Assembly: GCF_024713945.1 (NCBI RefSeq)
Contig: NC_134680.1
Coordinates: forward strand, 501,001 to 565,000
DNA length: 64,000 nt
Source: Dermatophagoides farinae
Taxonomy: Eukaryota; Arthropoda; Arachnida; Sarcoptiformes; Pyroglyphidae
Direction: 5' to 3'
Shown here one piece after another: positions 1-64,000 of this stretch (the stretch's first letter is position 1; each line of letters begins with the position of its first letter). Position numbers and translations under genes: made by a program. Below the pieces are notes generated by a model that saw only the letters and a list, made by a program, of their open reading frames with translations, was not told the DNA's origin and searched no databases.

Positions 1-721
1 TCTGGTGGAAAAAAAATTGCCCAAAAAGTAAACAAAGAAAAAAAAAGAACATCGATCAATTTGTTTGGTTCTGTGCATTCAAATTTGTAATCAATAAATA
101 TATCCGGTGATCAATTTTACTATGGATAATTGGATAAAATGATAACAATCCATTTGTATCACTACCACCATCATCATCATCATCATCGGATGCAATTATA
201 ATTTTTTTTTAACCACTAAAACACAACAACAACAAAAAACAATCATGCGACATTATGATGTGAACAAATAAACTAACAACAGCAGCAGCAGCAACAACAA
301 CAACGAATAATAACAATGAAAACAAAAACCGGATTCACTGGTTAATAATAATGGCTACGATCCAAAAATGGCAGCAAAAAAAAAGAAAAGTAAAATTCAA
401 ATGAAAATCCGTTCAAATAACCAAAAAAATAAAATAAAAAATTAGGAAATTTCCGTACATTTGTCTACATGTAGTTTTCAATAAAAATGATCTACAATTT
501 CCGCTCAAAAGACACACACACACACACAGACAGACAAATTCATATATCACATCTATATATCGATATAATAAATGATCCAAAGGTAAATATATGCATGTTG
601 GATTATTTTTCGCTGCCCAAAAAAAATATATATAGATGAACACACACACACATGGGGAAAAAAATCAATCAATTCAATTAAATAAAAAATGGATCAAATA
701 TGGAATATTCTCTAAATATGG

Positions 722-725
<4 letters not shown>

Positions 726-779
<54 letters not shown>
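726..779. repeat. (AG)n microsatellite
   Basis: Uninterrupted AG dinucleotides, about 27 copies, the longest AG tract in the window. A nearly pure tract of this length is expected to vary between individuals. Confidence 0.97.
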
Positions 780-782
<3 letters not shown>

Positions 783-3047
783 TGTGTGCGTGCTTGTTAA
801 TGCACATGGTAAACATATATCATCATCATTGATCAGGATGATAACAAATAATGAATGGTAAATATTGAATATATATCCAAATCAATCAAAAATCATTATA
901 TCATTCTATTCATTTTATATATCATAAAAAAAAATTGAACATGATGATGATGAGATATATGGATGTGCAATACTACCAATGATGTAATGCTGCAATGTGG
1001 TAATAATGGTTTTTGGTAGATTCTTCATTTGATTGTAGTACATTGGATGATCATTCGTATAATCCATATGTAAAATAAAATAAAAAAAATTCCCATGATG
1101 ATATTGAATATATAATCATTTCTACTGATTTCGTATCATGGAAAAATACATGGCAAACAAAACAAAAAAAAAAAAAAAAAAAACACCACATTATGGTGAC
1201 AAGGTTCATTTCTAGAAAAAGAAGAAGAAGAAGAAAAAAAAAACATTTTCTTTTCGATTACCGGTCCACACGTTGTATTGAGATCAAAGACAAATTCAAC
1301 TACACACAAAAAAAAAACAAAACGAAAACAAAATTTAAAAAACAAATCAGACACCACATGACTTGTGTGTATATATGTCTGCTGTCAAATCAAAAAACGA
1401 CAAATATATATATATCGATATTGATCGAAGAAAAAAAAAAGACTATGAAATGAAATCAATTAATGAAAATTTGAAATCAAAACACAAAACAAAAATGATG
1501 AAACGTATTTGATTCAGGCACATTTAAAGCACAAGCAAACATACACTACACTACAAGTGACAACAACGAAAAAGACTTGTTAATGTTGTGTATTAAGTGC
1601 GTATGATCTTGGATTCTGATTGATCAAAAAAAAAAATTATACAATCAATTACAACACAAAACATCTTAATCTGATTATACATTCGATTAAGATGTTATAA
1701 TTCAATATATAATGGTAATGTTTTTGTTTGTAAAATTTGTGTGTGTGTGTGTGTGTTTTTCTTTTCACATTGATAATAATGATTGTTTGTGATGGTGGTT
1801 TGCTTGCTACTGTAAATCGTTTTTTTTTTGTTAATTTCTTATCATCATTTATCATAAATCAAAATATATATAATGCAGCCACTAAATAGGAAGAAAGTGA
1901 GAAATCCACAACAACAACAACCAGATGGAAAAAAAAAACCAAAAACAAATCAAATCCCAAAAGAAGAAAAAGAAAACACCGATAACAAATACGTTTAAAT
2001 GTCGTATATGTATGAAAAGCAAAGAAAAAAAAACTATTGATATATGGGGGATGTGAACGTGGGGGAGACAACAAGAAAAAAAAAATTTAAATTTAGGTTC
2101 CATTCATTCATTCGTTCATTCAATCGATATGTCGGCAAACATTTTTATAAAAGGTCTATGTCAATGATTTGTAATGTTAAATAAATAAATCACAATTATG
2201 TGATAATTCAATGAATGAAAACGATAATCAAACGTTTTTTTTGTTTGTTTGTTTGCATTAAATGGTGAATAGGAAAAAAAAACGATTGCCAACCACCACC
2301 ACCATCTACCACCATTTTTCCCCCCAAAAAAAGCAATACAAAAGAATTTCCGGATCAACATACTTATCATCGTCATCGTCATCATCATCATAATCATTTT
2401 GATTAAAAAAAGAAAGAAAAAAAACAAACTTTTACAGTGCAATCGTTTGATTGTTGATCGTTTTGCTTTCGTTTTTTTTTCTTATTAAAACAAAAACGAA
2501 ATAACAACAACAACAACAACAAGATTCTTTCCATTCTTTTTTTTTGGGTCGCTTTGAATTTTAATAAATGAATGAATGAAAAGTGCAATATATTCGAATA
2601 TTTATGTGTAGAAGAAAAAGAGAAAAAAAAACGATTGACAAACACACACACACACATAAACACGAGATTTCATTAAGAAATAAAAAAAAATTCCACATTA
2701 ATTGTGACATACAGAGAATATTTCTTTCTCTCTCTCTTTTCTCTCGCCCACATTCAATAGAATGTCGTAGAAATGACAATTATGGTAAAGAATTGAAGAA
2801 TTTTTCATATGAAATACAAAAAACAAAAAACAAAAGTCATATACGTGACATAATGAGCTCCAATTTCATTTCTATCTTTTCTATTATCTTTTTTTTTCAT
2901 TATTAATAGCAATATAATTAATTTTTGAACAACAAATATAAACAATACTAATAATATAATAATTGAACAACAAGATAATTAAGATATCATATCATAATTA
3001 ACTTGAATTTGATTCCAATCATGACATCATATTCTTGCCTACACAAT

Positions 3048-3100
3048 ATATATATATATATATATTTAAATGAATTCAAATATATATATATATATATATT
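3048..3100. repeat. Two (TA)n tracts
   Basis: Two alternating TA tracts at about 3048-3065 and 3080-3099 are separated by a short spacer that includes GAATTC. Each tract is self-complementary, so the DNA could extrude as a cruciform. No gene is attached. Confidence 0.85.
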
Positions 3101-6100
3101 GTTGATTGAAAAGTTTTTTTTTCGTTCATTTCATTAATCGATTCTAAAAATAACAAATTGACAATTTTTGAAAATGAAAAAGCAATATATAATTGACAAT
3201 TACGTCCTCTGTGACCATCAATCGATGATAAGAGAGTCCCAAGAGATCATAACAACGTGTGTGTGTGTGTGTGTGTGTGTATGATGCAAACAGTGACACA
3301 ATCATTCTATTGGGAAATGTGAAAAAATTTTTTTGAAAAAAAAACGAAAAAAAATTCTCATTTCTTTCAAAGTTAATTTTCAAGTTTTAAAATTACACAA
3401 ATTAAACCAGGTACATCTGGTTCTCAACTTTAATTTGTGGGCGACTTGTTTTTGTTTTTTTTTTTTTTTTTTTGGTTCGGTTATTATTATTTATCATTGG
3501 AAAATAAAATTCGTTAATTTGCGTGTGTGTGTGTCCTAAAAGTGTACAATAAGAAAACATGAAAAAAAATTAGGTAGAAAAAAATTTGGGTTATCTACGT
3601 ACGAACGTAAAAATTCACCAGTAAGGTGCGGTATTATTATTATTTTTATCATCACAATGACGGTGTCCAGAACCGGAATTATGTGTGTGTGTGCGTGTGA
3701 ATGTCAACAACAACAAAAGAAAAAAACATTCGATTTTTTTTCAATTTTCTTCACTGGATAAAAATTCAATAAATTCTATATTCTATAATAAGATTATTAT
3801 TGGTGGTGTGTTGAGATAACAAAAAAAAATTTTGCAACGATGACAGACAAAAAAAAACACGTTAATGATGATGAGAAAGTTTTGTTGTTGTTGTTGTTGT
3901 TGTTTAAATGTGGGCGTGGATTATCGTCGTCGAAAACGACGTCAACAACAACAACAACAAATTTGTGGCATTACCTTGATGGTGATAATAAATTCAAAAC
4001 CAATTTATGAATTGAAAATTTGATAAAAACTTTGGTTTTCATCATCATCATCATCATCAACAACATTGGCCAATTTTCAATGAAATATTGACCATCGGCA
4101 ACCAAACGATAATCGAATGACGTTGCACAATGAATAATTAATTGAAATATTCCATCCATAATAATGTTAATTGTCAAGTTTGTCAATACATTATTGTTTT
4201 TCAATGGTAAAATTATATTCTGAAATATGAGATTCAAAAAAACAAAACAAAAAAAATTTCCAATGTGAAAATAATTGACCTGTTTGACCTATAGATTTGT
4301 TTTTCAATCAGTGTGTGTGTGTGTCTGATTGAAATTAATAGAAAAAAAAAATATAATTTTTCACACAATTTGATCTGAATCAACGTCAATCAATCCGAAA
4401 TCGATAAAAAGATAATAAATTCAATGTACAAAGTAAAAACAAAATGATGAAAAATATACGAGAGAGAAAAAGAGAGAGAAAAATTTCACACTAAAATTAT
4501 CGTCATCAATCAGAAAAAAAAATGAAAATTATTTCTCTCTCAGCAACACATTATTTTATTATTGTAAACAAAAAAAAAACGTGTTTGATGACGATCCGAA
4601 TCTTTCGTTTTTTTCTTCTGCCTAGTAACAAAAACAACAACAACAACAACAACATTGACGACAGAAAAATGAAATATCAAGAAATCATTTTCTTCTTAAA
4701 TAACCGAAATATGATTCTGATGATTCGGACTGAATTTCCCACACATAATTACCATATGCTGAATTTTATTGGGGAAAAAATAGATAGAGAAAATGTACTG
4801 AACAAAGGTCAGACCGATAAATAAATGAATGGATGAAAAAAAATTGAATTGAAATATTAATTTAATCGATCAAACCAACGCCCCCCCCCACAATCATTCA
4901 TTCATTAACTGATCGAATCATCATCATCATAATCATCTTTCATGCTTCAGCATGAAATGAAGTAAAAAAAAACGCCCATCATTAATGAGTGAGAAAAAAA
5001 GAAAAAAAAATTCACTTGACAATGAAAAAATGTCAGCATTTTTCTCACACCACCATCAACAAAACACGCACACACACACACCACACGTTTAATTCTGAAT
5101 TCAAATGTCAATCAATCAATCGTTTCTCATAATCATCATCATCACCATGAATGATTACATCTAACCTTGAAATGTGATCGTCATCATCACCTAAAATCAA
5201 ATAAAATGATCAATCGATTGATCGATCGATTGATTGATTAAATAAATAAATGATTGACAACATACTACGGCAACTTCATACATAAAAAAAAAGAAATTAT
5301 TTTGTAAAAAAAAATAAATAAATGAAATCATCATCATCATTCCAAATGGGAAAAAAAAACACGATTGTATCACCGAATGAAATCGGATATGTCATTGTAC
5401 AACGATCGATCGATACATTACAATAATGAAAATAAATATTGAATATTGAATCTACAAGGTTAGTTGTTTTTGATTTTAAAATAAATAAATAAATAATCGA
5501 ATCTAATCGATAAAATAAAATCAGATATATATTGCCATTAAATTGATTGATTTCATCATAATAATTTTTTTTGTTTAAATATAATAATAATAATAATAAC
5601 GGAAATCAATCGATTTATCATTTCATTCGGTTTTTTATAAATATAAATTTTTTCTAGATACGGTCATGATAATCAAAGAGCAATAGAATGAGAATGAAGT
5701 TGATGAAATCAGTTCACTGGCATTTCTGAGGAAAAAAAATTTTTTCGTTCATTTCGTTCGTTTAGTGATTATTTTTGAAAAAACCTGTGTGAACACATCA
5801 ATCGAAAGTCGATGTGATGTGATGCAACAATAAATTTTTAGAGAGAACGAAAGAGAGTGAGTTTCTCTCTTCTTTTTATTTTTAGGTTTCTATTTCTTCT
5901 TCATTTAGCATTTAGGATTTTTGAATTGCATCGATGATTCATTCATTCATTCATTCATTCAGCCATCCGGTTCATCGTCATTGAATGATTTCTATTTAAG
6001 AAAAAAAAATTCATTCATTCATTCATTCATGTATGTGTGTAATATATACATTGCGATCAAATGACATCACTGATTGATGATTAATGATGATTCTTTTTTT

Positions 6101-9100
6101 TCAATTTAAGATTCATAAGAATAAGAATGGTATGTATGAATGTGATGATGATGATGATGATTGGTGGCTGGAAAACAAACAAACAAACAACAAACAAAAA
6201 TATTTTCATTTCAATGATCATCAAAGATTTGTATAAAAAAAAAAATGAAAATTCTAAATATAAAAGAATGGGAAAAAAAAACTTTTTTTTTTCACAATCG
6301 TAAACACACACTCACACACACACAGAGAGAAAGTACATGTGTAGCTTAAATTTCAAGAAAAAAATTTTTAAATTTAAATTTTCTTTCTTGTTTTTTCAAC
6401 ATTTCGTCATTGTAAATGAAATAGAGAAACACGCACACACACACACGCAGAGAATGATTTCATTCGACAAAAATTGAATCATCATATTCATATGGTTGGT
6501 TGGTTGGTTTGTTGTTTAAAACAAAACAAAAAACAACAACAACACCCATTTTCATATCATCTCAGAAATATGTAAAAAAAATGGAAAACTTTTTTTTTCC
6601 TTTATTTATTCTCAAAAATAAATCTTTTCACTACCGTAAAAGTTCTTCCACTGGTACCGGAAATCACTTGCTACAAGAAAAGAGCAACAACAACAACAAC
6701 CAACTCCAGAGGAAAGTTTTTTTTTGCATTTTTAAAATTTTCCATCTACCACCACAACCACCACCACCCCTCTCCAAACAACTTTCTGACATAAAGTTTG
6801 ATTTTCAAGCCGGATTATGATAATGATGGAGATGATTTTTAATATTAAAAAAAATCCAAGGAAATGAATATTTTTTTTTTTTGATTGAAAAATATAGAGA
6901 ATATTTTGGGTTAAAAATTCCTCGATTTATTTTTTTTCTAATATTAAAAAATTCAGTTCCATTCGTTGAAAACAGAATCAGAATCTTTGAAATTGGAACG
7001 GCTACGTGTTTTTTCTACTTTTGTTGTTGTTGTTGTTGAAAATGTGGTAGTAGAGAATCAAGATCATTCACAATAACATCATCATCATTGTTAATTAAGA
7101 TGGGCTAAAAGCGTCAAATTTTTACAACAAAACAGCTACATTTATATTTAACCAAGAAGAAAAAAAGTGCATGAAATTGACAATCCAAACAAAAACAAAA
7201 CAGAACAGAACAGAACAGAAAGAAAAAAACAAACACAATACTTACCCATTAAACAAACGGTAAATTTCATTTGAAATCCATCATGCAAACAATACATATT
7301 CGTGTGTGGAGGATTCATTTTCGTTTTTTTTCTCTCGTCATCTTGATTTTAAATAGACGAAAAATAGAACACACACACACAAAGAGAGAAAGTGAAAGAC
7401 ACCTTTGGAGAATAAGAATAACATAATTTCATTTGAAAATTAAAATATTTTGTTTGTCCAAATAGATGTTTCCAGGAAAAAACTTGTTATTTTTACTTGG
7501 TAGAGAATGATTCAGAATCTAAAAATGGAAAATAAAGAAAAAGAGAAGAAAAAAATTAATCAACCCTCTCTCTCGCTCTCAATTTACCTTTAATGGTCCA
7601 GAGTTTTTGTCTTTAATTGGTGATTTAGTTTTTAAAGGTAGTAAGAAAAAATTACCAATTTCCAAGAAAAAAAACGCGATAATTGTAATAAGAAATTAAT
7701 GTGAACACAAAACAGGCCATTTTCTCATGAATCCGATATATGAATTTTGGTTGATAATTTTGTTATTACGTTGTTATTACCCAAATTAATTTTGACAAAA
7801 TTTGTGATATAAGAACCGAAAAAAAACGATTTCATTAGAAATTTGGCTGTAACCAATATATAAAGATTAATCGGTATTCTTTGGGTAAACTAGTTGGAAA
7901 CAAAAAAAATTTGCTCACAAAAAGGATTCGAATGGTTTGTTATTGTTATTGTTTCGATATATCGGTGAGTAAACAATCGATATTTCGGTCTATCATTAAA
8001 AAAAAAATACGGGTGGCAATTCAATATTTACGACTATTTAATCTAGAATCGACATTTTTTTTCTCTTTTGGTTATTGATTCAATGTCAATAAGGATGACG
8101 ACGACAACAACGACAACAACAACCACAGAGTATCATCTTGTGTTTTTTAAATGGCAAATTGATTGGAATTGTGAACTTAAAAAAATGAAATTTTTATCGG
8201 TTTTTTTTCTCTTTCTAACAGACTGGCTGGTTTTTTTTATCATTTGACATTTGTCGAAAATGAACCTCGTTCTTTTTCTGGAATCATTGATGTGAATGAC
8301 GTGTGTGTGTGTGTGTAATAGCCAAATTGTTCATGATAATGATGATGCAAGATGTGCGAAATCCGAAATTTGCAATTTGTGAATGTACCTATGGAGTACA
8401 ATTTTTGTTTTGTATACAAAGTGAAATGTTTTTTTTTCCTACTTGGATTCATTGAAAATTTTTTCTTTCGAGTTTTCTATTATCTATTTTATTTCCAGTC
8501 AACCGAGTTATTTTCCCCTTCTCTCTCTCTCTTTCTATCTATCTGGAATCTAAAATCCAAAAAGAAAAAGATAACCGTATTCCCTTACGTGATCCATTTC
8601 ATCTTTCCAAGTAAGTTTTATTGATTTATACATTCAACAAGAATATTTATTTCTTTTTTTTCATTCATTTTCATACCAAAGAAAAAATTGTCAACAAAAT
8701 ATCCATCGATTCTCTCTTGAAATGAAATATATTTCTCCACAATAAATACCATTGGGAAATCAGAATTCTGATTCAATTGGCAAGAATTTTTTTTTCTTTT
8801 CTTTCGTTGTATTGATTCAATGATTTAATGCGGGTGACAACAACAACAACGACGACAACGACAACGACAAAATCTGTTTTCTTCATCCGATCTACAATCA
8901 TCAACAAATAATTGGCCTAAATTATTTCTTGTCATTTTCGTTTGATTTGGTTTGGTATTTGGAATGACTAAATTGGTAGCCAAGGGCCAAATAACAATGA
9001 TGAAATTAAAAACAGAAATACAGACGTTAATCCACAGGCAACACTATCATCATCATCATCATCAAACATTTCATCCGTCGCCATTAGCGCCTAATATGGC

Positions 9101-9620
9101 GCCCTAACAATGAATGAATCGGCTCTGTTTTTTTTATTGCCATATACAAAATATATATCAAATTGCCGGGTTCATCATCATTTTTTTTTTTTGGAAAATT
9201 TTGCAATATTGCTGCAATATATTGAACATTCATTTTTTTTTGTCTTGCAAGATTGCTTTTCGGAAATAAATGATGATAATGAAATGAATGATGTGTTTAT
9301 TGATGATGATGATAATATCTAATAGCAAAATTGTACGATTGGCGTCAAAAAAAAATTTTTCTGTATATGTGTGTGCGAATATATAAGACAAAAATGGCAG
9401 AAGACAAACAGACAGACTGACTTGGCTATATTGTTCGATGATCATCATTACAAATATATAAACGTTGATTGTAGCTGCGGCTGCGGCTAATCGTCATTTG
9501 TACATTGGTTATATGGTGATGGTAGTAATGTTGGTATAGTTTATTATATTGCTGTCGTCAGTATTTTATCATCATCATCATCAGTTATTGCAGTCGTCGT
9601 AGTTGTCGTCGTCGCGAGAT

Positions 9621-9630
9621 TATATAAATA
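9621..9630 (+). promoter_or_regulatory. TATA box of the prepropeptide gene
   Basis: TATATAAATA lies about 190 bp upstream of the first ATG at 9818, in a locally GC-richer context (GTCGTCGTCGCGAG). Transcription would start near 9650-9660, leaving a 5' UTR of about 160 bp that contains a CT-rich tract. Inferred from the motif and spacing only. Confidence 0.55.
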
Positions 9631-9817
9631 CCAGTGGAATAATTGTGAAAAATTTCAATTCATAATCCACACTCAATTTTTGCCATTTTTGTTGACTTTG
9701 TCGATTTTTTTCAATCTCTCTCTCTCTCTTTTTTTCTATTTTATTTTCACTTTTTTTTCTATCGATGTGTTTGCCGATATTTAGGAAAAAAAAATTTCAA
9801 CAAAATAAAATTCAAAA

Positions 9818-12202
9818 ATGGCGCCATCATCAACAAGAATATCCACTACAATGACCAAAATGACTGGTAATTCAAACGATGACGATATTCAACATGTCAA
9901 AATGAATGAAAAAACATTTAGAAATTATTCTTCATCACCATTATTATTGTTATCATCATCATCATCATCATTGAATCCAGAATTAATTCATCAACAGAAT
10001 CATCTTGAAAAGCAAATAAATCAGAATCATCACCAATTTCAAACATTTCATCATCATCACCATCGTCATAATCATTGCCATCATAATTTATCAAAAAAAT
10101 TATCAACAATTACCATGGCCATTTTAATGGCATTAATATTTGAAAATGCACCATTCATATCATCATCACCATTGCCACCATCATTAGCGCCATCTATAAT
10201 GAGAGGTGTATATGTTACGCCTATATTTCATCATCATCAAAATGATCAATCAATGATAAATCAATTATTGATGAATGATGATGACGATGGCGGTGATAAT
10301 AGAATTATTGGTTGGACAAATTATCCATCATCAGCAACAAATACAAATACATTCCATAATGATGATGATGGTGATGGTGATGATGATGATGATGATTTAG
10401 ATGTAGATTTTGATGGCCTAAATAATTATAAAGAACAGCCATTAAAAACATCAACAACGACAACAACAAATCAGCAACAGTTATCACCACAAGCGGTGCA
10501 AAAAAGATCAATTCAAATGGAAAAGAAAAATAATAAAGAATCACTGTATGATTGGTAAGTGTTTGCTTATATAAAAGAATATTTAGGTCACACAATGATG
10601 ATGATTCTGAGTTCAGTTTGATTGATTGATTGATTGATTGATATCAAACTGTGATTTGATTTAGATTCAAATGAATCCATCATCATTGACATTGTTCACA
10701 AACAAAAACAAAGCAAATGATGATTGTCGATTCTCTAAAAATAGAATTTTCATTTTATTCTACCGTCATTGATGACAAAGAAAACAAAAAAAAATGTGCG
10801 AAATGATATTTGATAATGAGATTCACTATTCGTAATTAATCAATTTTTATTTCCGATCAAAAAAAAAAAAAAAAAAAAATTCCGTATTCCGTATTCAAAA
10901 AAATTTTGCCACTTTTCTTTGTTTTGTAATCTGATATTCTTAATACAATGAGAGTGAAAATGAGATGTAGATGATGATTCTTTCAATTCTGGTAATTTGA
11001 TCACATTGAAAATGTTTTTCCTATTTATTTTCAACTGCCTAGATATCGATTTTCATTTTTTCCAGTGTTTTTTTCGACTATTTCAATCCAACAAGTGACA
11101 TCAAGTAAAAAAAAATCGGAAATTGAAAATCAAAACATTTCCATCATGATGACTACAAATAAACATTAGCAATCTATTTACCATAGACCATCGTATCGAT
11201 TCAAGTGTTTGCTTTCTCTCTCTCTCTCTCTCTCATTTCATTTCATTTTTTTTTTTTTTGATTTGTTTTATTGTGGATAATAAAGTTTTGTTTCCATTCA
11301 ATGATTTCAATTTATATTTGTCATTTTGTCGTCGTTGTTGTTGTTGTTGTTGTTGATTTCAATTTCAATTTCAAATCAAATGTCAAATGAACGCCAATAC
11401 AAATATGAAATCAGAAAATGAAAATGTGATCAACACACACACACATACACACGCACACCACGCCTTTAATCTAATAATATTTCTGAAGAGATTCTGAAGA
11501 TGATTATTCATTTCTTTGATTTGATTCTGGTGATAAAAAAAAAGTTTGTGTTTTCAAAATTTAAAGGAGTGGCCGCTATTGTTTTTGTTGTTTTTTCCTG
11601 GTTTTCTTTTTTCTCACTTTTTTTCTCTTGTTTCTGTTTGGTTTATTTGTCCATGATTGATTTAATTTTGTTTTTTTTTTTGATTTGTTTTTTTAATTTT
11701 CAGGCTGATTAAGAATAATAACAACCAGAATATCAAAAATGGCCGCATGAAACGTAGTGGTATCGCTGATCAACGTTTAGCTGAATTATTAGAATTGGCA
11801 CGTTTAGATATGATAAGGAAATTAGTACGTGATAGTACAACACATCATTCATCAACATCGATTGATGAAGATGTTGCATATGGATTGATTGATCCACATG
11901 TTATGTAAGTGTTTTATTTGATCAATTTTCATGAATCTGAATCTCTGAATGATCTAATTTTCTGTTCTGATTTTTTTTCCAATTTCCTAAACAACAGTGG
12001 TCGAAGACGAAGACGTAGACATTATGCAGAATCGGTTGATGAACAAAAACATCGATCAACAACGCTGCCGAATGAACAATTGCAACGGAAAATCAATGAT
12101 AATCGTCCAGTACGATTATTGTTATTATCACGTGAACAGCAGCAAAAAAATCTGATGAACCATGATCATCATCAACAACGGACAAATGAAGACAAGAATT
12201 GA
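9818..12202 (+). CDS. Neuropeptide-type prepropeptide, candidate CRF-like diuretic hormone (DH44)
   Basis: Three exons, 9818-10554, 11704-11904 and 11998-12202 (introns of 1149 and 93 bp, GT-AG, frame closes), give 380 residues. The first 99 residues are His/Ser/Asn-rich. A hydrophobic segment follows Met100 (ATG at 10115, in a good ATGG context) and would serve as a signal peptide, so 10115 may be the working start. Exon 2 has a Met-Lys-Arg cleavage site followed by a 50-residue peptide beginning SGIADQRL and ending DPHVI. Exon 3 begins by completing that Ile and then encodes Gly and six Arg, a classic amidation plus dibasic cleavage site. The peptide has no cysteine. Its helix QRLAELLELARLDM resembles the QRLLLEIARRRM core of insect DH44 with two extra residues, and the C-terminal Ile-amide also fits DH44. 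If so, it would be a secreted ligand of a class-B GPCR controlling fluid secretion. The exon structure and processing sites are seen; the family assignment is inference and could be wrong. Confidence 0.6.
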
Positions 12203-15200
12203 TGGAAAAATTTTTCGAATTTTTTGTTTTCGTCTTAAAAATGGATCAAATATTGAAATGAAAATTCGAATACCGATCAAAACATCATCACTATATTACG
12301 GAAAATCGATCACCACCATCATCATCAATCAATCAATCAATCATACAATGGATGGATCCAGAATTTCATCATCAACTAATCTAACTAAGCAACCGGATGA
12401 ATAACGCCTACTTATTATCAAATAGTTGATTTTGGAAAGTAAAAAATGACAAAGTTTAACACAATCTACAAAATGTCATTTGGTTCATATATTCTGAACC
12501 AGAAAAAAAAATTTGAAAATTCACAAAAAAAAAATTCCTTTCCACCACCACCACCACCACCACACACACACACACATAGACACGAATCTTTTGCCATTTA
12601 ACTCTTTGATATAATAACAAACAAACAAACAAACAAAGATAAACAACGCCAACGCCCATTAACATCATCATCATCATCATTATTATTATTATTATTACCA
12701 TGATTGGCGAAAAATGTTCAAATCTACATCTAGTCACATCGAAATACGCGTGCACACATCATACATTACATACATTATTTTCATTATTGAAACAGTATTA
12801 ATATATAGCAGCCACACTATATCTACCTGAAAAAAAAATATTCATTTTGATCAGATCAGATCTGTTGTTTGGATCTGATATTTTGATAAATTTTTTTTTT
12901 TTTTTTTGATATAAAAAGAAATTCTTTTTTCGTTCTCGTTGTCCCTAAAATTAATTTTGTTGTTGTTGTTGTTGATTGACCACTACTACTCTACTTTATT
13001 GATTTGATTTCAGTACACACATGCACACACACACACATTGATAAATCAATAGAAACCGGAAGCCAGCCACAGCTACACCACTGATTTGATTATCTCTCTC
13101 TGTATCTCTGTGTTTTGATTGTCTGTCTGTTTGTTTTTTTGTTTTTGTTTTTTTTTGCACTCAATCTATCTATTTTTCTCTTTTCACAAACTTGTTGTTT
13201 AAATTGAATAAATTTTCATTTTTTTTCCTTCAAAAATATCGATCATTATCAATTTGATTGGTTCTTTTGCTGCATCTTTTTTTGTTTTGTTTCCTGTTGG
13301 TCATTTATGTAATTCTCATGTTGATGGAAATTGAATTAGAGTTTCAATTTTTAATTAAAAAATTTTAATTAATTGAAATAAAAAAAAACAAAATTCCATA
13401 ATTAACGGCAACCATTAAGTGTACAGAATAATCAGTACTCATTCTTCGGCCATTTGGGATCCATTTGTTGTCGTTGTTCCAGACACATAAAAAAAAATTT
13501 TTATTTTTTTATTTTTTTGAAAGAAAAAAATCTCAAGACTTTTTTTTTGTTTTATTCATTGAATATAATCCATTAGTCTAAGAAACTATAAATGAATTAG
13601 TAATAAGAAGCGAAACATACATTTGGCTTATTACCACCACCCACTAAACAGAATTTGTCAACCAAAAAAAAAAAAAAAAAAAAAAAAACAAAATTGAATT
13701 TTTTACTTGTGTGTAATGTTAATGGGCAACAAAAAAAAAAAAATTCTTTCATCGTCCTCGATGGATGCGTATGTTATATGGATGATGTGATGTGATTATC
13801 AATATTGATGAAAATTCAAGGGCTACTACTACTACTACTACTACTGCACTAGATAGATAGATAGATAGATTTTTTTTATTCTCGAATTCTGTCGTTTTTT
13901 TTAAAGGAAAAAACCTTGACATGAATCAACAGAATAATACAAAAAAATGTAGTACATTCTATTCAATATATAAAAATTCTGAATTAAAAATGAAACCCAT
14001 GACGCCATCTATGGATTTTCACTGTGAAACAAAATTTTTTTAAAATTAAAATATAAAAATTTGCGGCAAAATTTTTGTGATACAAAATTTTTTTTTTTAA
14101 TCACTGCATATGAATATGATTGATTGATGAAAAAAAATCGAACTTTTGGATGTGGACGATAATTGAGAAACGCACTAATGAACATTCTCATCATTCATGT
14201 CCGATGCCCGAAGCTTTGCTTTGCTTGTCGTTCTCGACATTTTTTTTCTCCAATTTTTAATTAAGAAAGTGAATGATGAACATCCGAATTACAAATAATA
14301 TCAATAATTGATCTAGTTTTCGATGAAAATTTCAAAAAAAAAAATTCAGTGCAAGCAAAAAAAAAATCAACAACAACAACAAAAACTAAAGTGTAACCTA
14401 CAGCAAAATGACCAACAGAAAGAAAAAAATCAGTCGTCCAAATTTAAAAATAAATCAAAATTCAAACAACAAAAAACGAAAAAAACTGCCCGAATCCGTT
14501 AACGTTGTAGATCCGGTTCATCAACAACACGGTCATAGATTATTTAACCATTCAAAGGCGACAAACAATTTTTTTTTGCGATGATGATTAATACACGAGT
14601 TAATAGATGAGAGATGGACTTACATGAACATTTACAAAATCGCAATACTATCGATATATTTTGAGGCTATAGTCACAACAGAACGGAACACCATGATTCT
14701 TTCTTTCTCTTTCATCATGATTATTGGCTGAAAGAAAGAAATGGCCAAAACAAACAGAGAAAAAAAAATTAATTATCACTACCACCACCACTAATGATAT
14801 GTATTAACGACAACCAACAAACCAGAGCCAACCAACTAATCAACCTGCTACTAATACATCGCGTTAGAGACATTTATTATCTAGATAGATTTGTGGTAAA
14901 CATTTATTATCATCATCATCATCATCAATGAAAGCTACAATTTATCGGTGAATAGTAGAAATAAAATAATCTTCTGTGGTGGTTCATCATTATCATCACA
15001 TATATTTAAATCAACCGATCAAGCATGTAAATGAATGAGTGAACAAAAAAAAAATTTCATTTTACAACTGCTACTGGTTGATTTTTTGTTTTTTCTTTCT
15101 AATTCACAATTTTTTTTCCACTTTTCCATCAATTATATAGATCGATTGATTGATTGATTGATTAAATTGATTTAATTTTTTTTGTCGTTGTTGTTGTCAA

Positions 15201-18200
15201 CTTTTTAATCTAATAATTTGCAAGTTCCTGTTTTGTCTATGTGTCTGTGTGCGGTTTAGTTTTAAGCTAATTTTAGCCGGTAGTGAAAAAAAAAGTTCAT
15301 TTCATTTCATCACTACCGCTGTGTGTAAAATATTATAATCCACACACACACACACACACACCCACAGTCAAAGACAGACATTTAAATGATCCAAATGAAT
15401 CGAATGTCAATCGATTTCCGTTTTTTCGATATTAAAATTGATTTAATTGTCACCATCATTAATGATAAACTAAAATTTTAAATTTTAAAAATTCACCGGA
15501 AGAAAAACACCACCTACTACTAATACCGTGGTAAAGTCAGTGATAATCAAATCCATCAGCGCTACTACCGTTACCTACACACACACACACACACACACAC
15601 TGGGTGGATGATAATTGTTTCCGGCTAGTTTTGAAAAGTAAAGCAAAAAACAGAAAAAAACAGAGCAAAAAAAAAACAACCAATGCGTCTATTGATAATG
15701 ACTACTTTTTTTTTAATTTTTCTTCTTCTGTTTTTTTATCTTGTTGAAATAAAGCATATATAAAACACGCAGACACACACACACACAGGAAGATAATTAG
15801 ATTTAATTAGCTAGATCATAAAAAACGAAAACTTTTTTTTTTCTTTCCTCATTATTGTGCATATGATCCTGGAACGATTTTTTTTTTGCTTCTTCATTTC
15901 TCAATAAATAGGTAATTGCATTGAATTTTTATTTTTCTTCTATTGTATTTTTATGTATATAACGTGTATAATGGTAATATATACAAAAAAAAAAACAAAC
16001 GGAAACGTGAACACGTGCATTTTCATTATTAAAATGAATGAATGATAAAGTTCAGATTATTTTGTGGTAGAAAAATTTTCAGACAATTATCAAATATATC
16101 AATATATTGAATGGTCATCTGTGTGTTTTTTTTTCTTGTTCCATGTTGACAACAAACAGATGTCCATTACATATATTATATTTGATTTTTGAATATATGA
16201 ATGGTCAGTGGTATATAATTTTGTTGATATAGAATCACGTGAACAAACATACTATACTCAAGTACTACTCTTCTTCTCGGCTTCTCGCTACAAATTACAG
16301 GTGTGTTTAATCATTAAATCCTTAAATAGCTGCTGATATCGGATTTTCGTTTGTTTTTTGTTTTATTTTGCCCCTTTCGCAAATCAACGAAAATATGTAA
16401 TTAGCATCTCTCTTTCTCTCTACACCAAAAAAAAAAAAACACATCACCAGGATGTCAAAATGAAAAAGAAAAAAAGAGATTATTTTTGGCCCAACGATAA
16501 TAATTTGTATATGATGATGATGATGGTCATTTAACATCTCGATGGACTACGCCGCCGCCGCAAGGCTAAGCGCTACTGAATCTATTTTCAACTAAAGAAA
16601 ATGTAAATGATAAAGGATATTCAAATCATCACACACCATATGCAATGGTCATCATTATCATCATCATCATCACATACGGTTATTATTAGTTACTGGAGAT
16701 TAACACACGAGAAAGAAGAAAAAAATAATCCGAAAAATCATTGAATCGATCATCATAGGTGTTTTTGGGCTGTGGTTGATTTTTAAATTTTATTTTATTT
16801 TTTTTTCTCCAACGATGATCTGGAGGTGGTGGGTGGTTTGATGGATTCAGCACAGAAAAAAAAAATTTCTTCCCGGGAAATTTTTTTTCAATTTCCCGAA
16901 AAAGTTTTCCACTTTTTTTCTCAATCAGGATTTCAAAAAAAAAAAAATTTTTTTTGTTGTTGGTCAGATTTTAGATGAAATTGGATTTTTTTTTTTTTTT
17001 GAAAATAAAAAACGTACATACATTCAATCAATGAACAACGTATTTTTGTCAATCAAATGAAATTCGATCCACGATCAATGATGAACTGATCCAAATGATG
17101 ATGGTGAAGGAAAATTTTGTACGATGAAATAGAAAAAATCATGGCAATAATTTTGATTCTCGTTAAACTTTCGACCTTTTCTGTTGATTTTTTTTTCTTT
17201 TCCGATTATATAATATTTGATCATCATCGTACTCATAGGTGAAAATTCCAAACATTTGTTACAGATTTTGTCACATATAAAAGATTTTGGCTAAATGAAT
17301 TCGGCAAAAATGTAGTGATTCACAAGATGATCAATAATTGATTTTTTTTTGAGAAAGAAAAAATCGATTTTCAACAACGGTCAATCACAACATTTGAAAC
17401 GACATACTTTACATTTGCCAGCCAATCTACTGTTTACTGTTTGACGTGTGGACTTGATTTGAATTTTTTGTTTTTCTTTCCATTGTTTTCATTTGTCGTT
17501 GTTGTCGTACAGTATAAAATACAAACAGATTTATGGCCATTGATGGATGATAATAGTACTTAAAAGTTAAATCAAAAGACAAAACAAGAATCGTATTCAA
17601 ATGTTTTACATGATAAAAATATGACGGAAATGTGATTTTTTTTCCTATGCATAATTCGCGATAGTATCGATATTCTCGTACACACACACACACACACAAA
17701 AAAATCATGTTTTATCTTCATCTTTGTGATCAAGATAAAACGAATGAATGAATGACAGCTTCACTGGTTGATTATTATCACCATCAAATCAAATCAGAAA
17801 AAAATACTCATGTATTCATGGATCGATTTGATTCATTCGATCAAAAGAAAAAAAAATGATTACAATGAAAAAGAAAAAAAAAGAACATTTCCACCTAACC
17901 TCGAAAAAAAAAATTGGATACAAACAATCGATAGTATCGTTTCGATTGAATGTTGATTGTTTTTTGTTTTCTTTTTTTTTTCGGTGACCACAACAATTTT
18001 CGGACATTCAATTTTAAAACGAATATATACGACACAAATTATCTTTGTGTAGTTCATTCAAACAACAAAACAAATGGATGGATCAAGATATGTTCAATGT
18101 TTTTTTTTTATTTACTGTTTTTGTAATAATGAAAACGCACACAAAATTTCGTATATCCAAATCAAGTAAGAAAAAAAATCAATGTGATAAAAAAAATGAT

Positions 18201-20946
18201 AAAAACAACCACTTGTTGTTGTTGTTGTTGTTTTGAGAATGTAAATGGAACGACAAAATCTTTGAGCACAAAAACAAAACAAAACAAAAAAAAGTAGATC
18301 GATCCAAACAACATTGGTCCAGTAGCAGCAGCAGCAGCAGCAGCATTTGTTCCAAATTTCAAATCGAACTCATAATGAAAAACGAGAAAAAAAAACATTC
18401 GTGATATTGAGACATAATCATCATCATCATCATAACAACGACAACAAGTCATGCAATGTCAGTGATCCAGTTTTTCTTATTCATGTCCGATGATGATGAT
18501 AAACATTTAGACTTTTCAAAACAAAAAAAAAATTGACCATTCAAATAAAATGATAAAGAACGACCCGTTATGATTTTTGTTTTGATGATGATGATGATGA
18601 TGATGAAAAACGAAATTAAACGGTAATCATTTTCAGAGATATGTGAAAAACAAATTTGATGATAATAAAGATTTTCTTGTTTTGCCACAGATTATTACAA
18701 ATTATTGAATCAATAAAAAAAAGGTGAAACTTGATATTGATCGATCGATCCATTAGATAGGACCGGCCATGTTATAAAAACGCATTCACATGTAATAATG
18801 ACGATGACGATAACGATGAATAAAATTGAATCGATAAAAAAAATGGAACCAAACAAATTCAAGGTTTTTGTGAAACCTATATAAATCAGACAATATCGAT
18901 CAATAAAAGAAAACAAAGAAAAAATGTTCCGTAATCCAAAAATCCGGTAAATCAAATTATATATGATAATGATGGTGATAATCGACCAATTTACAATCCT
19001 TTACAATCAATGAGTGTGTGTGTGTGTATGTACGATTAATGTTATCATTATCCAGAGATAATCGTTTTGGATCAATATAATCATTATCATTGAATGGCAG
19101 CCACGATCATCTAGATATAATTGAAATGAAAGAAAAAAAATAAATAATTAGATAATCTGATTGAACAAAAAAAAAAATAAATAAATAACGGTAACATGAC
19201 CTGCATATAATTCACGAAACACGACACGATGCCTACAATACAGAGATAAATCTTTGATCCGGTCAAGTAATCGATACCATATATCGGGTTTATATTGGAT
19301 TTTAATTCAATTTTTGTTTTTCCGCTTGTCCATCCATTTTTTTTTTATTATTGTCATTGTGATCATACACCGAAACACGATTAGCTTGAAGCATTGAAAA
19401 AAAAAAAAATTTTCCCCTTATCATTCGGCTTTGTTTATTCAATCGTTATCGTTATCGTTGTTGTTGTTGTTGTTCCAGAAAAACATTTTCAAATAATAAT
19501 TATTATGATGATGATCGATAAATAAGAGAAAATGATTTTGATCTAATTTTTTTTTTTTGAATTAAATGAAAAAAATTTTCCGCTTGTCGGTCGATTGATT
19601 GGTGTTTTTGGTCGGTCGGTCGGTCGATCGTTTCGGTTTTTTACTTTGCATCAACATCATCATCATCATTAATTGAGATTAGTGAACATCACTTTCCTTG
19701 TTCATATGACATGTCTCTTTAACAAAAAAAAAAGAAAAAATTTTTTTTGATCTTCATTTTTTTTTGTTTCACAAGAAATTTTGCTCACCAATTGAATTTG
19801 ACAATTTTTCAAAACATTCGAAATGGAATGATGATGATAAAACAGTGGCGGCTATGTCGACACTGTTGTTGGTAATTGTGTATAGTGAAGAGATTTTTTC
19901 GAACGCGAATACGTTCATTCACTGCTTGTCATCCAATTTTTTTTTTTTTTTTTTGGTTTTCTCTTCATTTTCGCTACTTTTTTTTGTATTCATCGAATTT
20001 CTTTGATTTCTCCAACAACAACAACAACAACAACGACAAAAAAGTTTTCATTTTCATTTTGCATTTTCATTCTTCGTTTTCCACATTTGAGAACCATTTC
20101 AACATTTCGCACCTTTTTGATTTCACTCTCAAATTTCAATCTTCAATCTCTTATATGCACATTAAATCATCAGGTGCATATAAAAAGCTTGATGATATAG
20201 ATTTTGTTCCCCAATATATTTTTTTTTCTTCTCCACCGTCTTTCAACGTCAAAGACGACAAAAACTTTGTCGTTTTTCTCTTTGTTTTGTGTGTGTGTGT
20301 TTTTTTGGTTTTTGGTTTTTGTTTTTCATTCGAAACAACCAACCACAACATTGTGTTCGATCTGTGTTTGGGTGCAGGTGTGTTTGTCTGTCTGTGTGTT
20401 TATCAATTTTTTTTTGTCGATTCTGGATTCATAATTTATATCCAGATTTTTCTTTGTTGTTATCGAATATTTGTCCTTATTTATCTGTAAGTAGAGCCTT
20501 TCTTTTCAATGTCAAAGTTTGTTATGAAAGTTCAAATTTTTAAATTTAATTTAATTCAATTATGATGACCATTTTTTTTCGTTGAAACTATGTTAATGGA
20601 TTTTTTTTTTGTTTCTCCAACAGATTCGATTCGAATCATTCGTGTGAACCACGACCACACACATACACACACACACAAACAAATGTTCAAACACACTACA
20701 ATAGTTCATCATTCGTAATCATCAAGTGATTATCATCATTATCGTGAATTTCGTTTTTCATTTTTTTTTATTGCTGTGAATGTGACAAAATCGAATGACG
20801 AAAAACAATTTTTGTATTTGGAAATGTTGACGAAATATCTATCTATTATAACGATTAAAACATAAAGTCCTTGATCTTATTTTAATTTTTGTCATCAGAA
20901 AATTTATTTAATTTTAATTCAATCCTTTTCTGTTTCATTCATCATT
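12203..20946. other. Long gene-free region with isolated GC-rich islets
   Basis: No frame here shows a credible domain, signal peptide or splice-linked exon. The DNA is mostly A/T runs, CA/TG repeats (15341-15361, 15577-15600), TTGA and TAGA tetranucleotides and ATC triplets. Small islets of mixed composition occur, for example 16543-16575 with a GCCGCCGCCGC run, and may be regulatory. A possible untranslated exon of the next gene ends at CTGTAAGTAG near 20489 and resumes after CTCCAACAG near 20623. Confidence 0.5.
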
Positions 20947-23900
20947 ATGGTAAGTAATTTTTTTCCCACTTTATATTTATGTAATTCTGTAAATGACACA
21001 TTTTTTCTTTCTTACAATCTCCATATCATAATCAATCAGGCTTCAAAACAGAACATAATCATCATTTTGATGATTGTTTCATTGATTAATCTATCCATTG
21101 CTATTAATAATCATAATAATGATGAAACATCAACTATTCCATCATCATCATCGACGACAACAACAAAAACAACGATAATGAATGATGGACATCAACATCA
21201 ACACAATCATGATCATGATCATCAACATCATCATCATCATAATCATCATCAATCTGATCAGATAGCAAGTTCATCAGATCAGGTGATGGATGAAACAAGT
21301 AATGATAAAAGTCGTGAATCATCATCGGTAACTAAACCACAACAACGAACCGGATCGGTTCAACCGATGGCTGAAGCATTAAGATCTGGATCAAATAATA
21401 ATCACAATAATAACGTTGTTGAATCAACAAATTCACAACGTTTATTACAATTATTACGATCAACTGAACCTGGTCAATTTATACCAATAACAAATCGTGA
21501 AGTTGGTGAAGGACATGTTACAATGATTGGTTACACAACACCTATTGTTAAAGTAGGTGATCCAATACCAATTGAACAATATCTACGTGAACAACGACTG
21601 ATACATGATCGTAATCAACAACAACAACCACATCAACAATCAATACAAACGGTATCGTCGAATGTACCACAATTAATACCGGCATCACCAACATCACAAG
21701 AAGAATTTGCACGGATTCTACAACGTTTAAGTCAAAATATTCATAATCCAAATTATGTCCAAAACAGTAGTCCATTGGTAACAGAATCATCATTGACTAA
21801 TTCAGCACAAGAATCAACAGATATTCCACTTCGATTAGTATTTACACCTAATCCATCAGTTCCACAACAACGGCAACAATTTGTTGATGCTCGTGGAACA
21901 TTATTCACATTGAATGATGTCAATGGCATTGCATCTGGCACACAATCTCAAATTCAACCGGTCACTCGACCCGAACAAGCCAACACAATTGATGCTACAA
22001 GTAAATTATTGAATATTCAAGATGGTAATTCAATTATTGTTGATAATACTGCAAACGGATTTCAAAGTGGTATTCCCGATTTTTGTAAGTTTTTGTTGTT
22101 TGAATATTTTGAATTTTTTTTTGAAAATTCTTTTATTTTTTTTCATACATAGTGATTAGAGGAGCTGCACAATTGGATGCTCAACTTGCACAACATGAAC
22201 AACAATTGACTGCTTCTAGTGGATCTCAACAACAACAACAACAACAATTATCATTACAATTACAACAACATCCTGTTGAACAACAACAGCAACAACAACA
22301 ATTTGTACAACCATTGGAAAAACCACGCCCATTTGTTGTAATGAAACCAGGTTTTCGTAATAATCAAAAATTATTACATCAAATTCAAATTGAACATCAA
22401 CAACAACAGCAACCTCAAACTAACGGAATATCATCATCACAATCAACATCGGAATCGGAAAATCCATTTTTACGATTCAATCCATTGATTGGTGGTCAAT
22501 TGTTACGTGCACCACATCATCATCATGGTGTTCAAATTCAAACACAATCACATGTAAATCCTGTACCTGGTTCGTCACCAGCATTTTTTCAACATTTTTC
22601 CGCTCAACTACCTGTTGGGCAACCACTTTTCCATCCAATTCAAGCTGTTAGTCGTGTAACTGGTGGTAATGTTGGATCATCACAAAACTTGGGTCAAGCA
22701 CATTCATCATTCCTAAGATCGGCTACACAAAGTTTTCCTCCATTAACACCTTCAGGTGGTTTCCTTAGTACTGGTTCACAACAACAATCTCCATCATCAT
22801 CAACATCATTAATCCAGCATTCAGCACCGCAGCCATCAACATCATCGTTTCTAACAGGTAGTAATACTGTATCACAATCAATGCCACAACCATTTCATGT
22901 TGCCAAGAAACAAACTGTACAAGTGGAAACAGTAGAAGGACCACCATCATCAACGGTAGATACAAAAGCTGAATTGCAAAATCAAATTAAACATATATTA
23001 GCATCATCACCGAATCTATCGGAAGATTCACGTGCAAGACATCGTGAAGCCATTTTTAAAGCTGTTCATTCGTTAGTTGAACCAACTGATTCATCATCAA
23101 GTCATCATCATCAACAACCACAACATCAATCAACCGATTCATCGTCATTATCATCACCAGTCCCAAGATCACCATCATCCAATATCGATTCAACGAATCG
23201 TTTTTCAGGTTTCGAACCATTTCATCCAAAATCGACGCCATTCAATTTTCCAGTTTCACAAACACAATCGCTTTCTGGAGCACCACAACGATTAAGTTCG
23301 ACTAGTCGTCAACTTGGTGTTACGCCATCTACATTAGCTGTATTAGGTGGTCCTAGTCCAGGATCATCATCATCATCTGCACAGTTTCAACAAGCTGCAA
23401 ATGTTGGCCAAATTCGTCGACCATCACAAATTCAAATGGAACAATTTACATTGCCACCAATACAACCATCGGGTAAATTACCATTGAATTTACTCTCAAG
23501 ATATCCATCATTATTACCTGGATTTCAACCACCGATGCTTTCATCACAAGCCGATACCGGTAAACAAGATCAAACGAATGAACAAAAAATTCAGACTCAG
23601 ATTCAAGCCTTCCTTCAACAACATGATCCACAGCGACTACAATTGACGCAACAACAACAATCACAACAGCCAACTTTATCACAAGAATTTCCCGGTGGTT
23701 CATTCATCATTAATCAACCAATGTTTGGCCAACCACAATCACAACAAGAACATTTGAATTCAAATCAACGATTTCAACAACAACAAAATGGTCAACATAT
23801 GGCCAAGATTCGTTTGGCACCAGGACTTATGTTAAGCTCTGATGATTCAACATCATCATCTTCTGGTCAATCGAATAGTCAACGACAAATACATACACAA

Positions 23901-24230
23901 GAAGGTGGTATTACTATTACACGTGGTAAACCGATTCCAATTCCACCGGAAGCAAATAGAATTTCAGTGGCTACACCAACCGATAATAATGAGAATAATA
24001 ATCTAAGATTCCATGTTAATAGTATGCAGGCTAGCCAACAACAACCACATCATAATCATCAATTCCATAATCATCATCCACATCATAATCGATTTCAAAC
24101 ATTTCAATCAGAAGCCAGTATGATGACACCAAAATTAAGTACTCGTGAATTTTCTGAATGGTGGAAAGAACGTGCAGTGGCTCCATCCGATATTGCATCA
24201 TTGACAATGTTGACACAATTGCCTGCTTAA
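20947..24230 (+). CDS. Large secreted Gln/Ser/His-rich protein, unrecognised
   Basis: Three exons: 20947-20949 (the ATG alone), 21040-22084 and 22153-24230, giving 1041 residues. The first intron (90 bp, GTAAGT...ATCAG) falls directly after the start codon in phase 0. Exon 2 then supplies ASKQNIIIILMIVSLINLSI, a clear signal peptide core. The mature protein is low complexity: a His/Asp/Asn block near residues 45-75, many Gln runs (for example just after the second intron), and Ser/Pro/Gln-rich stretches to the end. There are almost no cysteines and no membrane segment. The C-terminus (REFSEWWKERAV) is the least repetitive part. It could be an extracellular matrix, cuticle, gut or silk-like structural protein, but I recognise no domain. 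Taking the longest open frame as the gene would keep the intron and read the wrong N-terminus. Confidence 0.75.
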
Positions 24231-25847
24231 TTAGATAGGAAATGTATTTGTTTGTTTACGTGTAGGTGTTGCGGACAATCAATTATTATCATTAACAACA
24301 ACATTATACTGGATTATAATGTGAGTGGATCACTAAAAGAATCGAATCGATTTTTTTTTCCCGATGAAAGTAAACATCAACATAGACGACCACTATCGTA
24401 TAGATATATAGATATGATGAATGAAATTTCAACTTTTTGTTTTTTTTTTTTGCTCTTGATTTTTTTCTCTCTCTTTCTTTATCTATTATTAATTTTGGCC
24501 CTCATTATTATTATTATCATTATTTGTTATTGGCCATTTCGATTTTAAATTGAAAATAAAAAAAAAATGTACTGTATAATTTCATTACCTAAATGATATA
24601 AAAATGGTTTATTTGTTTCATTTGAACACATACACATTTTGAAAAGTTTTCAATCATCATCATCATCTTTAACAAATACCGCCGGTAATTATAAATTAAA
24701 ACACGAAAAAAAACCCACAGCAGTCCAGCAGTTATGTTTAGAAATGTTTTTATTTATCAAAAAAAAAAAAAAAAAAATTTAATTTAATTGAAATTAAAAT
24801 CAAAAGTTTTAAGAACGAGGTCATCATCCATGCATTGATCCATCCATCCATCCATCCATCCATCAAAACTCATTTGGATAATAAACAAAACAGAACAGAA
24901 AAAATGGCCAAAAGTGACTAGCGGTGATGATGATGATTATTATTAGGATGATTATCAGCAATGTATCAAAGCAAATGATGATGATGATGATTAAGTTTGA
25001 AGAGAACCATTGAGTTGAGAAAAAAAAGAAAGACAAAAAAAAATTAACATGAATGTTAAAATTAAAAGACACACACACACATATTGGAACAACAACATAT
25101 GAAAAACACAGACAGATAAACAAAACAAAAAAAAAAGAAGATGAAGAAACAAATATACTGTGACGAAATAGTAATGGTGTTTTGTAAAATTTGTAAAACT
25201 AACTAGAGAGAGATAAAGAGAGAGATAACTAAAAATAATTTCCGATTTTTGATTGAGCATCATCATTATCGACAAAAAAAATTGTTTCAAATCATTTTTT
25301 TCATCATCATCATCGGAAATTATTTGGGTTATCATCAGTCTTTTTTTTTTTGATTTATATAAATTGTTTATATTATAATAAAACGAAATTGTAATGGACG
25401 TTTTATGTTTGATTTGTTAATCACCTAAAAAAAATATCATTGGTCAGTTTTATGTGTGTGTGTGTGGGTGTGTGTGAAAGAATCAAAACAAAAAGGAACC
25501 GGGTATTTTGCTTACCAGATAATTTCGGACTGTATTTTCTGTGTATATGTATGTGAAAATATAAAAATTATAAAATTTTTTTTTGTTTTGATGAGCAACA
25601 ACAAAATAAAATTGATATATATATATAAATGTATAATAAAATGATGACAAATGAGAATGAATTGTATGATGATGATGGTGATGATGATGATGATGATGAC
25701 TATTTTGACTGACAATCAATTTATTTTTTTTGATGACAAAAACACATTTTTTAAATTAAGAAAAAAAACTAAATAAAATGGCATTAATAGAATGCTGAAC
25801 ACATTGTCAAATATCACAAACATTGAAACGGAACAAACATCAAAATG

Positions 25848-25882
<35 letters not shown>

Positions 25883-25959
25883 CTATAGAAAAAAAAGAAA
25901 AGTCAACAAGAAAATGAAATCATAATTTATCGTAATATACACAGTAGTAGTGTGTCAGA
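24231..25959. other. Intergenic space between convergent genes
   Basis: The + gene ends at 24230 and the next gene ends at 25960 on the - strand, so this is shared 3' flank. It holds AATAAA-type signals (around 24551 on +), A-runs, a CATC tetranucleotide run at 24836-24864 and the TG repeat at 25851-25879. No coding exon seen. Confidence 0.6.
25851..25879. repeat. (TG)n microsatellite
   Basis: About 14 uninterrupted TG units, just downstream of the stop codon of the minus-strand gene that ends at 25960. Confidence 0.95.
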
Positions 25960-28731
25960 TCAATCATCAGAATCTTCACGTTCAGTAATAGATGGTGATG
26001 ATGATAATGATGAACTTCTTTGTCTTCTTCGTTTTTGTCCAATACTGTTGGTATCAATCAATTGAGTATTTGGCCGATCATTAGATAGTTCTTCTGATTT
26101 GTTATCATCCACTATTCCACATGGATATTGTTTGAGTGTGATTAATGAATTAGGTTTATCAATTCGTAATTTTCTTGCCCTTTTTTTACCGATGTTTAAA
26201 TTTAATTGATTTCCATCAACCGTATGTCCACCATTTTGTTGTTGTTGTATACAATTATTTGATGTCAAAACTTTTTTCACTATTTTCGTTGTAGTAATCG
26301 GTGGTGTTTCAATTGTTGTTGAAGAAACTGTATTCGAATCATTCATCAATAATTGTTGTTGATCATAATCATCATTATCAGTATCATCATCATCATCATT
26401 ATCATCATGATTATTGATATGATTTGAGTATGAATGATATTGATCCTCCTGTTGCTGTTCGAATGATGATTCCTTTTCAAGTGGACAATTTGATTTAACA
26501 ATTAATGATTCATCATTTTCAATCTTGGATTTTTTAACACAATTTCTAATTAATTTAAAATTTGGATAATGTGTAAATTGAAGAATATCGGAATTTGGAT
26601 CTTTGAAAAAAATGGAAAAATTACTTTTTAAAAAAAGAAAAATAAATTATGTTGAACACAACCACATACTTTTTTTACAAGTATAATTGGTACCAATATC
26701 TAATCGAAATAGATGATTTTTTTGTTTTACAATAAATTGATTTGAATTTTCCAATTTAATCCGCACGCCATCCAACATTAAATGATGTTCTATTTTATTT
26801 TTTACATGAAAAATCAAATCAGTTTTAAATACTTTTAGTTGATCAGTATTATCATTCTGGTGATGATTTATGGATTGTGATTTTTTCGATTCCAGTGGCA
26901 ATACATTTGATGCATGAACAAAAAGACGATCCTCGATTATAGCATCGAATAATAAAAAACCGGATTCATGTTTTGCTATCTATATCATCAGTGAAAAAAA
27001 AACCAAATGATTAAAACATTGAAAAAATTCTTTTCAAATTTACCTTCTTAAATTGTTCGCTTAATATGGAACCAAATTGAAATGATTTATAAGTGACATG
27101 AATAGTCAACTCTAATGGTTGTTGTTTTTCGTTTTTAAATTCAATAGACGATACAGTATTATTATTATTATTATGATAATTAAAATTATAACGTCCATTT
27201 CTTGCATTATCGAATATTCGTCGTAAATCAGCTTTTGTACAAGTGAATCCAATTGTGGCATAAATTTTTTCCATATTATTTGAATTCATAATTTTACCAC
27301 TAGGAACATATAATAATGACACAACAAATGGATCACAATTCATTTGTGTATAATCAATGAGTTGATCATTGAATCTGGTTCTATTGGGTAAAATTTGTAA
27401 AAATTTCGAACGTTCTTCTGGATGTGTAGCCAAATATTTGTAAACATCATTTTTAATATTCATTCGATTAAATTGTTTATCACAAATTTCTATTGAATTT
27501 TATGCAAATGAGAAACAACAAAAACAGAGAAAAATTATTCACAAATCACAAATGAATAGTGGTGTTCAAAAAATATTCTTACCAATTTCAATGACAATTT
27601 CAATTATTTCCTGATATTGTAGAAAAACTGTTTCAAATTCCAATTCAATACCCTCATTCGGCGTGTGTACGTAATCGGCAATAATTGTATCTTTTGAATT
27701 CAAACATCGGCGTGATTCAACACCGGTTATAATTCGTGTAGTGAATTGAGCGTTTATCATATTGACGCTATCAGCGTAATGATTTTCATTAAAATCAAAA
27801 GCATTATGGCTTTGTGGGATTTTTTCTAATTTTGTTGATGAATATAATGCCAACATTGATGATAATTTACTTGTACCATCATAATTGTATTGGCAAAAAT
27901 TGGAATCAAATGTTTTGAATTTGTACAGTTGATTTTTTTGACAAAATGGGTCAAAAAAACCACGTTTTAAATCATAAATTACCGATGAATTAAAATAAAG
28001 AATTAGAATCTAAAAATGAATTTTTCGTATAAAAAAATTAATGATTTTTGTGAATATAAAAATGGTATATATACTATTCACTCACATCAGCTGAACATCG
28101 ATCAATTAATGACAATGATCCACATGCGCCGAAATAATATGTTTCAAAGATAATATGCAATGTACGATGATATGTGTGGGTACATTCCAATGGTCGACAT
28201 TTCAAATTTCTGGATGATATCTTATCATCATCATTCTTTGGATCATTAAAACGACAAAATTGAAAAGATGATAAATGCCATTTAATAGACATGACAATTT
28301 GTAAATTTTCTCCACAATTGTCCGTCCATTCGAACGAACCGATCCATGGACGTTCATAATGGACATGAAGATTATCATCATTAGAATGTATGCTAAAAAA
28401 ATTAGCATTTTGATGATAAAGGGACCATTCTCGTGCGATTCTATCAGTCTTTTCTTCATTATCCAGCACTGTTATGTGAATGATGAAATCATTTATCATT
28501 TCTATATATTTTATGAATAGCAAAATAGATGAACAACTTACCAAGTTTCACTTTTGTCATATATCGTGATATAGCATTGCCATTATACCTATGTTTTTTA
28601 CCTCTTTCTATACGAAAACAATTTTGTTTATCAAATACGGTGACAAGTATATCACGCGTAAAATCATTGGTGGAAATTTTGTAATTATCAATGGTCATGG
28701 AGTAACGATAAAAATCATTGATTTCTTGCAT
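25960..28731 (-). CDS. Six-exon 798-residue protein of unknown function, probably nuclear
   Basis: Exons on the minus strand: 28731-28542, 28468-28086, 28009-27583, 27489-27044, 26979-26670 and 26600-25960. All introns are 64-82 bp with GT-AG ends, and the lengths sum to 2397 nt with no internal stop. There is no signal peptide or membrane segment. Residues 1 to about 560 look like folded, mixed alpha/beta sequence with scattered cysteines (for example CRPLECTHTYHRTL and YFGACGSLSLIDRC). The last 230 residues are disordered: an Asp/Asn/Gln block, a basic patch KKRARKLRID that could be a nuclear signal, and an acidic Ser tail SPSITEREDSDD. A long structured part plus a basic/acidic phosphorylatable tail recalls checkpoint-clamp proteins such as RAD9, but I found no real motif match, so I leave it unassigned. 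An additional upstream exon is possible. Confidence 0.7.
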
Positions 28732-29344
28732 TTTCTTGAAACAAACAAACAAGCAAAAAAAATTTCGATATTGGATGAACACAGAGAAATTTGTAGGCAG
28801 GAGATTGGAAGTTTGTTTTGTTTTTTTTTTTTTTTTTTGGATCAGGCAAAATCATGAAATTCGATTTTCAAAAAACATTTCATTCATCTTTTTCGTTTTC
28901 AGCGTAATGGTAAAATTAGTGTATAGAATTTTTCGTTTTTATAAACATTTTTTTTAGAGACTAAAATACGTTTCTCCACAATTGAAATAATAATAGAATA
29001 GAATTTCGAATTGATGATGCTGATGAAAACCATGCATGTGTGTGTATGCGGCTAAAACAATGAAAATCGAAAAGTGTTACAATTAACAAATTGCATTTAA
29101 TTCGTATACATACCAAAATGATGAACAAGAAAATTTGAACAAAATTTAAAATCAAAAGAAAAAAAAAGTCGAACAAAACAAATACTTGGCTTGATTTTTG
29201 GTTTACACTAAAAAAAAAACAAGCGCCCAAAACATCGAAACCTGGCTCACGTTCGACAACGATTTCGATACAATCGATTGTTTTCGATATGAAAAAAAAT
29301 TATTCAAAAAATTTTTTTTTTAATTTTATTTTCATCACATCAGA
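28732..29344. other. Intergenic region upstream of the 798-residue gene
   Basis: Contains the presumed promoter of the minus-strand gene starting at 28731 and the 3' flank of the gene ending at 29345. A-runs and a 16-base T run are present. No TATA motif stands out. Confidence 0.4.
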
Positions 29345-30007
29345 TTAAAAATTATAAATCAAACGATAACTAATGAAAAGAATGAATGTAAATAATAATA
29401 AAAACAACATGATCATGGTAAATATGATAAATTTTGAACATTTCAAATCGATTGTTGCTCGATGTTGTTTTCGTTTTTCGTTGCAGGCGGCCACCATAAT
29501 CGGTAATGATTCATTCAATTTGGAATTTGTTTTCGTCGCAATCATATTATTCACCGATGTTGTGGTAGTAAAAATTTCCGAATTTTTTCCAAATGTTGTT
29601 GATTCAGATGATCGTTGTTGTTGTTGTTGTCGATTACCATCATCATTCAGAATCTGTACAGCAGGTAATGATGAAAAATTATCCGTTATCTTTGCTGCTG
29701 TTGGTGCTGTTGATGCTGCGGATATTGTATGATAAACATGATTTGTCTGTACATCCTCGATGGACGAATCAAAACTTTGATAATATTGATGAAAATATTC
29801 CAATTTATCAGCCATCGATTTATATGATGATTTTCGTCCATTATCAATTTCGATTGATTTATTATCATCATGATGATTCTGATTATTACCACCATTACGA
29901 CTGCCACCACCACCATGATGATAATAATCATCATCATCATCAAATAAAACATATTTTGAACGGCTTGAATTCGGTTGCCAGAATTTTATTTTTGGCCACA
30001 TTTTCAA
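29345..30007 (-). CDS. Small tail-anchored membrane protein, unrecognised
   Basis: A single open exon gives 220 residues starting MKMWPKIKF (a second in-frame Met lies two codons later). The N-terminus has no signal peptide. The body is hydrophilic with an Asp/Tyr/His/Gly-rich block near residues 24-45 and Thr/Ser/Gln-rich sequence. Residues 193-215 (FIIFTMIMLFLLLFTFILFI) form one strong transmembrane helix, leaving only RLIYNF after it, so the bulk should face the cytosol. No homologue is recognised. The composition of the antisense frames makes them unlikely alternatives. Confidence 0.5.
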   Translation of the reverse strand: MKMWPKIKFWQPNSSRSKYVLFDDDDDYYHHGGGGSRNGGNNQNHHDDNKSIEIDNGRKSSYKSMADKLEYFHQYYQSFDSSIEDVQTNHVYHTISAASTAPTAAKITDNFSSLPAVQILNDDGNRQQQQQRSSESTTFGKNSEIFTTTTSVNNMIATKTNSKLNESLPIMVAACNEKRKQHRATIDLKCSKFIIFTMIMLFLLLFTFILFISYRLIYNF

Positions 30008-30509
30008 ATCGATTCATTCAATTCGAACGAATTGTTGTAATGATGAAAATGAAAATGAAAAAAAAATGAAATCATTTTTTGTCCATCTGTCCATCATCAT
30101 CATCATCATCATTGTACGTGATATCAAACGAATTTTTCTTGTCAAATCAAGCAGCATCCATAACGAATTTAAAAAAAAAAACAAAAACATACTACACACT
30201 GGTATGACAATTTGAAGTATTTTTTTCCATTTTTGATGACTGAAAACTTTTTTTTTTTTCGTTTACCAAACAGGTATATGATGTGTCCATCATACTATAT
30301 ATACTGTAGTAAATTGATTGAAAGCCACAGATTTTTTTTTCATGGTAATGGTAATGGTGTGTGGTGTACAACAACAAAAAAATGAAAAGTTTGGTGATAT
30401 TCTATTTTTCAAACAAACAAACAAAAAATTTTGACATTTATTTTTTATTTCATTTCATTTTTTTGTGAAAAGGAACAGAATTTTTTTTTTTACAAATCTG
30501 GCCATTCGA
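30008..30509. other. Intergenic region
   Basis: No coding exon seen between the tail-anchored and the small secreted protein genes. It contains ATC repeats, T-runs, and a TATATATACTG motif near 30296-30306 of unclear assignment. Confidence 0.4.
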
Positions 30510-30866
30510 TCATATTGTTGGATGATATCGATGTGTAAATGATCTCACAAATTTTGCTAATGGATCATTGGATTTAATCCATAATTTTAATCGACTAATT
30601 CGTTCATTATTTTCAATCATTTCCATATTCTGTTTCGAATTATTGGCCATATTGTAGAACATTTCATTCAGCCATCCAAATCGTTTAATGATTGCATCCA
30701 AAATTTTTTTCGGCAATTGCATTATCATATTCAAAAAATTCATTATTTGACCATTATTATCGGATGTTGGTACATCATCATCAGCATCAACCAATAATGA
30801 TGATGATGGTGATAATGTCATCATAATGATTACGATGAAAATTGGATGAAAATGTTTGAAAATCAT
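30510..30866 (-). CDS. Small secreted protein, unrecognised
   Basis: A 118-residue frame with a hydrophobic N-terminus (IFIVIIMMTLSPSSSLLVDA) that looks like a cleaved signal peptide ending near residue 27. The mature part (about 90 residues) has no cysteine. It contains an amphipathic helix, IMQLPKKILDAIIKRFGWL, followed by a second helical, charged segment. A short cysteine-free amphipathic secreted peptide could be membrane-active, but nothing proves that. It lies just 3' of the four-gene secreted family on the same strand, without visible similarity to it. Confidence 0.5.
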   Translation of the reverse strand: MIFKHFHPIFIVIIMMTLSPSSSLLVDADDDVPTSDNNGQIMNFLNMIMQLPKKILDAIIKRFGWLNEMFYNMANNSKQNMEMIENNERISRLKLWIKSNDPLAKFVRSFTHRYHPTI

Positions 30867-31301
30867 TATCGATTGATTGATTGATTGTTGGATGGATTCG
30901 ATCGTTTCGACTGAATGATGTCTTCAATCAGACTGCCAAGATATGGATGCGATTAATTTATTCATAGCAAAAAAAAATCAACGATTTTTCGATGAACCAA
31001 ACAAATGGTAAAGGTTTTTTTTTATGTCATTCGTTATGGATCAGAATTTGGTATTCATATCGTTCGACATCTGATAATTGAATCATTTTTCATCGTTGAG
31101 TTTTATGGATCAACAACAATCAGATGAATAGTTTCACCCATTGAACCAAGAATCTGAATGTCAAGATCAATGCAATTTTTTTATTTTCAAAGACAAATCA
31201 TCATTTATTATTTATTTAATTTCGCAAATATTCAGATAATTGAATTTAAAAACAAAAGACAAAAATTCAATTAATTTCCAATTGATTGGCTGCTGGGTGG
31301 A
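30867..31301. other. Intergenic region
   Basis: Nothing coding seen. Separates two minus-strand secreted-protein genes; AT-rich with TTGA repeats near 30870-30885. Confidence 0.4.
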
Positions 31302-32188
31302 TCATTGACGATTCGGTCTAAAATGTATTCCATTTTCATCTCTATAAACTATAAAACTGAATTTTTTTTGATTTTCCGGTTCCAGTAGTACTAGCCCTGA
31401 AAACAAAATTGATTATTGTGAATGAAAAAAATTCATCACACACACACACACATACCTGATGGACAGTCATTTTGTAATCGTTGTTGCATATTATCCAAAT
31501 AACGGATAAATCCTTTACAAATACTATTTCCTAAATCTTTTTGACAATTTTGTTCATCCATTTCATGTTGTACTGATTCAATTGTATTACGTATATGTTG
31601 ACATTGTTCTGGATTCAAATTTGAAAGTGAATATGGTTGCCGTTGTTGTTTAATTGGTCCAATATTAATATGGAAAATTTTTTTATCTTTATCATATGTG
31701 ATGAATGGTTCTAATGATGATGATAATGATGGATCATGAACAATTTTTTCAATTTCATCGATTGAAAATTCCGTTAATGGATCATTGACAATATGGTGAA
31801 TTTCATCGATTGATAAATCATGAACAATTTTTTTGATAACTTTAACAGATAATTCTGATTGATTATCATTGATAATTTTTTCAATTTCATCAATTGATAA
31901 ACCAGATAAATTGTTGACAATTTTTTTAATCTCTCCAATTGGCAATTCCGATATAGCGTCGATAATGTTATTGATTTCATCGATTGATAATTCAGATAAT
32001 CTGCCATTTTCGGTTACATGGCTAAATTATTATGTTTGTGAATAAAAAAAAATGAATATGAATTTTCCATGTTTTTTTTCTAAAAAAAAAAAATTGAAAA
32101 TTTACCGAGAAATAACCAAAGATGGTAAATTAAATATCAAAACGATTGCAGTGGCAAACAAAATCGTTGATTTAGAAATGAAGTACAT
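31302..32188 (-). CDS. Secreted four-Cys family member 1, with an added LSIDEI repeat domain
   Basis: Three exons: 32188-32106, 32021-31456 and 31396-31302, giving 247 residues. Exon 1 encodes the signal peptide starting MYFISKSTILFA, almost identical to those of the three paralogues at 36-38.5 kb. Exon 2 starts with five to six imperfect repeats of about 16 residues built on LSIDEIEKIVND, not found in the others. It ends with cysteines spaced C-x18-C-x8-C-x17-C and the motif CK...R.LDN, matching the paralogues' C-x18-C-x10-C-x18-C module. Exon 3 adds 31 residues (ending FRPNRQ) unique to this copy. So it is a family member that gained a repetitive N-terminal domain and a tail. The family is not one I can name; secretion into saliva, gut or haemolymph is inference. 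Confidence 0.75.
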
Positions 32189-32270
32189 GATTGATTGATT
32201 GGAAATTTGTTATTCACCAAGGGATGATGATGATTGTTGATTTGATTGACAAAAAAAAATATTTAAAAAT

Positions 32271-32288
32271 GATCACCAATTTATATAT
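32271..32288 (-). promoter_or_regulatory. Core promoter of secreted family member 1
   Basis: On the minus strand, TATATAAATTGGTGATC lies about 95 bp upstream of the ATG at 32188. It matches the TATATAAATTGATCA element at the same distance upstream of the paralogues. Confidence 0.6.
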
Positions 32289-32433
32289 GAATGAAAATGT
32301 GTTCAATATATTTAAATTCGAATATTTTGGTTTCATAAATGTCACGACATTTTTGAATGTCACACTATATAATGTTTTGTTTTTGAATAAAAGAAAAAAA
32401 ATGTCAACAGTCATCAATTTTGATTATTAATCG

Positions 32434-32462
32434 AAAAAAAAAAAAAAAAAAAAAAAAAAAAA
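32434..32462. repeat. Poly(A) run
   Basis: About 29 consecutive A. No target-site duplication or SINE body is visible next to it, so it is probably slippage rather than a retroposed tail. Confidence 0.85.
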
Positions 32463-32956
32463 CAAACAAACGAAAAATGAAACATTCGTCTATCCTATGT
32501 ATATTCCATTTCGGGAGTAGTTTGACCCATTGGTCCAACGAGAGGCACCCACACACACACGCACACGTTATATATGAAAGGTTATGTCACAACAAACACA
32601 CACACATTTGTTCCTGTGATTTGTGCTCGATGAGTGTGTATGTTGATGAAATTAATTTTTTTACTTATACATTTCCATTTTTTCTTTATGTTCAAATGAA
32701 AAAAACGAACTCATTAAATTACTCATTAAATACCGAAATAAATAAATCATTTGATTTTGCTCCATTATTAATAATAATGGCTTTGATACTTGTGAATGTT
32801 GTTGTTGATTGTTCACTAAACTTGCTGTCCGAGATGTATTTGTTTGATTGATCATTGATAAATGTATATAATAAATAAATCATTCAATTCTGAATTTTAA
32901 TTTGATCATTGCATGTGGAATGCAACAAAAAGATTTTGTCCGAACTTTACTTTATT

Positions 32957-33072
32957 AAGGTAGTTTAGGTTAGGGGGATGAACTGCACCGGTGGATTGTC
33001 GAACGAATATTGACGAATCAAAAATGAGTAGTTTAATTTAATTTAGTTTAGTTTAGGTTAGGTTAGGTTAGG
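32957..33072 (+). repeat. Interstitial TTAGG telomere-type repeats
   Basis: Four perfect TTAGG units at 33053-33072 are preceded by degenerate TTTAA/TTTAG units from about 33031. A further pair (TTTAGGTTAGGGGG) lies near 32963-32976. TTAGG is the canonical arthropod telomere unit. An internal block can mark a healed break, a fusion or a telomerase-mediated insertion. Short runs can also arise by chance in AT-rich DNA, but the two nearby blocks in the same orientation argue against that. Confidence 0.75.
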
Positions 33073-33086
33073 TGGTCTCGGTTCAT

Positions 33087-33131
33087 TAGTTTTCTCCAAA
33101 CCTCACCGAAGGTGAGGTTTGGAGAAAACTA
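33087..33131. repeat. Perfect 21-bp inverted repeat (hairpin)
   Basis: The arms 33087-33107 and 33111-33131 are perfect reverse complements separated by three bases (GAA). The arm is balanced in composition (TAGTTTTCTCCAAACCTCACC has 21 bases, so only its core is quoted here: TTTTCTCCAAACCTCACC). It starts 15 bp after the TTAGG block. It could be a foldback formed at a break, a small hairpin RNA or a terminator-like structure. Confidence 0.9.
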
Positions 33132-33267
33132 TTGTATTGACAAACAATCTAGAATAGAGATCAAAGTCTAAAATACTATAAATCGGTTCATCGGTTGAAT
33201 GTATATGTATTTTATGTTCGAATACGATTCATTTTGCGCCAATTAATTTCGCTGTTTTTGTTTTTTT

Positions 33268-33458
33268 TTGGCTATTTTCAGTATTTGGCTATTTTCTGCC
33301 TTGGCTATTTTCAGTATTTTGATATTTTTAGGGTTTGGCTATTTTCAGCCTTGGCTATTTTCTGCTTCGGCTATTTTCAGATTTGGCTGTTTTCAGTATT
33401 TGGCTATTTTCAGTATTTGGCTATTTTCAGTCTTGGCTATTTTCATTTTGGCTATTTT
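33268..33458 (+). repeat. 16-17 bp tandem repeat, about 12 copies
   Basis: The unit is TTGGCTATTTTCAGTAT and variants (…CTGCC, …CAGCC, …CAGTC). It translates as repeating GYFQ/LAIF, so the open frames over it are artefacts. It ends about 40 bp before the left boundary of the carboxylesterase inverted duplication. Confidence 0.9.
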
Positions 33459-33700
33459 AACCCACAATCATTTAAAATACAAATACAAGAAATAAGAAAA
33501 ATTCCTATTAAATGAAATGCAATCAAATCATCGATTGATAATGTGTACCCAAATAAACAAAACAAAAAAAAGATCCAAATTAAAGAATTTTACACTAATC
33601 ATTATTATTGGATTATTGACTAGGTTTAATCGATCATAATCCAAAAATTTTTTTTGTTGTTGATTTTTGAGTAATTTTTTTCACCATTTTGCAAAACAAT

Positions 33701-33735
33701 TTATATACCCGACAATAGTCGCCAATTGTCTCATA
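33701..33735 (+). promoter_or_regulatory. Conserved core promoter of carboxylesterase copy 1
   Basis: TTTATATACCCGACAATAGT is followed by TTGTCTCATAAGTTA. The same block, with few changes, precedes copy 2. It puts a TATA box about 100 bp upstream of the ATG at 33803. Confidence 0.65.
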
Positions 33736-33802
33736 AGTTACTTGCTCAATTCATTTTTTTTGTGAATCAAATCAACAACAAACGACAATAAAGCGAAAAA
33801 AA

Positions 33803-35506
33803 ATGACAAAATTTTTTACCGTTTTGGCTGTAATGGCCACAATTCTACTTCCAGCTACCATTAATTCATTACCAAAACATTCAAATGATCAAGTTTGTAC
33901 TAGTGAACCATTGGTTGAATTGAAAAATGGTGGCCGTGTTCGCGGTCTTTGTAAAACCGGTTTAAATGGACGTGAATTGCATACATATCTATCGATTCGT
34001 TATGCAAAGGCTAATCGTTTTGCTCATTCCGTTGCCGAAGGACCATGGGATGAAGTTTATGAAGCCACCCATCAACGTGAAGCATGTCCACAAGAAGATC
34101 CAACTGTTAAACATTCGGAAGATTGTCTTTATCTTAATGTTATTCAACCAATTGACAGTGGAGATAAGTTGAAACCAGTCATGGTTTGGATCTATGGTGG
34201 TGGATTCAATCTTGGATCTATTCATGGTGTTGCCAGTATCATATATGATGGTTCAGTTATTGCATCATTAGGTGATGTTGTTTATGTCAACATGAATTAT
34301 CGTTTAGGTCCATTCGGTTTCTTATATAGTGGCACAGATGAGGCACCAGGTAATCAAGGTGTTCATGATGTAATAATGGCATTGCGATGGGTTCATGATA
34401 ATATCGAAAAATTCGGTGGTGATCCAAACCGAGTGACAATCTTTGGCGAATCAGCTGGTTCATTTATGTCTTCGATGTTGATTTTATCACCAATGGCTAA
34501 AGGTCTATTTCAACGTGCCATAATGCAATCTGGTGCTGTAAGTGATCTGAAAAATTTGTCACCGGAATATTCATTAGAAAAAACACGAGAATTTGCAAGA
34601 AAATGTGGCTGTAATCAAGATGATGCTGATGAAATGGTTGAATGTTTGAAACGAATGCCAAGAGCAAAATTAACTTTGCACGCTGGAGGTTTAAATTTTA
34701 TAGCCATGTTCACAGGTAGACAATTAGTCATAATGCGGAATGATAAAGCTGGTATTTTGCCAGATCTGCCATCAAAAATTATTCGAAAAGGTCAATATAA
34801 TCCTGTGGATCTTATGTTTGGTTTTGTTCATGATGAAGTTGCTGAAATACTCGTCCTATTGGATTTGGAATTACTAAATCCACTGAAATTATATACACGT
34901 CACCATCTTAAAAAGAAATTATATCCAATAATTAGAAAATTCACATTGGATGGACACGAAGAAGAATTATTCAAATATTATTTTAAAGATGAACATCGTG
35001 CCCTGATAAAAAGTGATACAGTAAGACGTAAAATGACCGATATGTTTTCCGATCCAGTTATGAACTGTCCAACTTATCTATTTGGACAAAGATTAGCAAT
35101 GGCAATGGCTAAAAATTCGTCAGCTACAAACCGTAATCGTTTCTATTCATTCCGTTTCGATCATCATTCACCATTTATGGCATTTATTGGTTGTGAAAAA
35201 TGGATGGGTGTATGTCATGCCATGGATTTACCATTCACATTTGGTTTACCCATACGAAAAGATATTGTTAAATTGGCTTTCACTAATAAAGATCGTCATA
35301 TTAGTGAAAATGTTGTCCGTGCTTGGACACGATTTGCACATACTGGTAATCCTGAACAAATGGGTGATGTTGAATGGCCCGAATTCTTTGGTGATAATGG
35401 TAAAACGATGCGTCAAATGGCAATTGATCTTAAACCTCATGTTTTTGAAAATGAATATCGTGATCGATGTGAAAATTTTTGGATTAATCTTCTATTACCA
35501 CAATAA
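33803..35506 (+). CDS. Secreted type-B carboxylesterase (copy 1)
   Basis: An intronless 567-residue alpha/beta hydrolase of the cholinesterase/carboxylesterase family, of normal length. Residues 1-22 are a signal peptide. Landmarks in order: EDCLYLNV near 106-113; oxyanion loop YGGGFNLGS near 131-139; nucleophile Ser217 in FGESAGS; likely acid Glu345 in FVHDEVAE; and His472 in VCHAMDLPF. The catalytic triad is therefore complete and the enzyme should be active, hydrolysing carboxylic esters outside the cell. The substrate is unknown: the family includes detoxifying, digestive and hormone esterases. It lacks a C-terminal anchor or tetramerisation tail, arguing against synaptic acetylcholinesterase. 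The start is supported by an identical context (CAATAAAGCGAAAAAA then ATG) in copy 2. It is the left half of an inverted gene pair. Confidence 0.92.
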   Translation: MTKFFTVLAVMATILLPATINSLPKHSNDQVCTSEPLVELKNGGRVRGLCKTGLNGRELHTYLSIRYAKANRFAHSVAEGPWDEVYEATHQREACPQEDPTVKHSEDCLYLNVIQPIDSGDKLKPVMVWIYGGGFNLGSIHGVASIIYDGSVIASLGDVVYVNMNYRLGPFGFLYSGTDEAPGNQGVHDVIMALRWVHDNIEKFGGDPNRVTIFGESAGSFMSSMLILSPMAKGLFQRAIMQSGAVSDLKNLSPEYSLEKTREFARKCGCNQDDADEMVECLKRMPRAKLTLHAGGLNFIAMFTGRQLVIMRNDKAGILPDLPSKIIRKGQYNPVDLMFGFVHDEVAEILVLLDLELLNPLKLYTRHHLKKKLYPIIRKFTLDGHEEELFKYYFKDEHRALIKSDTVRRKMTDMFSDPVMNCPTYLFGQRLAMAMAKNSSATNRNRFYSFRFDHHSPFMAFIGCEKWMGVCHAMDLPFTFGLPIRKDIVKLAFTNKDRHISENVVRAWTRFAHTGNPEQMGDVEWPEFFGDNGKTMRQMAIDLKPHVFENEYRDRCENFWINLLLPQ

Positions 35507-35708
35507 TTTTAAACAATAAATCACAATCAAGTCGAAATAGTTTCGAATCATACAACAACAATATTTACAACCCATATGGTTAGCCAATTTTTTTTTCTAA
35601 TTTTCCATTCATTTATCTGTTATTATGTGAATTTGTTTTTTTTCTGTTTATTTTTTCTCTTGTTTTTCACAAATCAATCAATATAACATTCAATCAATCG
35701 ATTTTTTT

Positions 35709-36187
35709 TTATAAGTTTCGATTGATAATCTCTTTACATTGTTCTTGTTTCAATTTTCTTTTTACATTAAATCTTAGTCGTTTTAAATGTTTACATTCAA
35801 CAGTATGTTTTCGGTCATTATCATAACATCTCATTATATTCACCAATTCATTGAATGTACGTTTTGTAGATTTCAATCCAACACATTTAGCGATACAGGT
35901 ATCAAGATCATTTAATTTATCCACTGCTTCTTCAAGGATTTCAACGAATATTCTTCCTTGTAGCAATTCAAAGAGCTTACGGTCGAGTACTTCCAATTTC
36001 TCTGTTGTTCTAAATTATAATCAAAACAACAACAACAGCAACAAAAAATGGTGAAATTAAGAAAAAAAATGAAAAGTTTTTTTTCATACTCAAAAAAAAT
36101 TTACCTAGAAATAACCAATGATGGATAATTAACAATCAAAATGATTGATATGGCAAACAAAATCGTTGATTTAGAGATGAAGTACAT
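35709..36187 (-). CDS. Secreted four-Cys helical protein, family member 2
   Basis: Exons 36187-36105 and 36009-35709 give 127 residues. Exon 1 is the shared signal peptide (MYFISKSTILFAISIILI...). The mature part is predicted helical, with C-x18-C-x10-C-x18-C and the family core IMRCYDNDRKHTVECKHL. Even Cys spacing on two helices suggests two disulfides stapling a helical hairpin. The intron is in phase 2, as in the other copies. The function is unknown; secretion is clear from the signal peptide. Its stop lies about 200 bp from the carboxylesterase stop, in convergent orientation. Confidence 0.8.
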
Positions 36188-36266
36188 GATTGATTGATTG
36201 ATTGGAAATTGTTTTTTTTAAATTTTTCGTTGAAAAATAATGAAAAATTTCCATGATATTTGATCA

Positions 36267-36276
36267 TTTTATATAG
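36267..36276 (-). promoter_or_regulatory. TATA element of family member 2
   Basis: Minus-strand TATATAAAATGATCA lies about 85 bp upstream of the ATG at 36187. It is shared with the other copies (32.28, 37.34 and 38.56 kb). Confidence 0.6.
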
Positions 36277-36734
36277 GGATCATTGTGTATCATTTGCATC
36301 ATATAAAAAAAATTGTCAAATGTCACCCAGAATTCAATGGCCAAAAATTTGAATCTAAATATCATCAATATGCCATTCGACATTAACACATGAACCTTGT
36401 GTGTGTGTGTGTTTGTGTGTGCAAAATTTTGACATTATGGCTGTTATTAACAAAACCCTTATTGATTTCTTTTCATTCAAATGTGCCAATTTTTGCATGG
36501 CTCTTTCACGGGTAAGTTTGCATTTGTTTTCTTTTTTTTTGACAGTAAAATAAATTTTTCTAATAAACAAATTTATAGGTCCAGATGATTATTGTTTGAT
36601 TTTAAATTTTAATGAAACAAAAACAAAACAAAAAAACAGAGAAAAATTAAAATCAACAACTGAGATAATTCATCCACAATAAAATCATCATTATTATCAT
36701 CATCATCAATGATAACAAACAACAGCCACCACTA

Positions 36735-37253
36735 TTAATCGTCTTCATTAATATTATTGACAACTTCTTCACAATTTTCATGTTTCATTTCTCGTTTTAT
36801 ATTATCAATACGTCGTTGTAAATGTTTACATTCAACAGTATCTTTTCGTCCTTCTTTATAACATCTCATGAAATTCATCAATTCTTCTAATGCATTTGCT
36901 GCCCATTTATATGCAACACATTTGGCTATACTGGGTTTCAATTCATTTACTTTGTCCAATGTTTCTTCTAGAATTTCAACAAATTCTCTTCCTTCTTCCA
37001 ATTCTTCGATATTATGAAATGCTTTATCAAAGGCATCGATGTCAAAATTTTCTTCTGGTCTAAAAAAAAATGTGAAAAAATAAAGAAAGAAAATGGAAAA
37101 AGGAATTTTTCATTAGTTGAAATTTGAAAAAAAAAATTTCATATTGAAAATTTACTCAGTAAACTGTGAAAAAACCGATGATGGATGATTAGCAATCAAA
37201 ATGATTGCTGCTGCTGCTGCAAACAAAATTGCTGATTTAGAGATGATATACAT
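36735..37253 (-). CDS. Secreted four-Cys helical protein, family member 3
   Basis: Exons 37253-37156 and 37059-36735 give 140 residues. The signal peptide has expanded Ala codons (a GCA/GCT run). The mature part begins acidic (EPEENFDID) and then carries the family module: CVAYKWAANALEELMNFMRC, then C-x10-C and C-x18-C with ECKHLQRRIDNIKREM. It ends in an acidic NINEDD tail. It is closest to members 2 and 4, and the whole repeat unit with its upstream DNA is duplicated about every 1.1-1.2 kb. Confidence 0.8.
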
Positions 37254-37338
37254 GATTGATTGAAGACTGATTGATTGATAGATTTTTCGTTGAAAAAAAG
37301 TTTCCAGAATAATTTTTGTTTTGTTTCAAAATTGATCA

Positions 37339-37348
37339 ATTTATATAG
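37339..37348 (-). promoter_or_regulatory. TATA element of family member 3
   Basis: Minus-strand TATATAAATTGATCAAT lies about 90 bp upstream of the ATG at 37253. Further upstream the unit shares ATTGTGTATCATTTGCATCA and CACATGAACC with its neighbours. Confidence 0.6.
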
Positions 37349-38007
37349 GTTTTTTTTTCTCTGTCTCTTTACATTGTGTATCATTTGCATCAGGAAAAAA
37401 AATTGTCAAATGTCAACCAGGATTTGAATCTCCATGGCAAAAATTTAAATATCATTCAAATGCCATTCGACATTATCACATGAACCGTGTGTGTGTATGT
37501 GTTGAAAACTAAAAACGACCAAATCGATTTTTGATTATTGGCAAATGTTTGACATTTATTAACAACCCCTTATTGATTTTTTTGAAAAATTTCCATCCCA
37601 AAATGCCAATTTTTGGCATGACTGTTTCACGGGTAAGTTTTCATTTTTTTCTCTCTGTTTGATTTTAAATTTCAATCAAAAAAAAAAACAAAAAAAAATC
37701 GGAAAAAACAAAATTCATCATCAGCTGATTGTGTATCTAGATTTTTGTTTTGTTTCATTCGCATGTCCTATTTACATTCAGATTTATAGTCAACCAGAAT
37801 TTTTTTCCAATATCAAAATCTAAATTTGAAACATCACCATCACCATCATCAGAACAAAAAAAAATCATTCTTATCGATTAGCAAAAACAAATTTATTGAA
37901 TTTTTTTTTTTTTTTGACGAAAGACACAAGACACAAAACAAATTCAACATTGAAAAATTAATAACAAAGAAAAAAAAATTCATTCAACATTCAAAAAAAC
38001 ACCATGT

Positions 38008-38487
38008 TTATGGACAGTTGGCATATTTTAATTCTCTTTTCAGATTATCCACCAATCGTTGTAAATGTTTACATTCAAATGAATCTTTTCGTTCTGCTTT
38101 ATGACATCTAATTATATTCATTGCGGCTTCTGTTGCCATCAATTTTGCTTTCAATGCTGCACATCTAACCAAAACATGATCATCATCAATTTCAAGCAAA
38201 CGAATTGTTTCCGCTATGATTTTAGCAATTTGTGCATTTAATTTACCAGTATTTTTAAATATGTTCAATACATCATCAAAACCAAAATCATCTTCATTTT
38301 CAACAATCGGATGTTCGGTCGTTGGTCTAATGGGGTAAAATCATCGTGATAAAGAAAGAAAATTAAAATTTTTTCATATCAAAAAAAAAAATTTCGAAAA
38401 AAATTACCCAGAAATAACCGTTGATGGATAATTAGCTATCAAAATGATTGCTGCAAAGAAAATCACTGATTTAGAGACGAAATACAT
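38008..38487 (-). CDS. Secreted four-Cys helical protein, family member 4
   Basis: Exons 38487-38408 and 38326-38008 give 132 residues. Signal peptide MYFVSKSVIFFAAIILIA, then an acidic linker with PTTEHPIVENEDD. The module has the exact spacing C-x18-C-x10-C-x18-C, with IIRCHKAERKDSFECKHLQR and REL...C near the end. It is the most upstream copy of the array. Its stop follows the last Cys directly (ANCP), so the module alone is the minimal family form. Confidence 0.8.
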
Positions 38488-38554
38488 GATTGATTGGTTG
38501 TTTTTTTTTTTGGTTGTTTTGAAAAATGATGAAACATTTCCATGTTAATTGATC

Positions 38555-38564
38555 AATTTATATA
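38555..38564 (-). promoter_or_regulatory. TATA element of family member 4
   Basis: Minus-strand TATATAAATTGATCAAT lies about 73 bp upstream of the ATG at 38487, the same element as in the other three copies. Confidence 0.6.
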
Positions 38565-39131
38565 GAAATTTTTCCTTTTTTTCTCTCTCTCTCTCTATCT
38601 GTATTGTGTATCATTATCATCACTTGTATCAGATAATTGTTAAATGTCAACCATAATTTGAATCTAAATGCCAGAATCTGAATCTAAATATCAACATCGC
38701 CTTTAACATAATCACATGAACCCTCTGTGTGTGTGTGTGTGTGGATGGGTGGGTGTGTAGAAAATAAAAAATCTAAATAATGGGCAAAATGTCATTTAAA
38801 AATGGCGACCATTTTCCAAGGTCAGTACACTGAAAAAATGTGTTTAACATCAACATCATCATCATGAAAGAAATTTTCACCACCCAGTATGCATGTGTAC
38901 AATGTTCAAAAAAATTTAAAATTGGCGCCTTTTTATTTTCAGTTTTTAAAAGTGCTGCCATCTTTTAACTGAAAAAATGAACCTTTAGTAAGTATTTTAA
39001 TTTTTTTTTTCTCAGAAAATTTTTAATTATTTTAAATCATTTAAAAAATTTGAAAGAACAAAAAATTGATCAGAATTTTATTTTCAATCAATCAATTACA
39101 ATAATAATGATAATCTAATATCGTCATATGT
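38565..39131. other. Intergenic region with GGCGCC/GGCGACC motifs
   Basis: No coding exon seen. It holds the upstream part of the four-Cys repeat unit, CT and GT runs, and motifs such as AAAATGGCGACCATTTT (near 38799) and ATTGGCGCC (near 38922). These resemble YY1/Pho-type GCCAT sites. Function unproven. Confidence 0.35.
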
Positions 39132-40001
39132 TCATTGTCGACGTCGTATTGGCATTGGCATTGGTGGTTGTCGTTGTTGTGGATGATAAACATTTACATT
39201 ACGATTCATAATGACAGCATTTCTTCGTTGTTGTTGCTGTTGACGACGATCCAATTCCATTAAAAATTTCAACATTTCAAATGTAAACACTTTCATTGAT
39301 GGATCAGAATTTTCATTATGGATTACAATTTCTATTTGTTTTGGTTTTGATTGACATGATGATGGTGGTGGTGGTGGTGTTGGTGGTGGTGGTGTCTGTA
39401 GTGTTGGTGTTGTCGGTGGTGGTGTTAAATTCGGTTTCGGTGTTGTTTGATGTAGCTTTTTCGTCACTACTTGTTGTTTCTTTGTATCCATTGGTATCAT
39501 GGTAGAATGGCTATACAATGGTAATCGTGTTGATCGTAATGATTCATCATCATCATCATCAATTGTTGGTGCGACACTGGAATCTTTTCGAAAATATTCA
39601 GTTTCCTCATTCTTTGATCCATAACGTTTATAATGGATATATGTAGGAGGTTGATTGTTCTTTACATCTTTAATACGAATATTAAAATCAATATAATGTT
39701 GCTGTTGTTGTTCTGGTTTTTCAATTCGTTTTTGTTTGTTTTTCATCGTATTAATAATATCATCAACTAAATCTTCTTCAACATTTTCTGATCTATGACG
39801 ATAATAATCATCATCATCATCATCGTCATCGTCATCATAATAATCATCGTCATCATCATCAATTGATCGATATTTCGTTGGAAATCGTTGCATTGACCAG
39901 GCCATTTCCATCATCATCATCATGGTTATGGACATTAATAATAATTGTATGATGATTATTCGGGACATTTTTGTCATCTTCATTAGTGTGTTTTTTTTCA
40001 A
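39132..40001 (-). CDS. Secreted low-complexity protein with Asp-rich and Pro-rich blocks
   Basis: A single 289-residue frame. The N-terminus (MSRIIIIQLLLMSITMMMMM...AWS) is a signal peptide, probably used from one of the clustered Met codons. An Asp/Tyr-rich block follows (residues about 48-67), then a Thr/Pro-rich stretch (about 180-215). A C-terminal conserved piece has IEIVIHN..S..MKVFTFEML and RRQQQQQ. That piece is recognisable in the next gene (40449-41246), with the same order Pro-rich, beta strand, MK..T..M, RRQQQQQ, so the two are paralogues. An acidic block in a secreted protein could bind calcium or cuticle, but no function is known to me. Confidence 0.6.
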   Translation of the reverse strand: MKKNTLMKMTKMSRIIIIQLLLMSITMMMMMEMAWSMQRFPTKYRSIDDDDDDYYDDDDDDDDDDYYRHRSENVEEDLVDDIINTMKNKQKRIEKPEQQQQHYIDFNIRIKDVKNNQPPTYIHYKRYGSKNEETEYFRKDSSVAPTIDDDDDESLRSTRLPLYSHSTMIPMDTKKQQVVTKKLHQTTPKPNLTPPPTTPTLQTPPPPTPPPPPSSCQSKPKQIEIVIHNENSDPSMKVFTFEMLKFLMELDRRQQQQQRRNAVIMNRNVNVYHPQQRQPPMPMPIRRRQ

Positions 40002-40448
40002 ACTTGATCAGATGAATCGGTTGTTTTTTTTTGTTGAATATGGATGATTGTTATTGATCGATGATGATGATTATGATGTTTATAATATGTTTTTTTTTTG
40101 CTCAAAGTTTTATAATGTTTGATTTGATTTGATATTTTAGCTGTGTAGGTTTTTCAAATGTCCAATGATGATGATGATAATGGCAATGATGATATGGATC
40201 AAAGTGGATACCTTTCATATTTGCATGCTTTTTTTCCACATCAGATCCATCAGGATTTAGTTCATTTCATCATCATCATGGATCAATGATTGGAGTTGAT
40301 TTCATTTTTTTTTAAAAATCAAAATTCCGAACAGAAAAAAAACCACAAACCTTTGACATTTGTTTGCCAAAAGTTGAAAAAAAAACAGAAAAAACATTTC
40401 AATTTCAAATTTTCTTTATTTTTAGTTTATGAATTGAGAAAAAAAAAT
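40002..40448. other. Promoter and spacer between two paralogues
   Basis: Minus-strand TATAAAACT near 40110-40118 is a likely TATA element for the 39.1-40.0 kb gene. The paralogue has the same TATAAAACTG near 41317-41326. No other coding sequence seen. Confidence 0.45.
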
Positions 40449-41246
40449 TTAATCAAAATTCAAATTTTCAATATAATCATCATCAGGAATTTGATATTGT
40501 GGTTTTTGTTTTTTACAATCACCAAAACCATCACCACAACCACTAATTTGATATTGTGGTTTTTGTTTTTTACAATCACCAAAACCATCACCACAACCAC
40601 TAAGTTGATATTGTGGTTTTTGTTTTTTACAATCACCATAACCATCACCACAACCACTAAGTTGATATTGTGGTTTTTGTTTTTTACAATCACCATAACC
40701 ATCACCACAGCCACTATTTTGATTAACATTTTGCCTACGATATCGGCAATTTGGACAATCATTCTTCCTTGGTGGTGGTGGTGGTGGTGATGATGATGAT
40801 GGATAGATTCGATTGATATTTACATTCGATATTTTCAATTTTGGTTGCATTCGATAATCATTTCGTTGTTGTTGTTGTTGCTGTTGTTGTCGTCGTCGTT
40901 GTCGCATGATCCATTGTATCATTTGATACGTTAATCGTTTCATATATCTGGATTCATGATTTATGATTTTAATTTTGATTAAATCATTAGAATTACTTCC
41001 AGATACATATGGAGGTGGTGTTGGTGGTCTTTTTACTTTAAACGATATTATTTTTATCGGAAATGCTGCTGTTGCCGATGAATTTTCGATTTTTTCACCA
41101 TTATCATTTCGATTCTTAGAAATTGTCGATTCTTTGTCAAATTTTATTGTAAAAGATCGATGATCATTATCATCATTCAGTGCCATAGCCATAGTGATCA
41201 ATGATAATGACAAGAACATTAATACTAGTGGTGATGATCGTTTCAT
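40449..41246 (-). CDS. Secreted protein with four SGCGDGYGDCKKQKPQYQ repeats
   Basis: A single 265-residue frame with a clean signal peptide (MKRSSPLVLMFLSLSLITMA, cleaved near residue 22). A Pro-rich linker and IKIKIINHESRYMKRLTYQM plus RRRQQQQQ resemble the 39.1-40.0 kb gene. The C-terminal third has one CPNCRYR motif and then four tandem 19-residue units, each with two Cys (GCGDG[YF]GDC) and KQKPQYQ. The evenly spaced Cys pairs could form one small disulfide loop per unit, giving a beads-on-a-string extracellular protein. No known family recognised. Confidence 0.65.
   Translation of the reverse strand: MKRSSPLVLMFLSLSLITMAMALNDDNDHRSFTIKFDKESTISKNRNDNGEKIENSSATAAFPIKIISFKVKRPPTPPPYVSGSNSNDLIKIKIINHESRYMKRLTYQMIQWIMRQRRRQQQQQQQQRNDYRMQPKLKISNVNINRIYPSSSSPPPPPPRKNDCPNCRYRRQNVNQNSGCGDGYGDCKKQKPQYQLSGCGDGYGDCKKQKPQYQLSGCGDGFGDCKKQKPQYQISGCGDGFGDCKKQKPQYQIPDDDYIENLNFD
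40491..40718. repeat. 57-bp coding tandem repeat, four copies
   Basis: Unit starts lie at 40491, 40548, 40605 and 40662. The copies are nearly identical at DNA level. The two downstream copies share the Phe codon and the two upstream ones the Tyr codon, so the array probably grew by doubling of a pair or was recently homogenised. Confidence 0.9.
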
Positions 41247-41697
41247 ATTGGATAAAAATTGAAAAATCTTCCTGAAAAATTAAAAAAAAGTCGTAAAGTC
41301 TGAAAAAAATCAAACAGTTTTATAACTGGGAAATTATCAATGAATTTTACCATTTAACGAATGTTTTTTTTGTCATGGATCGATTATAATCTGTGATATA
41401 TTTTTTTGGTGACATTTATTTTGATAATAATCATCAATCAGGAACTTTGACATTTTTTCTCCAATCAATCAATCGATTGAGTGATTGATTGATGATGACT
41501 ATGTTATCATAACAACGGATATTATATTGATTGATTATTTATTGATTTGTGAAAAACAAGAGAAAAAATAAACACAAAAAAACAGATTAACATAATAACA
41601 GATAAGTGAATGGAAAATTGGCTGATCATATTGGTTGTAAATATTGTTGTTGCATGATTCGAAACTATTTCGACTTGATTGTGATTATTTTTATTAA

Positions 41698-43419
41698 TTA
41701 TTGTGGGAATAGATATTTATTCCAAAATTTTTCACAACGATCACGATATTGATTTTCAATAACACCATTTTCAACGTTAATTGCCATTTGACGCATTGTT
41801 TCACCATCATCGCCAATGAATTCTGGCCATTCAACATCACCCATTTGTTCAGGATTACCAGTATGTGCAAATCGTGTCCAAGCACGGACAACATTTTCAC
41901 TAATATGACGATCTTTATTAGTGAAAGCCAATTTAACAATATCTTTTCGTATGGGTAAACCAAATGTGAATGGTATATCCATGCCATGACATACACCCAT
42001 CCATTTTTCACAGCCAACAAATACCATAAATGGTGAATGATGATCAAAACGGAATGAATAGAAACGATTACGGTTTGTAGCTGTCGAATTTTTAGCCATT
42101 GCCATTGCTAATGTTTGTCCAAATAGATAATTTGGACAGATCATAACTGGATCGGAAAGCATATCGATCATTCTACGTCTTAATGAATCAGTTTTTACCA
42201 TGGCATGATGTTCATCTTTGAAATAATATTCGAATAATTCTTCTTCATGTCCATTGAATGAAAATTCTTTGATTATTGGAAATAATTTCTCTTTAATATG
42301 TTCACGTGTATATGATTTCAATGGATTTAATATTTCAAAATCCAATAGCATGAGTATTTCAGCAAGTTCATCGTGAACAAAACCAAACATAAGATCCACA
42401 GGATTATAATGGCCTTTTCGAATAATTTCTGATGGCCGACTTGGTACAACACCAGCTTTATCATTCCACATTACGATTGGTTGTTTACCTTCAAACATGG
42501 CTGGAAAATTCATACCATCACCTTTCCAAGTTAATTTTGATGGTGGTAATCGTTTCAAACATTCAACCATTTCATCAGCATCATCTTGATTACAGCCACA
42601 TTTTCGTGAAAATATTTGTGTTTTTTCTAATGAATAGTCTGGTGAAAATTGTTTCAGTTCATTTAAAGCACCAGATTGCATTATAGCACGTTGAAATAAG
42701 CCTTTAGCCATTGGTGACATTATCAGCATCGAAACAAAAAATGAACCAGCTGATTCGCCAAAGACTGTCACTCGGTTTGGATCACCACCAAATTTTTCGA
42801 TATTATCATGAACCCATCGCAATGCCATTATTACATCATGAACACCTTGATTACCTGGTGCCTCATCTGTACCACTATATAGGAAACCGAATGGACCTAA
42901 ACGATAATTCATATCAACATAAACAACATCACCTAATGATGTAATAACTGAACCATCATATAGGAGACTGGCAACACCATCAATAGATCCAAGACTGAAT
43001 CCACCACCATAGATCCATACCATAACTGGTTTCAATTTATCTTCACTGTCAATTGGTTGAACAACATTAAGATAAAGACAATCTTCTGAATGTTTAACAG
43101 TTGGATCTTCTTGTGGACATGCTTCACGTTGATAGGTGGCTTCATAAACTTCATCCCATGGTCCTTCGGCAACGGAATGAGCAAAACGATTAGCCTTTGC
43201 ATAACGAATCGATAGATATGTGTGCAATTCACGTCCATGTAAACCGGTTTTGCAAAGACCACGAACACGGCCACCATTTTTCAATTCAACCAATGGTTCA
43301 CTAGTACAAACTTGATGTTCATCATTATCATCAGCATTTGAATGTTTTGGTAATGAATTAATGGTAGCTGGAAGTAGAATTGTGGCCATTACAGCCATAA
43401 CGATGAAAAATTTTGTCAT
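41698..43419 (-). CDS. Secreted type-B carboxylesterase (copy 2)
   Basis: An intronless 573-residue paralogue of the 33.8 kb gene. A longer reading from 43449 exists, but the ATG at 43419 has the same context as copy 1 and gives the signal peptide MTKFFIVMAVMATILLPATI. It differs by a six-residue insertion after the signal peptide (ADDNDEH region). The triad is intact: Ser223 (FGESAGS), Glu351 (FVHDELAE) and His478 (VCHGMDIPF). Differences cluster in the middle (residues about 240-400), for example around LTWKGDGMNF against LTLHAGGLNF, the zone that lines the acyl pocket in this family, so the two copies may prefer different substrates. Both copies look functional. Confidence 0.92.
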   Translation of the reverse strand: MTKFFIVMAVMATILLPATINSLPKHSNADDNDEHQVCTSEPLVELKNGGRVRGLCKTGLHGRELHTYLSIRYAKANRFAHSVAEGPWDEVYEATYQREACPQEDPTVKHSEDCLYLNVVQPIDSEDKLKPVMVWIYGGGFSLGSIDGVASLLYDGSVITSLGDVVYVDMNYRLGPFGFLYSGTDEAPGNQGVHDVIMALRWVHDNIEKFGGDPNRVTVFGESAGSFFVSMLIMSPMAKGLFQRAIMQSGALNELKQFSPDYSLEKTQIFSRKCGCNQDDADEMVECLKRLPPSKLTWKGDGMNFPAMFEGKQPIVMWNDKAGVVPSRPSEIIRKGHYNPVDLMFGFVHDELAEILMLLDFEILNPLKSYTREHIKEKLFPIIKEFSFNGHEEELFEYYFKDEHHAMVKTDSLRRRMIDMLSDPVMICPNYLFGQTLAMAMAKNSTATNRNRFYSFRFDHHSPFMVFVGCEKWMGVCHGMDIPFTFGLPIRKDIVKLAFTNKDRHISENVVRAWTRFAHTGNPEQMGDVEWPEFIGDDGETMRQMAINVENGVIENQYRDRCEKFWNKYLFPQ

Positions 43420-43564
43420 TTTTTTCGCTTTATTGTTGATTTGAATCACAAATTTATAATTTTCTATGTTGATTTTTTTTCCTGGTTATTTGCTGACTTT
43501 CAATCACAAGAAAAAAAAATGAATTAAGCAAATAACTTATGAGACAATCGGTGACTATTGTCGG

Positions 43565-43577
43565 ATATATTTATATG
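43565..43577 (-). promoter_or_regulatory. Core promoter of carboxylesterase copy 2
   Basis: Minus-strand TATAAATATATCCGACAATA is followed by TTGTCTCATAAGTTA. It is the counterpart of 33701-33735 and lies about 150 bp upstream of the ATG at 43419. Confidence 0.6.
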
Positions 43578-43864
43578 ATGAATTTTTTTTTTAAAATTTT
43601 TATCACCAACTGGCTTTTTTAAATTGTCACAAAATAATAAATTACCCTCATTATTTATTGATTGGTTGTTTTGCAAAATGGAAAAAAACTCAAAATGAAC
43701 CAGGATTTTGGATTATGATCGATAAAACATAGTCAATGGTTTATCCATTATTAATAATGAAGATTAGTGTAAAATTCTTTCATTTTGATCATTTTTTTTT
43801 CTTAATTTGGGTACATCATCATCAATCGATGACTTTTGATTGCATTTCATTAAATTGGAATTTC

Positions 43865-44366
43865 TCTTTATATTGTAATTAGAGTTTGAATGGCCGAAAA
43901 GATTAAATAATGCGCAATTTGTGTTAATATATCAATCAATCAAACAATCAATCAAAAAGAAATCAACTAATCAACTACTGTGGATTATCACATTATCGAT
44001 TGATTGATTCAACCTTGAGAAAATGCGTGCGTGCGTGCTTGTGTGAGTACCTCGCTTGTTGGAACCATTCATTCCAATGGGTCAAAAATCATCTTTTTGG
44101 TTTAATTTAATGAAAATTTTATCATCATTTGGTTTAAAATTTTATTTTTATTTTTTTTAATATCATCAAAAAATATATGCAAATGTTTGATACAAATGTT
44201 TTTTGTTTTGTTTTCGGTGCTGAGTGAGTGATGTAGACAAAAAAAAAAGACAATGACCAAATGGATTTGAGTGAATGCGATCAGGTGTACAGGAGAGATT
44301 ATTATCATTATGTTTTTTTCGTCAGTTTTAAATTTTTTCAATCATGAATCAATCAAGGTTTCGTTT
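43865..44366. other. Intergenic region
   Basis: Nothing coding seen. It begins just past the inverted-duplication boundary and includes TGCGTGCGTGCTTG repeats near 44024-44040. Confidence 0.4.
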
Positions 44367-44859
44367 TTAATATCTAAAAACAAAAGAATCAAAAAAAAAA
44401 AAAAAAATATTAACCCATTTGATAATTTTCATTTAAAAAATTAATTGTATTTACTTACCCGCCGCCATGTCCACCACCGTAACCACCACCACCACCACCA
44501 TATTTTTCTTGGCCATATCCACCATGATAGCTTTCATAATGTGGAATTTTAATTGGATATGGTACTTTAACATAAACTGGATATGGAATTTTCACTGGAA
44601 TCTTTACTGGTATAGCTACCGGTACTTTTACTGGCACTTCAATAGTTTTCACTTCTGGTTTTTGTTTGACCATAATTGGCATTGGTACATGGTATGGTAC
44701 TTCTTTGATAATTTTCATCGGTACTGATACATGATGATGTACAACTTCTGGTTCATCTTTGCCTAATAAATCATCAAGCATATTGGCCATTGTTTGTTGT
44801 AGAATTATGGCCAATACTAATAATGATTGTAATTGATATATTCGATTGTTGAAATGCAT
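44367..44859 (-). CDS. Small secreted VPVK- and Gly-rich protein, cuticle or silk type
   Basis: Exons 44859-44459 and 44373-44367. The second coding exon supplies only A-TAT-TAA, so the protein ends ...GGHGGGY (135 residues). The ATG at 44859 gives the signal peptide MHFNNRIYQLQSLLVLAIIL; an upstream in-frame ATG at 44889 would bury it. The mature protein alternates Pro with beta-branched residues and Lys (VPVKVPVAIPVKIPVKIPYP) and ends with a GGYGGGHGGG stretch. This composition is typical of arthropod cuticular and structural secreted proteins with VPV/KIP repeats. No chitin-binding R&R motif is present. Confidence 0.75.
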
Positions 44860-44986
44860 TTTTTTTGGTTGTTTTTGTTTTTCGGTCAATATGTCGATAT
44901 TACAAAATGAAACACACGGAACAAAACAAACGAATTGAATGGGATGATTTGAAATGGATGATTGAAGTGAAAATAAAAATCTTGAA

Positions 44987-44995
44987 GTTTATATA
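44987..44995 (-). promoter_or_regulatory. TATA box of the VPVK-rich protein gene
   Basis: Minus-strand TATATAAAC lies about 130 bp upstream of the ATG at 44859. It is a good match to the arthropod TATA consensus and the only one in the flank. Confidence 0.55.
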
Positions 44996-44997
44996 CT

Positions 44998-46254
44998 ATG
45001 TTTGTGTTTCCATCATTCAGCATTAAAAAAGAAAAAACATTTGAAGAAAGAAAAAAAAAGGAAAAACAAACTGGATCCACAATTTATTAATGATGACGAT
45101 AACGATGACGACGATGATGATGATGATGATGATAATGGCCGGCCCATATTAGAAAAAAAATTAGAACAAATTAAATCTGTCCGAAAAAAAGAAGTGAAAG
45201 AGAGAGAGAAATTTATTTACAACAATCCGAAAAAAAAATTTCTTACCATGTAATCATCAAATGTAATACAACAATGTCATCATGAGAAATGCCTCCAATT
45301 ATGGTACACGAATGGATCATTAATGGGGAAAAAAAATCGTGAATCATGAATGAAATAATGGAACGCACAAACACACACACAATGAAAACAGATTGATTTT
45401 TTGATTATCATCATTATCATCAGTGATTGTTGTTGTTGTTGTCTGAAAAATTATTTTTGCCATTGAAATGATACAGGCATACAATGTCAAGGCCAAAGAT
45501 TGTTTGTCTGTTATTCAATTTTTATTATTATTATTTAATCTCTCTTCGGTGGTGATTCCGGCAAAAACAAAAAAATAAAAAACACGGTCCATTATCAAAT
45601 TGTATGGGCCAACCCATCACCATTTAGTATTAAAAAAAAAATCAAATTTCAATCGAATTTGATCCAATTTCAGCATTTTTCGTTGTTTTCAAATTATTGA
45701 AATTTTTTTTTATTTGTTCTTGTTTCATTTTTGCTCCAGGCTAACAAAATAAAACTAGAAAATAAAGTGAAAAAAAAACGAACACAAACGCGCGCGCGTT
45801 CCAATTTTCATCATTTGTTGTTTATCTTTATAATCAGTGAAAATGCAAATGGTGTGTGAATAGCCTGTGTGTGTGTAAATAGTTATTTTCGAACGTTCCA
45901 ATAATCCCTCCAATAATAATAACGAGTAAAAGGTCAAACATTTTAAATTTTTTTTTTTAAACAAGAGATGAAAAAATTCTATCGATTTAATCAGAAAAAT
46001 TGATGAAATCAATTTTCCAATTCCTCAACATCGAAACAGTTTTTTTTTGTTTATTTCAAACAAAATTGTGAATTATGATCATCTTTGTGAAAAGTTTGAT
46101 AATTATCAAGATCAAGATCAAGATACATTCATGTCCCAAATCATCATCAGCCATGACATTATAACATACTTAAATTGTAAGTGTGTTTGTTAAATTCAAA
46201 TAATGAGACAAATTATGATTTGTATTTTTTTTTTTAATTTTAAATTTAGAAATT
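44998..46254. other. Intergenic region
   Basis: No convincing exon. A GAT/GAC triplet run lies at 45088-45135, a short CGCGCGCG block at 45790-45797, and several A and T runs. It separates the VPVK gene from the cysteine-rich cluster. Confidence 0.45.
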
Positions 46255-46744
46255 TTAAAATGTAAATGTATAACCAACTTTATGCCAAAAACAAGATCTA
46301 AATATTGATGTATATTGTTCATATGATGGCTGGTCATGACAAAATGATTCAAATCTATTGATTGTTGATTGTTTCAATTCCATTGCATATGTATTGTTAC
46401 AACCTCGTGCAACATCTATTTCACATTGTAATGTATACCATACGAAACAACAAAATCCAAGTGAATTAATATACTAAATAATTATTGTGGTGATATGGTA
46501 TGTATAGACACGAAATGAGAAAATCAATAAATCGATAAAAAAAATCCAGAAATGAATCATTACTTACAAAATCATCGATTTTTGTACCATAATATCGTAG
46601 TGCTTTTATTTCACAATAATCAAATGCTTCTTTCTGTTCCAATGTACATTCAACGGGTGGCCCGTAAACAGGTTTATATGGATAACGTCCACAATCAATT
46701 TGATCAATAATCAGCATCATCGATAATATTACTATGGACAACAT
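46255..46744 (-). CDS. FCCFVW cysteine family, member A (soluble, short)
   Basis: Exons 46744-46568 and 46473-46255 give 131 residues. Signal peptide MLSIVILSMMLIIDQIDCG, then the family start YPYKPVYGPP, Cys pair C-x10-C and KIDDF before the intron. Exon 2 starts Y-I-N-S-L-G-F, then CC-x7-C-x7-C (FCCFVWYTLQCEIDVARGC), followed by an FC motif. The protein then stops at CFWHKVGYTFTF with no membrane helix, unlike members B-F. It is either a secreted version of the family or a copy that lost its 3' part. The stop lies in otherwise ordinary sequence. Confidence 0.7.
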
Positions 46745-46917
46745 TTTTTATTCCGGTTTTTGGCAACCACCACCACCACCACAAAAGTGGTTTCTGTCTG
46801 GGCAATTTCAAGTAAGAATCAAATTTTTTTTTTGTTTGAAAAAATTTTTATTTAATTATTCTAATGATGATTGTTTTGTTTTAGTTTATTTGTTGTTGTT
46901 TAATTGAATGAATGAAT

Positions 46918-47568
46918 TTAATTACATATTGCATCTTTTCCTAATCTAAAATAACGATATGGAATACTGGCCAAACCACCACTAACAGTTAAAAACCATT
47001 TCCATATAGTTGCCAATATTTCTGGACAACTATATTCGGTGATTAGAATCACTATAGTGCCTAAACCGCTCCAATACCAGAAATTTTTTGAATTTGCTGT
47101 ATCAAACATGAAACATTTGGTAAAAAATTTATTCAAACGATATTCATCCAATGTTAAAATCGGTTGACAAAATGATCCAAAATCATTATTCATTTTATAA
47201 TTTAAATAATATGCAAATGTTTCATTACATTCATGTGCCACAAGTAATTCACATTCACATTGTGCCCAAACAAAACAGCAAAATTTCTCTGTTATTTCAT
47301 ACTTGGATAAATTATTGAAAAAATCATAATCAAAATCAACAAGAAAAAAACTTACAAATTCATCAACATAAATATTGAATCTTTGTTCCATTTGTTCTTG
47401 GCAATCATTAAATTTTCTTATATGTGATGGATTACATTCTTCGGGTAAACCATTACTATCTAATAATGATTTATATTGATATACACGACAAGAAATCTGA
47501 TCAATGTTCATCATCATCATCATCATCATCAATAGCCATAATATCCAGATTGAATTGAAGATTTTCAT
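46918..47568 (-). CDS. FCCFVW cysteine family, member B (membrane)
   Basis: Exons 47568-47356 and 47301-46918 give 198 residues. The ATG at 47568 begins MKIFNSIWILWLLMMMMMMM, a signal peptide; an upstream in-frame ATG at 47622 is less likely. The ectodomain has EECNPSHIRKFNDC (C-x10-C), VDEF, the intron, then FCCFVWAQCECELLVAHEC with one extra Cys, and FC. Two hydrophobic stretches near the end (GLGTIVILITEY and FLTVSGGLASI) may be membrane segments. The intron is only 54 bp, a multiple of three without a stop. Retaining it would insert 18 residues, but the position shared with all paralogues shows it is an intron. Confidence 0.72.
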   Translation of the reverse strand: MKIFNSIWILWLLMMMMMMMNIDQISCRVYQYKSLLDSNGLPEECNPSHIRKFNDCQEQMEQRFNIYVDEFVSFFLVDFDYDFFNNLSKYEITEKFCCFVWAQCECELLVAHECNETFAYYLNYKMNNDFGSFCQPILTLDEYRLNKFFTKCFMFDTANSKNFWYWSGLGTIVILITEYSCPEILATIWKWFLTVSGGLASIPYRYFRLGKDAICN

Positions 47569-47749
47569 GATTCTGTTACATTGTAATTCTACTACTCTAT
47601 TTGTGATTTTATATACATCCAAAATGGAATTTCGAATGCTGAGGAGGTAATAATTTCGAATTTTTTTTCTTTTGAAAAAAATATTTTTATTTAATTAATT
47701 TTTTGAATTTTGGATATTTTTTTTTAGGACTGTTGATGCAAACAACAAT

Positions 47750-48476
47750 CTATTCTCTAATGTCATGTAAATATCTTTCATAATTTACATGATAATTAAC
47801 TAATGGATCCGGTTGTTTAAAACTAAGAAACATGCCAGTAACCTGTGTAAAGATACAAAATCCACACATTGGACCCATCCATATGCCGAAACCGATGGTC
47901 AATAAAATGGCAGCTATAATTACTCCACCAAATATCATTAAATCAGTGTTATTATAATAACAAAACCATGAAAATTGTCCATAACCATTTTGTTCACAAA
48001 ACGGTTTAAACATGTCGATTGATGTTGCCTCCAATAACCTGGTGAAATTGGCCGCATTCGTATTGGATTTTACACAGACTTTAGCAATTTTAATTTCACA
48101 TGATAACTGTTTCCAAACAAAACAACAAAATTTTTGTGATATTGTATACTATTAACCACCACCAGCATCCATCCATTCGTCGAGATAGAAAAAAATGTTC
48201 AACAAAAACACATGATATATAAACAAACAGGAAGAAAAAAAAATACATCATACATACATAATCTTCAACTTTTGTTTTCCAATAATCAGCGGCAAATATT
48301 GTACAACTATAGAATAAATTTATTACTTCCAATTCTTTACATAAATGTTCAGGTAATTCTAATATTGGTTTATATGGATAAAATTTTAAAATACTTTCAT
48401 CAGCACCGGCCACTATTTTAACAGCAATGGCCATCATTAACATAAATGTTGTTGTTGATTTTTTGAAGATAAACAT
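47750..48476 (-). CDS. FCCFVW cysteine family, member C (membrane)
   Basis: Exons 48476-48258 and 48148-47750 give 205 residues. Signal peptide MFIFKKSTTTFMLMMAIAVK, then FYPYKPILELP, C-x11-C, VEDY and the intron. Exon 2 starts YTISQKF followed by FCCFVWKQLSCEIKIAKVC and later FC. A long hydrophobic region (MIFGGVIIAAILLTIGFGIW, then CGFCIFTQVTGMFLSF) makes one or two membrane helices, followed by a polar tail NYHVNYERYLHDIRE. The pattern is that of a small cell-surface protein with a disulfide-rich ectodomain. Confidence 0.75.
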
Positions 48477-48593
48477 ATCAGCATTATTTTTTTTTTCAAA
48501 AAAATTTTTCTTTCTTTTTATATTCAATTTTCTAATTATTATTATTTATTCATTCATTTATTTTTTTTATTATTATTACCACTACCACTACCA

Positions 48594-49443
48594 CTATTGT
48601 TCTGGATAAATAATTTTCTTACCAACATTAATCATTTCAAATATTAGACCATCTGAATCTGGATGTGGTTCCCAATATTTTTCATTGAAAAATGTATTAT
48701 AATATTGTGCACCAATATTGTAGAAAAATAGACCAGTACAAAACAATGTAATTGGTCCCATTGGTGTTAAATAGGCAACAATAGCCAATATAACAATGGC
48801 AGCCAATGCAAGTATCCATGTTTGTTTGGTTGCAAAACAATAAATATCATCATATTTGATTGGTTTACAAAAATCGCCAAACATTTTTTTAGTTGCATTC
48901 ATTAAATTATTACCATAATGGGATTTTTTTTTCGTACATCTTTCAACTATATATAATTCACATTTCAATTGTGACCAAACAAAACAACAAAAATCTGATG
49001 TTGACATATACTTTTGTGTATTTATAAATATAAAAAAAAAACAAGAATCAAAAATCAAAATTTATCAAATGTATAACACACATACTTACATAATCATCGA
49101 CAGTGATACGCCAACGTTTTCTTTGTTCTTCTTCACAACGATCAAATTCAGCACGAAATGCTGGCTGTTGACAATCATTATCGGGTAAACCATATACAGG
49201 TTTATATGGATATAATTGTAATTGTTTATATATACTAATTGGTTTCGTATTGTTTACATGTTTCGATGCAAACGATCTGAGTTCAATCCATGCTTTAATT
49301 ATGCTCATTACATCAATTGATTCAATACCATTTGGTAAAATTAAAATTGATAGTAAAAATATATTTTGTAATGATGATGATAACATAAACAATAACAACA
49401 AAGACGATGATTGTGTTGAAATAGTCGCCATTCGATTAATCAT
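48594..49443 (-). CDS. FCCFVW cysteine family, member D (membrane)
   Basis: Exons 49443-49090 and 49010-48594 give 256 residues. The N-terminus is hydrophobic (SSSLLLLFMLSSSLQNIFLL), probably a signal peptide. LYPYKPVYGLPDNDC, C-x11-C, RKRWRITVDDY and the phase-0 intron follow. Exon 2 begins YMSTSDF and continues FCCFVWSQLKCELYIVERC and GDFCKP. Membrane helices lie at about 181-198 and 202-220, with a 35-residue tail rich in Tyr and Pro. Member E is its closest relative: the exon-1 cores are nearly superimposable (ELQLHPYKPVYGLP against QLQLYPYKPVYGLP), so D and E are a recent tandem pair. Confidence 0.75.
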
Positions 49444-49554
49444 GTTTTTTTTTTTGATAAATTTTCAATTTGCTCATGACTTTTATATGCAAAAAAAAAC
49501 AAACAAAAAATGCTAATTTGATTTGAATGAATTTATTTTTATTTCCACATATAT

Positions 49555-50302
49555 TCAATTAAATAATTTTGTTTCAATTAAACGTATCATATATGATTCT
49601 GAACAAGTATTATGAACAAATTGACCGATACAAAAAGCAAAAAAAGATACATTTGGAAGCATGATTACAACAGTTCCCATGGATAAAATGGATATTAATA
49701 AAAAATAACCTGCATATTGTTGATTCGAACAAAGTATATCATCATATTGGATTGGTTTACAAAAATCGCCAAACATTTTGATGGTTGTATTTTTCAATTG
49801 ATCACTATAACGTAATGTGGATTTTTTTTTATTACATTTTTCAATCACTTTTAATTCACATGATAATTGTGACCAAACAAAACAACAAAATTCTTTTGTT
49901 GATATCAACTAGACCATATATATGTGTGTGTTTGGTGAAAAACAAACAAACAAAAAAAAATTATCATACATAACACACACACAAAACACATTCACTTACA
50001 TAATCATCGAGTTTAATATTCCAACGTTTTCTTTGTTGCTCTTCACAATGATTAAATTCAACACGAAATTCTGGTTGTAAACAATCATCATATGGTAAAC
50101 CATATACTGGTTTATATGGATGTAATTGTAATTCTTTTAATAATTTTATTGTTTTTTTCGATTCAATTTTGGATGGAAAAAAAATTAAAAACGATATTAA
50201 AAGTAAAAACAGCGACGACCACGACAACGATAATGATTGTGTTGTTGAAATAGTCGTCATTCGATTCATCACGGCTATATTGGTCATTTTGGTTTTCTCC
50301 AT
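49555..50302 (-). CDS. FCCFVW cysteine family, member E (membrane)
   Basis: Exons 50302-50000 and 49908-49555 give 218 residues. The ATG at 50269 (MNRMTTIST) aligns with the start of member D and may be the true start. Signal/hydrophobic segment WSSLFLLLISFLIFF. Then HPYKPVYGLPYDDC, C-x11-C, RKRWNIKLDDY, the intron, LISTKEF, FCCFVWSQLSCELKVIEKC and GDFCKP. Hydrophobic region YFLLISILSMGTVVIML and FFAFCIGQFV near the C-terminus. The exon boundary (AG then TTG) means exon 2 has no ATG of its own. Confidence 0.75.
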
Positions 50303-50534
50303 ACATTGGTATTTAAAGTGGTTGGTTGTTTCGAATCAAACAAAATTGGTCAAATGTTTTTTTTTTAATTAAATTTTTTTTTATTTATTAAAAATTTTAC
50401 AAAAATGAATTGGACAACACACCCATTCACCCACCTACACATGCATGAATATCGAAGCAAAAAAAAAAATTTTTCATTTGTTTGTTAATTTGTTACCGGA
50501 AATTAAATTAAATTAGATTAAAACATTCATTTCG

Positions 50535-52727
50535 CTATAATCGATTTGGAATCGATAAATTTATTTTATTACCACTTAAATTATTTGTCATTTTCGTTGA
50601 TGTCGATACTAACAATGGTTTTGTTGTCGCTGTTGTTGTCGATAATACACCCGATACAAATCGATTATAACGGATACCTTGTGGCAATAATTCAAAATCA
50701 CCAATAGGTTGATGATATTGACGATCCGGTAAACAGATTGCCATTAAAAATCCACGATCCATACCAGATTCTTGAAGATTTTCCACAGAAAATGTTGGAT
50801 TATTCAATAGATTTTCTTTATTCATTCGTTTTAAACCAGATTCCAGGGCGAATGATGCACTTTGATCATATGTACGTAATGTACTACGTATAATGGTTAT
50901 TTTGGTTTTTGTTGCTGAATTTTCCTGTTGCTGCTGCTGGTGTTGTGGACCAAATAATCGTCTTAATAATTGTTTCAGACCATAGATTACATTCGGTAAA
51001 ATTGGTCCATTAAAATCCAGCGTTGTTATCGTTCGATTATTTGAATCCATTCCAATGTCGGAAGCAGCAGCGTTCACCGTTTTATGACGAACGATAATTG
51101 GACGTAAACATGCTCCATGAAATGCAACAGGTGCCAATATCGTCGGTGGAATACCAGCCAAAGGACCAGAAGTGGAAATACAAATCTTTCGTTGATTAAT
51201 AAACAAACCTAACAATAATTGTAAATTTGCGATACCATTCACACGTATAAGACTTCGAACTTTGCCTTGAGCACTTTGATCTTCGATTTGTTTTTTTCTT
51301 CGATGTTTACCACTACCAGCACCACCACCACCATCCTCTGAACTTGTCATTAATCGACGTCTTCTTAATGATGATGTTTCCAAACTTGGAAAATCTTGTT
51401 GACTAAGTCCTAAACTTTCTAACCATAGATTCGAAGATTCTTCATCTTTTTCATCATTATCATTTATATCTTCATCATCATCATCATCATCGCTACTAAA
51501 ATCTTCCATTTCAATACCTGAAGATGATGTAGATGTTTTGGAATTTTCATCATTTCGATTCCCAATGGTAGTCGATGATGATGATTGATTCATATCATAA
51601 AATGGCATTTCAAACGGGATTCCTTCTGTTTCAAGTAAACGTCTAAAACCAATCGTCGTTGGTGTGATTAATGCATGTGCATCATTTGCATTGGTTATGC
51701 CGGATGCACGAAATAATATGGTGAAATTATTGGCACAAAGATAAAAATATGGACAATATTTTGTTTTTAGTAATTTAAATAATGAATGAAGAGCTATACA
51801 AAAATCTGAATATAATGAATCAGCAATTGAACCTGTTGGTGATATTTGAAACATTGGCGGTTTCATTGATGATACATGAGAGCCTGGTTTCAATTCTGGT
51901 TGTCGTGGAAATAGACGCATCCATGATAAATGTGGATATTGCCATACTAAACAATTACGTTGAAGTTCAGAACAGAAATTCTGTTCCGTTTTTGTAGAAT
52001 CAATAATACTATTATCAATCATTGATTGTTGATCATTATTATTGTTTGATGTACCACGAACAAATTGATTTAAACCATTAGATTCATCTAATGAATTAAA
52101 TGTACCATTAAATGGTATTGAACGATTAAAAACAATTTTCATTCGTGTTTTTAGACTCCAATCAATTTGTGGTGAACATAATGGATAAAAATCCGAAACA
52201 ATAACATTCTTCTGTTGATGTTGTTGAAATGAAGGAAATGATATCTGTGCATTTTCATCATTGAAATCCAATACACGTGTGAATGTATTTTTCTTATTAT
52301 TTCCATTCGATACCTGTGATAATGAACGTCGAACAACCGGGAATGAAATCTGTGAATTATTATTACTACAACGCCGTGGTGAACGCAATAATTTTTTCAT
52401 CAATGGTGAAAAAGTTCTTTGTTTTGGTGATTTAGTTGATGATGATGATGATGAGGACGAATTGTTGTTGGTGGTAGATTGCTGTTGTAAACATTTTAAT
52501 GGTGAATAAATTTTCTCCACTGTTTCAATTGGTAATTTACATCTTCGTAAAGCAGCTGTAGCTTTGCTTGGTGAAAAATTTTTCTTTACATTTGTATTCC
52601 GTTGCTGTTGCAATCGTCGACGAAATAATTCTGATGGTTTCATAAATTTTGGTGATGATCGTGGCGATGATAATGAATCGGATCGTGGACGTTTTTTTGT
52701 CGGTGTTTTCAATGGAGATTTGTCCAT
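50535..52727 (-). CDS. DONSON: DONSON / humpty dumpty replication factor
   Basis: An intronless 730-residue protein. The disordered N-terminal third is Lys/Arg/Ser/Pro-rich with many SP/TP sites, fitting a cell-cycle-phosphorylated protein. The conserved core matches what I know of DONSON: WSLKTRMKIVFNRSIPF; NCLVWQYPHLSWMRLFPR; the run around FCIALHSLFKLLKTKYCPYF with YLCANNFTILFRASGI; TPTTIGFRRLLETEGI; and near the end GLKRMNKENLLNNPTFS. An acidic Asp/Glu block sits near residues 415-435, between the conserved segments. DONSON family proteins act in the nucleus to assemble the CMG helicase and keep replication forks stable; the Drosophila orthologue is humpty dumpty. Length is within the family range. 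It has no visible link to the membrane-protein genes around it. Confidence 0.93.
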   Translation of the reverse strand: MDKSPLKTPTKKRPRSDSLSSPRSSPKFMKPSELFRRRLQQQRNTNVKKNFSPSKATAALRRCKLPIETVEKIYSPLKCLQQQSTTNNNSSSSSSSSTKSPKQRTFSPLMKKLLRSPRRCSNNNSQISFPVVRRSLSQVSNGNNKKNTFTRVLDFNDENAQISFPSFQQHQQKNVIVSDFYPLCSPQIDWSLKTRMKIVFNRSIPFNGTFNSLDESNGLNQFVRGTSNNNNDQQSMIDNSIIDSTKTEQNFCSELQRNCLVWQYPHLSWMRLFPRQPELKPGSHVSSMKPPMFQISPTGSIADSLYSDFCIALHSLFKLLKTKYCPYFYLCANNFTILFRASGITNANDAHALITPTTIGFRRLLETEGIPFEMPFYDMNQSSSSTTIGNRNDENSKTSTSSSGIEMEDFSSDDDDDDEDINDNDEKDEESSNLWLESLGLSQQDFPSLETSSLRRRRLMTSSEDGGGGAGSGKHRRKKQIEDQSAQGKVRSLIRVNGIANLQLLLGLFINQRKICISTSGPLAGIPPTILAPVAFHGACLRPIIVRHKTVNAAASDIGMDSNNRTITTLDFNGPILPNVIYGLKQLLRRLFGPQHQQQQQENSATKTKITIIRSTLRTYDQSASFALESGLKRMNKENLLNNPTFSVENLQESGMDRGFLMAICLPDRQYHQPIGDFELLPQGIRYNRFVSGVLSTTTATTKPLLVSTSTKMTNNLSGNKINLSIPNRL

Positions 52728-53721
52728 GTTTTTTTTTTATTCAGAAATTTCTATTGCAAAACAAAGAAAAAAAATACAGAAAATCATAAAATGGCAATTC
52801 TCAGCATATTCTACTTACTCAAACATCAATAAATAAATGAGATCAATTTTGGCTAGATGATCCAGAGAATCAAACTAGGATTCTTTGGATCACTTTGAAT
52901 GACCACAGCTGAGAAAGCAAGGGGTCAGAAAACTTGTCGAATAAATTTTTGGAGCGCGCTCAAAACACACACACACACACACGAAACTGCTCACACACAC
53001 AAGTACAGAAAAAAAAACCGTTGATATTCATTTATACGCATGCGCAGTGATTTTATTGCCATCACTTAACCATAAACAGTTGGCTAGCGGTATAAATAAA
53101 TGAGTGTGTGTGTGTGTGTGTGTGTATGAAACGGCAAATGTAAAAATTCAAATCAATTTTTGAACGAAAAAAATGGCGCCAAAAAAAAACATTCGAAAAT
53201 TATTTTATTGAAAAAAAATCGAAAAAAAAATCCAAGATAAAATCGACGATATGAACTGAAATTTGATATATTTTTTTTATCGATCATTTTGATAAATCAA
53301 TAAAACAAACAAACAACGCAAACACACACACATGTTCATTATCATATCATACGAATCAGAATCATTTTTTTTTGTAACTTTCACCATTTTTTCCCTTTTT
53401 TTGGTCAGGCTACAAAAGAAAAAAAAGGGGAAAAAAATTTTGCTGAAACAACTACAACGCACAGCATACATTGATTGATGATATGATCAATTTCGATGGA
53501 TGATAATGTTGATGATTTCAAAAAAAAAAAAAAAAATAAAAAAAATTATTAAAAATATCCAATTACACAGGATGAATGATTGATAAAAAAAATTCATTTT
53601 TCAACAAGAAAAACATTACCATCATATATTTGCACATTTTTCGACGAAAGAAAAAAGGCCCATGGTCATGTAATTTTTTTTTCGAAAATTCAAAAACATT
53701 TCATTTACAAATTGTGGTAAA
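52728..53721. other. Divergent intergenic region
   Basis: Lies between DONSON (-) and the next + gene. It contains GGAGCGCGCTC, ACGCATGCGCAGTG (an NRF1-like ATGCGCA site near 53037-53047), GGTATAAATAAATG near 53087 and AATGGCGCCA near 53172. These fit a bidirectional promoter, with the NRF1-like site plausible for a replication gene. A TG repeat lies at 53104-53126. Confidence 0.45.
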
Positions 53722-54469
53722 ATGATGGCCAATAAATCTACTACTTTGGAATCGACAAAATCATCATCATCATCATCATCATCGTCATCGTCATCAACAA
53801 AATCTGTGCATTGGATTTATCAAAAATTCTGGTTATTCACAATATTCTGGCTGATTATCGTTATGATTATTGTGATTATAAGCACATCGTTTTATGTTTA
53901 TTATGGTATTCAAGAAAAAAATGATGATTCCACCACCATTGCCACCACAGCGATTGAATGGCTATTTTTTGGTGATGATAAAAATTGTACAACAACAACA
54001 ACAACAAATCTCAATCAACAACAACAACAACAACAACAACATAGTGGTACGAAATCAAAACAAAAAGATGGACGTTGGGCATTAATGTTTGATGAATTTG
54101 TTGAATCAATCAAATGTTTGGGCAATTTGATTGAAGATTCAAGGCAAAGTATGTGATTGGAAAATTGGAAATTGGCCCAACCAAAAAAAAAAAAAAAAAA
54201 TTTAATTTTTTTTTTCTCATCAAACCCAAACCCAAACCCCTCTCTCCAAAAAAATATATGCAGATCAAGCTGAATCATGTTGTCGTTATGATGCATTCAA
54301 ACAGGTGCTTGTTGAACGTGCAATCATACGCTGTCCAAGGCTAGAATCGGAACCAGAAAAAATTTTACATCTATTCACACCATTAAATCGTTATATGAAT
54401 CATAAATGTAAAGATGTTGATACCGATACATTTGCATGTCAAATGATGTCATTGGTCATGACGAATTGA
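53722..54469 (+). CDS. KQKDG-type cysteine protein, member G (N-terminally anchored)
   Basis: Exons 53722-54148 and 54264-54469 (phase-1 intron) give 210 residues. A poly-Ser cytoplasmic head is followed by one membrane helix at about 37-61 (LFTIFWLIIVMIIVIISTS), then a Thr/Gln-rich stalk, which suggests a type II orientation. The ectodomain begins KQKDGRWALMFDEFVESIKC, then after the intron CC-x16-C and two further Cys near the C-terminus (HKC, FAC). This matches member H step for step (KQKDG, DE[FY], IKC, CC, C, C, F.C.M). The pattern Cys, intron, CC, Cys also echoes members A-F, where the spacing is CC-x15-C. Confidence 0.68.
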
Positions 54470-56870
54470 TGATTTTTGATTATCGAAATTTTTTTTTTCA
54501 TTCCATCCATTTATTTATTTGTTTTGAATGATGGTCCTTTCACAAACAATGTGTGTAATATTTGACTTTTTTTTTGATCAAAAATTTGTGCGAAAAAAAG
54601 TAATAAAAAAAAAATTGAAAACAAATGTATCCATTTCACTGGTGATTAGAAGGATAATGTACGTTTTTTTTCATTTCTGTATTGTTGGAACAAATATTTG
54701 TCGACACAAACAAAATTCAACAATTTTTTTTTTGTTTGTTTGAAATTGAAATTTGACCCAAGAAATCCTATGATTTTTTTTATGTAATACACCGACTATT
54801 CCGATGAAGAAATTTGATCATCAAACATTTCGTCATGTTTTTCAGGTTTTTTGTTTTGTTTTTGTTTTTTGTCAATCAAGTTCAAAGTATCATTTTGGAT
54901 CAGGATATTTCCGTGGTATTTTCTTTTTTTTTCGAGTCAACAATTTTTTTTTTGATCCATTAATCGTGACACATCAATAGCCCGATAACAAATCAAATAC
55001 AAATCAACTGTGCTGAGTACGACCAACCAACCAACCTATAGCAACCACAATGGTGGCAATAGTGTTTTCGAATGTTTTAGTTGGCTGGACAAATGAATGA
55101 AAAAAAAACATTCGAATTTGAGAAAAAAAAAATCATCATCAATTGTCGTCGTCGTCGTCATCGTTCAATGTCAATCAAAACGGTAATCATAATTCACTTT
55201 GAAAGGAAAACAAAAACAATTTTTTTTTTCGTTCGTTGGCAAATATTTATGCATCATTGTCGTCGTGGTCCGAACTGGCTAAAACACTAATTATTCAAAT
55301 TGTTTCGTCCATTTTTTTTCCTCGTTCATCATCATTCATTTTATTATATATACCTATAGTATGGTTTTCACATGTAAGTTTTTTAAAAGGAAATTGTAAT
55401 GAATTTTTGTTTTCAAAATTCTTTTATTTCATTGATGATGTGATTAGGTAATTGAGATGAACTATCTGGCAAATGAACAAACAAACAAACAAACACAGTG
55501 GTTTTTTTTTCTTTTTTATTTCATCAATCAATTTTTTTTCTAAATGATCATTCAATACAATTGAAGAGATTGGTATAATGTGGAAAAAATCAATATACAC
55601 TGTGCTCATTGATGATTATATCCATGGTGATAATCAAATCAAATTATCAATGATATTAATCAACATACAAACATCAGCCACAAATTTTTAAATGTCAACA
55701 TTTGAGCATATCAACAGTCTAATTTATTTTTTTTTTTGTTTAAAATAGCAACCAGTGTGTTTGCCTGTGTGTGTGTGTGTATGTGTGGATAAGGTGTTTT
55801 GTTTTGTTTGATTTTTATCAATTATTTCTTGTGGAAAGTATTATATCTCGTCGTATATTATGTTCAGATTTTTTTTTTGTTGTTGGATAGTGAACTTTTT
55901 TTTTTTTTTTGATTTTCAATCATCATTTTAAAGAAATGCCAACAACAACAGCAACCACATGTGTGATCTGAATGATGTGAAATTTGATACCATACATTGA
56001 ATGTAGGTATATCGGTTTTTTTGTTGTCGTTGTTGATTTAAATCAGATTCTTTGAAATCATAAATAAACAAACAAACCAGTGATTCTTTTCTTGATTTTG
56101 ATCCCAAAATCAAAAGTTTTTTGTCTTCAATCATAATCATCATTCTGCTGATGCAATTAAATTTTTTTTTTCTTCACACAAGGTTCATGTAATCAGTGGT
56201 TTTTTTTATAATTCTGAATAACATCTCGAATTTCACATTCGAATATTTTTGTGATTTCATCAAACAAGAACAAGTAAATCATTTCAAATCACTGAAATCA
56301 ATTTTTAATCATTATCATTTTTTTTGTAATATTTAGCTGATATTAATCTTTTTTTTTCTTGTTACAGGCGTCATCTTGACTATTACTAAAAAATACATCG
56401 GGTGTTGTATGGTAGTGGTGGTGGTGGTGGTATTGATTCTCTATTGATTTATTGAAAATTTATACACTAACTCACTCTTATCATCATCATCATTGCATAT
56501 ATATTTCTTATATTTCCATTATCCAAAAATGATAACATCATTGTCATATGAACAAATGAATGGATGATGAATACTGCACATTAACAAATCAATAGAAAGT
56601 TTTCGATATAGATAGATAGATGGCAAGAAATCATCATCATACTTAAATATATTCCAACAATCATCAAATAGATAAGATTGTAAATCATCCAACATTTACA
56701 ATCCACACATAGCAGACTACCAGTACGGTTGGGACCCAAAACAATATTATTGCAAAGAACAAAGAAAATCTGTTGATTGGATTGTTTGAAAAGAGCAAAA
56801 AAGAAAATTATTTGGCAAAAAATTGACAAAAAAAATCAAATTTTCTATTCATTACAGTTCATTCTGATTT
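54470..56870. other. Gene-free region
   Basis: No supported exon. Made of T and A runs, a TG repeat near 55768-55784, GTGGTG near 56411-56431, and ATC triplets. The ORFs here are composed of homopolymer-coded residues. Confidence 0.5.
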
Positions 56871-56880
56871 TATATATAAT
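56871..56880 (+). promoter_or_regulatory. TATA box of member H
   Basis: TATATATAAT lies about 50 bp upstream of the ATG at 56928, giving a short 5' leader. Inferred from position. Confidence 0.5.
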
Positions 56881-56927
56881 AACATTTACAAATTAACAAG
56901 AGTTGTTCATTTGCAACGTATAGAAAA

Positions 56928-57633
56928 ATGTCAAGAATTATTCCAAATCAACAATCATCAATTTTCATCATTATTTCATTGTTTTTGTTGTTGGCTTTAT
57001 CATCAATAACCGAAGCCAAACAAAAAGATGGAAAATTTGCCACAATATTGGATGAATATCATTCAACAATTAAATGTGTGATAAATATTGCTGAAGAAAC
57101 CATTCCAGGTATGTTCTTCTCGAGATGATATAATGATGATGATGTTAATTGATATTTTCTATTTTTATATTATGAATCAAGAATTGGATGATTATGTTGC
57201 ATGTTGTGGATTTTGGGCCATAAATGATTGGCTACAGAATAAGGTAAGCGAAGAATGTGAAGAAGATAACGTGAAACAAGTACAACATATTAGTGGCCTG
57301 GTTGAACCACAAATTCGTCAACATTGTACAGCATATGAACGTGGATCATTCACATGTCGAATGTTGATCATAATGCCAATCGTGATGGTCGTTTTGTTTA
57401 TATTGTTTGTCATTTCATTCTGTATTTGTGCACATGTATCGTTATTTAAATGGATCCAAGTACGACGTAAATATCGTCGTGTTGTAAATCTTAATCTACA
57501 ATCTGATGAACCATTTGTATCGGCAAAAATGATGAATGAAAAAACCAAAGGCAATGGACAGACAATGAACAGCAGTAGCAATGATTATGGTCATCATCAT
57601 CATCAATCATCACGATTTAAAAATCAACCATAG
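56928..57633 (+). CDS. KQKDG-type cysteine protein, member H (type I membrane)
   Basis: Exons 56928-57108 and 57182-57633 (73-bp phase-1 intron) give 210 residues. Signal peptide about 1-30 (SIFIIISLFLLLALSSITEA), KQKDGKFATILDEYHSTIKC, then CC at 68-69, CC-x16-C, QHC and FTC before a membrane helix at about 121-146 and a basic, His/Asn/Ser-rich cytoplasmic tail. The split codon 61 lies seven residues before the CC, the same place as the introns of A-F, shifted by one nucleotide in phase. H is therefore a useful bridge between G and the A-F group. The stop lies 190 bp from the convergent member F. Confidence 0.7.
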
Positions 57634-57822
57634 AAAAAAAACGAAAAAAATGCATGTTTTATGTTTTTTTTTTCGATTGTAAATAATTATTAGCTTAATT
57701 TAATTTTTATTAGGCTCAAATATAAATTTTTGGAATAAAATTTTTCAAAATGAATAAATAAGAACCGTAATGTTTGCGCATATATATGATTTATATCGAA
57801 TCTGTAATCTAATAATTTGATT

Positions 57823-60007
57823 TTAATCAAATTTGGTTGCATCAAAATTAAAAGCCGATGGTAGTTGTGAAACATTTGATGTTATTTGTGTCACAAACTT
57901 GCCTCTACCATAGGTTAATGTAATTGGTTGTTCCGTCATATTTTGCTGTTGTTGTGGTACCATCGATGATGATGATGGTGATTTTCCCGAAATTTTACTT
58001 ATGGTTTTTTTTGATGGGCTGGTGATTTTGAGTTTCGATCCTGGTTTACCTCCCACCGTCGTCGTTGATCGTTTTGGTGATAATGATGATGGTGGTGAAT
58101 TTCCGAAAATTTTACTCTTTATGATTTTTTTTGGTTTCGTTCGTCTAAATAATTTTCGATATCGTTGTTTACCCGTTGGTGGTTCTTCTGGTATTGTCGA
58201 CAATGATGGTTTCCATCCACGTATTTCCGGTACATGATGTCTATTAATTTTGCTATAAATCGATAGCTCTATCTGTTTTAATGGCTCCTTCACTTTTGGT
58301 ACTTTCGGTAATACTGGATTCCAATTTAGCGGAATTTCAGGTAATGATAAAAATTCTTCATATTCAGCTTCTGTCAACATTCTTGGTTGATCGGATTCGG
58401 AAAATTGTGGAATTGTTTCAGGAACAGATTCTAAGGCTGTAGTCATAGCCATCATTTCCACCGTTGGCGGTGATAGAGGCCTAGTCACCATTTCCACCGT
58501 TGGTTCAACAATTGTTGTCGCATGCGGTGATGGAGGCCTAGTCACCATTTCCACCGTTGGTTCAACAATTGTTGTCGCATGCGGTGATGGAGGCCTAGTC
58601 ACCATTTCCACCGTTGGTTCAACAATTGTTGTCGCATGCGGCGATGGCGGCCTAGTCACCATTTCCACCGTTGGTTCAACAATTGTTGTCGCATGCGGTG
58701 ATGGCGGCCTAGGCACCATTTCCACCGTTGGTTCAACAATTGTTGTCACATGCGGTGATGGCGGCCTAGGCACCATTTCCACCGTTGGTTTCACCAATGT
58801 TGCCGCCGATGTTGTTGGTTTTGGAATATTCTCAATGGTATTTGTACTATATAAAGTTTGTTTCAAACTAAATGTGACCAATGACAGAATAATATAATTT
58901 AAAAAATCAATTTGAATTTTCATTCTTACGTCGTTCCATGAACACTTTCCGCTCCTCCTACAGTGGTGATTGTTGGTTTTACAATTGTTGCCGATGGCGG
59001 CCTAGCCACCACCATTTCCACCATCGGTTTCACCACTGTTTTCGTCGATGATGTTAGTTTTGGAATATTCTCCATTCTATGCAAAGTTGGTTTCAAACTA
59101 AATTTGACCAGCAGCACAACAGAATAATAAAACAGATGAAAATCAATTTCATTTTTTTTTTTTTGCTATTCTTACGTCGTCGTTCCATGAACACCTTTCG
59201 TTCCTAGTTCTATTACGGTGGTGGGCATTGCTGTTTTCGTTATTACCGGCGGCTTAGCTATATTCATCGCTGTTGTTGTTGATTCAACAACTGTCGTCGT
59301 CGTCGTCGATGATGGTGGTGGTGGTGGTGGTAGTTGTTTTAACGTTTTGACAGGAAAACCGATTTTTTCCAAATTTTTTCCACCCACTATATTACTACTA
59401 TTAAAACGTTTTGTTATGCATCCAATTATACAACCAACAATCATCATCAGGATAAGAGCGATTGCAACAATAATACAAATGTCTTTTCTATCTTCGGTAA
59501 ACCAACAGAAAAAACTTGAACGGCCAAAACTTTTTGATTGACAAATTTGTTCAAACATTTGTAATGTTTTCTGTTCAATCAATTCACTATATTGTTGTTG
59601 TTGACATTTTCTTGCCACCGGTATTTCACATTCCATTTGTTGCCACACAAAACAGCAGAATTTTTGTGTTGGATAAAACTAATGATGATGAAGAAATCAA
59701 TTTGTTGAAAGAATATATCATATACACACACACACACACACACACACATAGACACAATTCTTACATATTCATCCAATGTAATTAGCCACGATTGTTTTGC
59801 ATAATTTTCACATTCATAAAATTCTTTCCGTAATTCATGTGCACAATTCAAATGATCAGGTAAACCATATATTGGTTTGTATGGAAATCCAGTCATATTA
59901 GTGGCCACAGAATAATCACCACCAACATGTATAACAATTGGAATTTGATGCATAGCCACCATCATTAAGGTATTAAACATTAGCCATAATAATATTGTGG
60001 TAGACAT
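57823..60007 (-). CDS. FCCFVW cysteine family, member F, with a long repeat-rich tail
   Basis: Four exons: 60007-59765, 59678-59176, 59097-58930 and 58867-57823, all GT-AG and in frame, giving 652 residues. Exon 1: signal peptide, FPYKPIYGLPDHLNC (C-x10-C), ITLDEY. Exon 2: FYPTQKF, FCCFVWQQMECEIPVARKC, CWF, a membrane helix (IIVAIALILMMIVGCIIGC), a basic stop-transfer and a PPPPPP stretch. Exons 3 and 4 are duplicates of each other at their starts (TLKPTL / TLKQTL, then ENIPK.T), with their introns duplicated too. Exon 4 carries six 19-residue repeats (PTVEMVTRPPSPHATTIVE) and ends in a basic Ser/Lys-rich region. The Pro/Ser/Thr-rich repeats should be cytoplasmic given the topology, unlike the mucin stalk they resemble. 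Members A-E lack this tail. Confidence 0.75.
58450..58790. repeat. 57-bp coding tandem repeat in member F
   Basis: Six units encode PTVEMV[PT]RPPSPHATTIVE. Neighbouring units are almost identical at DNA level (CACCATTTCCACCGTTGGTT on +), so the array is young or homogenised. Unit number probably varies between strains. Confidence 0.92.
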
Positions 60008-60211
60008 GGTTTCAAAAAAAAAAAAAAAAAAAAAAAAATTTTGACATTTTTTTCCATACTAAAATCCACAAGAATTTATACATGTTGTGAGAATGAAAAA
60101 AATTTTTTTTTTTAATTTTAATTAAATTTAGCCGTTTTTTTTATAATTTTGTTCGTAAGTAGGGTACCGGTGGTCTGTAATTTATACACAAAAAAATGTA
60201 ATAATTTGATT

Positions 60212-63200
60212 TTATGATTGTCTTCGTGTTCTTATAATGTCTACATTGGCCAATGATGATAACGATGATGTTGAATGTGATGGCATTGATGATGATAATG
60301 ATGATGATGGTGGTGGTGGTTGTTGTTGCAAATCTCTTGCAATCATTCGCATAACATCCATTAATATCATCTGATCAATGGTTACATTATTGGATTTTAA
60401 TGATGATGATGATGATGATTGTAAATGATGAAATTTTGGCACCAATGATGATGCTGATGATTGTAATATCTGTAATGGTTTAGAATCAGAATCCAAATCA
60501 TCCGTATCGTCATTTTGTGTTGTGAAACCATTTGAATACTGAAAATTAAAAAAAAACAAAATATTTCACATTTAGATATTATTCATTCATATCCATAATC
60601 AACATACCTCAAGTGAAGAAAATACTTTACGATCAACAAAACTATTTGATGGTCTCTCCAAATTATGATCATGACCATGAGTATGATTAAATTGTTTCAA
60701 TAATAATGGTGGTGTCATTGTAGTCATCATTGGTAATTGTTGTGGTGGTGCCATAGTAGTAGTCGATGTTGTCGTAGTGGTCATCGTTGTAGCCGTTGTC
60801 GTGGTCATTGAATCAACTGGACGAATACGCAGAATATCTTCGCTACCGAAACCGATATCCGGTAATAAAAGATGACCATTATTATTGAATTTATTCCTTG
60901 ATTTTGATTTCATTGTCAATGATGGCCATGATATACGTTGATTATATTTATTTTGGCCATTAGAAGTTACAATCGGTACAAATCCACCAGATTGTAGTAA
61001 CACAGATTTTGATGGCGATTGATTCGAAATAGACATTGATGATTTTATCGGTTTCATCGTTGTGGTCGTCGTCGTTGTTGCTGTTGTTGATGATGATGAT
61101 GATGATGCAGATGATTTTCGTACCGGTGATAATGATTGTGGACGATATAATTTTGCTTGTGAAGTACTAATTGTCGTACGAACATTATTATTGTTATTAT
61201 TATTATTATTATTGGGAAATCGAACACCAAATTTTTTCATTACAAGATTTGGATTTGTTGATGATTGATGAAAATTGAGAAATGGTGAATTGTATGGATT
61301 GGTAACACCAGGTGGCAATACTGGCACTGATATTGGAAATGTCATTCGATGATTGGAATCATAATTACTACCACCACCAACAACACCATTTTTGCTATTT
61401 TCCATGAATGGATCGAATAAATTATCAAAATTTTGCAACATAAATGTTCCAGGTGATGCAACAGCAGCCGATGACATTAGTGGACTTATATTATTGGTAC
61501 GTTCAATTTCAAAATCTGGAACAGCCATCTGTGGAATAGAAGCCGGGTATACGACATTGAATTTTGGACGAAGTTTTAAAATTGGTGAAGAACTTCGCAA
61601 TGGTTTCATGTTGGTGGCCGTAGCGATAGGTTTTGTTGATTGAAACATAAGATTTTGTAATCGATTTTTCACTGGTTTAATTATCATTGTAGCACCTGAC
61701 ATATCAGCTTTTGCTTTTGGCAAAATAATATGATCAACCAATGGTAGAGCAACTTGAACTCTAGATGGTGATGATGAACTAGAAGCTAATGGCATCGATT
61801 TCGATTCTGATGTTGTTGGTTCATTTGGACATCGATCTACAATGTGAATCTTCCAACCCATAAATCGATGAAGATAACATTGATAATAAATAAGATCAGG
61901 TGTATTTTGATCCGGTGTGAATTGAAGACGAGCAGATTGACCTTCAGTATCACAATCAAGAGCAAGAGTTTTTCGAAAATCTTCAAATGTTGGATACGTA
62001 TTATCAATATCATTGATATTTGTTTCCGATGTAAGGTGCCATTTACAGCTACGACCTTCTGCTATTGGATATATTGTACCGTTCGGTGTGATACCAACAC
62101 CAGCCATTACACGTTCCAATCGTCGTTCATCGGGTGTTTTATATTCAAATCCACCTTCATCACTGGTAGTCAAATAAAGTGGATGTCTTCGGGCATTATT
62201 TTCATGATCATTACCGCCTTCCACCCAGAAAGTATATGTAGTTCCACGTTTCAATACCAATTCAGGTATCATCAATCCATTAATATACCAGGCAACACCC
62301 CAACCTTTATGGCCGGTTCTTGCTTGATAACCACGTTTTGGTCCACCTACTGGACCCATTTGTGCCCAAAGAATACCATCCTTTGGACATATAATTTTCG
62401 GTATTGTCCATGGTTTTAATTGCACATTTGTAGATTCATGTCGAGTTGTGTCTACAGTTGTTGCATTCAAAACGGATAATGGTGATAGAGTAGCAGAAGT
62501 TGTAAACGAATCAGCCGTTGTAACATTGGATGATTCCGATATCATTCTTGCATCTCTCGTATGACTCGCCGATGATGATGTTTGATTGGAATTTGATGCA
62601 GCAGCAATCAACTGTTGCCATTTACGTTGTTGCATTAATGCCTGATCTGGACTTGGACAATTCCATTTTGGTGAACGAGCAAAATCTAAATATCGATTAC
62701 CATATTGGTGATTAGTATGATATGATAATTCATTACGAGAATTCAATGGTCCATATGCCCATATAATAGCTTGTTGACCATCGGAATAAATGTGTTGATC
62801 AAGTCGTTCATCTACACCAAGCTGTGGCCGTTTAACGGTAATCATACGAAATCCATTAATAACTGCTGCATGTAATAATGTAATACTGTCAGTGGCACCT
62901 GGATGATTCAAGTCCGGACAAACACCATGTTGTCCAACACATGGTTCTTTGGCACTGATATAATAATCTTTAGCATGTCCTTTACCGGATGCATCGATCC
63001 AGGCAACTAAAGAATCGGCACCAATCATCAATGATCGACTATCATCACGTGGCCAACCTATCGACATGTATTCATTGGGTAACATACGACCAACTAATTG
63101 TATGACAATATCATCGCCATCCAGGATCCAACGCATTTCGAAACCACGAAGATCATCGAAAACTTCACAATTCAATTTAGCTTCTGGTTTCAAACCTAAC

Positions 63201-64000
63201 ATTGCCGGCGATGGTGGTACACGTACATGTTGTGGTATATGAACATGACCAAAATCCACCTGAAAATCTTCACACCAAATGCCTAACCAATCAAAATCGT
63301 AGACGGTTTTTGTATCTGGTAACATTAACATGACAGTTTCACCATGATAAGCACGTAATGGCCGTACAGAGCCCTTTTCATCTTTCAATCGTAAACCTTG
63401 TGGTGATTGACGTGGTCCACGAGTTGCCCACCAATAGGCTGCTGGACCAAGGCCGTCATACCAAAAATTCGGTATCAATATGGTTTGTGCATCAACAATA
63501 GTTATCGGTGATGAACGAACTCCGTGTGCTAATGTATTCAGGCCAGGCAGTTCTAATGGTCGCGGTAGATCCACATCTACTGGTATGGTTACATGACCCA
63601 TTGATAGATGATTATTTCGATTCCATACGGAAAACCAACGTATCTCTCGAATTGTACGACCATCAGGCAGTTTAAGAATCAAATCTTTATTCTGATAATT
63701 GCCCAATTGATTGTAACTAAATTGAAAAAAAATATTAATTTTAAGAAATCGATTACAATCAACAGAACAGAAAAAAAAATTATCAATCATTACATACGTT
63801 CCTTTATCATCGGCAACAGTAAAACCGGTACCATCAGGTAAAAGTGTTGATCCAGCTTGAAAATAACTATATGGATTACGTGTACCATCAAAATTGAAAC
63901 CTTTGATAAATATGGTATTCTCATCCGATGCATATACATGACCTGTGGCAGCACCAGGCGATAATGGTCCTAATGGTGTACCATAATATTTATCTGTTAC
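60212..64000 (-). CDS. Skeletor: Skeletor-like protein, DM13-DM13-DOMON (5' end outside window)
   Basis: Visible exons: 64000-63798, 63716-60608 and 60538-60212 (phase closes; 1212 residues to the stop). The first visible residues (VTDKYYGTPLGPLSPGAATG) begin a DM13 domain that ends near GHVTIP (residue 112). A second DM13 runs about 134-229 (GPAAYWWATRG, WLGIWCEDFQVDFGHVHIP). DOMON, a heme/sugar-binding fold, runs about 249-380 (WILDGDDIVIQLVGRM, YISAKEPCVGQHGVC). Then a cupredoxin-like region (GWGVAWYINGLMIPEL, YYQCYLHRFMGWKIHI). The last 450 residues are low-complexity Thr/Ser/Asn sequence. The domain order is that of the Drosophila Skeletor locus, whose products include spindle-matrix and extracellular isoforms. 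This copy reads like the extracellular, possibly redox-active cuticle form. The signal peptide would be in exons beyond 64000. Confidence 0.9.

Follow-up and report, generated by a model that had tools for sequence, protein, structure and literature searches.

What do the cysteine-rich genes crowded into one short region of the Dermatophagoides farinae genome encode, and do they form one family? The original prediction, made on a window of 64,000 nucleotides, described an eight-gene cluster of a single family, six members of which have a common signature and intron position. Rebuilding the six genes termed A to F confirms the shared signature and intron, and the interpretation placed upon them is partly supported. 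The cluster of eight, however, is interrupted by a DONSON gene (50535-52736, minus strand) between genes B and G, and genes G and H, which have a six-cysteine form and phase-1 introns, belong to a distant sister group.

Gene structure of the cluster

Genes A to F lie on the minus strand and have in common C-x10/11-C, CC-x7-C-x7-C, a later cysteine and a last cysteine. Both of the predicted cysteine spacings are present in six of six genes, gene E carrying one additional cysteine within the first spacer of CC-x7-C-x7-C, and [DE][DE][YF] is likewise found in all six. The phase-0 intron was correctly placed exactly seven codons before the CC pair: exon 2 starts 21 nt 5' of the CC codons in every gene, and the introns, which span 54-109 nt, are all GT-AG. 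Other elements of the signature are less uniform than had been stated. YPYKPVYGLP is exact in gene C only, the other five genes having FPYKPIYGLP (A), HPYKPVYGLP (B), YPYKPILELP (D), YQYKSLLDSNGLP (E) and YPYKPVYGPP (F). FCCFVW occurs in all six, but the glutamine of the proposed FCCFVWxQ is missing from F, and gene A has IC in place of the later FC.

Gene A, which had been thought to end at 59172, is longer. Its first exon (59765..60007) encodes a hydrophobic start, FPYKPIYGLP and C-x10-C, and its second (59176..59678) the FCCFVW core, the last cysteine and a membrane segment. A donor, GTAAGA, at 59175 then opens two further in-frame exons: a Pro/Thr-rich tail (58930..59097, GT-AG) and a tail with six 57-nt repeats that runs to the C-terminus (57823..58867). 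Gene A thus has four exons and encodes 652 residues. Genes B (50000..50302 and 49555..49908), C (49090..49443 and 48594..49010) and D (48258..48476 and 47750..48148) each have two exons, the second encoding the core, FCCFVW in B, and a hydrophobic segment. E and F fall under the hydropathy threshold used for a membrane segment. Gene E (47356..47568 and 46918..47301) encodes the core with a sub-threshold hydrophobic segment, and its intron, of 54 nt, is open in frame. The second exon of gene F (46568..46744 and 46255..46473) encodes a core with eight of eight cysteines and no membrane segment, and its product may be secreted or truncated. The family and its gene structure are well supported, the gene models resting on splice sites and reading frame.

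A dispersed family and its sister group

The family marked by FCCF comprises 27 dispersed D. farinae loci on three contigs, A to F and 21 outside the window, so that the cluster does belong to a real, expanded, cysteine-rich family. Exon 2 of gene A matches a locus outside the window with an E-value of 2.0e-20, and that of gene B does so at 1.5e-8. AG is found at the equivalent intron position in all 21 of the outside loci, to be set against an AG rate of 0.026 per position for the cluster's minus strand. These matches place the signature of A to F far beyond chance. When the exons are joined, the second cysteine lies exactly 22 residues ahead of CC in 19 of 19 family rows, a constancy that supports the splice sites. 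CC-x7-C-x7-C with a later cysteine is open, by pattern, in 26 of the 27 loci; in the other, L025, early stops in exon 2 fall after these spacers. A short N-terminal stretch resembling YPYKxxYGL is present in every intact member for which the first exon was found. In a tree that included only the 19 of 27 loci with both exons entered, these 19 formed one branch (support 100/96). The window thus contains six of the 27 members, and the repertoire was probably built by tandem and dispersed duplication. Four further exact-motif matches, on contigs C3, C5 (two) and C6 (C6:220385), are probably due to chance, as a reversed control pattern gave three; the only one of them examined, L001, has no scoring open frame.

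Genes G and H are on the plus strand. The first exon of G (53722..54148) encodes an N-terminal hydrophobic segment and one cysteine near the domain, and the second (54264..54469) CC-x16-C-x24-C-x9-C; the latter matches the sister-group HMM at 5.4e-17, a score to be read knowing that this exon is among the sequences from which the HMM was built. In H, a hydrophobic start and one cysteine (56928..57108) are followed by an exon encoding a CCGFW core, a membrane segment and a tail (57182..57633), which matches locus L067 at E 3.4e-6. Sequence comparison indicates that the two genes belong to an older sister group, tied to A to F only through intermediates. Eighteen loci of this group were found, making at least 45 with the FCCF family. 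The two profiles align with an hhalign E-value of 2.6e-5, a score reached by none of 100 shuffles in which the cysteines were fixed, and in a set of 2152 ORFs the sister-group HMM recovers 15 of the 27 FCCF loci (from 6.3e-5) before anything unrelated, which first appears at 0.4. The hhalign E-value is 0.0025 against the whole sister group minus L084, L082 and L090, and 0.15 against the six-cysteine rows, the subgroup of G and H, alone. The six-cysteine rows form a single branch of the tree, which points to a joint loss of two cysteines in one event.

Cysteines, membrane segment and predicted fold

Of 36 rows, 29 have a cysteine seven residues after CC, and every one of these has at least two cysteines before CC. 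The other seven rows lack it, and six of them have one cysteine before CC; among the seven are L069, where a second cysteine lies in the presumed signal peptide, and L070, for which the first exon was not found. This joint presence and absence suggests that the first cysteine probably pairs with the one seven residues after CC, although the loss in the six-cysteine branch counts only once. In the eight-cysteine sister rows the spacer after the cysteine that follows CC is x8 or more, except in L083, which has an extra cysteine.

The better conservation reported around CC is borne out by seven closely related genes on contig C6, where pN/pS is 0.41 (0.24-0.66) in the exon-2 core, fitting a constrained core, and 0.68 (0.40-1.17) in exon 1. 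Between YKS and YGL the seven genes have six different residues, and dN slightly exceeds dS in 3 of 15 pairs. A test for positive selection on these genes gave a pooled exon-1 pN/pS not above 1 and so showed none.

The expectation of secreted or membrane proteins can be sharpened, as 22 of the 27 loci encode a hydrophobic segment after the domain, several with long open frames behind it. Judged by hydropathy, the segment starts 5-11 residues past the last cysteine in 21 of the 27; in L044, which has an extra cysteine, it starts 18 residues past. None was seen at the expected place in E, F, L021 or L027 at the threshold used. Net charge is higher after the segment than before it in 19 of 22 loci. 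The open frame behind spans 6 to about 500 residues across the 22 loci, and is long in gene A and in L017, L019, L023, L044, L048 and L052 (193-498 residues); these lengths are of open frames, which may extend past a splice donor. The tails gave no Pfam match at the cut-off.

In intact FCCF members for which the first exon was found, the ectodomain is compact, with about 90 residues and eight cysteines. AlphaFold models of gene E, the only member modelled, predict an all-helical ectodomain, with ten-residue blocks reaching a pLDDT of 95 and a pTM of 0.71 for the ectodomain alone. Foldseek comparison of two models of E with PDB folds gave nothing relevant; both of these models include intron-coded residues.

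Relation to known proteins and a candidate receptor repertoire

The absence of a named-family signature, as originally proposed, is upheld by the libraries searched. Pfam, which was scanned with 43 of the 45 loci, mostly on the CC exon and leaving out L025 and one locus on contig C9, gave no match at its own cut-off; the weaker matches fall mostly on membrane helices, for example DUF4730 in six C6 genes (best 0.0028). NCBIfam, with three proteins, gave nothing at cut-off, BFVD had no match at E<=0.001, and a PDB sequence search found nothing relevant; G-protein alpha subunits in the latter (E 0.084 and worse), on the stretch after the CC core, were taken as chance. Plant proteins of the nsLTP type, which are helical and have eight cysteines, were considered for their C..C..CC..C..C..C..C order and set aside; none is named among the Foldseek matches of the two models of E. 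A viral or prokaryotic origin was likewise rejected, one peptide pattern each finding no relative in genome or viral contig collections. Titles and the beginnings of abstracts in the literature searched contained no description of this family, which is weak evidence given that most subscription papers lay outside the scope.

The family might be divergent relatives of the CC domain of RECK (PF23332, CC4_RECK; 6WBJ), a four-helix, three-disulfide module involved in WNT7 recognition. Both are small helical extracellular domains in which a CC pair is followed by another cysteine 7-8 residues on. The RECK motif, given in PMC12842694 as CC-x7-8-C-x3-C-x12-22-C-x9-12-C, resembles CC-x7-C-x7-C-x17-25-C of this family, and the last spacer is 9-12 in RECK and 9-10 in the sister group. 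Exon 2 of F matched positions 7-55 of 56 in CC4_RECK at E 0.013, below the cut-off, and at 0.053 with both exons. However, F was alone in this among the 43 scanned loci, with at best 16.1 bits against a cut-off of 27; genome-wide, CC4_RECK found a single place, a RECK-like gene on contig C2, and missed every locus of this family. The RECK spacing is x3, whereas all 26 intact FCCF loci have x7 and the eight-cysteine sister rows generally more, and the RECK domain has no cysteine pair before CC and occurs as five repeats in one GPI-anchored protein. The sister-group HMM misses the RECK-like locus L091 at E<=1, and 6WBJ is not among the Foldseek matches of the two models of E (with intron-coded residues). 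Given the sub-threshold match of F only and the x7 spacing, membership of the RECK CC domain was rejected, and divergent kinship with it is very unlikely. L091 itself, at 24.2 bits, does not reach the cut-off, and a PDB search with its CC piece found no match to RECK.

Descent from tetraspanins, as a large extracellular loop and last membrane helix retained as a membrane organiser, is highly improbable. The tetraspanin loop (PF00335) is also helical and cysteine-rich with a CCG motif, and a membrane helix follows in H; exon 2 of H (E 1.9e-4) and L070 (1.5e-4) match the Tetraspanin model below its cut-off. The match of H nevertheless weakens to 0.019 without the membrane helix, that of L070 involves its membrane helix and a different region of the model, and only one of 17 ectodomains matches, at 0.028. 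Tetraspanin identity was rejected, since four membrane helices define that family, whereas the sister group and FCCF members have a hydrophobic start and one segment. Nor does it seem at all probable that most of the loci are duplicates in decay or without expression: L025 has its early stops and F may be truncated, but the open core and cysteine spacing are kept in 26 of 27 loci and core pN/pS is below 1 in the seven genes tested. Secreted effectors or gut/venom-type disulfide proteins, the membrane helix being a cleaved delivery anchor, would be a less remote alternative, though still an unlikely one. F is soluble by sequence, and in the sister group L082, L083, L087, L088 and L090 have a hydrophobic stretch followed by at most seven residues, as in GPI-anchored proteins; L085 resembles them by eye. 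The membrane segment of 22 loci and the six exon-2 frames of 193-498 residues behind it argue otherwise, as such long tails would be superfluous in a toxin or enzyme that is shed, and it is on these grounds that receptors or adaptors are favoured over simple secreted effectors.

Lineage-expanded small cysteine-rich type I surface proteins typically combine tandem clusters, a signal peptide, a cysteine-rich core, one helix and variable tails. The mite family shares clusters, signal peptide, cysteine core, one membrane helix and tails with them, but differs in that none of the libraries searched gave an accepted match to its ectodomain. There is a roughly even chance that the products of this lineage-expanded family, A to F among them, act next to the membrane as recognition receptors or adhesion adaptors. 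A helical head locked by disulfides would be a stable scaffold near the membrane, displaying a variable surface, while differing tails may couple it to different partners inside the cell, and tandem and dispersed duplication would have generated the repertoire. Its ligand binding, signalling and tissue, like the type I topology and the cysteine bonding and pairing, are parts of this reading that we infer. It is also possible, if somewhat short of an even chance, that a new eight-cysteine, all-helical CC-W extracellular module, whose fold is absent from the PDB, underlies a superfamily of at least 45 loci in this one genome, among them an expanded set of receptors in which the head is constant and the long tails are diverse.

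Allergy is very often caused by house dust mites, many of whose surface proteins are still unnamed. The family is known here from the D. farinae genome alone, and were it pan-arthropod and already catalogued, this would be an ordinary expansion. If the receptor reading is true, a single unnamed domain is encoded by about 45 loci of this mite; with a Pfam model, a structure and maps of expression, a block of hypothetical proteins would become a receptor family open to testing, and structural biologists would gain from a new disulfide-helix fold.

Genes A–F and the dispersed FCCF family

Genes A–F are minus-strand genes that carry the FCCFVW core in its eight-cysteine form. In all six, as rebuilt here, exon 1 encodes a hydrophobic start followed by a YPYK..YGLP-like stretch and a C-x10/11-C motif. 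A phase-0 GT-AG intron of 54-109 nt follows directly after [DE][DE][YF], and exon 2 starts seven codons 5' of the cysteine pair (CC) in CC-x7-C-x7-C. The original prediction had proposed this shared two-exon pattern, with a phase-0 intron seven codons before CC, and with corrections it holds. Six of the 12 exon-2 columns that are invariant across A–F are cysteines. Gene A, which had been thought to end in exon 2, continues through two further in-frame GT-AG exons that reach 57823, and its product is 652 residues long. Its tail contains six copies of a 57-nt repeat (58467-58806, 96% match), the units of which, like TIVEPTVEMVPRPPSPHAT, appear by eye to be proline-rich and SH3/WW-like.

The genome searched comprises 62,435,336 bases on 22 contigs, the window being C4:501001-565000. 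Its group 7 allergen gene agrees with Der f 7 in the PDB (3uv1) at 192 of 194 aligned positions, as fits Dermatophagoides farinae. Exon 2 of A returned at least 34 matches and exon 2 of B at least 26, both counts being lower bounds. The family was defined as 27 of the 34 rows found with exon 2 of A, the last seven, mostly tail or low-complexity matches, being excluded; two of these seven, L062 and L063, were inspected and have no CC core. Exon 2 of B recovers 26 of the same 27 loci. At least 27 FCCF loci are therefore counted: six in the window, five elsewhere on C4, six on C8 and ten on C6 (a tandem run of seven at 4.61-4.62 Mb, a pair at 4.80 Mb and a single locus at 3.23 Mb). An AG lies exactly 21 nt 5' of the CC codons in all 21 loci outside the window, and the second cysteine lies 22 residues before CC in each of the 19 loci for which a first exon was found and joined. 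CC-x7-C-x7-C with a later cysteine is present in 26 of the 27 loci, the spacer that follows being 19 in 21 of these and 17-25 in the others. In L025, stop codons break the reading frame of exon 2 after codon 43. Two loci with near-identical exon-2 cores, L016 (C4:4952058) and L017 (C4:1142401), lie 3.8 Mb apart on opposite strands; the tail of L016 extends into a stretch reading N.

An older sister group linked through intermediates

Searching the same genome with exon 2 of H, one of the two plus-strand, six-cysteine genes of the window, gave at least 14 matches, H itself included. The seven that were read (L066-L072) have CCxxW, a cysteine 16 residues after CC, two more cysteines and a membrane segment. 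Further searches added L082-L088, L090 and one C9 locus, bringing the sister group to 18 with G and H; L089 was rejected as a member. On a midpoint-rooted tree of 34 rows, excluding L070 and L083, the FCCF rows form a single branch (support 100/96) with L084 as its neighbour (97/84), while the six-cysteine rows H, G, L066, L069, L071 and L072 form one branch within the sister group (97/93).

Comparison of the FCCF and sister-group profiles by hhalign gave an E of 2.6e-5 with a probability of 75%; in 100 shuffles that preserved the cysteine columns, no score was as high (best 20.0 vs 26.3). A sister-group HMM from which all FCCF rows were excluded was run on 2152 partly overlapping ORFs taken from the loci in the analysis. 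It ranked 15 of the 27 FCCF loci (E from 6.3e-5) above the best unrelated ORF (0.4); the other 12 ranked after it or were absent. The reverse, FCCF-built HMM ranked L084 first (0.0032). With cysteines masked, the hhalign signal was lost (E 0.33), and against the six-cysteine rows alone the FCCF profile gave no significance (E 0.15). Thus G and H appear to be related to A–F via intermediates, rather than being close members of one eight-gene cluster as had been proposed.

The cysteine seven residues after CC is present in 29 of 36 rows, all of which have at least two cysteines before CC (for L085, those before CC lie outside its row and were seen in a separate reading of the locus). Six of the seven rows that lack it have one cysteine before CC; the seventh, L069, has a second, in the presumed signal peptide, and G has an additional cysteine far upstream. 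This co-occurrence, together with the single six-cysteine branch, suggests that the first cysteine and the +7 cysteine were lost jointly, once, and we infer that the two pair with each other. Fisher values computed for the co-occurrence are disregarded, since they use hand-entered counts and related rows. The six-cysteine and FCCF branches adjoin twice: G and H lie beside A, and L070 (C4:76261), of six-cysteine type, lies about 2 kb from L084 (C4:78706), the nearest FCCF outgroup. This arrangement fits an old tandem origin, L070 being placed by type and not by the tree.

Known families and neighbouring genes

Of the 45 loci, 43 were scanned against Pfam, mostly with the CC exon, and none of these matched at Pfam's own cut-offs. 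A exon 2, E and L090 likewise had no NCBIfam match that reached the cut-off, and searches of PDB sequences with L090 and two profiles found no relevant entry. The earlier statement that no named family with this signature was known is supported for the loci scanned. The proposed fold prediction and comparison, applied to E, yielded all-helical models; Foldseek found no match in PDB at E<=0.001 for two models, and none in BFVD for one. RECK CC4 (Pfam CC4_RECK), the best lead among known families, was rejected on its membership tests. The same genome contains a RECK-like piece, L091 (C2:3005850), with a CC-x7-C-x3-C motif, below the Pfam cut-off.

Two similar single-frame carboxylesterase genes, about 6 kb apart in opposite orientation, lie at 33737-35506 (plus strand; Pfam COesterase, E 4.8e-121) and 41698-43485 (minus strand; E 2.8e-119). 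The DNA-replication factor DONSON (50535-52736, minus strand; PDB 8q6o, E 1.1e-38; Pfam without match at E 0.01) is encoded within the cluster, between B and G. A minus-strand open frame at 40449-41279, with a hydrophobic start and near-identical repeats SGCGDGYGDCKKQKPQYQL, is likewise without a Pfam match at E 0.01. A small minus-strand frame at 44455-44988 carries PVKVPVAIPVKIPVKIPYPVYVKVPYP repeats, ends in a Gly/Tyr-rich stretch and is presumably cuticle-like.

Membrane architecture and possible role

By hydropathy, 22 of the 27 FCCF loci have a membrane segment close to the ectodomain; it begins 5-11 residues past the last cysteine in 21 of them and 18 residues past it in L044. At the threshold used, none was found there in E, F, L021, L027 or L025, the last of which is interrupted. 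In 19 of the 22, the flank following the segment carries a higher net charge than the one preceding it. Open frames behind it run for 6-498 residues within exon 2, some of which may pass a splice donor, and that of L019 extends to the end of its locus. Five sister-group members have at most seven residues after the last hydrophobic stretch, short ends that, judged from sequence, look like GPI anchoring. Family, gene structure and membrane architecture can be stated with high confidence.

The two AlphaFold models of E (mean pLDDT 74.3 and 76.3; pTM 0.58 and 0.71) were built from a shallow alignment limited to sequences of the window, and both include about 17 intron-coded residues. They predict the first cysteine just ahead of helix A and the second inside it, CC and the next two cysteines on one long helix, and the seventh cysteine after a third helix.

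Pooled over seven close C6 genes, the exon-2 ectodomain has a pN/pS of 0.41 (0.24-0.66), compared with 0.68 (0.40-1.17) in the final 60 codons of exon 1 and 0.58 (0.29-1.22) in the membrane region. The exon-2 core is under constraint. In single exon-1 pairs, dN slightly exceeds dS in 3 of 15; these values do not demonstrate positive selection.

A helical head locked by cysteines would be placed just above the membrane, its core fixed, its N-terminal stretch more variable and the tails widely different. Repertoires of recognition or adhesion receptors show this arrangement, and the chances that the FCCF proteins of this mite constitute one may be put at about even.
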